This document shows positions 1 to 47,519 of a stretch of 47,519 bases of DNA, piece after piece. The DNA comes from Kineosporia corallincola (GTDB lineage Bacteria; Actinomycetota; Actinomycetes; Actinomycetales; Kineosporiaceae). Position numbers and translations under genes: made by a program. The DNA lies in NCBI RefSeq assembly GCF_018499875.1, contig NZ_JAHBAY010000026.1:1-47519 (forward strand). The letters are read 5' to 3'. The notes below the pieces were generated by a model that searched no databases, was not told the DNA's origin, and saw only the letters and a list, made by a program, of their open reading frames with translations. Position 1 is the first letter of the stretch; each line of letters starts with the position of its first letter.

Positions 1-11
1 GATCAAATTTC

Positions 12-28
12 CGGAGCGCGTGGCTCCC
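12..28 (-). terminator. Possible weak terminator hairpin after the left operon
   Basis: A small inverted repeat (GGAGC at 13-17, GCTCC at 23-27, 5-nt loop) lies just past the stop of the 111-aa gene. On the minus strand it is followed by GGAAATTT. The stem is short and the A/T run is brief, so this is only a candidate. Nothing else is visible in bases 1-49. Confidence 0.2.
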
Positions 29-49
29 GAGTGGAAGGATCAAAATTCC

Positions 50-385
50 TCAGGAGGAGGGTTTCTCGCTCGTGCCGGCGCTCGCCGCGATCTCCTTGGC
101 CAGCTCGCTGGAGCGGTCCAGCACGTCGGCAGCAGCGCTGCTGGCCTCCGCCTTGACCCCGAAGACCTCACCCAGCGTCTGCGTCAGATCGACGATCAGG
201 GCCGTGGGCTGGTCGATCTGGGCGTGATAAGCGTGGGCGGGGGCGTCGTCCGTGCCTCCCGCGGTCTTGTTCAGTTCGTTGATCTGGGCCAGCTTGTCGG
301 CCAGAGCCAGGATGTACCCGCTCACGTCGTCGAGCTTCGACAGGCGGGCCTTGAGGTCAGCGGGCTGCTCGATGAAATCGCTCAT
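50..385 (-). CDS. Small helical T7SS-locus protein, 111 aa
   Basis: The sequence is almost entirely alpha-helical in character, with Leu/Ala heptad-like spacing over residues 8-40 and 60-105, no signal peptide and no membrane segment. No Trp-x-Gly turn is present, so it is not a canonical WXG100 protein, but its size and helical-hairpin make-up resemble small ESX-secreted or ESX-associated proteins. It is the last visible gene of the eccD-eccB operon. The start ATG shares one base with the stop of the YbaB-like gene (TGATG at 383-387), which implies translational coupling with it. A joint role as secreted partner or chaperone pair is inference. The function is not recognised. Confidence 0.8.
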   Translation of the reverse strand: MSDFIEQPADLKARLSKLDDVSGYILALADKLAQINELNKTAGGTDDAPAHAYHAQIDQPTALIVDLTQTLGEVFGVKAEASSAAADVLDRSSELAKEIAASAGTSEKPSS

Positions 386-819
386 CAGAACTCGTCCTCA
401 TCGTTCGCCGCCCGCTTCTTCGGACCGGTCTCGAACATGTCGAAAAGACCGCGCAGGTCCTTGAACACGTCGTTGACCTCGTCGCCGCCGATCATCGACT
501 CCCGCAGATCCGCACCGAAGGACGTCTGGCTGCGATACATCTCCTGCGCCTTGGCCGACCCCTTCTGCAAGGCCGCATTGATGGTTTCGACCAGCAGCGC
601 CGACAGCTGGGCCGGCGGCATCGAGGCGTAGTCGGTGCGGTGGAACTTGATGTCCTTGACCTGACCCGACATCAGCATGGTCACCTCGACCAGATGATCC
701 TTGGACGTGGCGGAGACGGTGGCCTTGCCGAACTCCTCGCGGGTCTTGAAGAGCTGGTCGCGCTGCTGTTCGAACTCGGCCATGATCTGCGACATCTGGT
801 CGTCGTACGAGGGACTCAT
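385..819 (-). CDS. YbaB/EbfC-like protein, 144 aa
   Basis: The central part (about residues 35-100) matches the YbaB/EbfC pattern: a beta-strand segment 'VEVTMLMSGQVKDIKF', then 'PAQLSALLVETINAALQKG', the helix that usually carries the conserved Ala/Asn residues of the family. N-terminal residues 1-30 form a charged helix that may be a coiled coil, and the C-terminus is acidic (DEDEF). Classical YbaB proteins are small nucleoid-associated DNA-binding dimers. Divergent YbaB-like proteins are also common in actinobacterial ESX loci (EspL is the mycobacterial example), where they act as ESX-associated cytosolic factors. The context favours that second role. The start overlaps the stop of the 1141-aa gene by four bases (ATGA, 816-819), indicating tight coupling. 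Family assignment is fairly secure; the exact role is inferred. Confidence 0.85.
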   Translation of the reverse strand: MSPSYDDQMSQIMAEFEQQRDQLFKTREEFGKATVSATSKDHLVEVTMLMSGQVKDIKFHRTDYASMPPAQLSALLVETINAALQKGSAKAQEMYRSQTSFGADLRESMIGGDEVNDVFKDLRGLFDMFETGPKKRAANDEDEF

Positions 820-3800
820 CGGCCTAGCACTCCTGACGTGGTAGCGGTGTCGGTGCCCCAGACGTCCTCGTCCTCGGTCACCCAGGTCTTACGGCTGCCC
901 TGCTGGTTCTGGCCGCCGCCGGCTCCTGCCCCACCGGTCATCGGCGGCATCATCTGGCCCTCGCCGGTGCCGGTGCCGCTGCTGCTGGTGGCGAGCCGGT
1001 TCATCATCTGGCTCTCCTGGGCCGCCATTTCGGTGGACCTCAGGTCAGCGGCATCGGCGACGGGGGTGGACGCCTTGGTCGACGTCGTCTGCACACCGGC
1101 TGCACTCGTGGCCCGGGTGCCCTGTCCCGCCCCCAGACCGGAGCCCAGGCCACTGCCACCACCGCCGAGGGCATCCCCCAGCGCCGAGCCTGCGCCGCCG
1201 GAGGCGCCGGTCATCGACGTGGAGCTGGAGGGCGTGAGCGGTGTCGAAGCGAAACTGGTTCCCAGCAAGGAGCTCCCGGACGGCGTCGTGCCCGAACCGG
1301 TCGATCCGAGGTCGCCCAGGCTGGTGGCGGCCCCGCTGGCGCTGCTGCTCGTCGTCCCGGTGATGGGCGCCGTGGCGTTCGTCAGGGCCTCCAGTGCGGA
1401 CGTGTCGACCCCGCTCCCGGCGCCGGTGGTGGTGCTCGTGTCGGCGGCGGTCAGTGACGTGGGCAGGTTCCCGCTGGTCAGTGCCTGGAAGGTGGAGGTG
1501 TCGACACCCGCCGTGCCGGTACCGACACCGGTCGCGGTGCCGGTGGAACTGCCGGATGTGGAGGTGATGTCGGTGGTGAGGTTCGATCCGTCGGGCACCG
1601 TGACCGTCTGGCCGTCCGCTCCCGTCACGGCGCTGCCGTCGGCGGACAGGACCGAGCCGTCGGCAGCGATGGTGGAGATGTCGGCCACGCTGACCGGGTT
1701 GCCGCTGTCGTCCGTGACGATCTGACCTGAATCCGAGGTGATCGACGTGGTCGGCTCGAGCGTGGAGCCGTCGGGGACGGTGACGGCCTGGCCACTGGAG
1801 TCGGTGACCAGCGAACCGTCCGGCCCGGTGATCGTGCCGTCGGAGTTGATTGTCGAGCCTTCCGGCACCGTGATCGCCTGGCCGCTGCTGTCGGTCACCG
1901 TGCTGCCGGTGGCGCTGAGCACCTGCTCGGAGCCGCCACCCGACCCGACCACGGCCGAGGTCAGGGTGGAGCCCTCAGGCACGGTGACGGCGTTGCCCGA
2001 GGAGTCGGTCAGCGTGGTGCCGCCCGCGCTGGTGAGCGTGCCGTCGGCATTGATGGTGGCGCTGTCGGGCACCGTGATCGGGTTGCCGTCCGCGTCCGTG
2101 ACGGTCTGGCCGTCCGGACCGGTGATGGTGCTGGTCGCCTCCAGGACGGAGCCGTCCGGCACGGTGACGGCCTGGCCGCTGGAGTCGGTGACGAGGGTGC
2201 CGTCCGGGATGCTGATCGTGCCGTCACCGTTGATCACCGAACCCTCGGGAACGGTGATGGTCTGGCCGTTTTCGTCCAGCACCGGGTTGCCCTCGGCGTC
2301 CAGCACCTCCTCGACGCCGGTGCCCGCCTCCTCGTCGGTACCGGTGCCGGTGGATATGGCCCCACTGACCCGCATGGCGCTGACCAGGCCCTGGTTGAGC
2401 TGGCCGGCGACCAGCGTGCTGCCGTCTCCCGCGGAGATCGTGCCGTCAGCATTCACCGTGGACCCGGCCGCGACTGTGACGGCCTCACCGGAGGAGTCGG
2501 TGACGACCTGCCCGTCCGGGCCGATGACGGTGCCGTCGGCGGCGACCGTGGAACCGATCGGCACGGTGATGTCGCCGGCCGAGCCCGATCCCGAGGTGGT
2601 GATGCCGGTCGCGGTGGTGTCGCCGTAGGGGGTGCCGTCCTCCAGGTCCGGGGTTCCGTCGCCGTCGGTGTCCTGGGTCTCCTGGGCGTCCGGCGTGCCG
2701 TTGTTGTTGGTGTCCCAGGCACTTGTCGTCGCGGCCCCCGAACCCGAACTGGTCTCCGGATCCCCGTACGGCGTACCGTCCTCCAAATCCGGGGTTCCGT
2801 CGCCGTCGGTGTCCTGCTTCTCCTGCGCATCCGGAACACCGTTGTCGTTCGTGTCCCAGGCATTCGTCGTCGAACCCCCCGAACCCGAAGTCGTCTGCGG
2901 ATCCCCGTACGGCGTACCGTCCTCCAAATCCGGGGTTCCGTCGCCGTCGGTGTCCTGCTTCTCCTGCGCATCCGGAACACCGTTGTCGTTCGTGTCCCAC
3001 GCATTCGTCGTCGAGCCCGAATCCGTGTTGAGGTCCACGTCGCCATAGGGCGTGCCGTCCAGCAGGTCCGGCGTGCCGTCCCCGTCGGAGTCCTGCTTCT
3101 CCTGCGCGTCCGGCGTCCCGTCCCCGTCCTTGTCCCAGTCCGGATTCTCGTCGCTGCCCGACCCGCTTCCCGTCGAGGAGCCGCTGCTGGTGCCGGGAGG
3201 AGAGGGGAAGGACGTCGGGAACGACGAGTAGGTGTCCTGGTAGGCCGTGTCGAGGGGAGCCAGCGGCTTGACCGCGGCGTGGTCCAGCGTGGTGACGAAG
3301 GTGCGCCACCGGGTCTGCGCGTTGCGCATGAGGGTGTCCCAGAAGCCCTGCTGAGACGGGTCGCCGTACCCCGGGACGTTGATGACCGGTGCTTTACCGG
3401 CCTTGGCCTCCTGAGGACTCGGCACCTTCCACGCCGTGCCCTCGACCATCAGCGGAACCACGATGTCGTCGTGCCATACCCCGAACAGGGCCGAGGTGGG
3501 CGAGTTGGCGAACTGGTTGGCCCATTCAGCGAACGCGTCGAAGACCTTGCCCGCAGCGGTCCTCAGCGCCACGCTCGCCTCGTCCAGCTCCTGGGCGGCG
3601 TGCGAGGCCGTGACCTGGTCGTGGATGACCTGCATCTGGGCGGCGAATCCCTGCAGTGTGTGCTTGAAGACGCCGGCTGCGGTGCCGCTCCAGTCGCTGC
3701 CCGTCACGTTGAGTTCCCCGGCCCACGTGGTGAACTTCTGCGACCAGGTCTGCATGAGGTCGGCGACCTGGCTCACGGTGGCACCCGCCAGGAGCATGCT

Positions 3801-4241
3801 CGGCGCGCTCGTCATGTCGTTCCCGTTGCCCGCGAAGACGTCGGCGAGAAGATCGCCGGGGGTGTTCAGGTACTGCTGCCAGGCACCCGCCGGATCATTG
3901 AAAGCGGCCTTGTTCGGGTCGAATCCGATGTAGTAGTGGTACCACGTGGTCGAAGTGACGCTGCCGGTCTTCGTCATGCTCGCGCCATTGATGTTGGTCG
4001 GACCCTTGGTGTAGGTGGTCTGCGTCTCCTGGGTCCAGTACGCGAGCGTGTGCCGGTACGTCCAGGGCGGTCCCACCAGGGCGGCCCGGTCCGGACCGCT
4101 CTCCTGGCTCACCCCCCACCCGCCCGTGGCGATCCACGGGGTCTTGGCGCTGCCACCCGCGACCACGTCGTCCGGGGTGACGATGGTCTGGCCCGACCCG
4201 GCAAATACCTGAAGGACATCCACGAAGGTGTTGAGAGGCAT
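816..4241 (-). CDS. Large secreted-type protein: helical N-domain, TSP3-like repeats, beta-repeat stalk, TEDEDVWG tail, 1141 aa
   Basis: Residues 1 to about 330 are helical and Trp/Ala rich, including a 'DWSGTAAGVFKHTLQGF' hairpin that resembles WXG100/PPE-type ESX substrates. Residues about 350-540 hold four Asp-rich 'DxDGDGTPDxxE' units of the thrombospondin type-3/calcium-binding kind with 47-residue periodicity. Residues about 560-930 are repeats of roughly 22-26 aa built on 'VTDSSGQAVTVPDGSTL' and 'DGTITGPDG', probably short beta-hairpins. The rest is Gly/Ser/Thr-rich and ends with 'KTWVTEDEDVWG', a tail I associate with actinobacterial ESX-locus proteins. There is no Sec signal peptide, so export by the neighbouring T7SS is the likely route (inference). 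Start: ATG preceded by AGGAAAG about 4 nt upstream. It is probably a cell-surface or matrix protein stiffened by Ca2+; no enzymatic domain is visible. Confidence 0.88.
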   Translation of the reverse strand: MPLNTFVDVLQVFAGSGQTIVTPDDVVAGGSAKTPWIATGGWGVSQESGPDRAALVGPPWTYRHTLAYWTQETQTTYTKGPTNINGASMTKTGSVTSTTWYHYYIGFDPNKAAFNDPAGAWQQYLNTPGDLLADVFAGNGNDMTSAPSMLLAGATVSQVADLMQTWSQKFTTWAGELNVTGSDWSGTAAGVFKHTLQGFAAQMQVIHDQVTASHAAQELDEASVALRTAAGKVFDAFAEWANQFANSPTSALFGVWHDDIVVPLMVEGTAWKVPSPQEAKAGKAPVINVPGYGDPSQQGFWDTLMRNAQTRWRTFVTTLDHAAVKPLAPLDTAYQDTYSSFPTSFPSPPGTSSGSSTGSGSGSDENPDWDKDGDGTPDAQEKQDSDGDGTPDLLDGTPYGDVDLNTDSGSTTNAWDTNDNGVPDAQEKQDTDGDGTPDLEDGTPYGDPQTTSGSGGSTTNAWDTNDNGVPDAQEKQDTDGDGTPDLEDGTPYGDPETSSGSGAATTSAWDTNNNGTPDAQETQDTDGDGTPDLEDGTPYGDTTATGITTSGSGSAGDITVPIGSTVAADGTVIGPDGQVVTDSSGEAVTVAAGSTVNADGTISAGDGSTLVAGQLNQGLVSAMRVSGAISTGTGTDEEAGTGVEEVLDAEGNPVLDENGQTITVPEGSVINGDGTISIPDGTLVTDSSGQAVTVPDGSVLEATSTITGPDGQTVTDADGNPITVPDSATINADGTLTSAGGTTLTDSSGNAVTVPEGSTLTSAVVGSGGGSEQVLSATGSTVTDSSGQAITVPEGSTINSDGTITGPDGSLVTDSSGQAVTVPDGSTLEPTTSITSDSGQIVTDDSGNPVSVADISTIAADGSVLSADGSAVTGADGQTVTVPDGSNLTTDITSTSGSSTGTATGVGTGTAGVDTSTFQALTSGNLPTSLTAADTSTTTGAGSGVDTSALEALTNATAPITGTTSSSASGAATSLGDLGSTGSGTTPSGSSLLGTSFASTPLTPSSSTSMTGASGGAGSALGDALGGGGSGLGSGLGAGQGTRATSAAGVQTTSTKASTPVADAADLRSTEMAAQESQMMNRLATSSSGTGTGEGQMMPPMTGGAGAGGGQNQQGSRKTWVTEDEDVWGTDTATTSGVLGR
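1560..2560 (-). repeat. Degenerate short protein repeats (VTDSSGQAVTVPDGS type)
   Basis: Within the 1141-aa gene, about fifteen degenerate units of 22-26 codons recur. They alternate 'VTDSSGQAVTVPDGS' and 'LxxDGTIxGPDG'-like motifs, which on DNA appear as repeated blocks reading 'ggcacggtgacggcctggcc'. The boundaries are approximate. The pattern suggests an elongated beta-structured stalk. Confidence 0.7.
2630..3160 (-). repeat. Four TSP3-like Asp-rich repeats, two of them near-identical 141-bp copies
   Basis: Four tandem units encode 'DTNDNGVPDAQEKQDTDGDGTPDLEDGTPYGD'-type calcium-binding sequence (quoted here only as a pattern). The two central copies (2758-2898 and 2899-about 3039) are nearly identical over more than 100 bases, including the run starting ggatccccgtacggcg, while the outer copies have drifted. 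This points to recent duplication or homogenisation of one unit. Confidence 0.85.
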
Positions 4242-4345
4242 GATCTTTCCTCGTCGTCACGCCGTCCCCGGAGCCACGCAGACTTCATGACCGGGCCGGA
4301 CCTTACCGCTGACGCACCACCGCCGGGAGCGGCGTGCGACCGGGA

Positions 4346-4843
4346 CTACGTACCGCTGGTGGTGGTCGTCTTGGTGTCGGTGGTACCCGTGCTTCCGGTA
4401 CTACCGGTGGACGAGCCGCTGCTGGACCCGTACCCCAGGTTGGACAGGTCCTCGCTCATCTCGGCGGCTGTGAGTTCAGCCTCGTCGGAAGAACTCTCGA
4501 GCACCGTGGAGACCATGTTGAGGTCGGTCTGCATCTGGATGGCCAGGTCGTGCAGATTCACCACGCCGTCGTTGACCAGGCCGGCGAACTTCTGGAAGTC
4601 GGCCTGAAGCTTCTTCGCACTGGCCAGACTGCCCTTTTCCACGTTGCCCGCGAGCACCTGGTTGTAGGCGCCGTTGGGCGACTCGCCACCGGCCCCGCCC
4701 TCCGCGAAGAGCATCAGATGCTTCACGGCCGGGCTGGCCTTGACGTCGTCGAGAAACGCCTGAAGGTTCATCGAGGCGAAGTCCCTGAGCAGGTCGGTGT
4801 CGATCTTGACAATTCCGCCGGCCGCGAGTGCATCACCGCTCAC
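4346..4843 (-). CDS. Helical ESX-locus protein with Ser/Gly/Thr tail, 165 aa
   Basis: The family is not recognised. Residues 1-125 are predicted helical, including an amphipathic stretch 'SAKKLQADFQKFAGLVNDGVVNLHDLAIQMQTDL' (positions about 76-110) that could form a helical hairpin like ESX substrates. Residues about 135-165 are a low-complexity Ser/Gly/Thr tail. There is no signal peptide or TM segment. The start codon is GTG (4841-4843), with a purine-rich AAGGCGG stretch upstream. It sits between the 96-aa WXG100-like gene and the 1141-aa protein in the same operon, so a role as a co-secreted partner or chaperone is plausible but inferred. Confidence 0.8.
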   Translation of the reverse strand: MSGDALAAGGIVKIDTDLLRDFASMNLQAFLDDVKASPAVKHLMLFAEGGAGGESPNGAYNQVLAGNVEKGSLASAKKLQADFQKFAGLVNDGVVNLHDLAIQMQTDLNMVSTVLESSSDEAELTAAEMSEDLSNLGYGSSSGSSTGSTGSTGTTDTKTTTTSGT

Positions 4844-4889
4844 AGTGTTTCACCGCCTTCCGTTGTGACCGTCTGCGCCGTGACGACTT

Positions 4890-5180
4890 TCAGCCGAGGA
4901 TGATGTTCGAGCCGGTGCGGTCTCCGTTGTTGATCGCGGCGATCATCTGCTCGAGGGCGATACCGGCGTCCCGCAGCAGGTTGACCATGCTGGCCGCCTG
5001 ATTGTTGAGGTTGTTCGTGGTGTCGGTCATCTGACCGGCCGAGAGACCCTTGAAGTCCTCGAGGTTGTGCTGCACGATCGAGGTGAAGTTGGTGATCGCC
5101 TCGGACATGTCGCTGCCCTGCTTGTTGAGCTCGTCCAGGTCCATGTCGAGACCGGGGTTGTTCATGGCGATGTCGGCCAT
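4890..5180 (-). CDS. WXG100-like small secreted protein, 96 aa
   Basis: Size (96 aa), two long helices (about residues 18-43 and 50-85) and an intervening turn 'DFKGLSAGQMTD' fit the WXG100/ESAT-6 fold, although the Trp of the WXG motif is replaced (Leu-Ser-Ala-Gly). No C-terminal YxxxD/E signal is present, so if it is secreted it likely travels as a heterodimer with a partner, probably the adjacent 117-aa protein. The start is supported by a strong AGGAGGA Shine-Dalgarno 7 nt upstream. Its position directly after eccB and the 117-aa gene matches the esx gene-pair location of T7SS operons. Assignment is by fold pattern and context, not by a strict motif. Confidence 0.85.
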   Translation of the reverse strand: MADIAMNNPGLDMDLDELNKQGSDMSEAITNFTSIVQHNLEDFKGLSAGQMTDTTNNLNNQAASMVNLLRDAGIALEQMIAAINNGDRTGSNIILG

Positions 5181-5187
5181 GCCTGAT

Positions 5188-5194
5188 TCCTCCT
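5188..5194 (-). promoter_or_regulatory. Strong ribosome binding site of the 96-aa WXG100-like gene
   Basis: AGGAGGA on the minus strand, 7 nt before the ATG. It is the best Shine-Dalgarno among the genes checked here and suggests high translation of this small protein, as expected for an abundant ESX substrate. Confidence 0.7.
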
Positions 5195-5224
5195 GAGCGG
5201 TGAAAGTACTTGGGGCGGTCGAAG

Positions 5225-5578
5225 TCAGCCGTTGGTGAGCGTGCTGTAGACCAGGCCGCCGGCCGGGCTCACGTCGACGCCACCGGCCATCGAGACCGCG
5301 TCGTCATGGGCGCTGTTCACGGCGTTGGCGGCGAGCTGCAGGTTGTCGGTGAGCATCTGCACCTCGGAGGTGACCTTGCGGTAGTTCTCGTGCCACTGGT
5401 CGATCTTCTGCACCCAGGTGGTGCAGGCGGACGCCTGGAAGTTCGCATTGATCTGGCTGACCAGGTGCTCGATCGCCGTGTCGGCCTTCTTCATGTTGTC
5501 GATCTGCTCGGTCAGCGCCAGATTGAGAGCGCGCAGGCCGGCATCCGTCGACTGAAAGTTCTGTGCCACGTTGGCCAT
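5225..5578 (-). CDS. WXG100-like small secreted protein, 117 aa
   Basis: A helical hairpin protein: helix 1 is about residues 9-48, a turn carries Trp55 ('ACTTWVQKIDQW'), and helix 2 is about residues 56-97. The central Trp after a short loop corresponds to the WXG position, but the Gly is absent (Trp-Val-Gln). The tail 'GGVDVSPAGGLVYSTLTNG' is short and polar. A GAGGAG ribosome site precedes the ATG. It lies immediately downstream of eccB and 44 nt upstream of the 96-aa gene, so the two are best read as the esxB/esxA-like heterodimer exported by this T7SS (inference). The C-terminal helix shows no clear YxxxD/E motif, so the secretion signal may be supplied differently. Confidence 0.85.
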   Translation of the reverse strand: MANVAQNFQSTDAGLRALNLALTEQIDNMKKADTAIEHLVSQINANFQASACTTWVQKIDQWHENYRKVTSEVQMLTDNLQLAANAVNSAHDDAVSMAGGVDVSPAGGLVYSTLTNG

Positions 5579-5653
5579 GGGATTACTCCTCGCTCGGGCG
5601 GTCGTGGTCCCCCTCTTCCGGAGGCACGAACATCGTTATCTTCAGCAGGGACG

Positions 5654-7312
5654 TTACGGATTCTTCCCCTGGCCGGAACCGTCCGGCGCAGGAGTCTGTC
5701 CGTTTGTTCGGGTAGCCCCGCCTGCCTGTGCAGCCTGACCCTGCGCTGGTTCACCCGCCGTCCGGGCGTCGCCACCGGATGTAGCGGCGTTCGGATCCTG
5801 CTGATTGTCAACGGGACTGGCTCCGGAAGCACCGGGAAGGACGGTGGGGGAAGCGGTCTGGCCGCAGCCCGGCGTGGTCGCCGGGCTCTGGCGCACCGTG
5901 CTGTCGGCCGACACCGTGGCCGGGTCGAGCGACGGGCCGGTGGGCAGCAGGTTCAGCCAGGTCACGGGGATCGCGGAGGCGGTGACGTCGCCGTAACCGA
6001 GGGCCGTCAGTGCGTCTGAAGAGGGGACCGGATATTTCACGCCGCCGTCGGTGACGACGTAGTAGGAGGATCCGGTGCCGCCTCCGGAGAGAGTGGCCGC
6101 CACCAGGGCGCCGTGGCCGGGCTCGACCAGGACCGTCTGCGCCGGAAGGCAACTGGCCGTGATCCCGGCCGAGGACTGCGGTGCCTGCCCGGTGACGGCG
6201 CCGGTGTCGGCCAGTACCGTCGTGCCGGTGCTGTCGCCGGAGCGGACCTGCTCGCAGACCGCCTGGGAGTCGGAGAGGTGCACCAGAGAAGGCATACTCA
6301 CCGGCAGCTGGTTGTCGTGTGTCAGGGCGGCGCCGGCCGAGGCGGGCGCCAGGTGACCGTTGAGGTCGCTGGGGCCCAGTTGCCGCACGGTGATGGCCTT
6401 GCCGTCGTAGGCCTTGGCCTGGGTGCGCGGATCGGCCTGGTACAGCTGGAACAGCGTCGGGGTGAGGGGCACCAGTCCTTGCTGCGTGAGCAGGTAGCGG
6501 TTGCTCCCGCTGTCGGCGAACAGCTGACCGAGCCGGGTGTCCTGCCCGGCCAGGGACGGACCGGGCTGACCGGCCTTCACCGTGGCCGGCACGGCGAGGT
6601 CGGGGCCGGCCGGGACGACGTCGAGGAAGGCCGCGGTCACCGGCGGCAGTGCCGTGGCTCCGGCCCCGATCGCCTGGAGCACGTCGTTGGACCCGTCCAC
6701 CCGCAGCCTCTGACCGTTCCAGAGCAGGTAGTCCGCCCCGTCCGGCCCGGCCACGGCGACGGCCTCGGAGGTGCTGAGCGCGGAGCCTGCCGAGGCGCCG
6801 CCGAGCGCCAGCGCCAGGCCGGCGTCGACGGTTCCGGTCGCCTGGGTCGCCCGGGTGGCGCAGGCGGCCCACACCTCCTCGTCGAGGGCGTCGGTCGCGG
6901 GCAGGGAGTCGGGGGCGCCGATGAGGCCGATCTGGGCGCCCCGGGGCGCGTCCTTCAGCGACTTGGCCGACATCGACGACACCGTGAGGTTGTCTCCGGC
7001 GAGCAGTTTCGCCGACGCCAGGTTCAGGACCGGGTGCAGGACACCGTCGACGGAGAGGTAGCGGGCGCCGGTGTCCTTGACCACGACCAGGGTTCCGCTG
7101 GTCTTCCACGCCGTGTTGCCGCCCGGCACGATGAAGGCGAACAGGACGACGACGAGGCAGGCCAGCACCGCCACCAGGATGCCGCCGAGCGCTCCCCGGC
7201 CGGTGCGGGAGACCGGCTGGTCGAGGCCGTCGGGCTCCAGCCGCAGCACCCCGGAGGTGAGCCGGCCCATGACGAACATGTGGGCCTGGACCTGGTCCTT
7301 GCGTGACTGCAT
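5654..7312 (-). CDS. eccB: EccB, T7SS membrane-complex component, 552 aa
   Basis: The N-terminus 'MQSRKDQVQAHMFVMGRL' is the family hallmark, followed by one TM helix (about 41-63) and a large extracytoplasmic domain. EccB forms the periplasmic part of the ESX core complex with EccC, EccD and EccE. Cysteines at 'AACATR', 'AVCEQV', 'ASCLPAQ' and 'PGCGQ' are consistent with the conserved disulfides. The last ~55 residues are a Pro/Gln/Ala/Gly-rich tail, slightly extending the usual ~480-540 aa length. The open frame continues far upstream inside eccD, but the ATG at 7310-7312 is chosen because it gives the canonical start and lies two bases after the eccD stop. The gene is translationally coupled to eccD. 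Confidence 0.95.
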   Translation of the reverse strand: MQSRKDQVQAHMFVMGRLTSGVLRLEPDGLDQPVSRTGRGALGGILVAVLACLVVVLFAFIVPGGNTAWKTSGTLVVVKDTGARYLSVDGVLHPVLNLASAKLLAGDNLTVSSMSAKSLKDAPRGAQIGLIGAPDSLPATDALDEEVWAACATRATQATGTVDAGLALALGGASAGSALSTSEAVAVAGPDGADYLLWNGQRLRVDGSNDVLQAIGAGATALPPVTAAFLDVVPAGPDLAVPATVKAGQPGPSLAGQDTRLGQLFADSGSNRYLLTQQGLVPLTPTLFQLYQADPRTQAKAYDGKAITVRQLGPSDLNGHLAPASAGAALTHDNQLPVSMPSLVHLSDSQAVCEQVRSGDSTGTTVLADTGAVTGQAPQSSAGITASCLPAQTVLVEPGHGALVAATLSGGGTGSSYYVVTDGGVKYPVPSSDALTALGYGDVTASAIPVTWLNLLPTGPSLDPATVSADSTVRQSPATTPGCGQTASPTVLPGASGASPVDNQQDPNAATSGGDARTAGEPAQGQAAQAGGATRTNGQTPAPDGSGQGKNP

Positions 7313-7314
7313 GA

Positions 7315-8730
7315 TCAGCCGCCGATGCCGCGCAGGAAGGTGAACAGGCCCAGGCAGGCCAGCAGCAACGGCAGCAGGCTGACGGCCAGGACGCTGTGCG
7401 TGACCTCGCCGGCGCGGGCCCAGTGCGGGACCATCCGGCGGCCGGGGATCGTGCGGGAGGCGACGGCCAGTCCGAGCGCCAGCATCCACAGCAGGTTGAC
7501 GGTCACGAGCGGTCCGGGCCCCTCGGAGGTGAGGATGTACCGGCCGATCAGTGTGCCGATCCCGGCCACCCCGGGGACGACCACGGCCAGGCGCTGCCAG
7601 GTGCCGCCGAGGGTGCGTCCGTGCAGTACGGCCAGGCCGCTCAGGACCCAGGCCAGGATCAGCCCGGAGATGCCGGTGGCGGTGAGCGCGAGCGTCACCA
7701 CGGTGACCGCGTAGACGGTGCCGACGGCGATGCACAGGCCGTTGAGGAACCGGTCGGCGACGGCCGAGCGGCTGATCACGATCTCGCTCGGGTGGGCGTC
7801 GATGCCTTCCTGCAGCTGCTCGGCGTTGGACGGCAGTGGGGGCAGGCGCAGCCCGGACAGCCAGAAGGCCCATCCGGGAACGAAAATCATTAGGAGGACG
7901 GCGACCGCGCCGATGATGGCGGCGGTGTGCTCGTAGGTCACGTCGATGAGGGCACCGGCCAGGGCGGTCATCAGGCCGGCGGTACCGATACCGAGGTACA
8001 GGGCCGCGCCCTCGCCGGTGGCCGCGAACCCGACGGCTGCGGCGGCCGCGGCGGCGATGCCGGCGGCCAGGAGCCGGGCGTGGTTCTCGGCCAGGCCCGC
8101 CCCGGACGGCAGCACCGCCGCAGCGAGAACGGCGTAACCGGTTGCGGCACAGGTCAGCACGCGCGCCAGGGCGGTGTCGCCGTAGGCGCGGGCCGCAGCC
8201 GCGGCGGCGCCGAGCAGGACGACGGCGATCACCGCGCCGTTGATCGCGGTGGCGAGCCGGGGCGCGGCCAGGAGCAGCCCGCCGGCGCCGAGGATCAGCG
8301 CCGCGGACAGGACGCCGATCAGCAGGCGGCGGCTGAGTTCCGGGCGCCAGGTGTCGCCGCGGGCGGTGAGGGTGTCCATGACGCCGTGCACGAGGTCGTC
8401 GAAGTGGACGGCCGGCAGCGCGTCGCGGAAGGGGCGGAGGTAGAGCACCTCGCCGTCGTGCAGTTCCAGTTCGCCTGCCGTCGCGGTGGGCGAGAGCGGT
8501 TCGGCACCCAGGCGTTGCAGCACCCATCCACCGTGCCCGAGCCCGGCCTCGTCCAGATCGTCACCGGCGTAGCCGACGATCGTGGACATCAGGTCGGCGA
8601 GCTGGATGTCGGTGGGGATGGCCAGGTCGAAACTGCGCCCGGGGCCACGGATCGTGAGCCTGCACAGGCCGGCCAGTGCCCCGCCGCCGACGGCCGGGAC
8701 CTCCGCCATGGACGGACTCGTGACGGTCAA
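7315..8730 (-). CDS. eccD: EccD, T7SS membrane channel component, about 471 aa
   Basis: The N-terminal ~85 residues form the ubiquitin-like YukD-type domain ('LCRLTIRGPGRSFDLAIPTD', then 'GELELHDGEVLYLRP'). About eleven hydrophobic helices follow, the standard EccD layout; two EccD protomers per EccC/B line the core-complex membrane vestibule. I place the start at TTG 8730 because a GGAGG Shine-Dalgarno lies exactly 6 nt upstream and the protein then begins close to the ubiquitin-like domain. A longer in-frame GTG start at 8769 (13 more residues) is possible. It is the first gene of the minus-strand secretion operon and is divergent from eccC. Confidence 0.94.
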   Translation of the reverse strand: MTVTSPSMAEVPAVGGGALAGLCRLTIRGPGRSFDLAIPTDIQLADLMSTIVGYAGDDLDEAGLGHGGWVLQRLGAEPLSPTATAGELELHDGEVLYLRPFRDALPAVHFDDLVHGVMDTLTARGDTWRPELSRRLLIGVLSAALILGAGGLLLAAPRLATAINGAVIAVVLLGAAAAAARAYGDTALARVLTCAATGYAVLAAAVLPSGAGLAENHARLLAAGIAAAAAAAVGFAATGEGAALYLGIGTAGLMTALAGALIDVTYEHTAAIIGAVAVLLMIFVPGWAFWLSGLRLPPLPSNAEQLQEGIDAHPSEIVISRSAVADRFLNGLCIAVGTVYAVTVVTLALTATGISGLILAWVLSGLAVLHGRTLGGTWQRLAVVVPGVAGIGTLIGRYILTSEGPGPLVTVNLLWMLALGLAVASRTIPGRRMVPHWARAGEVTHSVLAVSLLPLLLACLGLFTFLRGIGG

Positions 8731-8736
8731 GGTCGG

Positions 8737-8741
8737 CCTCC
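8737..8741 (-). promoter_or_regulatory. Ribosome binding site deciding the eccD start
   Basis: GGAGG on the minus strand, 6 nt upstream of TTG 8730. This favours the TTG start over GTG 8769, which has no comparable upstream purine run. Confidence 0.55.
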
Positions 8742-8980
8742 GTGTTCCGGGCTTGGGCCCTCCGCTCACGGATATTTGAAAAGGGGCCTCTCTGAATGGT
8801 TCACGTCAGCGTGACACGGGCTCGGCGGCACCGGCCGGGCGTACCGGCTGCTCTGCCTCTCCTTACGGCCAAGGCCACCTTCCGGGGCAGGCTGACGGAC
8901 CGCCGTTGTGAACCGGCGCAGGACAGCGGCCACAATGCGGGCAACAGACTGCCTCTCCCCCCGAGCGTGCGGCCTGACAC

Positions 8981-8988
8981 GAGAAAGG
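8981..8988 (+). promoter_or_regulatory. Ribosome binding site deciding the eccC start
   Basis: GAGAAAGG 9 nt before TTG 8998. It supports the TTG start, which gives the family-typical N-terminus. It partly overlaps a 5-bp stem (8983-8987 with 8991-8995). Confidence 0.5.
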
Positions 8989-8997
8989 CTCTTTCCC

Positions 8998-11900
8998 TTG
9001 AGCGTCGTCCTTTTCAAGCGCCCGCCGCGCCGCCCCGGACCGGAGATGCCGAACGGGGAACTGCAGCTGCAGGAGCCCCCGGTGCTGCCGGAGCCGAACA
9101 ACGGCATGTCCTCGATGATTTACTACGCGCCCACGGCGATGGGCTCGATGGGCATGGTACTGATCTTCATCCGCCCTGGTCAGAGTGGGCCGCTGGTCTA
9201 TCTGGCGCTGGGCCTGATGGCCGTGTCGGCGATCTCGATGGTCTTCGTGCAGCTGCTGCGCGGAGCCTCGGACCGCAAGCGCAAGATGGCCGACGAGCGC
9301 CGCGACTACCTGCGTTACCTGTCGCGTACGCGCCGCCGGGTGCGCAAGGCCATCGACCAGCAGCGCCAGGCCCAGGCCTGGCGGCACCCCGACACGGTGT
9401 CGCTGGCCTCGGTGGCGGCCACCTCGCGGCTGTGGGAGCGGCGGCCCAGCCACCCGGACTTCAGCGAGGCCCGGATCGGCCGGGGCCCGCAGCGTCTGGG
9501 CCTGACCCTGGCCCCGATCCAGACCAAACCGGTCGAGGACCTGGAGCCGCTCAGCGCACATGCCCTGCGGCGGTTCATCCACGCCTACTCCACCGTCGGC
9601 GACCAGCCGATCGCGGCCTACCTGCGTGCCTATCCACGGGTGGTGCTGCGCTGCGAGGACCAGGACGACCTGGTCGCGGGGCGGGCCCTGACCCGGGCGC
9701 TGCTGCTGCAGCTGGCGGTGTTCCACTCGCCGGACGACCTGCGGATCGTCGTGGTGGCCCCGGCCGAGCGCCAGGGCGAGTGGACCTGGACCAAGTGGCT
9801 GCCGCACGCCCTGCACCCGCACGAGAGCGATGCGGCCGGCCCGGTCCGGCTGATGACCACGGGGATCGGCCGGCTGGAGCATCTGCTGGGCCCGGAGTTC
9901 GCCGGGCGCGCCAACTTCGACGCGGACGTCCCCCCGACCGCGGACGAGCCCTACACGGTGGTGGTGTACGACGGCGCGGACCCGGTGCCGAAGGGCGATC
10001 GGCTGATCACCCGTGGCTACCGCAACGCCGTGCTGATCGACCTGTCCCAGACCGCGGAACGGGCGCCGCGCCGTGCGCTGGTGCTGCGGGTGACGCCGAC
10101 GGCGCTGGACATGGTGGACGCGGACCCGAGCGGCAACGAGAAGACCACCCCTCTGGGCGTTCCCGACGCCATGGAGCTCGGGCCGGCCACGGCCCTGGCC
10201 CGGCAGCTGGCCCCGCACCGGATCAGCACGTCGGCGGAGTCCAGTGAGCCGCTGGCCAACGAGATCGAGCTGAGCACCATGCTCGGCATCAGCGACCTGC
10301 ACAGCCTGGACGTGAACGAGCTGTGGGAACGCTGGCAGCGCACCGGCCGGCGGCTGAAGGTGCCACTGGCGATCACCGCCGACGGCATGCCGATGGAGCT
10401 GGACATCAAGGAGGCCGCGCAGGGCGGCATGGGCCCGCACGGTCTGCTGATCGGGGCCACCGGTTCCGGGAAGTCTGAGCTGCTGCGCACTCTCGTGCTG
10501 GCGCTGGCGCTGACACACTCCTCCGAGACCCTCAACTTCGTCCTGGTCGACTTCAAGGGCGGTGCTACCTTCCTGGGGCTGGACCAGCTGCCGCACACCT
10601 CGGCGGTGATCACCAACCTGGCCGACGAGGCCTCACTGGTCGGCCGCATGAAGGACTCGCTGCAGGGTGAGCTGATGCGCCGGCAGGAACTTCTGCGCGC
10701 GGCCGGGAACTACAGCTCCGTGCTGGATTACGAGACGGCCCGATCCCAGGGCGCGCCGCTGGCGCCGCTACCCAGCCTGTTCCTGGTGGTCGACGAGTTC
10801 AGCGAACTGCTCGCCGCGCACCGGGAGTTCATGGACGTCTTCGTGATGATCGGCCGGCTGGGCCGCAGCCTCGGCGTGCACCTGCTGCTGGCCTCGCAGC
10901 GCCTGGACGAGGGGCGCACCAACCAGCTGGAGTCGCACCTGTCGTACCGGATCGGCCTGCGGACGTTCTCGGCGATGGAGAGCCGCGGCGTGCTGGGTGT
11001 CCCGGACGCCTACCAGCTGCCCTCTCAGCCGGGCAACGGCTTCATCCGCACCGACGTCACCACCCTGACCCGTTTCCGGGCCGCGTACGTGTCCGGCGCC
11101 TACCGGGTGCGGGAGCGGGTGGCGGCCGCGGTGGTCGCGGCCCGGATGGTGGTCTACGGCACGGACTATCAGGCGCCGGTGGAGGAACCGCAGATCGAGG
11201 AGCCGCAGCCCGATCCCGCCACCGACCCCGACACGCAGAGCCTGCTCGAGGTGGCGGTGTCGCGCCTCAAGGACTCCGGTCCGCCCGCGCACCAGGTGTG
11301 GCTGCCTCCGCTGACCGTCCCGCCCTCGCTGGACGAACTGCTCCCGCCGCTGGCACCGGATCCCGAGCGCGGCCTGACCACGCTGGAAGCGCCCGGCCGG
11401 CAACGGCTCACGGTGCCGGTGGGCCTGATCGACCGCCCGTACGAGCAGGTGCGCGACCTGCTGACGGCAAACCTGTCGGGCCAGGGCGGCCACGTCGGCA
11501 TCGCGGGTGGCCCGCAGAGCGGCAAGAGCACCATGCTGCGCACTCTGATCGCGGGCCTGAGCCTGACCCACTCGCCGCAGGAGGTGCAGTTCTACTGCCT
11601 GGACTTCGGTGGTGGGTCGCTGACCTCACTGACCGGCCTGCCGCATCTGGGCGGTGTGACCGGCCGGCACGACCTGGAGCGGATCCAGCGCACCGTCAAG
11701 GAGATCACCCAGCTGATCGCCCGCCGCGAGCACCTTTTCGCCCAGCAGGGCATCGCCTCGATCACGGACTTCCGGCGGCTGCGGGCCGAGGGCCGGGTGG
11801 AGGACCCGCACGGTGACGTGTTCCTGGTGGTCGACGGCTGGAACACGATCCGCCAGGAGTTCCCGGACCTGGTCCAGACCTTCACCCTGATCGCCAACCG

Positions 11901-12975
11901 CGGCCTGAACTACGGGGTGCACCTGGTGATCGCCGCGACCCGCTGGAGCGAGATCGGCACCGCGCTGCGCGACCAGCTGGGCACCCGGTTCGAGCTGCGC
12001 CTGGGTGACCCGATCGACTCGCTGATCAACATGCGGGCCGCCCGCACGGTGCCCAAGCGCCCAGGTGCCGGAATCACCGACGAGCAGCTGCATTTCATGA
12101 CGGCACTGCCGCGGATCGACGGCCGGGGCAGCACCGACGACCTCGGCGCCGGCGTCACCGCCCTGGTGGAGGACATCAAGGACTGGTGGACCGGCCCGCT
12201 GGCACCGCCGGTGCGCATGCTGCCGGCGGTGTACGAGGCGAGCGACCTGCCGGCGCCGGACGGCGACCTGCGGATGCCGCTGGGCATCGAGGAGAACGAG
12301 TTGCTGCCGTTCTGGCACGACTTCGAGCAGAACCCGCACCTGCTGGTGGTCGGTGACGTCGAGTCCGGCAAGACCAACCTGCTGAGGCTGGTGGCCGGCG
12401 CGATCGCCCAGCGGTACGACCCGTCCCAGGCCCGGATCGCCCTGGTGGACACCCGCCGGGAGCTGTACGAATCGGTGTCCGACGCCCACCGGCTGGCCTA
12501 CGCGGTCTCGACCGACGTGGTCAAGGAGATCGTCGGCGGAACCGCCCGGGCCGTGCAGACCCGGGTGCCCGGCCCGGACATCACCCCCGACCGGCTGCGC
12601 AAGCGGGACTGGTGGAAGGGCCCGCAGATGTTCTTCATCGTCGACGACCTGGAGCTGATCTCCGGCGGCCTGGGCGACAACCCGTTCGGCCCGCTGCTGC
12701 CGTTCCTGGCCCAGGGCACCGAACTCGGGCTGCACATGATCGTGGCCCGCAGTGCCAACGGCCTGTCCCGGGGCCTGAGCGACCCGCTGATGCGGCGCTT
12801 GATGGAGACGAACACCCCCACGGTGATGCTGTCCACGCCGCCCAGCGAGGGAGCCTTCATCGGGAACGTGAAGCCGCGGGTGCTGCCGCCGGGCCGGGCC
12901 CTGCACATCACCCGGCGCGGTTCGGTCCAGATCCAGACCGCCATGGTGCCGGACCGGGCGAACGCGGGCCACTGA
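8998..12975 (+). CDS. eccC: EccC, fused three-ATPase FtsK/SpoIIIE motor, 1325 aa
   Basis: This ATPase drives T7SS export and recognises substrates through its C-terminal ATPase. The N-terminus 'LSVVLFKRPPRRPGPEMP' is the classic EccC start; two TM helices follow (about 39-58 and 66-86), then three FtsK-like domains. Walker A sites are GATGSGKS (486-493), GGPQSGKST (837-845) and GDVESGKT (1119-1126). Walker B-like strands are 'LFLVVDEF', 'VFLVVDGW' and 'MFFIVDDL'. Only ATPase 1 has the DE pair; ATPases 2 and 3 have DG and DD, as is common in EccC, where domain 1 is the main hydrolytic unit. EccCa and EccCb are fused. Start: TTG 8998 with GAGAAAGG about 9 nt upstream; the GTG at 8908 would add 30 non-family residues. 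It is the only plus-strand gene supported here. Confidence 0.96.
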   Translation: MSVVLFKRPPRRPGPEMPNGELQLQEPPVLPEPNNGMSSMIYYAPTAMGSMGMVLIFIRPGQSGPLVYLALGLMAVSAISMVFVQLLRGASDRKRKMADERRDYLRYLSRTRRRVRKAIDQQRQAQAWRHPDTVSLASVAATSRLWERRPSHPDFSEARIGRGPQRLGLTLAPIQTKPVEDLEPLSAHALRRFIHAYSTVGDQPIAAYLRAYPRVVLRCEDQDDLVAGRALTRALLLQLAVFHSPDDLRIVVVAPAERQGEWTWTKWLPHALHPHESDAAGPVRLMTTGIGRLEHLLGPEFAGRANFDADVPPTADEPYTVVVYDGADPVPKGDRLITRGYRNAVLIDLSQTAERAPRRALVLRVTPTALDMVDADPSGNEKTTPLGVPDAMELGPATALARQLAPHRISTSAESSEPLANEIELSTMLGISDLHSLDVNELWERWQRTGRRLKVPLAITADGMPMELDIKEAAQGGMGPHGLLIGATGSGKSELLRTLVLALALTHSSETLNFVLVDFKGGATFLGLDQLPHTSAVITNLADEASLVGRMKDSLQGELMRRQELLRAAGNYSSVLDYETARSQGAPLAPLPSLFLVVDEFSELLAAHREFMDVFVMIGRLGRSLGVHLLLASQRLDEGRTNQLESHLSYRIGLRTFSAMESRGVLGVPDAYQLPSQPGNGFIRTDVTTLTRFRAAYVSGAYRVRERVAAAVVAARMVVYGTDYQAPVEEPQIEEPQPDPATDPDTQSLLEVAVSRLKDSGPPAHQVWLPPLTVPPSLDELLPPLAPDPERGLTTLEAPGRQRLTVPVGLIDRPYEQVRDLLTANLSGQGGHVGIAGGPQSGKSTMLRTLIAGLSLTHSPQEVQFYCLDFGGGSLTSLTGLPHLGGVTGRHDLERIQRTVKEITQLIARREHLFAQQGIASITDFRRLRAEGRVEDPHGDVFLVVDGWNTIRQEFPDLVQTFTLIANRGLNYGVHLVIAATRWSEIGTALRDQLGTRFELRLGDPIDSLINMRAARTVPKRPGAGITDEQLHFMTALPRIDGRGSTDDLGAGVTALVEDIKDWWTGPLAPPVRMLPAVYEASDLPAPDGDLRMPLGIEENELLPFWHDFEQNPHLLVVGDVESGKTNLLRLVAGAIAQRYDPSQARIALVDTRRELYESVSDAHRLAYAVSTDVVKEIVGGTARAVQTRVPGPDITPDRLRKRDWWKGPQMFFIVDDLELISGGLGDNPFGPLLPFLAQGTELGLHMIVARSANGLSRGLSDPLMRRLMETNTPTVMLSTPPSEGAFIGNVKPRVLPPGRALHITRRGSVQIQTAMVPDRANAGH

Positions 12976-12991
12976 CAGGAACTGACGGGCA

Positions 12992-13044
12992 CCACACGAA
13001 AGAGCCCGCCCCGGAAAGATTCCGGGGCGGGCTCTTTCGTGTGG
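12992..13044. terminator. Bidirectional intrinsic terminator between eccC and the 1265-aa gene
   Basis: Perfect 24-bp inverted repeat (left arm 12992-13015 beginning CCACACGAAAGAGCCC, right arm 13021-13044) with a 5-nt AAGAT loop. It lies 17 nt after the eccC stop and ends 2 nt before the stop of the convergent gene, so one hairpin can end both transcripts. The stem interior is very G/C rich, with an A/T-rich CGAAAGAG/CTCTTTCG outer part in place of a long U-tract, as is common in actinobacteria. Confidence 0.9.
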
Positions 13045-13045
13045 A

Positions 13046-16000
13046 TCACATGCGGCGCAGGCCGATCGGGAACCGGAAGCGTTCGCCCTGCGGCGAGGGC
13101 GGCGCGGCGGGCAGTCGCTGGGCGAGAGCCCGCTCCAGCCGGTCCTTCGCGATGTCGTCCCGCTTGGCCGACGCCGCCGCAGCCGCCTGAGGGTCGGTGC
13201 CCGGCCGGGCACCGTCCTGCGCATCGCGCAGCAGGATCCGGGTGACACCGTCCGTCCCCGGGGTGCCGGGGCGGCGCTCCAGCACGACGAACGACGTGCC
13301 CGGCAGGAAGAGCACCTCGTCGGAGGGCAGGACGTCGGCCAGGTCGTTGACCCGCCGCCCGGTGCTGGACCAGATGACGAACTCGACACCGCCCTCGAGG
13401 GGACGCCCCGAGGACACCGCCTCGACGATCGCCGGCTCGCTGAGCCGGGCGCCGGGACGGTAGGCCTCGACCGCCTCCTCAGGGACGTCCGCGGCGAAGC
13501 GCACCATCCCCAGATGCCGCGGCAGCCGGCGCAAGCCAGAGACCAGGCACGCGGCGTGCTGGAGAGCCGGCTGCTCCCCCGCACCGCGCAGCGCGGCGTT
13601 CACCGCCACCCGATCCAGCGGCGAGGCACCCGCGCTCAGGTACGCCCGCACGGCCAGCAGGTCGGTCTTGGCCGCCTCCGGGTCGGCCGAGCGCAGCGAC
13701 GGCACCTTGGCCAGCAGCGCGTTGACCACCGCCAGGTGCGAGGAGTACCAGGTGCCGGCGGCCGACTTGAACGCCGCCCGCTGCTCCTGCGTGCTGCCCT
13801 GCACGTCGCCCAGAACGGACTGTCCCGGTTCCGGCATCAGGAACAGCCGTTGCTTCTGCTCCGTGCCGGTGTGCGGCGCGGGTGCGGGCTCCGGCGTAGG
13901 CGCAGGCTCCGGCGCGTGGGCGGGCTCAGGTGCGGGTGCGGGCTCCGGCCGGGGGAAGCGCCTGTTGTCCGTCCCTGCGACGGGCCGTGCCGGTACCGGA
14001 TCCGGGGTGGCCGGCCCCGAACCGGCGACAGGGGAATCCGGGACGGCGGCAACCGGGTCCGGCCGGGTCGCCCCCGGGGAACCGGGGATGCCGGTCACCG
14101 CATCCGGCCCGGGCCGGCCCGGAGCGGGACGAGCACTCCGAACCTGTCCCGAATCAGAGCCTTTCGATGAATGTGGGACGTCGGTAGCGGCATCCGGCTG
14201 AACCGTTTCCGGTGAGCGGGGGGCACCGGTGGCGGTACCCGGCTCGGGAGCACCCGGGGAACGGGGAACGCCCGTGACCGGATCCGGCCTGCGCGTACCC
14301 GGAGTCCGGGAGCCACCGGTCACCGCATCCGGCGGGGTGACCGCGGGAGAGCGAGGGACGCCGGTGGGCGAGCCGCTCCCCCGGGCCGGGGCCGGGCGTG
14401 GAGTGGCCGGCTCCGGCGCCCTCACCGGGGGTGTGGCCCGGGGTGCTTCCCCCAGGGAGAAGGTCTCCTGGGGCATACCGGCCTTGCCGGTGTTCAGTCG
14501 CCGCCCCGGTGTCAGCGGGCGGGACGTGGTGGAGCCGGCCGACGTCGTCGGCACCATCGGCCCTGCCGGGATCTCCGGGATGTTCGGCTCGCCGAAGACG
14601 TCGGCGGCGTCGATCGGCTCCGGGGAGGCGGCCGGTACCGACGGGCTCAGGTCCTCGGGCCGGGCCCACGAGAAGTCCGCCCACGGCGAGCGGGCCGCTG
14701 GTTCCTGTACGCCGGGCGTCTCTTCCCCGGCCGTCTCCTCCTCCGGCGTCTGGACGCCGGACGAGGCGAACTGGCCCGTCTCCTGAGCCGCTTTCAGGCG
14801 GGCAGCCTCCCGGCGTGCCGCCTCCGCCCGGATCGCCTCGGCCCGGATCGCCGTCTCCCAGACCGTGTCCTCACGCGCTTCTTCAGCATCGGCCGGCGTG
14901 GGGCGCGCCCAGACGTCCCGGGAACTCCGGGCGTCTCCGGCGCGCTCGGCGTCCCTGGCGCGCTGGGCGTCCTTGGCTGCCTGCTCCACGATGTCGAGCC
15001 ACGACGCTGCTGCCTGCTGCCGTCCCAGTGCGGCCTCGTTCGCCTCGCCGGCCACCGGCACCCGGCCCGGCTCGATCCGGCCGGCCAGACCGGTCTCCTC
15101 CGGCATCACCTCGGGCTCCACCGTCGCTTCCCGGACATCAGTGGCGTCAGCGGTGTCGGCGACTTCGACGGTGTCCTGCCAGATGTCGTTCTGCCACAGG
15201 GGGTTCTGCCAAGCATCGTCCTGCCCCGCGTAGTCCTGCCCCGCGTAGTCCTGCCCCGCGTAGTCCTGCCCCGCGTAGTCCTGCCCCGCATCGTCCGCCG
15301 CCGCGTCGTCCGCCGCGTCGACCTGCGCGTACGCCCAGGCCTCATCGGGGATCTCCTTCATGACCGGGGACGGCATGAGCGTCGTCGAGGTGGCCAGGAC
15401 CCGGACCAGGGCCCGCACCCCGCTGAGTGCGGCGATCCGCTCCAGCAGCAGGCCGGCGTGCTCCCAGGCCTCACCGGGGACGTTCTCCGCCGGGCAGCCG
15501 ACCACCAGGACGGGACCGCCCACCGGGTCGAAGGGCGTGTGACGGATCATCGGGACGTCGGCGGCGTCGGAACGCCGCAACCACAAACCGCAGGCCAGGA
15601 CCTCGACGACCCAGGTGTCGTCGAGAGGGTAGACCCGCTGGGAGATCTCGGCGACGTCGTCCACGGCCGGGCGCCACTGGGCGACCACGGGCGGCAGCGC
15701 CTCGGCGTCGCTTCGCGGCCGGTACGTCAGGGCCGTGGCGATCGGCTGCCAGGCCACCTCAACCGGCCCCGGAGCGCCCGGGGAGGCCTCGCGCAGGACG
15801 CTGACCCGGATCTCGTCCTCGATCAGCAGCGGTGTGCCGGTCAGGCTGGTGACGGGAGCGCGCAGGGTGTCGGCCACGGCCTGCGCCCAGTGCTGGACCT
15901 GAGCACCGCCGGCGCCGGGACCGTAGGGTCCCAGCCGCACCCGGCCGCGCAGGTCGTCGGGCAGACGGCCGAGGAATCCGGCCACCCGTTGCACCGGGAC

Positions 16001-16843
16001 GGCGCCGCCCGGCGTCCCGGTCACGATGATCAGGGGCACCGCCTCGTCGACCGGGATGCTGTAGAGCAGATCGGCGGCCGCTCCGGGGAGCACGGACAGC
16101 TCGTGGGGCAGCAGGGCCAGTCCTGCCGGCACGGGCAGGGCCCGCAGACCGGGCTCGGCGTCCAGCGGTACCCGGGCGAGATCGGCGCGCCAGTGCGCAC
16201 CGAAGTGCCAGGGTCCCAGCGATTCCGGTCCCGGACCACCCGGAAGGTAGCGGTGCCAGGTACCGGCCTCGCTACCGGCCGGACCACCGGCCTGACCACC
16301 GGCGTGACCAGGGCCCCGGCCACGGGCGACCGGAAACAGGGTGCCGCCGGGGACCCGCAGAACCGTCCCGGAGGGCACCACGACCGGTGCGCCCAGCTGC
16401 GCCGCCAGCCCGGACAGCACCGGGTCGCGTGCCGCGTCCTGCTGCAGGGCGGTGGAGGGCTCGATCAGCCGGACCTCGTCGTAACGGTCACCACCGGGAC
16501 GGTTCACCGCCCCCTCCAGGCTCCAGACCAGCGTTCTGAGCATCTGCGGAGTGACGCCGGCGACGAGCACGGTGAGGGCACGGGGGTCCGGCGGCAGCGA
16601 TTGGGCCAGCTGCCGCAGCCCTTCCTCGCCGGGGGCACGGGTGAGCACCACCAGGCAGTCGCCGCAGCGCTCCACCACGATGCCGCCCGACAGCGTGACC
16701 CTGGTCCACACCCAGTCACCCGGGGCGTCCTCGTGGTGCGGTGGCGAATCGCCGGGAGCGGGCGGAGGGGCGAGGGCGTCGCCATCCTGGTTCCGGGCCG
16801 AGGCCGGGGCCCAGGACAGGCGGGGACGTCGGGGGGCACGCAT
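13046..16843 (-). CDS. T7SS-locus protein with C-terminal ADP-ribosyltransferase-like domain, 1265 aa
   Basis: No standard Ecc family is recognised. Residues about 45-480 form mixed alpha/beta sequence ('VTPQMLRTLVWSLEGAVNRP', 'GPVLVVGCPAENV') without TM segments. Residues 519-538 are a fourfold Ala-Gly-Gln-Asp-Tyr repeat, followed by Trp/Gln/Asp-rich and Ala/Arg/Glu-rich helical stretches, then a long Pro/Thr/Gly linker (about 640-1000). The last ~250 residues have the order of an ART fold: a helical lead-in with 'VNAALRGAG', Arg1115 ('MVRFAA'), 'YRPGARL', Ser1144-Ser1145, 'VEFVIWSSTGRRV' and 'SDEVLFLPGTSFVV' with Glu1176. The residue two before Glu1176 is Ser, not Glu/Gln, so transferase activity is doubtful. 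ATG 16843 lies one base after the mycosin stop; 31 further upstream codons are non-family-like. It may replace EccE or act as a scaffold or effector (inference). Confidence 0.85.
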   Translation of the reverse strand: MRAPRRPRLSWAPASARNQDGDALAPPPAPGDSPPHHEDAPGDWVWTRVTLSGGIVVERCGDCLVVLTRAPGEEGLRQLAQSLPPDPRALTVLVAGVTPQMLRTLVWSLEGAVNRPGGDRYDEVRLIEPSTALQQDAARDPVLSGLAAQLGAPVVVPSGTVLRVPGGTLFPVARGRGPGHAGGQAGGPAGSEAGTWHRYLPGGPGPESLGPWHFGAHWRADLARVPLDAEPGLRALPVPAGLALLPHELSVLPGAAADLLYSIPVDEAVPLIIVTGTPGGAVPVQRVAGFLGRLPDDLRGRVRLGPYGPGAGGAQVQHWAQAVADTLRAPVTSLTGTPLLIEDEIRVSVLREASPGAPGPVEVAWQPIATALTYRPRSDAEALPPVVAQWRPAVDDVAEISQRVYPLDDTWVVEVLACGLWLRRSDAADVPMIRHTPFDPVGGPVLVVGCPAENVPGEAWEHAGLLLERIAALSGVRALVRVLATSTTLMPSPVMKEIPDEAWAYAQVDAADDAAADDAGQDYAGQDYAGQDYAGQDYAGQDDAWQNPLWQNDIWQDTVEVADTADATDVREATVEPEVMPEETGLAGRIEPGRVPVAGEANEAALGRQQAAASWLDIVEQAAKDAQRARDAERAGDARSSRDVWARPTPADAEEAREDTVWETAIRAEAIRAEAARREAARLKAAQETGQFASSGVQTPEEETAGEETPGVQEPAARSPWADFSWARPEDLSPSVPAASPEPIDAADVFGEPNIPEIPAGPMVPTTSAGSTTSRPLTPGRRLNTGKAGMPQETFSLGEAPRATPPVRAPEPATPRPAPARGSGSPTGVPRSPAVTPPDAVTGGSRTPGTRRPDPVTGVPRSPGAPEPGTATGAPRSPETVQPDAATDVPHSSKGSDSGQVRSARPAPGRPGPDAVTGIPGSPGATRPDPVAAVPDSPVAGSGPATPDPVPARPVAGTDNRRFPRPEPAPAPEPAHAPEPAPTPEPAPAPHTGTEQKQRLFLMPEPGQSVLGDVQGSTQEQRAAFKSAAGTWYSSHLAVVNALLAKVPSLRSADPEAAKTDLLAVRAYLSAGASPLDRVAVNAALRGAGEQPALQHAACLVSGLRRLPRHLGMVRFAADVPEEAVEAYRPGARLSEPAIVEAVSSGRPLEGGVEFVIWSSTGRRVNDLADVLPSDEVLFLPGTSFVVLERRPGTPGTDGVTRILLRDAQDGARPGTDPQAAAAASAKRDDIAKDRLERALAQRLPAAPPSPQGERFRFPIGLRRM
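15227..15286 (-). repeat. Four perfect 15-bp tandem repeats
   Basis: The unit cgcgtagtcctgccc occurs four times without mismatch (15227-15241, 15242-15256, 15257-15271, 15272-15286), with degenerate neighbours on both sides. It is in frame and encodes a Gly-Gln-Asp-Tyr-Ala pentapeptide array in the 1265-aa protein. Slippage-prone, so copy number may vary between strains without a frameshift. Confidence 0.92.
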
Positions 16844-16844
16844 G

Positions 16845-18164
16845 TCAGGCCCTCCCGGTCGGCAGGACGGCGTCGCCGACGGATGCGGAAACCTCTGGGG
16901 TACCGATACTTCCGGCGTCCATCGCGGTCTGGTCACGGGCCTGGCGTTCCTGCGCCCGCCGGGCCCGTGTCTCCCGCCGTCTGGCCCGCAGAGCGCGGCC
17001 CACCACCACGGCGGCCAGGGCCAGGGCCAGCAGTGCCAGGCAGGTGAGGGCCTCGATCAGGGCGGTGCTCACGGCCGGGGCCGCCCCGCGCGGCGCCATC
17101 GGCGCCACCGTGGCGGGTGCCGCCACGACGACGGGGGCGGCGCCGATCTCGGCCGGGAGGACCGCCGAGACCGCGGCGAACGGGTCGATCACGCCGTAGG
17201 CGGCCTGCGTGGACTCGCCGGCCTCCACCGGGTAGGCGGTGCCGGTCAGCCGGGCCAGCCGCTGCTCCCGGCTGAGCCCGGGGTGGTAGGCGTCCATCAG
17301 CGCGGCTGTTCCCGCCACCAGGGCGGCGGCATAGGCAGCACCGGTGCCGACACAGACCCCACCCGGGCAGGTGCTGAGCACCGCCTGCCCGGGGGCGGTC
17401 AGGTCGGCCTTGACGGCGGAGGCCGTGCCGGTGCTGCCGGCCATCGAGTCGCCCACAGCGAGGACGTCGTCCAGGGCCGCCGGGTAGACCGGGTCCTGGA
17501 GGCTCTGGTCGTCCGCGGAGGCCGGGGCGATCACGATCGCGCCGGCCTCGACGGCCTCGGCCACGGCCTTCTTGAGCTTGGCACTGGACCTGGACGACAC
17601 CACCGACACGTCGATGATCCGCGCCCCCTTGCGCAGGGCGTCCCGGATGCCCCGGGCGATGACGTCGGGAGCGGTGGCGCCGACGTCGTCGGTCACCTTG
17701 ATGCCGTAGACCCTGGCCTGCGGGGCGATCCCGGCCACCGTGGTTCCGGTCCTGGCGGTGGCCGCGATCAGGCCGGCGACGAAGGTGCCGTGACCGACAC
17801 AGTCGGTGGAGGTGGGCCCCTGTCCCACCTCGTTGGGTCCGAGCACGAGGCGTTCCTTCAGCTGGGGAGAACTGCGGTCGAAACCGGTGTCCAGCACGGC
17901 CACCACGACCCCGGACCCACGGGTGAGGGCCCAGACCCGGCCCGGCTGCAGAACCTGGGCGGCGGCCGACGGGGTGCTCACCGTCGCGGCCGGGGAGCGC
18001 ACGCACTCCCCCTCGGTCTCCAGGACGGCGGTGACCCGGGAGGGGTCCCCCGGCGTCGTCCCGGAGGGGAGGGCCGACGCCGGGGGTGCACTGGTGACCA
18101 GGGCGGTCAGCACGGTGATCAGGACGAGGGTGAGCGGACGGATCCGCCGGGTGCCGGAGGTCAT
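16845..18164 (-). CDS. mycP: Mycosin-family subtilisin-like protein with degraded active site, 439 aa
   Basis: The layout is standard for MycP: signal peptide (1-32), subtilase domain (about 75-310), C-terminal TM helix (about 364-388) and a basic cytosolic tail. Asp92 ('VAVLDTGF') and His125 ('CVGHGTFVAG') of the triad are present. The nucleophile region reads 'GTGAAYAAALVAG': the residue before Tyr-Ala-Ala, normally Ser, is Ala277, and no Ser lies nearby. The oxyanion-hole segment 'GAIVIAPASADD' also lacks the usual Asn. This mycosin is therefore predicted to be proteolytically dead. Mycosins stabilise the ESX membrane complex independently of proteolysis in mycobacteria (established), which would explain retention. 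It sits 4 nt after the beta-helix/AAA+ gene and 1 nt before the 1265-aa gene, so the three are one operon. Confidence 0.93.
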   Translation of the reverse strand: MTSGTRRIRPLTLVLITVLTALVTSAPPASALPSGTTPGDPSRVTAVLETEGECVRSPAATVSTPSAAAQVLQPGRVWALTRGSGVVVAVLDTGFDRSSPQLKERLVLGPNEVGQGPTSTDCVGHGTFVAGLIAATARTGTTVAGIAPQARVYGIKVTDDVGATAPDVIARGIRDALRKGARIIDVSVVSSRSSAKLKKAVAEAVEAGAIVIAPASADDQSLQDPVYPAALDDVLAVGDSMAGSTGTASAVKADLTAPGQAVLSTCPGGVCVGTGAAYAAALVAGTAALMDAYHPGLSREQRLARLTGTAYPVEAGESTQAAYGVIDPFAAVSAVLPAEIGAAPVVVAAPATVAPMAPRGAAPAVSTALIEALTCLALLALALAAVVVGRALRARRRETRARRAQERQARDQTAMDAGSIGTPEVSASVGDAVLPTGRA

Positions 18165-18168
18165 GTGA

Positions 18169-21100
18169 TCACGTGACCTTGGCGGTGGCCAGATCGGCGG
18201 CCTCCAGGCTGCGCAGGTCGTTCATGCTCGGCGCGGAGATCCGGTTCAGCCGCGACGCCTGGCGGGTGATCATGTTCTCCAGCACCTGCCGGGCGTACCG
18301 GGCGTTGCCGAACGTGGCACCCCGGCTCATCGTGGCAAAGTGATCGGCCAGTTCGGTGCGGGCACCCGCGCTCAGCTCGTAACCGCTCATCGTGGCATGG
18401 CGCCCGACGATGCCGACCAGTTCCTCCGGGGTGTAGTTCTCGAACGTGACGTGACGCGAGAACCGTGACGCCAGGCCCGGGTTCGACTCCAGGAAGCCAC
18501 GCATCTGCTCGGAGTAGCCGGCCACGATGACCACGACCTCGTCGCGGTTGTCCTCCATCAGCTTGACCAGCTCGTCGACGGCCTCGCGGCCGAAGTCATT
18601 GGCGCGGCCGGTCTGGGTGAGTGTGTACGCCTCGTCGACGAACAGCACACCGCCGCGAGCCGACTCGAACGCGTTGCGGGTCAGCTGCGCAGTCTGGCCC
18701 ATGTAGCGGCCGACCAGGTCGCCCCGGCTGACCTCGACCAGCTGCCCGCGCGGCAGCACCCCCATCGCGGTGAGCAGCTCGCCGTAGAGCCGGGCGACCG
18801 TGGTCTTGCCGGTCCCGGGCGGCCCGGCGAACACCAGGTGGTGGTTGATCACCGGTGTGGGCAGGCCGGCCTGCTCCCGCCGGCGCATCGCCGACAGCAG
18901 CTCGACCAGGCTCCCGACCTCGGACTTCACCGTGGCCAGGCCGATCATCTCGTGCAGCTCGGCGAGCAGGGCCGGCAGCCGGTCGTCACCGGCGCCCACC
19001 GCGCCGCGCTGGGCCACCACACCGACGTCCTCGGGCAGCATCATCGGCAGGTCCTCGGAGCTCAGCTCGGGCATGTTCGCCAGCCGGGTGGCCTGCCGGT
19101 CGATCATCTCCTCGAAGACCTTGCGGGCCGCACGGCCGTTGCCGAAGGTCTCGTCCTTGACCACCCGGGAGAAGTGCAGGCGCAGCGCGTCCGCCACCCC
19201 GGGTGCCAGCTCGTAGTCGTGACTCACGCACATCGTCTCGACGATCGTCACCAGTTCGTCGTCCGAGTAGTTCTCGAACTCGATGGTGCGGCTGAACCGC
19301 GAGGCCAGACCGGCGTTGGACTGGAGGAACTGGCGCATCTCGGTGGAGTACCCGGCGGCGATCACCACGATGTCGTCGCGATGGTCCTCCATCAGCTTGA
19401 CCAGGGTGTCGATGGCCTCCCGGCCGAAGTCCGGGCCGCTGCCGCGGTCGTTGGGGCTCAGCGCGTACGCCTCGTCGACGAACAGCACACCGCCCAGGGC
19501 CCGGTTGAACACCTCGGTGGTCTTGATCGCCGTGCCACCCACGATCGAGGCGACCAGGTCGGCCCGGGCCACCTCGACCAGGTGGCCGCTGCGCAGCGCC
19601 CCCAACTCGGCCAGGACCGCACCGTACAGACGGGCCACCGTGGTCTTGCCGGTCCCGGGCGGGCCCGCGAAGATCAAGTGCCGGCTCATCGGCAGCGCGG
19701 CCATCCCGGCCTCGGCACGCCGCCGGGCCAGCACGTTCAGGTTGATCAGCGACGAGACCTGCTGCTTCACCCCGGCCAGGCCGACCAGCGCCTGCAACTG
19801 CGCCAGCGGTCCGGCCACGTCGCCGGCCAGCGACTCGGCCGCCGCCCCCTGAGAAACCGAGGACGCGTCGGCGGTGGCCGTACCGTAGGCGTCCGGGGCC
19901 CGGTTGTCCCGGCTCTCGAAATTCTCCACCGAGACCCGGTCACTGGGGATCAGCTGGCGCAGCCCGCTGCCCCGGTTGCCGGTGGCGGTGACGTTGAGAA
20001 CGGTGACGCTCTCGGAGGACTGCACCCGGGCACCGTCCCCGTGGCTGTCCACAAGTTCGCCGTCGTTCAGACTCAGCCGGCCGCCTTCGGCAACCATCAC
20101 GCCGTTCTTGCGGCTGCCGCGGACCCGGAACCGGCTGACCGACAGATCGCCACCGGTCCCGACCAGCAGACCGTCCTCACCGGCCGCGGTGATCTCGGCC
20201 TCCCGCAGGACCCCGACCCCCTTCTCCCCCACCACCACGCCCGGGCCGCCGCTGCTGCGGACCGTCAGGTTGCTCAGGTGCGGGCCGGCGCCGTCCTCGA
20301 TGCGGACCCCGGCCTTGCCGGCACCGTCGATCTCGAGGGCGGTCATCCGCCCCCGGCTGTTCTCGACCACGAGCACGCCGTCGCCCCCGGTGCCGGTGAT
20401 CTCGCTACGGCGCACCAGCGGGTTGGACGCGCCGCGGACCCGGATGCCGGCCCCGGCCACGTCACGGATCTGAAGACGGTCGAACTCCGCCACGCTCTCC
20501 TCGTCCAGCAGCACCCCGGAGTCGTGGCCGTCGCGCACGGTCATCCGGGTGAACGTCGGGCCGGACATCCCACCGACCCACACCCCGGCCAGCTTGGAGT
20601 CACTGACCTCGCACTCCTCGAAGACACCGCGGGACCTGGCGCTGATGTGCACGCCGTAACCGCCCGAGTGTTCCGAGCGGCAGCGGCGCAGCTGCGGGTC
20701 GGTGCCCGCGGCCAGGGCGATGCCGGTGCCACGGCTGCGGGAGACCACGCAGTCCTCCATCACGACCCGGGACTCGCTGCCCAGGTACACCCCGACCGAG
20801 GAGTCGCTGACCCGGGTCCGGGAGATCCGCGTGCTGGAGGATTCCTCCATCGCGATCCCGGGCTTGTCCGTGGAGGAGATCTCACAGTCCTCGATGGTTC
20901 CCCGGCCCTGTCCGTTGACGCAGACGCCGTTACCGCCGGCGTTGCGCATGATCACGGCCCGCACACGAGTGTTGGCCCGCTCGGCGATCACGATCGCCGA
21001 GGTGCTCAGGTGCTCGACCACGCAGTCCTCGATCACGCTGCCGGCGTCCGAGGAGTCGACGATCCCGGCACCGGCGCGGTTGGTCACCCGGCAGTCGCGC

Positions 21101-21474
21101 AACGCCATCGACCCCTGCGGGCGGGCGACGACCGCGGCCCAGGACGAGCCGATCACCTCGCAGTCGTCCATGGCCAGCTGACCGCGCAGGATCTCGACGG
21201 CGGCGATGTTCTCGTCCTGGCCGTGCAGGACCAGCCCGGTCAGCTTCACCGCCTCGGCGATCGCCTTGATCACCGGGCCCCGGCGCGGCGTGATCCGGAC
21301 AGTGCCGCTCTCCTCGGCCGCGATGGTCACGATCTTGGAGATGACGAGGTTCTCCTCGTACCGCCCGGCCTGGACCGTGATGATCGCCCCGGACCTCGCA
21401 CTGCTCAGGGCTTCGCTGATGGTGCGGAAACCGTTCTGCTGGTCGGGGGAGACCACGAGAACCTGAGTACTCAC
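18169..21474 (-). CDS. Beta-helix domain fused to two EccA/CbbX-type AAA+ ATPase domains, 1101 aa
   Basis: Residues 1 to about 510 are a right-handed parallel beta-helix: an N-terminal 'FRTISEALSSARSGAIITVQAGRY' cap of the pectin-lyase-like kind, then roughly twenty rungs of 22-24 aa such as 'VIEDCVVEHLSTSAIVIAE'. After a short linker, two AAA+ modules of the CbbX/EccA type follow, each with GPPGTGKTT (about 600-610 and 880-890), 'GGVLFVDEAY' Walker B and an 'LASRFSR' sensor/Arg-finger segment. EccA proteins are cytosolic ESX ATPases that act on secretion substrates; here the usual TPR N-domain is replaced by a beta-helix and the ATPase is doubled. No signal peptide is seen. The start is GTG 21474 with AAGGA upstream. 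The role as the EccA equivalent is inferred from context. Confidence 0.93.
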   Translation of the reverse strand: MSTQVLVVSPDQQNGFRTISEALSSARSGAIITVQAGRYEENLVISKIVTIAAEESGTVRITPRRGPVIKAIAEAVKLTGLVLHGQDENIAAVEILRGQLAMDDCEVIGSSWAAVVARPQGSMALRDCRVTNRAGAGIVDSSDAGSVIEDCVVEHLSTSAIVIAERANTRVRAVIMRNAGGNGVCVNGQGRGTIEDCEISSTDKPGIAMEESSSTRISRTRVSDSSVGVYLGSESRVVMEDCVVSRSRGTGIALAAGTDPQLRRCRSEHSGGYGVHISARSRGVFEECEVSDSKLAGVWVGGMSGPTFTRMTVRDGHDSGVLLDEESVAEFDRLQIRDVAGAGIRVRGASNPLVRRSEITGTGGDGVLVVENSRGRMTALEIDGAGKAGVRIEDGAGPHLSNLTVRSSGGPGVVVGEKGVGVLREAEITAAGEDGLLVGTGGDLSVSRFRVRGSRKNGVMVAEGGRLSLNDGELVDSHGDGARVQSSESVTVLNVTATGNRGSGLRQLIPSDRVSVENFESRDNRAPDAYGTATADASSVSQGAAAESLAGDVAGPLAQLQALVGLAGVKQQVSSLINLNVLARRRAEAGMAALPMSRHLIFAGPPGTGKTTVARLYGAVLAELGALRSGHLVEVARADLVASIVGGTAIKTTEVFNRALGGVLFVDEAYALSPNDRGSGPDFGREAIDTLVKLMEDHRDDIVVIAAGYSTEMRQFLQSNAGLASRFSRTIEFENYSDDELVTIVETMCVSHDYELAPGVADALRLHFSRVVKDETFGNGRAARKVFEEMIDRQATRLANMPELSSEDLPMMLPEDVGVVAQRGAVGAGDDRLPALLAELHEMIGLATVKSEVGSLVELLSAMRRREQAGLPTPVINHHLVFAGPPGTGKTTVARLYGELLTAMGVLPRGQLVEVSRGDLVGRYMGQTAQLTRNAFESARGGVLFVDEAYTLTQTGRANDFGREAVDELVKLMEDNRDEVVVIVAGYSEQMRGFLESNPGLASRFSRHVTFENYTPEELVGIVGRHATMSGYELSAGARTELADHFATMSRGATFGNARYARQVLENMITRQASRLNRISAPSMNDLRSLEAADLATAKVT

Positions 21475-21613
21475 ACCGCATCCTTCATTGCCGATCCAGG
21501 GGACACATCATCTCCGTGCCCCACCGGCACCTCCGGCCGCACCCGGCGGGTCTGCCCGCACGTACGCCGGTCTCCGCCTGCGGGGGCAGGCCGGGCCGTC
21601 GCCCCGGAACACC

Positions 21614-22297
21614 TCACAGCCATCCGGCCCGGATGGCGTACGCCACCGCCTGCACCCGGTTGCCCAACCCGCAACGCGTCGTCACCGAATGCAGGATGCT
21701 CTTCACCGTGCGCTCGGAATATCGCATCCTCTCGGCGATCTCGGCGGTGTCCATACCGTCGGCGATGCAGCGCAGCACCTCGATCTCCCGCTCGGAAGGC
21801 GCCTCCTCCCCCTCCCCCGGCGGGGAACCGAAGGCCTCGAACTGGGCCTGCACCCGCGCCCGGCGGGCCCGGAGCCCCCGGTCCACCGTCCTTCCGGACG
21901 GGACTGGTTGCAGGGAGAGGATTTCGGCGCGCAGACGATCGGGGGACACCTGGGCACGCCAGACACAGGTCTGTACACCGAGAGCGGCAAGGCTCGCCGG
22001 GTCGGCATGCCCGGGAGCGTCGAGCACGAGCACCACGGGCGTGTCACCGTCGGTCGCGGAAAGCAGCTCCTTCAGCCACATCTGGTCGCTCGCCCGGGCC
22101 ACCACGATCAGGACCTCGCACTCCTCCATCCGGGAGGGAGGCAGCAGGAGTACCTCCTGACGCAGGAGCATGCTGCTGACTCCCGCCCGGGTGGGCGGGT
22201 CCTGCGCCAGCACCGACACGAAGGTCCGGCCACGCCAGTGCGTCGCCGCGGCATGGGCATGTGGTCGCGGGATGGCGGTCTGCAGCGTGCGGCTCAT
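21614..22297 (-). CDS. LuxR/NarL-type transcriptional regulator with degenerate receiver, 227 aa
   Basis: The C-terminal HTH is clear: 'SEREIEVLRCIADGMDTAEIAERMRYSERTVKSIL' (about residues 168-205). The N-terminal part has receiver-like strand/helix spacing, but the acidic pocket is missing and the acceptor position ('CEVLIVVARASD') holds no Asp, so phosphorylation control is unlikely. Residues 120-165 form an Arg-rich linker with a Pro/Gly/Glu stretch. No sensor kinase gene is present in the window. It is a paralogue of the next regulator upstream, with an almost identical recognition helix ('YSERTVKSIL'), suggesting both bind the same sites. It lies between that gene and the beta-helix/AAA+ gene, in the same direction, so it probably controls the secretion genes (inference). 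The upstream Shine-Dalgarno is weak. Confidence 0.9.
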   Translation of the reverse strand: MSRTLQTAIPRPHAHAAATHWRGRTFVSVLAQDPPTRAGVSSMLLRQEVLLLPPSRMEECEVLIVVARASDQMWLKELLSATDGDTPVVLVLDAPGHADPASLAALGVQTCVWRAQVSPDRLRAEILSLQPVPSGRTVDRGLRARRARVQAQFEAFGSPPGEGEEAPSEREIEVLRCIADGMDTAEIAERMRYSERTVKSILHSVTTRCGLGNRVQAVAYAIRAGWL

Positions 22298-22391
22298 CGT
22301 GGCACCCGGCAGCGACGCCTTCTAGAATGATGTTCTTCTGATGGCCTGGGCAAGGCACCTCTCCCGGATCGGATCATGACGGTCGCGGGCC

Positions 22392-23030
22392 TCAGACGAC
22401 CCCGGCCCGCATCGCGTACGCCACCGCGTGGGCGCGATTTCGCAGATGCAGGCGCTCCATCAGGCTGTAGAGGATGCTCTTCACCGTGCGCTCGGAATAC
22501 TGCATGCGCTCGGCGATCTCGGTGAGCTCCAGTCCCTCGGCGATGTGCCGCAACACCGTCACCTCACGGGCCTCCAGACCCGAGGCGGTCAGCCCGCGCG
22601 GCGCCAGCACATCCCGCTGGAGCCGGACGAACTCGGCCACCAGCCGGTTCTGGATGTCCGGGGGCACGTGCGTCCCGCCCTGGTGGACGGTGGTCAGAAC
22701 CCGGCCCAGATGATCGGGGGTCGCCTGGGTGCGGTAGACGAACCCGGCCACCCCGAGCTCGAAAGCCGCTGCCAGATCCGGAGATCCGACGCGGTCCAGG
22801 ATGATCACGATCCGCGGCCGGTCCGGTTCGGGTTCTCCCCGCCGCTCCTGCGCGAGGCTCCGGAGTCGCTCCACCACCCCGGCGTTCATCTCGTCCGTGG
22901 AAATCAGCACCACGTCGGCCTCGGCCATCCGGTCGACCTCCTCGAACCCCAGCCGGTCCACGAGGAAGATCCGCAGGCCGGTCCGGCTCAGCGGATCCGG
23001 ATCGTCGATGACCACCCGGAGAGCGCTCAC
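22392..23030 (-). CDS. LuxR/NarL-type transcriptional regulator lacking the phospho-acceptor Asp, 212 aa
   Basis: Receiver-like N-domain (about 1-120) plus NarL-type HTH ('EVTVLRHIAEGLELTEIAERMQYSERTVKSIL', about 155-190). The first-strand acidic pair is kept ('VVIDDPDPLSRTGL', Asp9/Asp10), but the acceptor site reads 'ADVVLISTDEM', with Ser44 where Asp is expected and Arg in place of the conserved Lys ('VYRTQ'). It is therefore an atypical, probably phosphorylation-independent response regulator. GTG start at 23030 with GAAAGG about 8 nt upstream. A 12-bp triple direct repeat lies about 40-80 nt upstream and could be its own binding site. It is a tandem paralogue of the 227-aa regulator. Confidence 0.9.
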   Translation of the reverse strand: MSALRVVIDDPDPLSRTGLRIFLVDRLGFEEVDRMAEADVVLISTDEMNAGVVERLRSLAQERRGEPEPDRPRIVIILDRVGSPDLAAAFELGVAGFVYRTQATPDHLGRVLTTVHQGGTHVPPDIQNRLVAEFVRLQRDVLAPRGLTASGLEAREVTVLRHIAEGLELTEIAERMQYSERTVKSILYSLMERLHLRNRAHAVAYAMRAGVV

Positions 23031-23071
23031 CGGTCGGCCTTTCCGGCCGGGAAGGGTGCGCCCCCAGCCGC

Positions 23072-23107
23072 GCTCACGGTCGCGCTCACGGCTGCGCTCA
23101 CGGCTGC
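23072..23107. repeat. Three 12-bp direct repeats upstream of the luxR-type gene
   Basis: gctcacggtcgc, gctcacggctgc, gctcacggctgc in perfect head-to-tail register (one mismatch pair in the first unit). They lie in the 177-nt gap between the 212-aa regulator and the 153-aa gene. The helical-turn spacing (12 bp) is compatible with iterated regulator binding, but simple sequence expansion is the alternative. Confidence 0.7.
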
Positions 23108-23207
23108 GCGCCGGTCCTGCGCGATCGGGTGTTCATTCATGTCCTTCTCTACGACGGTGCGGCGGCTCTCGTTCACCTCGGCACCGGATTTCACGATCGT
23201 GATCGAA

Positions 23208-23669
23208 TCAGGACGCCATCAAGGGCTGCACCGGACTCCAGGACGCCGGCGCGGCGACTCGTGCCGGCCAGGCCGTCGACGTCCGCCCGCCGCGAACCGC
23301 CCCGCCCCGCCAGGCCATTTGCGGTGCGGGCACGGCCATCCTGATCGCCCACAGAGCCTGCTCCCCCATTCCCTCCGGGTAGCGCACCCGCAACCAGGGC
23401 CGGGCCGTCGCGGACATCTCGTCGGCGAACCGGGACAGCGCCGCGAGCATGTCGTCCGGCGGGGCCAGCTCCGGCTCGGCGTCGATGAACAGATCGACGT
23501 GTTCCGCCTCCGGTGCGACCTGGGCCAGCCAGGCCGTCACCGGCTCGCCGACACGGTGCAGCACCAGGTGGGGGTCCACCTCCCGTAGCCCCCACTCCCA
23601 GGTGAGCTGGTACTCGATGACGACATCCTCGGGAATCGCGTCGAAAGGGTCCTGTGGAGCCTGCGTCAT
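23208..23669 (-). CDS. Unrecognised small protein, 153 aa
   Basis: I cannot place this protein in a family. Residues about 15-120 look like a compact alpha/beta domain: strands 'VVIEYQLTWEWGL' and 'HVDLFIDAEPEL', helices 'EPVTAWLAQVA' and 'DDMLAALSRFADEM', and strand 'PWLRVRYPEGM'. The C-terminal ~30 residues are Ala/Arg/Pro rich and probably disordered. No signal or TM. The start at ATG 23669 is preferred because GAGGAG lies 9 nt upstream; ATGs further up would enter the preceding gene's end. It follows the ricin-domain gene by 35 nt. Being small, soluble and close to a giant putative effector, it could be a chaperone, immunity or adaptor protein, but nothing in the sequence proves this. Confidence 0.7.
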   Translation of the reverse strand: MTQAPQDPFDAIPEDVVIEYQLTWEWGLREVDPHLVLHRVGEPVTAWLAQVAPEAEHVDLFIDAEPELAPPDDMLAALSRFADEMSATARPWLRVRYPEGMGEQALWAIRMAVPAPQMAWRGGAVRGGRTSTAWPARVAAPASWSPVQPLMAS

Positions 23670-23678
23670 GATGCCGTT

Positions 23679-23684
23679 CTCCTC
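23679..23684 (-). promoter_or_regulatory. Ribosome binding site deciding the 153-aa start
   Basis: GAGGAG on the minus strand, 9 nt before ATG 23669. It supports this start over the in-frame ATGs at about 23693 and 23759. Confidence 0.5.
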
Positions 23685-23704
23685 GAACATGCTGCGGTGT
23701 AGGC

Positions 23705-25429
23705 CTATCTGGCCCGCAGCAGCCACTTCTGGTCCTGGGCGGCGGTCTGTAGATCCCACTGCTCCACCAGGTACCCGTTCCAGGTACCGTCCGACTCCGG
23801 CGCCGGAAGGTCGTCACCGAACAGGTCCACCGCCTTGCCGGAGAGCCGGTTGGTGATCCAGACCGCGCCGCCACCGGCGTCCGTCACCGACCACTGCTGA
23901 TCGGCGTCCCCGGTGTTCACCGTCTCGACCACCAGCTTGGCCTGATTGTCGGCCGCACCGTCCTGCACGGCCAGAGCCATTCCCTGGAAGGCGTTCTCGA
24001 TGAGCACGTGCTCACCGTCCGGCGCCGTGACCAGTTTCCAGGTCTGGTCCGCGCCACCGTCGTCCGCCCACATCTGCACCCGGGTGCCCGGCCCCAGACT
24101 GCTGTCCTGATCGCCCGGAAGCTCGAGAACCGCCTTCGCCCAGAGATTCTCGAGATGGTACGTCTGGTTCGGGTCGTACAGGGAACTGGTCGTCGACGGA
24201 GCGGTCGTGGGCGTGTCCTGCCCACCGTCGCTGTCACCGTCGTCGTCATCAACGGGCGGGACACCGGCACCGGTGGACGGTTCCTGGCCCGTCTTCGTGG
24301 TCGGCGTGGCCGTGGCACCGGTCGACGGCCGGGCCGGGGAGGTGACCGCCGGCGTCGCCGAAGAGGTGACCGGCGCCGCCTGGCCGGCGGTCAGGCGGGT
24401 GTCCTTCTGGTACACCGGCACGAATACCGGCACGCTGACGGCGAGCTGGGAGACCGCGGTCCGCGGCAGCCCGCCCGCCTGCCGGATCACCTCCGGACCC
24501 CACTGGAGCGCCCCGAGCGCCAGGTCGAAGGCGTCCGCGTCGTGGAACGCGGAGAACTGGTTGACCATGTCGCACAGGGTCGCCGCGAGCGTCGAGATCG
24601 CGTCGTCCGGATCCCAGACCGACGCCTTGCTGCTCGCGTACTCCTCCCACAGGTCAGGGGCGAACTGGGCGATGCCCTCCCCCCGGGCGGTGCGCAGATT
24701 GGCGTCGAACCCGGAGGCGACGCCAAGGTAGGCGGCCACCCTGGCCGGCGTGACCTCGGCACACACCCGTCCGGCGTCGTTGATCCGGCTGACCAGGGCC
24801 TCCGGCACGGCGGTGGCCGAGGCGGTCTCGGTCGGCGTGACCGGCGTGGTGGAGAACGCGGCCTGGTCGGCATACCACAGGGCATATCCAGCGACGGTGT
24901 CGACGAAAGCCCGGGTCGCCGCGGGAACACCCTTCGCCGCGACCACGGCGTCCAGCCCATCGTGCTGGGCGGCGACCGCCAGCTCCCAGCGGTCACCGTC
25001 GACACCCGCTTGGCGGATCTGGCCGGCCAGCTCACACATCTGATGCCCCAGAGCCAGGATGTTCGCGGCGGCGTTGCTGCGGCTGACCTCGTCGGAGGGC
25101 TTCCACCGCTGCCACTCGGCGTCGCTCAGTCCGGCGATCCGGGCGCCGGAGGAACCGGCCGCGAACCCGGAGATCGCCATGAGCTGGCCCGCCACCCGGG
25201 CCGGGGTGAGGGTGGGGCAGGACAGCGCCGCGGTGACGACCGCCGGCATGTCCTCCTCCGGCACCACCCGGCCGGGGATCTTGTCCGCCTCGGCACTCGC
25301 CGACTGCAGGTTCACCGCCAGTGCGCCGAGCAGGGCGAGGACCACCACGACGGCGAGCAGCTCCAGACGACCGGCCGTCGTCGAGGCCAGTCGCCTCAGG
25401 GCGCGGGGCACTGTGCCGAACTTGCTCAT
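23705..25429 (-). CDS. Membrane-anchored protein with two degenerate transglycosylase-like domains and a ricin-type lectin domain, 574 aa
   Basis: A TM/signal-anchor helix (about 23-41) puts the rest outside the cell. Two related domains (about 60-190 and 210-345) have the order of lytic transglycosylase/lysozyme folds; the second reads 'ASGFDANLRTARGEGIAQFAPDLWEEY', matching the usual 'ESGF...GAxGIAQFMPxTW' except that the catalytic Glu is Ala, and the first has 'ISGF'. Both are thus probably non-catalytic peptidoglycan binders. A Thr/Ser/Pro/Asp linker (about 345-430) leads to a C-terminal beta-trefoil with QxW repeats (QTW, QQW, QKW) typical of ricin-B/CBM13 lectins. Start ATG 25429 has GAAGAG upstream; a longer start at 25468 is possible. 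It follows the giant gene by 69 nt. Inferred role: anchoring or opening the cell wall for the secretion apparatus or its giant substrate. Confidence 0.88.
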   Translation of the reverse strand: MSKFGTVPRALRRLASTTAGRLELLAVVVVLALLGALAVNLQSASAEADKIPGRVVPEEDMPAVVTAALSCPTLTPARVAGQLMAISGFAAGSSGARIAGLSDAEWQRWKPSDEVSRSNAAANILALGHQMCELAGQIRQAGVDGDRWELAVAAQHDGLDAVVAAKGVPAATRAFVDTVAGYALWYADQAAFSTTPVTPTETASATAVPEALVSRINDAGRVCAEVTPARVAAYLGVASGFDANLRTARGEGIAQFAPDLWEEYASSKASVWDPDDAISTLAATLCDMVNQFSAFHDADAFDLALGALQWGPEVIRQAGGLPRTAVSQLAVSVPVFVPVYQKDTRLTAGQAAPVTSSATPAVTSPARPSTGATATPTTKTGQEPSTGAGVPPVDDDDGDSDGGQDTPTTAPSTTSSLYDPNQTYHLENLWAKAVLELPGDQDSSLGPGTRVQMWADDGGADQTWKLVTAPDGEHVLIENAFQGMALAVQDGAADNQAKLVVETVNTGDADQQWSVTDAGGGAVWITNRLSGKAVDLFGDDLPAPESDGTWNGYLVEQWDLQTAAQDQKWLLRAR

Positions 25430-25458
25430 GCTGAACTCTTCACGCTCATTCGCCCGGG

Positions 25459-25475
25459 GACGTGTCATCCACGTC
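25459..25475. promoter_or_regulatory. Dyad between the giant gene and the ricin-domain gene
   Basis: GACGTG-N5-CACGTC, a perfect 6-bp inverted repeat, centred about 38 nt upstream of the ATG at 25429 and about 24 nt past the giant gene's stop. It is either a regulator site for the downstream genes or a short attenuating hairpin. No U-tract follows, so a terminator is unlikely. Confidence 0.3.
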
Positions 25476-25498
25476 TACGGGCACGAACCCGGTTCCGT

Positions 25499-28400
25499 TC
25501 ACAGCGGGTGCACATCCGTGGAAGAACTCGGGCGTGGGCGGTTGCTCCACGGCGTGGTCCAGCCGAGGTCAGGCAGGGAGGAGGCGTGCGCCGTCGGTGT
25601 CCCCGGCCGAAAGGGCCAGGTGGGAGGCCGCTTCTGGGCATCAGGCACGATCCGGGTGCCGGCCGGAATCGGGTCCTGCGGGTCGGACACGGACAGCCAG
25701 TCGGCAAACTGGCTCTGAAAGCCGTTCCCCAGCACCACGGCCCCGGTGGAACGGGCGCTCGTCACGGCGCCCAGGACGGTTCGCGCGGTGGCCCGTTGCT
25801 GCGGGGTCAGTTCCGCGGACCCGGGCAGATGCACGATCAGCCGCCCGGGCCGCGGAGGCTGCCGGTAGACGTCCAGACCGGGATGCGGGCGGGTGCCGTC
25901 GGCACGGGGGAACCACAGGTACAGGCCCGACGCGACGACCGCCACGACGGCGTCGTCCCGGGTGAACGATCCGGGACGCGTCCCCCGCGACAGCATCCCT
26001 GGCCGGAACAGGTCCGTGGCGACGTCCACCGGTTCGGGATCGCCACCGTCCTGGTCGAAGCGCAGCGCTCGGGCCACCGCGGCTACGGCCGGGTGATCAG
26101 CCGGGACGGCCTCGGTCAGCGCGGCCAGCTCGACGGTCACCGGCCGCTCCAGGGCACGGGCCAGCCGGTCGACGAGGTCGATCTGGATCGGGGCCGGCGA
26201 ACCGGTGGTCTCCGGCTCCAGCCGGTATCCGGTGCTGGGAGAGTTCAGCAGGAGCCGGCCGATACCGGGAAGCGGGATGGCCGGTTCCGCCAGGTGCCCG
26301 GCCCACTTCAGGGCCTGGTCCCAGGCGTGGTCGATCTCCTGCCTCAGCCGGTGAGCCTCCTCCACGACTGCCGCGCGCCGGGCCGACCGGGGCCGCGAGC
26401 CGGCGAAGTCGGCCTGGACGGCGGCGTACAGCGGCTCGGCCCGCCGGGCCAGTTCCTCCCAGGCACTGCGCAGTTCCCGCTCGGCCCGGTCGACCTCCGC
26501 GGTGATCGGTGGCGACGCGGCCGACCTCAGCCGGGCGACCTTCGCCGCGGCCTCGCCGACCACGTCCTCGAACAGCTGACCGAACGCGCCGAGACGTTCC
26601 AGGGGAGCGGCGTCGCCGGCCAGGTGGGCCTCGACGACCAGCAGGACCTCACGGGGGGTCGCCCGCATCGGCCGCAACGGCATGTCCTCGGGTTCCCGGC
26701 CCTGCCGTACGGCCTCGTCGTTCCTCGCCCTCCAGGCCCGCGTCTCCCGTTTCTCCTCAGCCATCTCGGCAGCCGTCCGGGTATCGGGGTACCGGGTGCT
26801 GTTCATCAACGCGAAGCCGGACTGGATCCGGGTGGGCAGCCGGGTCTCCGGCCCTCCCGCCGCTGCCTCGGAGCCGGCTGCATGCAGGCGGACCGAGGTT
26901 GCCGCCAACGCGTCGGACACTGTTCCGGATCGGTAGGCACTCGAATAGTGATCCAGGGCATTGAGCAGGTGCCCGAACTCGTGCTGGAGGGTTCGCCCGT
27001 TGGCGTCCATGCGGAGGTTGACGTAGTTCTGCGTTTCGCGTTGCACGCCCCGGCCGTCGACCGGTGACCAGACGTGCTGGACCACATCCGCCGGGCCACC
27101 GTCGAGGACAGCGTCGGTCCTGGCCCGTAGGTAGTACACGACGCCGTTGCGTATCACGGGCCCGGACCGGTTCCAGGAATCGGCTTTCCACACGTGATCC
27201 AGTTGGTGGAGGAGGTAGAGGTCTTCCAGAGTCACCCGGTCGTGCCGCGCGCGACGGATGCGGACGGAGGCCTCGACGACGACGACTTCTCTCACCTCGC
27301 GTCCCGGTACCGGATGGTCCCCCTCCGGCACGGTCACCGTGTGGGCACGCGTCCAGAACTGGGCCAAGGGGTGTGTGTGGAGCGAGTACGCCATTTGCTC
27401 GGCCCTCTGTGCCTGGGTCAGCAACTCCGCCCGGGAGTACCTACTGCCGGCCACGGCATCGGCCAGGGCGCTCTCCAGATCCGCCCGTACGTCGCCGGTG
27501 CGCCGGCGCGCCAGTCCAGGCAACCGCACCTCCAGCTGGAGCTGGGCCAGGCGCAGGCGGGACACCTGTTCCACCAGCAGAGGCCCCGGAGTGCGCAGCA
27601 GATCCGAGAGCCTGCCGAAACCGGCGACGCCGCTGCCGGACAGTGCCATCACCATCTCGGCCGAGACCCTCCTCACCGGGCCGGTCCGCCGTTCCAGGCC
27701 GGGATGCATCGGGTCCCAGCCGGCAACCTCGGACGGCAGCCGCCAGACCGGCCCTTCCGCGGGTATCTGCGGCCCGGCGGTGGAATAGGCCGGCACCGGC
27801 GAGTACCTGGGACCCGGCACGATCTGGTGGTCCACGTCGTCCAGCCAGTCGTAGACATCCGCGAGCTCGTTCGTGACCAGCTGGAAGACGTGGCTGTCGG
27901 CAATGTCCAGAACGACTTTCATCGTCGCGGGATTCAGCGTCTGATGCTTGACCGCGTCCCCCAGCGCAGGCGTCTGCGTCACGGCCATCCCCACGGGGAC
28001 CCGGTGCACATACAGCTGATGGGCCACCTCGAAGACGTCGTGCACCACGAAGACGTCGCCTTCGGGAATCGCGCCGACCGAAAACTCCCACGCCGCACCG
28101 GGCAGCAGGACGCGACGGTCGGGATGGACGTCGGACGTGCCGTCCGGTCCGAGGGTGACCTCGAGCCAGCCGCGTGTCCATTCGGTGCCGGCAACCGGCT
28201 GCGCCTCCACCCGCCCGTCCTCGTGCACCTTCAGGTCTTCGGCCGCGAACGTGTACGGAACGCGCGCGTTCTCGGCCAGTTCCCGGGCAACGTGCACGGG
28301 CAGGTTCGCCACCACCAGGGTGGCCCCCCGCAGGTTTGCCCCGTGCGCGGAGAAGAGCGACCTCAGTCGTGCCTGTACCTGCGGACGGCCCGCGTCCGCG

Positions 28401-31400
28401 ATCACCGGTCGGCCCTGCTCGTCGGTGAGAGCCACGTCCCGCCCGCCGTCCGGGCGGCTCCGCATCGCGGTGCCCGGGACGTCGGGTGAGATCGGCCATT
28501 CGTCCGGGGCCAGCCGGATCGGAAGGGTGGATGCCTCCGCCGGGTCGGGTGCCGCCACGAGGGGGTCCCGCGAGTCGGCCTGCGGACGATCCCGGACGGA
28601 AGCCGGCTCCAGCTCCGGGTGGGGCATCTGCTGTGGACGGGTTCCGTCGGGGCGGAAGCTCAGCCATGCCGGGCCCTGGCCGTCGCCCCGGTCCGCGAAC
28701 GCCGTCACCGGGCGTGCGGTGATCCGGGCGATCTCCTGGGCCAGGACACCGGATTCCGGCCGGAGAGGCTGATCGGCCGTCGCAACCCCTGTCGCCCGCA
28801 GCACAGTGACGCCCTTCGCGTCGGCGGTCAGGATCCAGCGGTCTCCCAGCGCGACATCAGAGCCGATGCCGCTGGGGGTCAGGGCCCGTGCCGTGATGGA
28901 AGGGCGAGTCGCTCCGGCTGCCATCAGCGCATCCGCCCGCAGTACCCGTGTCTGCCAGTACCCCAGCGATGTCCGGGCCTGCTGCCATCGGGCTCCGGAT
29001 GTGTAGTCGAGGGCGATTCCCGGCAGGCCCAGGAACCGCCGGGCCAGCGCCGTCCGCTCGTCGTCCGGTTTCCCGAGGTCTGTCAACCGGGCTCGCGCGA
29101 TCTCCTGGGCCGCTGCCAGTTCGGGCCGCAGCCGCCGGGCCACCTGAGCGGCTGCCCACATCGGCAGATCCTCTTGTGGGGAACGCGAGGGCCCGGGTTC
29201 GGGGGCCTCCGGCAGGTTGCGCAGGTCGGCATCCGCCTGGGCCAGGTCCACTGTCAGTGAGACGGCGGCCGACGGCTCGGGCAGGCCGGCGTTCAGCCAG
29301 GTCGCCAGCCGCTGGGGCGCCCGGCCCGGCTCGGCGATCCGTAGATCCGTCCAGCGTTCCCACGGCAGAGCGGCGAGGTGGTCGGTCATCCGGGTCCGTT
29401 GCCGGGCCGGCGGCTCACCGGTGTGAACCGGGTACAGGACGACGGGCTGACCCGGTGCGGTACCCCGCACCTTGCCGATCCAGCCGTGGAACTGGAGATT
29501 CGATCCCAGCGTCTCCACCGCCCGGGCGAACTCCGGTCTCGGCACCTCCCCCTGAGACTCGTTCTGCGACAACAATTCAGCAAACAAGGCACCCAGTCGG
29601 GCGACGTAATCCGTGTGTGCCTGGGCGAGCTGGTCCTGAGCCCTCCCGACGGCGTCCCGGTCCCCTTGGGCCGCTGCATCGTCGCTGGCCTGACGGGCTG
29701 CGTCGACGTCCCGGTACAGCCGGGCCTCCTCGTCCAGGAAGTACTGAGCTTCTCGCGGTGGCGCGCCGACCTCGGGGACGCCCGCGGCACCGGTGCTCTC
29801 GTCGCTGAGTTCCAGCGCAGTGTCTTGCGGAGCCAGTCCGAGAAAGCCTGATGCAACATGTGATTCGTCAGGGTTCTCGGCAAGCAGCTCCCCGAGCCCG
29901 ATCTCCTCGGCTTCCAGCAGTCGCCCGGCCGGACTGCGCACGACGACCTGCGGCCCCCGCAGGTCCACTTGCTGACCCCAGCCGTCTTCAGACCGCAGTT
30001 GCTCCGGAAGCTCGCCGAGTGGGCGCCACCCGCCTGCACCAGGCATACTCTCGTCCAGCCACTCCGGATCGCGGCTCGCACCACCCCGCACATCGTCGTC
30101 GGCCTCCAACCATTGCCGGGACCGCTCCGCCTGCGGCAACGATGAGCGGCTGGAGTTTCCTGTCGTTCTCGTCCCCCGGAGCCGGCTCCGGGGGACGTAG
30201 ATGGCGACGGCCTGCCGGTACCCCGGCTGGAGACCGTCCAGGACCGCGCGCAGGACGGTTCGGTGCTGAGGCGTCAGACGGGGATACCCTGGCACGTGCA
30301 GCATGAGCTCCCCCGGTACCAGGGGCTTGTAGTCCGGGTCGTACCCGAGGTGGGGGGCGCCGGGGAGGGAGAGCACCAGGCCGGAGGCCACCATGCGGAC
30401 CGGAACACCATTCACGGTGAACATAGTGTCTGCCCACATGTCAGGGGCGAACCTGCCCGGCAGGAACCAGTTCACCGCCACACCGGTCAGCAGCGGAGCG
30501 CTCCGTCCTCCGGGCCAGACCTTCATCCCGGTGGCCATGGCCACGTCTGCCTCCCCCGGGCGGGCGGTGCCGTCCGGGTAGAAATCCATCACCACCGGCA
30601 GGCCGAGACCGTCAGCCATGGCCCAGACCTGTTCGGGTGTCGGCCGGGGGCGCAGACCGTTCCACTCCAGGGTGTGGACGCCGTCGGGCCGGGGAATCAG
30701 GTACCCGCCCCCCGGGGCGGAGATCCGGCTCTGACCGGCCAGCACCGCGGACCGCAGCGCCTGCTGCTCGGCCAGTTCGATCTCGTGATCGATGCGTTCG
30801 GCCTCATGCGAGCGCTGGGCCTCGTGGGCCGGGCCCGTCGATGCCGGATCCGGTCGGGTCAGGTGAGCCCGGAACCGGCGCAACTGCCGTGCCTGCCGCC
30901 GCCATTCGCGATAAAGCCGGTCGCCGGCTGCATGCAGCTCTTGCGGTGTGGCCCGGCCGGCGGCTACCTCCCGCCGGGTGTGCTCGTAGTGGCTGGCGGC
31001 GGGAGCCACGTGTCGTTCGTATCGCTCGTGAGACCGCCGTAGCCGCAGCGGGGGTGCCTGGTCTCCGGCCTCGACCGCCTCCAGAATCATGAAAAGGTCG
31101 CGTGCGGTGATGATCTCGTTGTCATGCATCAGTGCCCCGAGCGGATCCAGATGCGTCGAGGGACGGACGACGCGGATTTCCGATGAGTCCTCCAGATGCC
31201 GGTCCGGGCGCACCCGGAGTCTCTCGTGGCGCAGCGGGTCGTCCGGCCGAGTTCCCCGGTTGGGATACCGGTCGGGCAGACCGAAGTGGTGGCCGTACTC
31301 GTGGGAGATCATGGAACCCGACGCATCGGAGCGGAGGTTGCCGCTGTCCTGCTCAAGCCTCTCCCGACCCTCGGGATCGATGGGTGGCCATACGTTCATC

Positions 31401-34400
31401 ACATCGTCGGCCGATAGGTTGCCTTCGGCCGCATGCTCGACCCGCATCCGGACGAAGAACATTTCACCGTTGAATGTCACCGGGCCATGCCCGTTCAGGT
31501 GCTTGTTCCTGCCTCCGGCTCCACGAACCTGCCAGGCGCTCAGTTCGCTCTCGGTCGTCGTCTGGCGCCGGCGATGTCTGGTGCGGGTGGTCAGTTCCAG
31601 CAGTGGCAGATGTCCCGGGAGGCGGTACACACGAGCCCGGTACTGGGGGGAGGGATAGAAGCCGAACGTGTCGTCCAGCCTGCTGGTCAGCTCGATCCGC
31701 TCTACCAGGTACCGTGCGTCGACACCCAGTTCCGGCTGCGTCCGCGCCCGGTCCAGGAGCGCCCGCAGCTGGGTCATCGCGTTCCCTTGCTGTTCGGCCC
31801 CTGAGCTCAGCGCGGGCTGCAACCGCCGGATCGCCGTGACGAGGTGCTGGACGATCGCCGGGGGCAGGTCGCCGGCGCTGAGCGCCGGCCACCACGACAG
31901 CGGTTCCGTCTCGATCTCCGAGCGCCGGAGCTGGGGCAGGCTGACGAGCCGGCCGGGGTTGGCCGCCCGCAGGGCGTCGGTGATGACGGGGGGCTGCACG
32001 TCAGTGGCAGGCGCCATCGGCATCCGCAGCGACGGGGCGTCGCCGAACGCCTGGCGCCCCGCGCGGGAGTACGAGGGTACCGACGGCGCTGTGCTCAGGC
32101 GACGCATGCCGATCCGGGCCGGCTCGGGCAGGATGCGCAGCAGCTGCTCATGGGCCAGTTCCTCCAGCACCGGATCGGAGACGTCGTAACTGATCAGGAT
32201 GGCGTCGGTGGGGCGCAGGCGCCGCCTCAGGCGACGGTGGCCGGAGCCTCGCTGGGGCCGGCCCGGGACGGGGATGGCGTCCGCCTCCAGGTCCCGCCCG
32301 GCCACCTGGGAGACCGCTATGCCGGCCGGGATACGGCGAAGATGGAGGACGTACTCCAGCCCCTGGGCGTCGATGACCACGATCGAGGACGGCAGGGTCT
32401 GCCGGGCCAGCGCCTCCTCCCAGGCAGGTGACGGGTCGAGCAGCCGTCCGGTGGCGGTGACCGTCCCAGTGGGTCCGGCCTCCAGCCAGCCCCGCGTCGT
32501 CGTGGTGCCCGTCACCGGCTGAACCGTTACCGTGCCACGGGACACTCCCAGCCCGTCCTCCGTGAAGTTGAGACGAATCCCGTTGTCTTGGGCCATTTTA
32601 CGGGCCACAGGAATCGGCAGGCCGGCCACGTACAGCGTCGCGCCGTCCAGCGCTCGCGCCTGGGCTGCGACATACCGGGCCAGGTCACGCTGATTCTCCA
32701 ACAGGCTGCCGTTCGCGATCGTCACCTGCCCCCTGTCGTTCGCCCAGGCCACCTGGGCCGTCCGCTGCGGTGACCGCTGTGCGGTGAAGCCACGAACGGC
32801 GGGTGGGACGGTTACTTTCAGCAGCGCCACGGCACGGCGCCGGGCCGTCGGGCCGGCCCCGGACTCGGAGTCGTACTCGGCACGGGGCTGCGGGACCGGC
32901 CTCGGCGCTGAACCGTCCGGCTGAAAACTGAACCAGGACGGGAGAAATCCGTCTGCGAGATCGGCGAAGGCAGTCACTGGCCGGCCTGCCTGTGTGGCCA
33001 TCTCCTGGGCGAGCAGCGCCGCCTCGGGCCGCCAGGGCTGCTCGGAGCGGGATGCGCCCGGCGCGTGCAGGAGCGCCTCCCCGTCGACGACGCCCAGATC
33101 CCATCGGTCACCGCTTCGCAGGTCGGCCACCATTTCCTGCGGGGTGAGCCGGGGCGCCCGTGGCTGGGCGCTCGAGAGTTGCCCGGCCCGGTCAACCAGT
33201 TCCTCCCGCCGCCGCAGGATCTCTTCGGCCTGTCGCATCCAGGCCTGCACCCGGGTTCCCTTTCCCGAGCCCTTCACCCCCGGGAACCGTTGAACCAGGG
33301 CCGTCAGGCGAGAGGTGCGCAGGCTCAGGTGCTCCCGTGCCGCGTCGCGTGATCCGGACAGCACGCGCTCCAGCCGCCTCACCGCCTGACCGGCCGCCCA
33401 GGCGGTGAGGCGGGATTCGACGACCGCGTCGTCCGTGGGCCCGGGCAGCGCCGAGAGCGTCTCCTCCGCGACGGCCGCCGCCGGCGAGCGCGGGACCGAT
33501 GAATCTTGCTGCACCAGAGAGTCATTCAGCATGACGACCAGCGGCAGCTGACGTAGCCGGGTGCCCACGGAGATGTCCGGCCATCGGTCGGCCGGCAGCT
33601 GCCCGATCCGGTCGATCATCCCGGCCCGCCATGCAGGTGTGTCGTGTGCCGACTCCACCGGTTTCAGCACCACTGCGCTGCCCGGCGAGCTGCGCCGCAG
33701 GACGCTCTGCCAGCGGAACAGCTCGATCTTCGCGTTCAGCGGCTCTGTGGCCAGGCCGAAGGCGGCCCGGTCCCGGCCGCTGCGCAGGTTCCGCTGCTCG
33801 ATCAGCTCGGGGACGACGTCTTCCATGGTCGCCGTGTAGGTGTCCAAGGCTCGTGTCAGTGCCTCCTCGCCGGCGCGGAGCGCCTGGGGGTCACCGGTGT
33901 CACGGGCAAGGGCGGCTGTCTGCCGGGCCGCCTCAACGGCCCGGAACGCTTGCCGTTCGAGGGTTTCGAAGTGGTGCGCGTCCAGCAGAGGCGCAGACGG
34001 CATCTGGTTGGCAGGGGCCGGTGGGGCTGTCCTCGGCCGATGTGCCGTCGCCGGGACCGACAACGCGGCGCGCCCACCAGAACCCGGCGGCGCCGGGCGG
34101 GAGGCCCCCTCCCCTTCGTAGGGCCAGCGCAACGGCTCCGGCGGCACCCTCGTGAAAGTTTCACGGGTGCGCGGGGCGACGGCCGTCCAGTCCGTGACGT
34201 CCCGGAACCAGTCCTGGAGCCGGGTCACGGTGCCGTAACCCTCTACCCAGACGAATGGCTGGCGCTCCACATCGAACCAGGCCAGGATCGTCCGCAGGGT
34301 CTGGCGCTGCCGGGCGGACAGTTCTCGTCCCTCGGCCCCCTGACGGTCGTCCGGTCCTTCGGCCAGCCCCCCGACCAGGACGTGCAGCCCGTCATCGCGC

Positions 34401-37400
34401 GGTATCGTCCGGGACTCGTCCATCCCCGGATGCGGATCGCCGGGGAAACTGACGGAGACCCCGGCCGGCAACACCCGCACGGTCGCGTCGTCCAGACGGA
34501 ACACCGCGGCACCGCCGGCCGGATCCCGTACCAGCGGATGGCCGGCCCGGAAGAGATCCCTTGCGATCCCTGCCATTTCGGGGTCTGTGCCGTCCGGCCG
34601 GAACCGCACATGACTGCCGGTGGGTTTGACGGGTCTTTTCACCGAGTGCTTATCGGTGAGCGAGTCCAGGTCCACCACGACCGGGCGGCTCAGGGCCCTG
34701 GCGAGCCGGTCCAGCAGGCGGAAATCGGCTCTCGCCGGCGTCACGTCCGGAGAACGGGGACGGGACTGCTCCTGCGGATAGCTCAGCATGTACTCACCGG
34801 ACTGCCGATCAAGGTCGAGCCGGCCGCCGTCCCACACCGGCATGGTCGGTTGCCCGTGCCGAGAACCCAGACCCAGCACCTGATCACGGGCCAGATCGGC
34901 CTCCTGCCGCAGCAGCTGGGCCTCGGTCAGCGCGGCCCGGTACGCCGACGAGAAGGGGGTGGACGCGTCCCGCTCGCGCACGATCTCGGCGAGCCGGGCC
35001 TCGGCGAACTCTGCCTGTCCTGTCCACGCCTGCTGGGCCGCGGCCAGAGCGGCACGCAACGGTTCGCCGGGCAGCTGATGCTCCGCAGTCTCGTCCAGCC
35101 TTTCCAGAGCCGGGACGACATCGGTCCAGTACCGGTCCTGCACCCGGCCCAGAGCCTCCATCCGGGCCTGATCACCGGCACGGTACCGCTGAATCAGCGT
35201 CAGGTAGTCCCGCGGTGACGGGCGTATCACGGTGGCCGGATCCAGGTGAGCGGCGTGCATCAGCGCATCGGGCGCGGCCACCCTCGACGGTGGCCGGGTC
35301 TCCGGTCCTCCACGGGCCGCGGCAGATCCCCGCGCATGGATCCGAATCTCTCTCCGGCGCAGCGGATCCTGTCCCTTCACCTGCTGCGGGTCGGGGTAGG
35401 CGTCATCGAGTCCGGCTGCCTGGTGACCCAGTTCGTGGTCGATGGTGAGCCGGTTGGCGTCCGACCAGAAGTTCGAGGCATCCGGGTCATACCGCTTCTG
35501 GCCCTCCGGGCCGACCGGTGACCAGACGTGGATCGTGCGGTGGACGGGGCGACCATCGCGGACCGGTTCGGATCGCAGGTGCACATACCAGATCTCACCG
35601 TCCACGTCGATCGGACCGGAGGCGTTCCACAGGCTACCGTCGGGGTCCTCCTGATCCCGGCGGATGCGCTCCAGGTCACCGGAGGTGGTCCGCTCGTGCG
35701 CCAGCAGACGGCTGCGCATCGTGTATTCCAGCACCCGGACCGATGCCACCGTCCGGCCAGGAACAGGCTGGGGGCCCTGCTCGGGCACGGGCACGGTGTA
35801 CTCCCGGGCCTCGGCGAAGGACTCCGGAAAGGCACGGACCACCCGGGCCAGATTCTGCCCGTGCGCCACCAGATCCAGAATGTCCTGCCCAGAAATCCTT
35901 TCCGAGGCAGCAGGCACCCGGGCCAGTGAATCCTTCAGGTCCTCGCGGACGTTCCTGGTCTGCTGGGGGGTCTCGAGGCCGCCGGCCAGGGCATGCACCT
36001 GGTGCTGCGCCGTCCGTAGCTGCTGCGTCTCGCTCTCCGTCAGCGGCCGGAACCCGTCGAGCAGGCTCCTCAGCTGGTCCGCCGTCACCTCGGAAACGTC
36101 CCGCAGAAAGACGCCCACGTGCGAGACCGGACGAGCCGGGGTGGCGTGCCGCATCGCGCTGACATCGGGCTGGAACACCGCCGCCTGCGCGGGAAGACGC
36201 CAGATCAGCCCGTCACCAGGCGGACGGTCCCCGGAACTGCCGAAAACGGGGAGAACTGAGATGCTCGGCCCGGCGGCGTACGGGACGCCCACCAGGAAGG
36301 GGTACCGGCCGGCCAATGCCTCCCTGATCCCTACCAGCATCGCGTAGTCCCGGACGTCCACCGTGACCAGAGGGCGGTTTCCGGGATCGGTCGCCAGAAT
36401 CCCGGGACCGGCGAAAGCACCGTCGGTTACAGCTATACCGGACGGCACGCGATGTAGGTAGAACTGGTGAGGCATCTTCAGTTCGTCGATCACGGTGAGT
36501 GGTTCAGCGAAATCAGCCTCGGCCAGATCTGTCTCCCAAGGCGGGGACGGGCTGAGGATTTTCCCGGTGACGACCACCGTCCCATCGGTGCCGGCTTCCA
36601 GCCAGCCTCGGGTCGTGGTCGTGCCGGGAACCGGCTGTACCACGATTGTGCCGTCCCGGGCGACCCGGAGCGGCTCCGCCGTAAAACGCAGACGGATTTT
36701 GTTGTCCAGAGCGATCTTCCGTGCCACCGGTTCCGGAAGATCCGCCACATAGACGGTCACCCCGTCCAGGATGCCTCCCTCGGTTCCGAGGTGGCGGGCC
36801 AGGTCCCGCTGGACCTGTGGCCGGCTGCCGTCCGCGATCACGACCTGACCGTCGTCGTCCACCCAGGCAAGTTCGAGTGTCCCGTCCGCCGTGGGCCGCG
36901 AGACGAACCCCTGGACGCCGGGCGGGGCGGAACCGAGAACCACCGTCCGGGATGCGGCCGCCAGGAATTCTGCCGGACCTGGCACCGAAACCGGTTGCGG
37001 GGCGAAGCCTTCCGGCCCGAAACTGAACCATGCCGGAGGCGTCCCGTCCCCGGCGAAGGCCGTTACCGGCTCACCCATCTGAACCGCGATCTCCTGGGCC
37101 AGCAGCGCTGCCTCGGGACGCCACGGCTGCTCGGTGAAGGATATACCGGGAGCCCGCAGGACCAGTTCGTCACTCAGTACGCTCAGGTCCCAGCGTCCAC
37201 CTTTCCGGACATCGGCCAGTACGGCGTCGGGGGTGAGCCGGGGCGCCAGAGGCGGCGTCCCGGCGAGCGCCACGGCCCGGCGGAGCATCTGCTCGCGGTG
37301 TTCCAGCGTGTCCTGGATCTGCCGCAGGCGACTGCGTGCGCGCGTTCCCTGTCCGACTCCGGGCAGGTCACGGAATCGCTCGGCCATGGCCGCCCGGCGT

Positions 37401-40400
37401 GACCGCTGCTCGTCGAGGTGGTCCCGGGCTGCGTCCCGGGACCGGGTCAGGACAGGCAGCAGCTCCTGGGCGAGGCGTCCGGCGGCCCAGGCGCCGAGAG
37501 AGGATGTCCCCGCGTCGGTCTCCCCCGGTTCCGGGGGTGCGGGCAGCGCTGCCAGCGCCGTCTCCGCGGCCACCTGGCCGTCCGGGACGGGCAGGGCTGT
37601 TTCCTGCTGCACCAGAACGTCGTTCAGCATCGCGGCCAGCGACAGAGAGCGGGGCCAGGCACCGATCGAGATGTCCTTCCAGCGATCCGCCGGGAGCTGC
37701 GCGATCCGGTCGATCATCCCGGCGCGCCATGCGGGGGTGTCGTAACCGGACTCGACCGGCTTCAGGACGACGGGAGTGCCCGGCGTGCTCCGGCGCAGGA
37801 CGCCCTGCCAGCGGTACAGCTCGAGTTTCGCGCTCAGGGAGTCAAGGACCTGGCCGACATCAGGGTCGGCCTGGCCGGCCCGCGGATCATGCTGCACGAC
37901 CAGATCGGCGACGATCTGCTCCATCGCCTTCGTGTAGCTGTCGGACGCGTGGGCCAGCCTCTCCTCGGCCGCCCGGACCGCCTCCGCCTCTCCGGTGGAG
38001 CGTGCGGCACCGAGTGCTTCACGTGCCCGGGTCACGGCGTGGAATGCCTGGCGTTCCTGGGCCTGGAGGAGCCCGGCGCCGGGAGGCGGACCGGGCGGGC
38101 GGTGGGCATCAGCGCCCGACGGGGCCCGGCGGGCGGGAGGACCGGCTACTGCACCGCGCGGCGCACTCGCGGTGGCTTGACCTACGGCGCTGTCCTCGCC
38201 GTGGTCATCGGGCTGCACGGGAGGCACGCCGTCCGGTGGGCCGGACTGCGGGGCGCTGTTGCCCGCCCCACCTGCAGGGCCGGGCTCGCCGGACGCGGGG
38301 GTGGTCAGCTGCCCTGGATCGTCGGGCCGGCCCAGACCGTGTGCCCGGACCAGGCTTCGGGCCAGAAGTTCCAGGGCACGAGGCAGATCCTGGGGCGAGG
38401 GGGAACCCGAGAGCACGGCCGCCATCTGCGCGGCGGTCACGACCGGCACCACCTCCCTACGCAGCCGGAGCACACGGGTGTCGTCCGGGTCGGTCAGATC
38501 CTCGTCGCCCGAGGCGGTGTGGACCGCGGTGGCCGCGGTCTCCACCGATTCCTGGACTCGTTCCAGCCAGGTCCCACCCAGCCCTGCCGTCCGCTCGACG
38601 GCCGTGCGTGCCCGGTCAACCATCTCCTTCCATTGCTGTCCGAAGGCCGTCGCAGCCGATGTGTCCGTCGGCCGCCGCCCGAATCCTGCCAAGAGCGCGT
38701 CGACGGCGAACGGCCGGACCTCGCCGAATACCTCGGCCGGGTGGGAGGTTCCCGGTTCACTGCCGGATCCGGTGACCGGTTGTGCTGTCTGCTCGACGAC
38801 CGCCCCGGTTCCCGGCTGGACGGTCCCGCCGGCCACCGCCGCCCCGGCGTCGATCAGCGCGGCGAAGACGGCATCGCCGCGGTCCGTGGCCTCGTTTTCC
38901 TCCCCGCTCTCGCTCTTCAGCCTCGCGGGAATCTCCGGGGATCCGGTGTTCCCGGTGGCCTGATCGCCCGGCGCCACCACCTGGTCCTCGAAACCTTCGG
39001 TCGCCTGTAGGGATTCCTCGTCCTCCTCGAGGATCGGCGCCAGCCTCGTGCCCGTCCGCCCGGTCACCGGCGGCCCCGCCTGCTCCCGGCTGGCCGTGGC
39101 CGCCACCGGTTCGGCCACGGCCGGTTCAGCCGTCACCGCTTCTGCCGGCAGCGGATCCCCTTGCGACGGCAGGGTTCCGGCGTTCCCGGGAACCTGCGGC
39201 AGGAAGGCGGGCAATCCGCCGGCGGTGAAGGAGGGAACCACCAGGGACGCCACCGGGGTGACGCCGGAGGCGGAGGGCAGCAGGCGGGTGCCGCTGCGCT
39301 GCGGTACTTTCCGGCCGACAGCGTCGAGCACCTTGCCGTCGGCACGGATCCGGTGCCGGGTCACGGTGCCGTCGGCGGCTGTGTAGTTCAGTTCCACGCT
39401 CCGGCCGGTGTTGTGAGCGATCACCCGGGCCACCGGCAGCGGGACGGACGGCGCCACGGTCAGCGCGTGCGGCAGTCGGACCCCGGGTACCCCACCCACG
39501 ACCAGAGCGAGCAGCTCGTCCGTGGCGGCGTTCAGCTGCGCGACCACGCCGGCGGGAGGGCCCTGCGGGGCGAACATCTGCTCCTCCAGCGTGGAGCGGT
39601 GACGGTCCTGGAAGGCGGTCAGCCAGGCGGCGTGGCCGGGATGGCTGGTGGACAGCTGGTCACCCGCCCAGCGCACGGCCTCGACGTAGCGGCTGTGCAC
39701 CTGATGGGCGGCCGAGGACATCAAGACCATGTGCGGGGTCCGGGCGTCCTCGATGAGCCAGCGGGAGGCGTCGTTGGCCCGGTCCAGGAGGTCCTGGTGG
39801 TCCAGCGCCGCCCGGCTGAGCAGTTTCTCGAGGTGGTAGCGGGGCGTGTGCTCGCCGGTCGTCGGCCAGGACGTCGGCGTCGGCGTGTGGCGGTCCAGCA
39901 GAGCCTGAAGGCGCGAGAACCGCAGCAGCTCGTCGTACTGGGACCGGTAGATCAGCAGGTGCGCCTCGCCGAGGAACCGGTCGCTGTAGCCCGTCCCGGT
40001 CGGGCCGTCGCCCAGCATGCCGCGGCGCACGGCCTGGATCTCGGTGTTGCCGAGGTAGTTCACGACCACCCACAGCATCGGCCCCTGTTCCTTGGGGTGG
40101 TGCTCGTCGCGTTTGACGTTGGCGTCCCGGGCCCCCTCGCCGTGGTCGGCAGCGAGGTCGGCCCCGGTCCCGCCGGCACCGTCCAGCGCCGGGTTCGACG
40201 TGACGCTCTGGTTCGGCGGGGCCGTCGTCGTGGGGCCCGATCCACGCCCCTGTGCGGGCAGGTCCCGCGTTCCGCCGTTCTCGACGACGTCCGTGATGTT
40301 GCCGTTCTGCCCCAGGGTCACGGTCAGCGACGGGCGCCAGGAGTCGACGCTCCTGGCGATCGTCGTGCCGATCTGGTGCTTGGAGTAACGCCCGACGCCC

Positions 40401-43400
40401 GTGCCCTGGGGCAGTTGCGCCACGACGCGCGGGTGGAAGAAGTCTCCCTGCATGCGCAGGGCCGCGCGCCGGCCCTCGTCCCCGCCGACGAAGATGTTCT
40501 CCATGACGAGGTGTTTCTTGCCGATCGTCTCCAGGATGTGGTCGCGCATGTGCCCGCGGGCCTGCAGCTGTTCCAGGGTGATGACCGAGCGCACGGACTG
40601 GTCGTTGGCGTCCTGCCCGAACATGCGGCCCAGCAGCTCCCAGGTCCTGGGTACCGCGTCGTCGAGGTCGACGGCCACCACCATCGCGTCGGCGGGCAGG
40701 GCGTCCAGGCGCACGGGGGTCAGGTCGTCGAGAGGCAGGGACTCGTCCACCGGGATCGCCAGGATCTCCGACCCGGGTTTGCGGGTCACCAGCGTGCCCT
40801 CGAAGGTGTGGAGGACCTCGTCGCCCAGGTGCTGGACGTCGCGGGTCAGGCCCGCGACGACATTGCTCAGGGGCCGGTTCACCATGTCCAGGCGGCGGAC
40901 CCGGACGGTGAGGTCGAACTCGTTGCGGAGGTAGAAGCCTCTCTCCCAGTCGTATCCGACGTGCTCCTGGGTGTGCTGGGCGGACTGGACGACCTCGCGG
41001 CGGTGGCCGGCGGACATGTCCAGCTGGCCTCCGCCCGAGGTTCCGGAGGTGGTTCCCTCGCCGCCGAGTCCGGTCTTGGGAGCGGTGAAGCCCCCGGCGA
41101 CGGACCGGGACGTGGACTGGCTGGACGCGGCGTACTGGTGGGCGTAGGTCTCCAGACCTGCTCCCTCCTCCATGCCGGTGATCTCGGCATCGGTAGTGAG
41201 CCGCATGCCGATGTTCAGCTCGACGGCGTCGGCGGCCACCCCGCCGATCCGGTTGAACAGGTAGAACGTGACGCCCCGGGTGTGCAGCAGGTCGTCGAGC
41301 ATGGCCTGTTCCCGGTTGCCGCCGACCAGGCTGGTCAGGAAGTCGATGCCGTTGGCCAGCTTTCCCACCACCGGCTGGTCGCCCCGGTACGCGCGGTACC
41401 AGACCTCCGGGATGCGCTCGGTCGGCCAGTCGGCCCGGCGCAGGCCGATCAGGCCGGGCACCGCCTGCTCCACGGCCTGGTGCAGGATGTCCACCGCGCG
41501 GATCCGCCGTGGCCTGTCTCCGATCCCGGCGGGTGGGCCGGGCACCTCGCCGGGCCGGACGTCCATCGACTCCACCCCGTGGATGCCCAGCGCCTGCAGG
41601 CGGCTGTCCTTTCTCATGCCGAACGGGACGAAGAGATCCCGCTCGGTCCTGCCGGTCGTGGCGAGGAACTGCTCCAGGGCGCCCTTGTGGGTCTTCTTCC
41701 GGTACGTCGCCACCTCGGCCAGGATCGCCCCGGCATCGGCGTGATCGGCGGCCTCGCGCTCCAGACGGTCCAGCACGGCGAGGATCTCGTTCTCACGCAG
41801 CGCCACGAGTTCGCCCTCGTGCCAGCGTGCGACGTACTTCCGGACGACGTCGATGTCGATCGGGAGCTCCGGGTGACGCCCGTAGGCGGCCAGTGCCCGG
41901 GGTACGGGCAGCAGGTACATGAAGGTGCGTGGTCCGAGGGTCTCGCTGTCCGGATGCACCCGGCGGGGCCGCAGTTTCCCGTCCACCTGCTCGACGGTGC
42001 CGACGTCGAGTGTCAGGGTCGTGGTGAAGAAGAGGGCGTCGTAGAAGCTCAGCGGCAGTTGTTCCTTGCCGTGCGTCTTCGACACGGACGTCCCCTGTCC
42101 CCGGCTGACCCGCGCTGTGGCGTCCACCTCCCCGGAGACCGCGCCCACGGCGCTGCCGTCGCTGAGCGGGCCCCCGGCCCGGACACCGGCCGAGAAGACC
42201 CAGTCGCGCTGGATCCTCTCCGAATGGGAGGCCTGGCTGAGCCACAGCCGGATCTGGCTGGCGACGAACTTGCCGTCCGAGGCACCGGAGTAGAACGAGG
42301 GTCCGATGGTTCCCTTGATCCCCAGGCCACCGTTCGTGTGGGAGATCAGGCCCGGGGAGAAGAGGCCGCCGGTCTGGTACTCGTCGTGGAGGAAGTCCGG
42401 GACGAACGAGCGCATCATCGTGGTGCTGCCCAGGTTGGCGATCTGCTCGTCGGACAGCTTGCCGACACCGGTCAGGGTCGGGAACATGTCCCGCAGCAGC
42501 GGCACCAGCCCGGTGGTGTCGAGGTAGTAGACCAGCGCCTTCTCCAGCACCGCGGGATCGGTCGCAGGAAGCGCGTCCAGGGCCGGGTCCAGGGGATCGA
42601 ACTTCTCCAGGCCGATGTCGGGAAGGACGAACACGGTGGCGTGGCCCTCGACCGGATCGCTGTGCCAGGTCAGCGTCTTCTGCTCGGCGGCCCGCTGAAC
42701 CGCTCGCTCGGCGCGGGCCTGCACCAGCTGTTCGCGCGCCTGCCTCTTCTTCTCCAGACGCAATTGTTCCGGCGTCAGCTGCACCGGCCGGGGCTTGCGC
42801 AGCTTTCCCTGCCCGCCCGGCCGGCGTGACTCACGCCCGGGCCGGGGGTGCGCCGTGTCGCTGGGCTCGGGCCGGCGTTTGCGCAGTTTCGCCGGGCCGG
42901 CGCCTTCGACGTCACGCGCGATCCGGAACTGGTCCTTCTTCCGGCGCCGGCGCTGCCCCTCGGCCCGCCTGGCCAGACGCTCCTGAGCGGCCTGCGGCAG
43001 GTCGTCGAACGTGAGGGTGGCCCCGAACCGGCCGGGCAGTCTCACGGCGTCCTGGTCGCCCGGCGACTCCAGCAGCTCGGGGTAGTTCCCGATGAAGGAG
43101 CCGCTCTGCCCGGCTCCCTTCGTCCACTGCCGGTCCACGCCGGCCGTGACCATCTGCAGCAGGTCGCTGCCGGCCTGGAACCGGCCGCCCAGGGTGATGC
43201 TCCGGGATCCGGAGACACCGTGACCGGCGCTGGTCGATCCGATGGACAGGTTGACGCTGTGCATGTGCGGTGTCGTGTAGAGGTAGTAGTCGCCGTTCGG
43301 GTCGAGGTTCTGCTCGGCCCAGACGAGAAGCCTTGCCGTGTGCGTGATCCCGATCTGGTCCACGGCACGCAGGACGACTTCCAGCCCGTCCTGGAAGATC

Positions 43401-46400
43401 TGGTCGTAATGGGCCTCGATGCCGTCGGTCGAGAGGAACTTGTCGACGATGCGCTCGTTCTCGAGCAGGTCACTGACGTTGAGCTTCAGCCAGCCCTTCC
43501 TGAGCCGGTGCCTGTCGGCGGGATGACGCCGGGAGAACGGGCGCAGGGGGTCCGGCGACAGCAGCCCCACCTCCCTCAGCACCTCTTTCACCTGGCGGTT
43601 CAGGGTCTCCGCCACCCTCGGCTCGAGGGTGGGCAGGCCGGTTCCCGTGCCGTGGTTCTGGAGGATCTGGGCGCGAAGGCGGATCGGCAGGTTCTTCGGA
43701 TTACGCTTCTCCCGGGGAACCTTCTCCTCCGGCACGGCCCCGGGATGAAACTCGATCATCCCGTCCTCCGAGAGCGTGCCGCCGATCTCGGCACGGGTCG
43801 CGGTGAATCCCGTCGCCAGTGCCGACATGTCGACGGAGAACCCGTGGGCGAAGGCCGCCCACTGCGGCATCACCACGATCGCCGCACCCTCGTGCCAGGC
43901 GGTCCAGCGGATCTCCTTCTCCGGTCGCCGGATCAGGGAGATACCGGCCCGGTGACGCATGTCCACACGGTGGACCACCGAGGGCCCGGTGTAACGATCC
44001 ACGTTCACCCACAGACCGGTCTTACCGGCGCTGACGGAGTCGCTCTTCGACGCCGAGAAGGCGGCCCTGAAGTTCGGGCCGAGCGTCACCTCCGGGACGA
44101 CCGGCAGGGCGTCGGCGGCCGCACCGACGGAAAGCACTCCGGACTGGGTGAGGGACTCGGTGACGGACGACGCGGCGATCGCCGTGCGCACCTTCTCGAT
44201 GTGCATCTTGTCGCTGGTCGCGCCCAGCCGCTGGTGAAGCACCGACTCGAGGTGCGCCTCGCCGTCGGTGACGACCACCTGCCGGTACAGGGCCCGCTGG
44301 ACCCTCTCGGACTGGATCACCACCTTGGCGACTGCCGTACCGTTCCGGTCGTGGACGAGGAAGTCGTAGCCCGTCGCCTGCCGGCCCGCGTCGTCGTGCG
44401 CGTCGTTGACCGACTTGTGCAGGTTGACGGACAGTTTCATCACCAGCTGCGCATACAGGTCGAGCAGTTCCGTGCTGCCGGGCCGCACGTCCAGGCCGCC
44501 GAGGTGGAGCTCGCGGACCACCCCCTCGTACAGGTCCTGCAACCCGGTGAGTCCGGACGCGAAATAGGTGTCCGGGAACTTCCTTCTGGCGGCGTCGAGC
44601 GCCTGCGCGAACTCAGGACGAGCCGGCCGGACCGGAACGACCTGAGGGGCCACGCTTTCCAGCAAGTTGCTGGGGATCCAGGTGAGGAGTGACTCGGCGG
44701 TCGTGGCCGGCTCGGTCGTCCCCCTGTCCCGGGAGTCGGTGCTCCAGCTCGGCGTGACTCTCTTCCAGGGCACGAGCGGGCTGGTCCGGGTGCGAATCGT
44801 GTACAGCGGCTCGTAGGCCACGAGCGTCGAGTCGGCCCGGTAGTCCATGACCCGCCCGTACTCGGCGTCCTTGAACGCCGAGGTTGAGATCACCCGCTGG
44901 TTCATGGTGCCCGAGAGGCTGACGCCGGCCCGCACGATGGCGGCGAACACCATGCTGAAGTTGGCCTGGACCCGGGTCGCGCCGGCCAGGCCGGTGCCGC
45001 TGCGGGTGGAACCGCCGATGGCGAACTGCCCCAGGGTGTTCTGGTTCGCGTGGTGGTGGCTCTTCCTGTCCCGGGCCTGCTGCTCGGCGATCCGGTCGAT
45101 CTCCTGGGTGTAGACCTCCCGCAGCTCGCGCAGGTGCCGGGGCTTGAGCCGGTCCTCCTTCTCCAGCTTCTGGAGCACCTCCGTCAGTTGCACCCGCAGG
45201 GTTTCGGCCGTGGGCAGGACGTCCCGGGAGACCCCCTCGGTGTCGGTGATGACGGTCGCGTTGCCCAGTCCCAGCTTGACCAGGACCTCGACGCCGTCGA
45301 ACGGCATCAGATAGCCCTCGGTGGTCATCTCACCGGCGCGGTAGGCGGTGAGCAGGCGCGCGCGCAACGTGCTGCGGTCGTTCTCCGAAACCGCTCCGCC
45401 GGCCTCCTCGATCGCGGCGATCACGGCCGGCACCACCTGATCCATTTCCGGCATGCGCGAGCGCGGTGATCCCAGGCTCGCCGCGGCGGGGAGCATCCAC
45501 GACGCCTGCGGTCGCCTGGCCTGCTGGGCCGGGGCGGCGTCCGGCTGCGCCACGGCGTCTGCTTCCGCCTCCGGCCCGGCCTGAGCAGCCGACGTGCCGC
45601 CGGCTCCGGTGACACCGCGGGCGCCGGTTCCCTTGGCCCCGTCAGGGCGCGCCGCGAGGCTCGTCGTCTCGCTGTATTCCGTTTCACTCCAGTGACTTCC
45701 CGCGTCCGACGCAGTGTCACTGAGATCACTGGATGCGCGGCTGCTGTCCGTGTCACCGGCCCCGGCGTCGTCGTGACCACCGCTCAGGCTCACCAGGCCG
45801 GCATGATCGGCACCGTGCCGGCCTGCCCCGGCCCGACCTTTCTCCAGCCCCGTTTCCACGGAATCGATCACTGCGGAGGACGAGATGATGCTTTCCACAG
45901 GTGTTTTCGCGGCGCCCGGTGGTGACAGCCGGGTGATGAACTCGTCCACGTACGGGCCGGCGATCAATTGCTCGACGTCCATCCGTGTGCGGTGCGCGTG
46001 AACGATCAGCAGGTCCACGAGCTGGTCGCGCAGATCCGCGTCCGCCCGGACCTGGCTCGCGATCTGCGGACCGATTCCCGGCCAGCGCAGCCGCGCCTCG
46101 ATCACCTGGTCGGCTGTCTGGTAGGCCTTCTTGCGCACGCCCTTGCCCAGGGCCGCGATCCGGGCCCTCGCGGCGGCAGGGTCACTGGCCGGGCGGCTGA
46201 GATCCCCGGCAGGGGTGAGGTCTCCCAGGCGATTGCGCCGGAGCGGATCGACCGAGGTGAGCGACGGCGGTTGTGTCCTGTGGTCATTCGTGTGCAGAGG
46301 AGCCCGTCCTCGCGGAATCTCTGCGGCAAAGTGTTTCTTGCGCAAGCGGTTACGCGGCGAGGCGGGCAGCTTGACGTCCGTTTCGGCACCGTCGTCCATC

Positions 46401-47519
46401 GCGGTCACGATCCTGGCCATCCAGGCCCCCAGCAGACCCGGCAGGCCGTCGTCGGGGGTCCACTGCTTCGTCCGGCTCCCGATCGGACCCACCGGAAGTT
46501 CCGGCGTCGCGAAAGCCTTCTGCACCAGTGCGTCCAGTGAGTTGACATGCCCCTTGGCCGGTTGCGTCGATCCAGGGTCCAGGAGGTACGTCGGCGACCC
46601 GCTCACCTGCGAGTGCTCCTCGCCGGGGTGGGTGAAGTCCGGTTGCACCAGTTCGGCCAGCGAGTTGAACCGCTGCGCGGGCCATCCGGCCGGTTCTGGC
46701 TCGCGTAGGGACGACAACGCGGACGGCACAACGATTTCCGGCAGGGTCATCTGCGTTCCCATGGCCTGGCTCAGACCCGCCCGCTGTGTCGTAGCCGGAT
46801 CCGTTTGAGCCGTCACCGAATTCGGTGCTGTCAGCTCCTGACCGCCCTCCAGCCGTACCACCGCACCGGCTGCGGACACCACGATGGCGTGGGCGTCCAC
46901 CGGCACCCGCGGGATCTCGCCCTCCGGCAGAACCCTCTCCCCTTCCTGGTTCTGCAATTCCAGCCAGAAGGTGTGCTCACCCCAGCGCAGCACGGCGAAC
47001 GCATGCTGCGGCAGACCGGGGGCCTTGCTGTAGACGAACCCCGCCGTGCCGGGACCGCCGGCCTCCACGGCGCCCACCACCGGTTCCCAGGACGTCCCGA
47101 TCCGGTCCCAGGTGCCGGCTCCGAGCTTCTGGGCCGTCAGCAGTTCCGGGGTCAGCGCCGGGTCGGCGGTGGCCGGCCGGGTGGGACGCGCCGACGGGTG
47201 GAGGGACGCGTACAGCTGCTCCAGCCGCAGCAGGCAGTCGGCCAGGTAGTTCTCCCATCCGGCCAGGAGCCGCGTCAGGTCGATTTCCAGTTCGGCCCGG
47301 GCCTGGTCACGGGTGAGCGTGCGGTCGGCGCGGCGAGCGTCCAGCCCGGTCACGGGCTGCTGGTCGGCCGTCATCTCATCGAAGAAGCTCTGCTCGTCAT
47401 GGTTTCCGCCCTGTCGGAACAGCTGCGGCAGACCGGCCCCGGCCCTGTTGCCCGGTTCGGGCAACAGCATGCTGCGCCTGACCATCTGCGCTGACCGGAT
47501 GGTGAAATACGCCGCGTTG
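25499..47519 (-). CDS. Giant multidomain T7SS-linked protein with papain-like domain and three metzincin-like modules, partial (>7,330 aa)
   Basis: One frame without a stop spans 22 kb. The first Met in the window is at 47485, but the frame stays open to the right edge (in-frame codons read ...NAAYFTIRSAQ before that Met), so the true N-terminus is probably outside. Numbering from that Met: a papain-fold toxin/deamidase-like domain (about 60-200), disordered linkers with an acidic Ser-rich patch (about 570-620), a beta-rich region (about 810-2400) interrupted by a very basic Arg/Lys segment (about 1490-1600), a linker region (2400-3130), then three homologous modules (about 3135-4460, 4495-5790, 5915-7328). 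Each module has a helical lead, 'VVLKPVES'-type and 'PVAR'-type segments, a metzincin-like site and a shared C-terminal alpha/beta domain. No TM or LPxTG anchor is seen. It is inferred to be an exported effector or surface polyprotein. Confidence 0.93.
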   Translation of the reverse strand, partial: NAAYFTIRSAQMVRRSMLLPEPGNRAGAGLPQLFRQGGNHDEQSFFDEMTADQQPVTGLDARRADRTLTRDQARAELEIDLTRLLAGWENYLADCLLRLEQLYASLHPSARPTRPATADPALTPELLTAQKLGAGTWDRIGTSWEPVVGAVEAGGPGTAGFVYSKAPGLPQHAFAVLRWGEHTFWLELQNQEGERVLPEGEIPRVPVDAHAIVVSAAGAVVRLEGGQELTAPNSVTAQTDPATTQRAGLSQAMGTQMTLPEIVVPSALSSLREPEPAGWPAQRFNSLAELVQPDFTHPGEEHSQVSGSPTYLLDPGSTQPAKGHVNSLDALVQKAFATPELPVGPIGSRTKQWTPDDGLPGLLGAWMARIVTAMDDGAETDVKLPASPRNRLRKKHFAAEIPRGRAPLHTNDHRTQPPSLTSVDPLRRNRLGDLTPAGDLSRPASDPAAARARIAALGKGVRKKAYQTADQVIEARLRWPGIGPQIASQVRADADLRDQLVDLLIVHAHRTRMDVEQLIAGPYVDEFITRLSPPGAAKTPVESIISSSAVIDSVETGLEKGRAGAGRHGADHAGLVSLSGGHDDAGAGDTDSSRASSDLSDTASDAGSHWSETEYSETTSLAARPDGAKGTGARGVTGAGGTSAAQAGPEAEADAVAQPDAAPAQQARRPQASWMLPAAASLGSPRSRMPEMDQVVPAVIAAIEEAGGAVSENDRSTLRARLLTAYRAGEMTTEGYLMPFDGVEVLVKLGLGNATVITDTEGVSRDVLPTAETLRVQLTEVLQKLEKEDRLKPRHLRELREVYTQEIDRIAEQQARDRKSHHHANQNTLGQFAIGGSTRSGTGLAGATRVQANFSMVFAAIVRAGVSLSGTMNQRVISTSAFKDAEYGRVMDYRADSTLVAYEPLYTIRTRTSPLVPWKRVTPSWSTDSRDRGTTEPATTAESLLTWIPSNLLESVAPQVVPVRPARPEFAQALDAARRKFPDTYFASGLTGLQDLYEGVVRELHLGGLDVRPGSTELLDLYAQLVMKLSVNLHKSVNDAHDDAGRQATGYDFLVHDRNGTAVAKVVIQSERVQRALYRQVVVTDGEAHLESVLHQRLGATSDKMHIEKVRTAIAASSVTESLTQSGVLSVGAAADALPVVPEVTLGPNFRAAFSASKSDSVSAGKTGLWVNVDRYTGPSVVHRVDMRHRAGISLIRRPEKEIRWTAWHEGAAIVVMPQWAAFAHGFSVDMSALATGFTATRAEIGGTLSEDGMIEFHPGAVPEEKVPREKRNPKNLPIRLRAQILQNHGTGTGLPTLEPRVAETLNRQVKEVLREVGLLSPDPLRPFSRRHPADRHRLRKGWLKLNVSDLLENERIVDKFLSTDGIEAHYDQIFQDGLEVVLRAVDQIGITHTARLLVWAEQNLDPNGDYYLYTTPHMHSVNLSIGSTSAGHGVSGSRSITLGGRFQAGSDLLQMVTAGVDRQWTKGAGQSGSFIGNYPELLESPGDQDAVRLPGRFGATLTFDDLPQAAQERLARRAEGQRRRRKKDQFRIARDVEGAGPAKLRKRRPEPSDTAHPRPGRESRRPGGQGKLRKPRPVQLTPEQLRLEKKRQAREQLVQARAERAVQRAAEQKTLTWHSDPVEGHATVFVLPDIGLEKFDPLDPALDALPATDPAVLEKALVYYLDTTGLVPLLRDMFPTLTGVGKLSDEQIANLGSTTMMRSFVPDFLHDEYQTGGLFSPGLISHTNGGLGIKGTIGPSFYSGASDGKFVASQIRLWLSQASHSERIQRDWVFSAGVRAGGPLSDGSAVGAVSGEVDATARVSRGQGTSVSKTHGKEQLPLSFYDALFFTTTLTLDVGTVEQVDGKLRPRRVHPDSETLGPRTFMYLLPVPRALAAYGRHPELPIDIDVVRKYVARWHEGELVALRENEILAVLDRLEREAADHADAGAILAEVATYRKKTHKGALEQFLATTGRTERDLFVPFGMRKDSRLQALGIHGVESMDVRPGEVPGPPAGIGDRPRRIRAVDILHQAVEQAVPGLIGLRRADWPTERIPEVWYRAYRGDQPVVGKLANGIDFLTSLVGGNREQAMLDDLLHTRGVTFYLFNRIGGVAADAVELNIGMRLTTDAEITGMEEGAGLETYAHQYAASSQSTSRSVAGGFTAPKTGLGGEGTTSGTSGGGQLDMSAGHRREVVQSAQHTQEHVGYDWERGFYLRNEFDLTVRVRRLDMVNRPLSNVVAGLTRDVQHLGDEVLHTFEGTLVTRKPGSEILAIPVDESLPLDDLTPVRLDALPADAMVVAVDLDDAVPRTWELLGRMFGQDANDQSVRSVITLEQLQARGHMRDHILETIGKKHLVMENIFVGGDEGRRAALRMQGDFFHPRVVAQLPQGTGVGRYSKHQIGTTIARSVDSWRPSLTVTLGQNGNITDVVENGGTRDLPAQGRGSGPTTTAPPNQSVTSNPALDGAGGTGADLAADHGEGARDANVKRDEHHPKEQGPMLWVVVNYLGNTEIQAVRRGMLGDGPTGTGYSDRFLGEAHLLIYRSQYDELLRFSRLQALLDRHTPTPTSWPTTGEHTPRYHLEKLLSRAALDHQDLLDRANDASRWLIEDARTPHMVLMSSAAHQVHSRYVEAVRWAGDQLSTSHPGHAAWLTAFQDRHRSTLEEQMFAPQGPPAGVVAQLNAATDELLALVVGGVPGVRLPHALTVAPSVPLPVARVIAHNTGRSVELNYTAADGTVTRHRIRADGKVLDAVGRKVPQRSGTRLLPSASGVTPVASLVVPSFTAGGLPAFLPQVPGNAGTLPSQGDPLPAEAVTAEPAVAEPVAATASREQAGPPVTGRTGTRLAPILEEDEESLQATEGFEDQVVAPGDQATGNTGSPEIPARLKSESGEENEATDRGDAVFAALIDAGAAVAGGTVQPGTGAVVEQTAQPVTGSGSEPGTSHPAEVFGEVRPFAVDALLAGFGRRPTDTSAATAFGQQWKEMVDRARTAVERTAGLGGTWLERVQESVETAATAVHTASGDEDLTDPDDTRVLRLRREVVPVVTAAQMAAVLSGSPSPQDLPRALELLARSLVRAHGLGRPDDPGQLTTPASGEPGPAGGAGNSAPQSGPPDGVPPVQPDDHGEDSAVGQATASAPRGAVAGPPARRAPSGADAHRPPGPPPGAGLLQAQERQAFHAVTRAREALGAARSTGEAEAVRAAEERLAHASDSYTKAMEQIVADLVVQHDPRAGQADPDVGQVLDSLSAKLELYRWQGVLRRSTPGTPVVLKPVESGYDTPAWRAGMIDRIAQLPADRWKDISIGAWPRSLSLAAMLNDVLVQQETALPVPDGQVAAETALAALPAPPEPGETDAGTSSLGAWAAGRLAQELLPVLTRSRDAARDHLDEQRSRRAAMAERFRDLPGVGQGTRARSRLRQIQDTLEHREQMLRRAVALAGTPPLAPRLTPDAVLADVRKGGRWDLSVLSDELVLRAPGISFTEQPWRPEAALLAQEIAVQMGEPVTAFAGDGTPPAWFSFGPEGFAPQPVSVPGPAEFLAAASRTVVLGSAPPGVQGFVSRPTADGTLELAWVDDDGQVVIADGSRPQVQRDLARHLGTEGGILDGVTVYVADLPEPVARKIALDNKIRLRFTAEPLRVARDGTIVVQPVPGTTTTRGWLEAGTDGTVVVTGKILSPSPPWETDLAEADFAEPLTVIDELKMPHQFYLHRVPSGIAVTDGAFAGPGILATDPGNRPLVTVDVRDYAMLVGIREALAGRYPFLVGVPYAAGPSISVLPVFGSSGDRPPGDGLIWRLPAQAAVFQPDVSAMRHATPARPVSHVGVFLRDVSEVTADQLRSLLDGFRPLTESETQQLRTAQHQVHALAGGLETPQQTRNVREDLKDSLARVPAASERISGQDILDLVAHGQNLARVVRAFPESFAEAREYTVPVPEQGPQPVPGRTVASVRVLEYTMRSRLLAHERTTSGDLERIRRDQEDPDGSLWNASGPIDVDGEIWYVHLRSEPVRDGRPVHRTIHVWSPVGPEGQKRYDPDASNFWSDANRLTIDHELGHQAAGLDDAYPDPQQVKGQDPLRRREIRIHARGSAAARGGPETRPPSRVAAPDALMHAAHLDPATVIRPSPRDYLTLIQRYRAGDQARMEALGRVQDRYWTDVVPALERLDETAEHQLPGEPLRAALAAAQQAWTGQAEFAEARLAEIVRERDASTPFSSAYRAALTEAQLLRQEADLARDQVLGLGSRHGQPTMPVWDGGRLDLDRQSGEYMLSYPQEQSRPRSPDVTPARADFRLLDRLARALSRPVVVDLDSLTDKHSVKRPVKPTGSHVRFRPDGTDPEMAGIARDLFRAGHPLVRDPAGGAAVFRLDDATVRVLPAGVSVSFPGDPHPGMDESRTIPRDDGLHVLVGGLAEGPDDRQGAEGRELSARQRQTLRTILAWFDVERQPFVWVEGYGTVTRLQDWFRDVTDWTAVAPRTRETFTRVPPEPLRWPYEGEGASRPAPPGSGGRAALSVPATAHRPRTAPPAPANQMPSAPLLDAHHFETLERQAFRAVEAARQTAALARDTGDPQALRAGEEALTRALDTYTATMEDVVPELIEQRNLRSGRDRAAFGLATEPLNAKIELFRWQSVLRRSSPGSAVVLKPVESAHDTPAWRAGMIDRIGQLPADRWPDISVGTRLRQLPLVVMLNDSLVQQDSSVPRSPAAAVAEETLSALPGPTDDAVVESRLTAWAAGQAVRRLERVLSGSRDAAREHLSLRTSRLTALVQRFPGVKGSGKGTRVQAWMRQAEEILRRREELVDRAGQLSSAQPRAPRLTPQEMVADLRSGDRWDLGVVDGEALLHAPGASRSEQPWRPEAALLAQEMATQAGRPVTAFADLADGFLPSWFSFQPDGSAPRPVPQPRAEYDSESGAGPTARRRAVALLKVTVPPAVRGFTAQRSPQRTAQVAWANDRGQVTIANGSLLENQRDLARYVAAQARALDGATLYVAGLPIPVARKMAQDNGIRLNFTEDGLGVSRGTVTVQPVTGTTTTRGWLEAGPTGTVTATGRLLDPSPAWEEALARQTLPSSIVVIDAQGLEYVLHLRRIPAGIAVSQVAGRDLEADAIPVPGRPQRGSGHRRLRRRLRPTDAILISYDVSDPVLEELAHEQLLRILPEPARIGMRRLSTAPSVPSYSRAGRQAFGDAPSLRMPMAPATDVQPPVITDALRAANPGRLVSLPQLRRSEIETEPLSWWPALSAGDLPPAIVQHLVTAIRRLQPALSSGAEQQGNAMTQLRALLDRARTQPELGVDARYLVERIELTSRLDDTFGFYPSPQYRARVYRLPGHLPLLELTTRTRHRRRQTTTESELSAWQVRGAGGRNKHLNGHGPVTFNGEMFFVRMRVEHAAEGNLSADDVMNVWPPIDPEGRERLEQDSGNLRSDASGSMISHEYGHHFGLPDRYPNRGTRPDDPLRHERLRVRPDRHLEDSSEIRVVRPSTHLDPLGALMHDNEIITARDLFMILEAVEAGDQAPPLRLRRSHERYERHVAPAASHYEHTRREVAAGRATPQELHAAGDRLYREWRRQARQLRRFRAHLTRPDPASTGPAHEAQRSHEAERIDHEIELAEQQALRSAVLAGQSRISAPGGGYLIPRPDGVHTLEWNGLRPRPTPEQVWAMADGLGLPVVMDFYPDGTARPGEADVAMATGMKVWPGGRSAPLLTGVAVNWFLPGRFAPDMWADTMFTVNGVPVRMVASGLVLSLPGAPHLGYDPDYKPLVPGELMLHVPGYPRLTPQHRTVLRAVLDGLQPGYRQAVAIYVPRSRLRGTRTTGNSSRSSLPQAERSRQWLEADDDVRGGASRDPEWLDESMPGAGGWRPLGELPEQLRSEDGWGQQVDLRGPQVVVRSPAGRLLEAEEIGLGELLAENPDESHVASGFLGLAPQDTALELSDESTGAAGVPEVGAPPREAQYFLDEEARLYRDVDAARQASDDAAAQGDRDAVGRAQDQLAQAHTDYVARLGALFAELLSQNESQGEVPRPEFARAVETLGSNLQFHGWIGKVRGTAPGQPVVLYPVHTGEPPARQRTRMTDHLAALPWERWTDLRIAEPGRAPQRLATWLNAGLPEPSAAVSLTVDLAQADADLRNLPEAPEPGPSRSPQEDLPMWAAAQVARRLRPELAAAQEIARARLTDLGKPDDERTALARRFLGLPGIALDYTSGARWQQARTSLGYWQTRVLRADALMAAGATRPSITARALTPSGIGSDVALGDRWILTADAKGVTVLRATGVATADQPLRPESGVLAQEIARITARPVTAFADRGDGQGPAWLSFRPDGTRPQQMPHPELEPASVRDRPQADSRDPLVAAPDPAEASTLPIRLAPDEWPISPDVPGTAMRSRPDGGRDVALTDEQGRPVIADAGRPQVQARLRSLFSAHGANLRGATLVVANLPVHVARELAENARVPYTFAAEDLKVHEDGRVEAQPVAGTEWTRGWLEVTLGPDGTSDVHPDRRVLLPGAAWEFSVGAIPEGDVFVVHDVFEVAHQLYVHRVPVGMAVTQTPALGDAVKHQTLNPATMKVVLDIADSHVFQLVTNELADVYDWLDDVDHQIVPGPRYSPVPAYSTAGPQIPAEGPVWRLPSEVAGWDPMHPGLERRTGPVRRVSAEMVMALSGSGVAGFGRLSDLLRTPGPLLVEQVSRLRLAQLQLEVRLPGLARRRTGDVRADLESALADAVAGSRYSRAELLTQAQRAEQMAYSLHTHPLAQFWTRAHTVTVPEGDHPVPGREVREVVVVEASVRIRRARHDRVTLEDLYLLHQLDHVWKADSWNRSGPVIRNGVVYYLRARTDAVLDGGPADVVQHVWSPVDGRGVQRETQNYVNLRMDANGRTLQHEFGHLLNALDHYSSAYRSGTVSDALAATSVRLHAAGSEAAAGGPETRLPTRIQSGFALMNSTRYPDTRTAAEMAEEKRETRAWRARNDEAVRQGREPEDMPLRPMRATPREVLLVVEAHLAGDAAPLERLGAFGQLFEDVVGEAAAKVARLRSAASPPITAEVDRAERELRSAWEELARRAEPLYAAVQADFAGSRPRSARRAAVVEEAHRLRQEIDHAWDQALKWAGHLAEPAIPLPGIGRLLLNSPSTGYRLEPETTGSPAPIQIDLVDRLARALERPVTVELAALTEAVPADHPAVAAVARALRFDQDGGDPEPVDVATDLFRPGMLSRGTRPGSFTRDDAVVAVVASGLYLWFPRADGTRPHPGLDVYRQPPRPGRLIVHLPGSAELTPQQRATARTVLGAVTSARSTGAVVLGNGFQSQFADWLSVSDPQDPIPAGTRIVPDAQKRPPTWPFRPGTPTAHASSLPDLGWTTPWSNRPRPSSSTDVHPL
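25502..29745 (-). repeat. Module C of the giant protein (third tandem copy)
   Basis: Residues about 5915-7328, starting near 'EARLYRDVDAARQASDD'. It aligns by eye with modules A and B throughout: 'VVLYPVHTGEPPARQRTRM', 'VHVARELAENARVPYTF', 'TVTVPEGDHPVPGREV', the zinc site, and the final 'LVDRLARALERPVTVEL...ELTPQQRATARTVLGA' domain. It is the most diverged copy and ends the protein with a Pro/Ser tail. Edges are approximate. Confidence 0.8.
26951..26983 (-). other. Metzincin-like zinc motif, module C
   Basis: HEFGHLLNALDHY: His6835, Glu6836, His6839 and Asp6845 as possible ligands and base; the Gly at motif position 8 is Asn. A Met-turn candidate, 'FALMNST', lies about 55-60 residues further on. 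Confidence 0.75.
30130..34000 (-). repeat. Module B of the giant protein (second tandem copy)
   Basis: Residues about 4495-5790, starting near 'LERQAFRAVEAARQTAAL'. Shared blocks: 'VVLKPVESAHDTPAWRAGM', 'IPVARKMAQDNGIRLNF', a zinc site with the best consensus, and 'RLTPQHRTVLRAVLDGL' near the end. A ~120-residue linker separates it from module C. Edges are approximate. Confidence 0.8.
31271..31303 (-). other. Metzincin/snapalysin-like zinc motif, module B
   Basis: HEYGHHFGLPDRY: His5395, Glu5396, His5399, Gly5402 and Asp5405 match HExxHxxGxxD exactly, the form known from Streptomyces snapalysin (family M7), including the following x-Tyr. The Met-turn candidate 'GALMHDN' is about 55 residues downstream. 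This is the copy most likely to be active. Confidence 0.85.
34110..38080 (-). repeat. Module A of the giant protein (first tandem copy)
   Basis: Residues about 3135-4460, starting near 'QERQAFHAVTRAREAL'. Diagnostic blocks: 'VVLKPVESGYDTPAWRAGM', 'EPVARKIALDNKIRLRF', 'YTVPVPEQGPQPVPGR', the zinc site, and 'LLDRLARALSRPVVVDL...ELSARQRQTLRTILAWF'. Modules A and B are closest to each other. Edges are approximate. Confidence 0.8.
35405..35437 (-). other. Metzincin-like zinc motif, module A
   Basis: HELGHQAAGLDDAY: His4017, Glu4018, His4021 and Asp4027 as possible ligands and base; Gly is shifted by one position relative to the HExxHxxGxxD consensus. The Met-turn candidate 'DALMHAA' lies about 55 residues downstream. 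Confidence 0.78.
42680..42990 (-). other. Very basic Arg/Lys segment inside the giant protein
   Basis: Residues about 1500-1600 contain clusters such as 'GQRRRRKKDQFR', 'KLRKRRPEPS' and 'EKKRQAREQLVQARAERAVQR'. It interrupts the beta-rich region and could be a flexible, nucleic-acid- or wall-polymer-binding linker, or a processing site. No function is assigned. Confidence 0.7.
46886..47308 (-). other. Papain-fold toxin (protein-glutamine deamidase-like) domain of the giant protein
   Basis: The pattern is that of the Tox-PL/papain-fold toxin family: 'NYLADCLLRLEQLYASLHP' with Cys84 as nucleophile, a 'GPGTAGFVYSKAPGLPQHAFAVL' strand pair with His161, then 'HTFWLELQNQEG', where Glu176 stands in the usual Asp position. 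Such domains deamidate or cleave host proteins in polymorphic toxins. The Asp-to-Glu change leaves activity uncertain. Confidence 0.6.

What the first reader, a model, noticed from the sequence alone, without database searches (positions are those of the whole stretch)
25502..38080. Three tandem metzincin/snapalysin-like protease modules in one giant T7SS-linked protein
Seen: three modules of about 1.4 kaa share several co-linear blocks, and each has a HExxHxxxxxD site followed about 55-60 residues later by a Met-turn-like ALM(H/N). HExxHxxGxxD is the site of snapalysin (known). Module B matches fully; A and C vary at the Gly. Inference: a triplicated protease polyprotein, with one copy under strongest constraint, exported by the adjacent ESX system. 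I know of no described T7SS substrate with this architecture.
Basis: partly seen in the sequence, partly recalled or inferred. Interest (0 to 1): 0.93.

Follow-up and report, generated by a model that had tools for sequence, protein, structure and literature searches.

The report
Giant secreted protein with three proteases
A soil actinobacterium, most likely a Kineosporia, carries a giant protein next to a type VII secretion machine; it holds three protease-like modules of a kind that also turns up, often several per protein, in giant proteins of other actinobacteria, and that may be an exchangeable cutting tool used against other cells.

Summary
One minus-strand frame (25499-47485, 7328 aa, still open at the contig end) has three homologous modules of about 1.3 kaa, each with HExxHxxxxxD and an ALM Met-turn 58-59 residues downstream. 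eccB, eccC, eccD, a mycosin-like and an eccA-like gene lie nearby. Genus: most likely Kineosporia. In the window the catalytic domain passes no Pfam or NCBIfam cut-off; M6 and snapalysin (M7) resemble it over 21-31 residues, and one copy from another genus does pass the M6 cut-off. A motif-masked profile found 64 copies in the fetched ORFs: of 55 that span the site, 50 keep HExxH and 48 also the Asp. 11 of 25 such ORFs carry two or more, in chains up to 23,998 aa. 'Triplication' fits only the front scaffold: the catalytic domains of A and C belong to one old subfamily and B to another, and module A is a mosaic (0 of 2000 shuffles). Giant multi-toxin actinobacterial proteins, one with two metallopeptidases, were described in 2012, so this is a new variant of a known kind. 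Fold prediction failed (pLDDT 58 and 50); zincin structure and activity are inferred. Best reading: an ESX-exported multi-warhead effector.

The parts
25499..47485 (-). giant ORF (P0001), 7328 aa from the first ATG; the frame stays open to the contig end (7339 aa), so the true N-terminus is missing
34205..38113 (-). module A, aa 3125-4427
   Evidence: BLASTP A-B and A-C; alignment
30239..34051 (-). module B, aa 4479-5749
25694..29764 (-). module C, aa 5908-7264
35117..35770 (-). metzincin-like domain of module A (HELGHQAAGLDDA; HExxH at 35423-35437; Met codon 35258-35260)
   Evidence: profile A1, E 2.2e-61; A1 was built with this row
31007..31645 (-). metzincin-like domain of module B (HEYGHHFGLPDRY; HExxH at 31289-31303; Met codon 31127-31129)
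   Evidence: profile A1, E 2.6e-66; A1 was built with this row
26678..27316 (-). metzincin-like domain of module C (HEFGHLLNALDHY; HExxH at 26969-26983; Met codon 26804-26806)
   Evidence: profile A1; A1 was built with this row
36488..36490 (-). best-supported recombination breakpoint in module A (aa 3666): upstream B-like, downstream C-like
   Evidence: maximum chi-square 45.1, 0 of 2000 shuffles; block identities; trees
39326..45478 (-). long unit, aa 670-2720, shared at about 42% with another Kineosporia giant (G005:C25) and, for aa 820-2547 in four segments, at about 30% with a giant of G174
23705..25468 (-). ricin-type lectin protein, next gene downstream of the giant
   Evidence: Pfam PF14200, E 4.3e-18
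18169..21474 (-). EccA-like protein: right-handed beta-helix region plus two AAA+ domains with lids
   Evidence: homologue present in 10 of 13 fetched regions compared; the name EccA-like is inferred from context
16845..18164 (-). mycosin-like subtilase
   Evidence: Pfam PF00082, E 3.2e-30; the mycosin name is inferred from context
8908..12975 (+). EccC, FtsK/SpoIIIE ATPase with three matched stretches
   Evidence: Pfam PF01580, E 1.5e-87
7315..8769 (-). EccD
   Evidence: Pfam PF19053, E 1.8e-74, and PF08817
5654..7312 (-). EccB (start taken at the internal Met of the longer mechanical ORF)
   Evidence: Pfam PF05108, E 2.4e-93; Met position
5225..5578 (-). small WXG100-like protein, 117 aa
   Evidence: size and position only; not scanned against a library

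Best explanation
The window encodes the C-terminal 7.3 kaa of a giant effector of an adjacent ESX (type VII) secretion system in an actinobacterium, most likely Kineosporia. Its last 4.2 kaa are three modules, each a long conserved scaffold plus one zinc-metallopeptidase domain of the metzincin type (HExxHxxGxxD, Met-turn). Proposed mechanism: an N-terminal WXG100-like domain (off the contig here) takes the protein to the ESX channel; the EccA-like AAA+ partner and EccC feed it through; the nearly cysteine-free chain folds outside; the domains act as multiple, exchangeable proteolytic warheads against proteins of competing cells. Shown: three modules, motifs, their conservation in relatives, gene neighbourhood, module mosaic, co-occurrence with toxin domains in one relative. 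Inferred: fold, zinc, catalysis, export, target. Modules evolve by copying and by recombining scaffold and catalytic halves.
For: Module homology. A profile built from 33 copies with the 13-residue active-site stretch masked found 64 matches; of 55 that span the site 50 keep HExxH and 48 also Asp; Met is aligned in 41 of the 50. In the Kineosporia frames 28 of 31 matches keep HExxH and all 28 keep Asp and Met. Of 22 site-spanning copies not used for the profile 17 keep HExxH and 15 also Asp. 11 of 25 ORFs with intact copies carry two or more. N-termini: 4 of 6 scanned frames that carry the domain pass the WXG100_2 cut-off. EccB, EccC, EccD, a subtilase and an EccA-like protein lie in the window; EccA-like genes lie in 10 of 13 other fetched regions. 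A 19,630-aa relative with two copies also has Scabin-like (3 stretches) and EndoU domains (15,000 of its 19,630 aa scanned). 1 Cys in 7328 aa. Recombination. GC by codon position fits coding in this frame.
Against: Both structure predictions were poor (pLDDT 57.7 and 50.4) and no Foldseek match reached E 0.001, so the zincin fold is not shown. Profile-profile similarity to M7 and M6 covers 31 and 23 columns around HExxH. No Pfam or NCBIfam cut-off is passed by the window's protein, so no second toxin domain is shown in it, and immunity genes were not searched for. The N-terminal export domain is off the contig; two scanned domain-carrying frames (G5c, G3b) show no WXG100 match, and the G174 N-terminus falls below the cut-off (24.7 against 27) when scanned as a 5000-aa piece. 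One relative has three copies with a broken site, and seven outside copies have Leu at the Met position. Several relatives are not Cys-free: 11 in G5c, 12 in G256, 11 in G111. The first profile's seeds were chosen by HExxH, so their H, E, H conservation is by construction.
Confidence: 0.6

Rival explanations
1. The metallopeptidase domains are processing enzymes: after export they cut the giant chain, or its neighbours, into separate parts, as Zhang et al. propose for HINT, PrsW, caspase-like, papain-like and PVC peptidases in polymorphic toxins.
For: Several domains per chain spaced about 1.4 kaa apart; in G005:C25 the module lies N-terminal of a long unit that is N-terminal of the modules in the window protein, so position is not fixed. 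Processing roles are argued in PMC3482391 (passages read).
Against: In the window protein all three modules are C-terminal and only 64 aa follow module C; Zhang et al. place processing peptidases N-terminal of the toxin. Two giants have five copies each, more than one cutter would need.
Confidence: 0.2
2. The modules are mainly structural or adhesive repeats of a giant surface protein, with a peptidase fold that has lost or is losing function.
For: Module A has an insertion in the site and module C lacks the Gly; the K. babensis-type giant G4 has three copies without the second His. A ricin-type lectin gene is adjacent.
Against: 50 of 55 site-spanning copies keep HExxH and 48 keep Asp with a profile blind to the motif; unseeded copies 17 and 15 of 22. 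Such conservation is not expected of a scaffold.
Confidence: 0.12
3. They are nutritional or developmental exoproteases like snapalysin and the M6 proteins of the same organisms, merely fused into a long chain.
For: Closest motif matches are M6 and snapalysin, and one copy outside the genus passes the M6 cut-off (25.3 against 22 bits); the same genome has two M6 open frames of 813 and 866 aa.
Against: Size, ESX neighbourhood, WXG100-like N-termini in relatives and toxin domains in the same chain of one relative fit an effector better.
Confidence: 0.08

Closest known systems
Giant multi-toxin proteins of actinobacteria (Zhang et al. 2012, PMC3482391; passages read)
   Same: Proteins over 10,000 aa in actinobacteria that combine peptidase and toxin domains; for one Streptomyces protein the paper lists two anthrax-lethal-factor-like metallopeptidases, two caspase, three ADP-ribosyltransferase and one MCF1-SHE domain, so two metallopeptidases in one giant are already in print.
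   Different: Here the repeated domain is one metzincin-like family, up to five intact copies per chain; in the window it sits in modules of about 1.3 kaa that recombine. I did not examine the proteins named in that paper, so whether its 'ALF-like' domains are this family is open.
Immune inhibitor A, peptidase family M6
   Same: HExxHxxGLPDxY (alignment A8); best sub-threshold Pfam match of module B (17.6 against 22 bits); one copy from G249 passes the cut-off (25.3 bits).
   Different: Similarity confined to 23-31 residues around the site in module B and 44 residues in the G249 copy.
Snapalysin, peptidase family M7
   Same: HExxHxxGLPD zinc motif with Asp as third ligand and a Met after it; a Trp-Asn pair before the site is invariant in A7 and present in 20 of 31 Kineosporia copies, not in module B, which has Leu-Asn.
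   Different: Small single-domain exoprotease (recalled); Met 20 residues after the first His (A7) against 58-59 here; no PF02031 match in the own genome.
Peptidase toxins Tox-MPTase1-5 and HopH1-like domains of polymorphic toxins
   Same: HExxH metallopeptidases used as toxin domains, some with T7SS delivery (table entries seen).
   Different: The entries seen give HExxH with other residues (such as F[DE] or [DE]N), not HExxHxxGxxD with a Met-turn; no direct sequence comparison was made beyond the Pfam scans.

Membership tests
Metzincin-type metallopeptidases | HExxHxxGxxH/D zinc site | tested here: met
   B matches fully; C has Asn and A an insertion at the Gly; 48 of 55 site-spanning copies keep HExxH plus Asp
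Metzincin-type metallopeptidases | Met-turn downstream of the site | tested here: met
   ALM at 58-59 residues in all three; Met in 28 of 28 intact Kineosporia copies and 41 of 50 overall, seven of the rest having SLLG
Metzincin-type metallopeptidases | metzincin fold | tested here: inconclusive
Metzincin-type metallopeptidases | zinc-dependent proteolysis | not testable with these tools
   needs protein
Snapalysin (M7) | match to PF02031 over its cut-off | tested here: not met
   own genome has no match at E 0.001; 2 of 22 A1 members match weakly, best E 0.02
Snapalysin (M7) | conserved Cys pair | tested here: not met
   two Cys are invariant in A7; the window protein has one Cys, at aa 84, outside the modules
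Peptidase M6 (InhA) | match to PF05547 over its cut-off | tested here: not met
   window module B 17.1-17.6 bits against 22; of 10 other copies scanned singly one passes (G249, 25.3 bits), two lie at 19.5 and 21.0
ESX/T7SS substrates | N-terminal WXG100-like or other T7SS export domain | tested here: inconclusive
   N-terminus off the contig; of 8 giant N-termini scanned 4 pass the PF25547 cut-off, one is 0.5 bits short, three show nothing; 6 of the 8 frames carry the domain, 4 of them pass
ESX/T7SS substrates | gene inside an ESX locus | tested here: met
   eccB, eccC, eccD, subtilase, eccA-like in the window
ESX/T7SS substrates | ESX-dependent secretion | not testable with these tools
   needs a mutant and a secretome
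Giant actinobacterial multi-toxin proteins (Zhang et al. 2012) | over 10,000 aa with several toxin or peptidase domains | tested here: inconclusive
   window protein at least 7328 aa, truncated; eight other fetched frames exceed 10,000 aa and carry the domain, one with Scabin-like and EndoU domains
Anthrax-lethal-factor-like metallopeptidases | match to a lethal-factor model | tested here: inconclusive
   no such family among the Pfam matches of 22 and 16 members; I did not check that the library holds one
Polymorphic toxin systems | adjacent immunity gene | not tested
   no search for immunity families was made

The most novel reading that the evidence does not exclude
A divergent metzincin family serves as an interchangeable cassette in giant type VII effectors across actinobacteria: chains of up to 24,000 residues, up to five intact copies per chain, catalytic and scaffold halves swapped between modules by recombination. 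The result would be an array of different proteases on one secreted cable, exported with the help of a dedicated EccA-type AAA+ motor.
Probability: 0.4. Interest if true: 0.8.

Novelty: new variant of a known kind. Interest (0 to 1): 0.62.

Why it matters
If right, type VII systems of soil actinobacteria export very large proteins that carry several proteases each. That bears on how ESX channels and EccA motors handle such long substrates, on what these systems do outside pathogens, and on how toxin arrays diversify by recombination. Most copies scanned pass no metallopeptidase cut-off in Pfam, so such domains may often go unnamed in genome annotation (inference).

Tried and rejected

Simple triplication rejected for the catalytic domains, kept for the front scaffold. 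Chance rejected by shuffles.

The first wide search listed 58 of 394 genomes, but many matches cover only 20-35 residues around HExxH and at least one lies inside an M6 protein (G153:C5:521493-521561, within the M6 match); I do not count those as members. Of the 28 first seeds two (G5c_1582, G5c_5517) looked spurious, three (G4_7404, G3b_1905, G5c_10498) straddled fetched stretches and G5c_2837 was left out as divergent, so A1 holds 22 of 28. The site counts leave out 9 of 64 matches that end before the site. The G174 copy at aa 3842 is misaligned by three residues and counted as not keeping the motif although HEFVHGLG is visible. The tree used 48 of 64 (length of at least about 150 aa; rows of six fetched regions left out beforehand). 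The front-block tree used 6 rows, three of them the window's; one shorter match was left out. The frames searched were fetched because they hit, so '11 of 25 with two or more' is not a random sample.

One viral-contig scan found no relative. Alignment A5 had four rows on the wrong strand and was replaced by A7. Literature: searches returned no paper; some searches listed papers of which I read passages of PMC3482391 only; PMC4791881 (ESX evolution, holds the word Kineosporia) and the others were seen as listings.
Full report
What is there. The window is the complete contig C26 (47,519 bases) of an 8.2-Mb genome. A single minus-strand frame runs from 25499 to the contig end; from its first ATG it encodes 7328 aa. 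GC content by codon position (0.74, 0.52, 0.85) fits coding in that frame. 79 bases at its start recur, 97% identical, at the end of contig C28, where another open frame of 3835 aa begins with the same 24 residues. The assembly therefore breaks inside a sequence shared by at least two long genes, and the true start probably lies outside the window.

The observation. BLASTP shows three homologous modules: A aa 3125-4427, B 4479-5749, C 5908-7264. HExxH begins at aa 4017, 5395 and 6835, with Asp at the expected place and ALM(H/N) 58 or 59 residues after the first His. Shuffling the protein 2000 times never gave the combined pattern. The first 3050 aa show no BLASTP similarity to the modules at E 0.01.

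Known families. Against Pfam and NCBIfam the window's protein gives only matches below the cut-offs: M6 17.1 bits (cut-off 22), the NCBIfam M6 domain E 1.9e-8 but 34.5 bits against 110.8, snapalysin E 0.08, and a papain-fold deamidase 16.7 bits (24.1) near the N-terminal end, besides chance-level names. A 22-row profile (A1) of the catalytic domain finds snapalysin best among solved structures, E 0.002, over 21 residues. Profile-profile comparison gives 96.3% with snapalysin over 31 columns and 94.2% with M6 over 23. Of ten copies from other frames scanned singly, one (G249) passes the M6 cut-off with 25.3 bits over 44 residues, two lie just below it, and seven show no match at E 0.01. The likeness is real at the active site and not demonstrable elsewhere; M6 and M7 are the nearest named families.

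Relatives. A 990-aa query from module B hit 5 of 58 genomes, the window's own included; all five belong to its genus, of which six were searched. The frames hit are 5,413 to 23,998 aa long. Two contigs were named by an independent scan, Kineosporia mesophila JCM 16902 and Kineosporia babensis JCM 31032; their lengths equal those of G002:C1 and G004:C12. The genus Kineosporia for the window is inferred from that. A second profile (A9), with copies from other genera, matched 24 of 394 genomes of the class at E 1e-5, 13 of 138 genera; the weakest of these matches cover only the site. Outside Kineosporia the frames range from a few hundred to 19,630 aa.

Conservation. I built a profile from 33 copies with the 13 residues from HExxH to Tyr replaced by X and searched all fetched frames. 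Of 64 matches 55 span the site; 50 keep HExxH, 48 the Asp too, and Met is aligned in 41 of the 50. In the Kineosporia frames 28 of 31 matches keep HExxH, and all 28 keep Asp and Met. Seeds had been picked partly by HExxH, so the fairer figure is for copies not used in the profile: 22 span the site, 17 keep HExxH, 15 also Asp; three of these 22 had been seen in the first HExxH scan. Three copies in the K. babensis-type giant have lost the second His. Six copies in G111 and G345 and one in G421 have Leu where Met is expected (SLLG). Eleven of 25 frames with intact copies hold two or more, up to five.

Module history. In a tree of 48 domains the catalytic domains of A and C join G4_8060 and G5a_15664 (support 100/98), and B joins G5b_2494 (100/97) within a group that also holds copies of K. 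mesophila, K. babensis and G005. The two types thus predate these species (inference). The front block tells another story: A, B and C group together apart from three G005 copies (100/99), with A and B as sisters (100/100), in a tree of six rows. Identities agree: A-B 57, 51 and 52% in three front blocks against A-C 32, 39 and 41%; A-C 38 and 43% in the catalytic and C-terminal blocks against A-B 34 and 26%; the linker (A-C 29, A-B 25%) and helical block (30 and 30%) differ little. A maximum chi-square scan puts the break at aa 3666 (136 A=B and 50 A=C sites to the left, 82 and 126 to the right), reached by 0 of 2000 shuffles. The front scaffold was copied or homogenised within this lineage, while module A carries a catalytic half of the C type: a mosaic, not a plain triplication.

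Neighbourhood. Downstream lie a ricin-type lectin protein, two LuxR-type regulators, an EccA-like protein (beta-helix plus two AAA+ domains), a subtilase, a 1296-aa protein without Pfam match, EccC, EccD and EccB and a small WXG100-like protein (by look only). EccA-like genes occur in 10 of 13 other fetched regions. Eight N-termini of giants were scanned: four pass the WXG100_2 cut-off, one is at 26.5 against 27 bits, three show nothing; two of the eight (G4b, G3a) lack an intact copy of the domain, so 4 of 6 domain-carrying frames pass. The G174 N-terminus drops to 24.7 bits when scanned within a 5000-aa piece. That 19,630-aa giant also has Scabin-like (3 stretches) and EndoU nuclease domains (15,000 of its 19,630 aa scanned), and the K. 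babensis-type giant a Gln_deamidase_2 match at 27.5 bits against 25 (5,000 of 23,998 aa scanned).

Interpretation. Size, ESX neighbourhood, WXG100-like N-termini, scarcity of cysteine (1 in 7328; 0 in G5a, G3a, G5b and G230, 1 in G0b and G4, but 11 or 12 in G5c, G111 and G256) and company of toxin domains fit an ESX-exported multi-warhead effector. Conservation of the zinc site fits active peptidases; B is the safest candidate, C has a Gly-to-Asn change found in two other intact copies, and A an insertion seen otherwise only in two broken copies. Processing peptidases remain the main rival. Structure, zinc, catalysis, secretion and target are untested. The class of giant actinobacterial toxin proteins with peptidase domains is in print (PMC3482391, passages read); I found no paper on this domain or these Kineosporia proteins in seven searches of a library that holds open-licence papers only.

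Noticed in passing
G004:C12:447972-519965 (loci L024-L028): One open frame of 23,998 aa with a WXG100-like N-terminus, three intact and three broken copies of the domain and 1 Cys.
   Followed up: partly
window 18169-21474 (-): EccA-like protein with a right-handed beta-helix region fused to two AAA+ domains; homologues in 10 of 13 fetched regions, about 50% identical in two genomes outside the genus.
   Followed up: partly
window 39326-45478 (-): A 2-kaa unit outside the protease modules, shared at about 42% with another Kineosporia giant and at about 30% with a 19,630-aa giant of G174. Function unknown.
   Followed up: no
G199:C1:2785155-2787188 (L093): A 678-aa frame of another family of the order carries a single copy of the domain (HEFGHMIGHPDEY), a small candidate for biochemistry.
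   Followed up: no
window 816-4241 (-): A 1141-aa protein with Asp-rich thrombospondin-type-3-like repeats (below cut-off) and a DUF6799 match.
   Followed up: no
window 13046-16936 (-): A 1296-aa protein without Pfam match whose C-terminal 200 aa or so recur in 5 of the 9 other Kineosporia regions compared (G002C1, G003C1a, G004C12, G005C25, G005C9).
   Followed up: no
G111:C1 and G345:C1 (L145, L150): Six copies (three per genome) with HELTHQLGLRDEY followed by SLLG instead of SLM, very alike among themselves, which suggests recent duplication.
   Followed up: no
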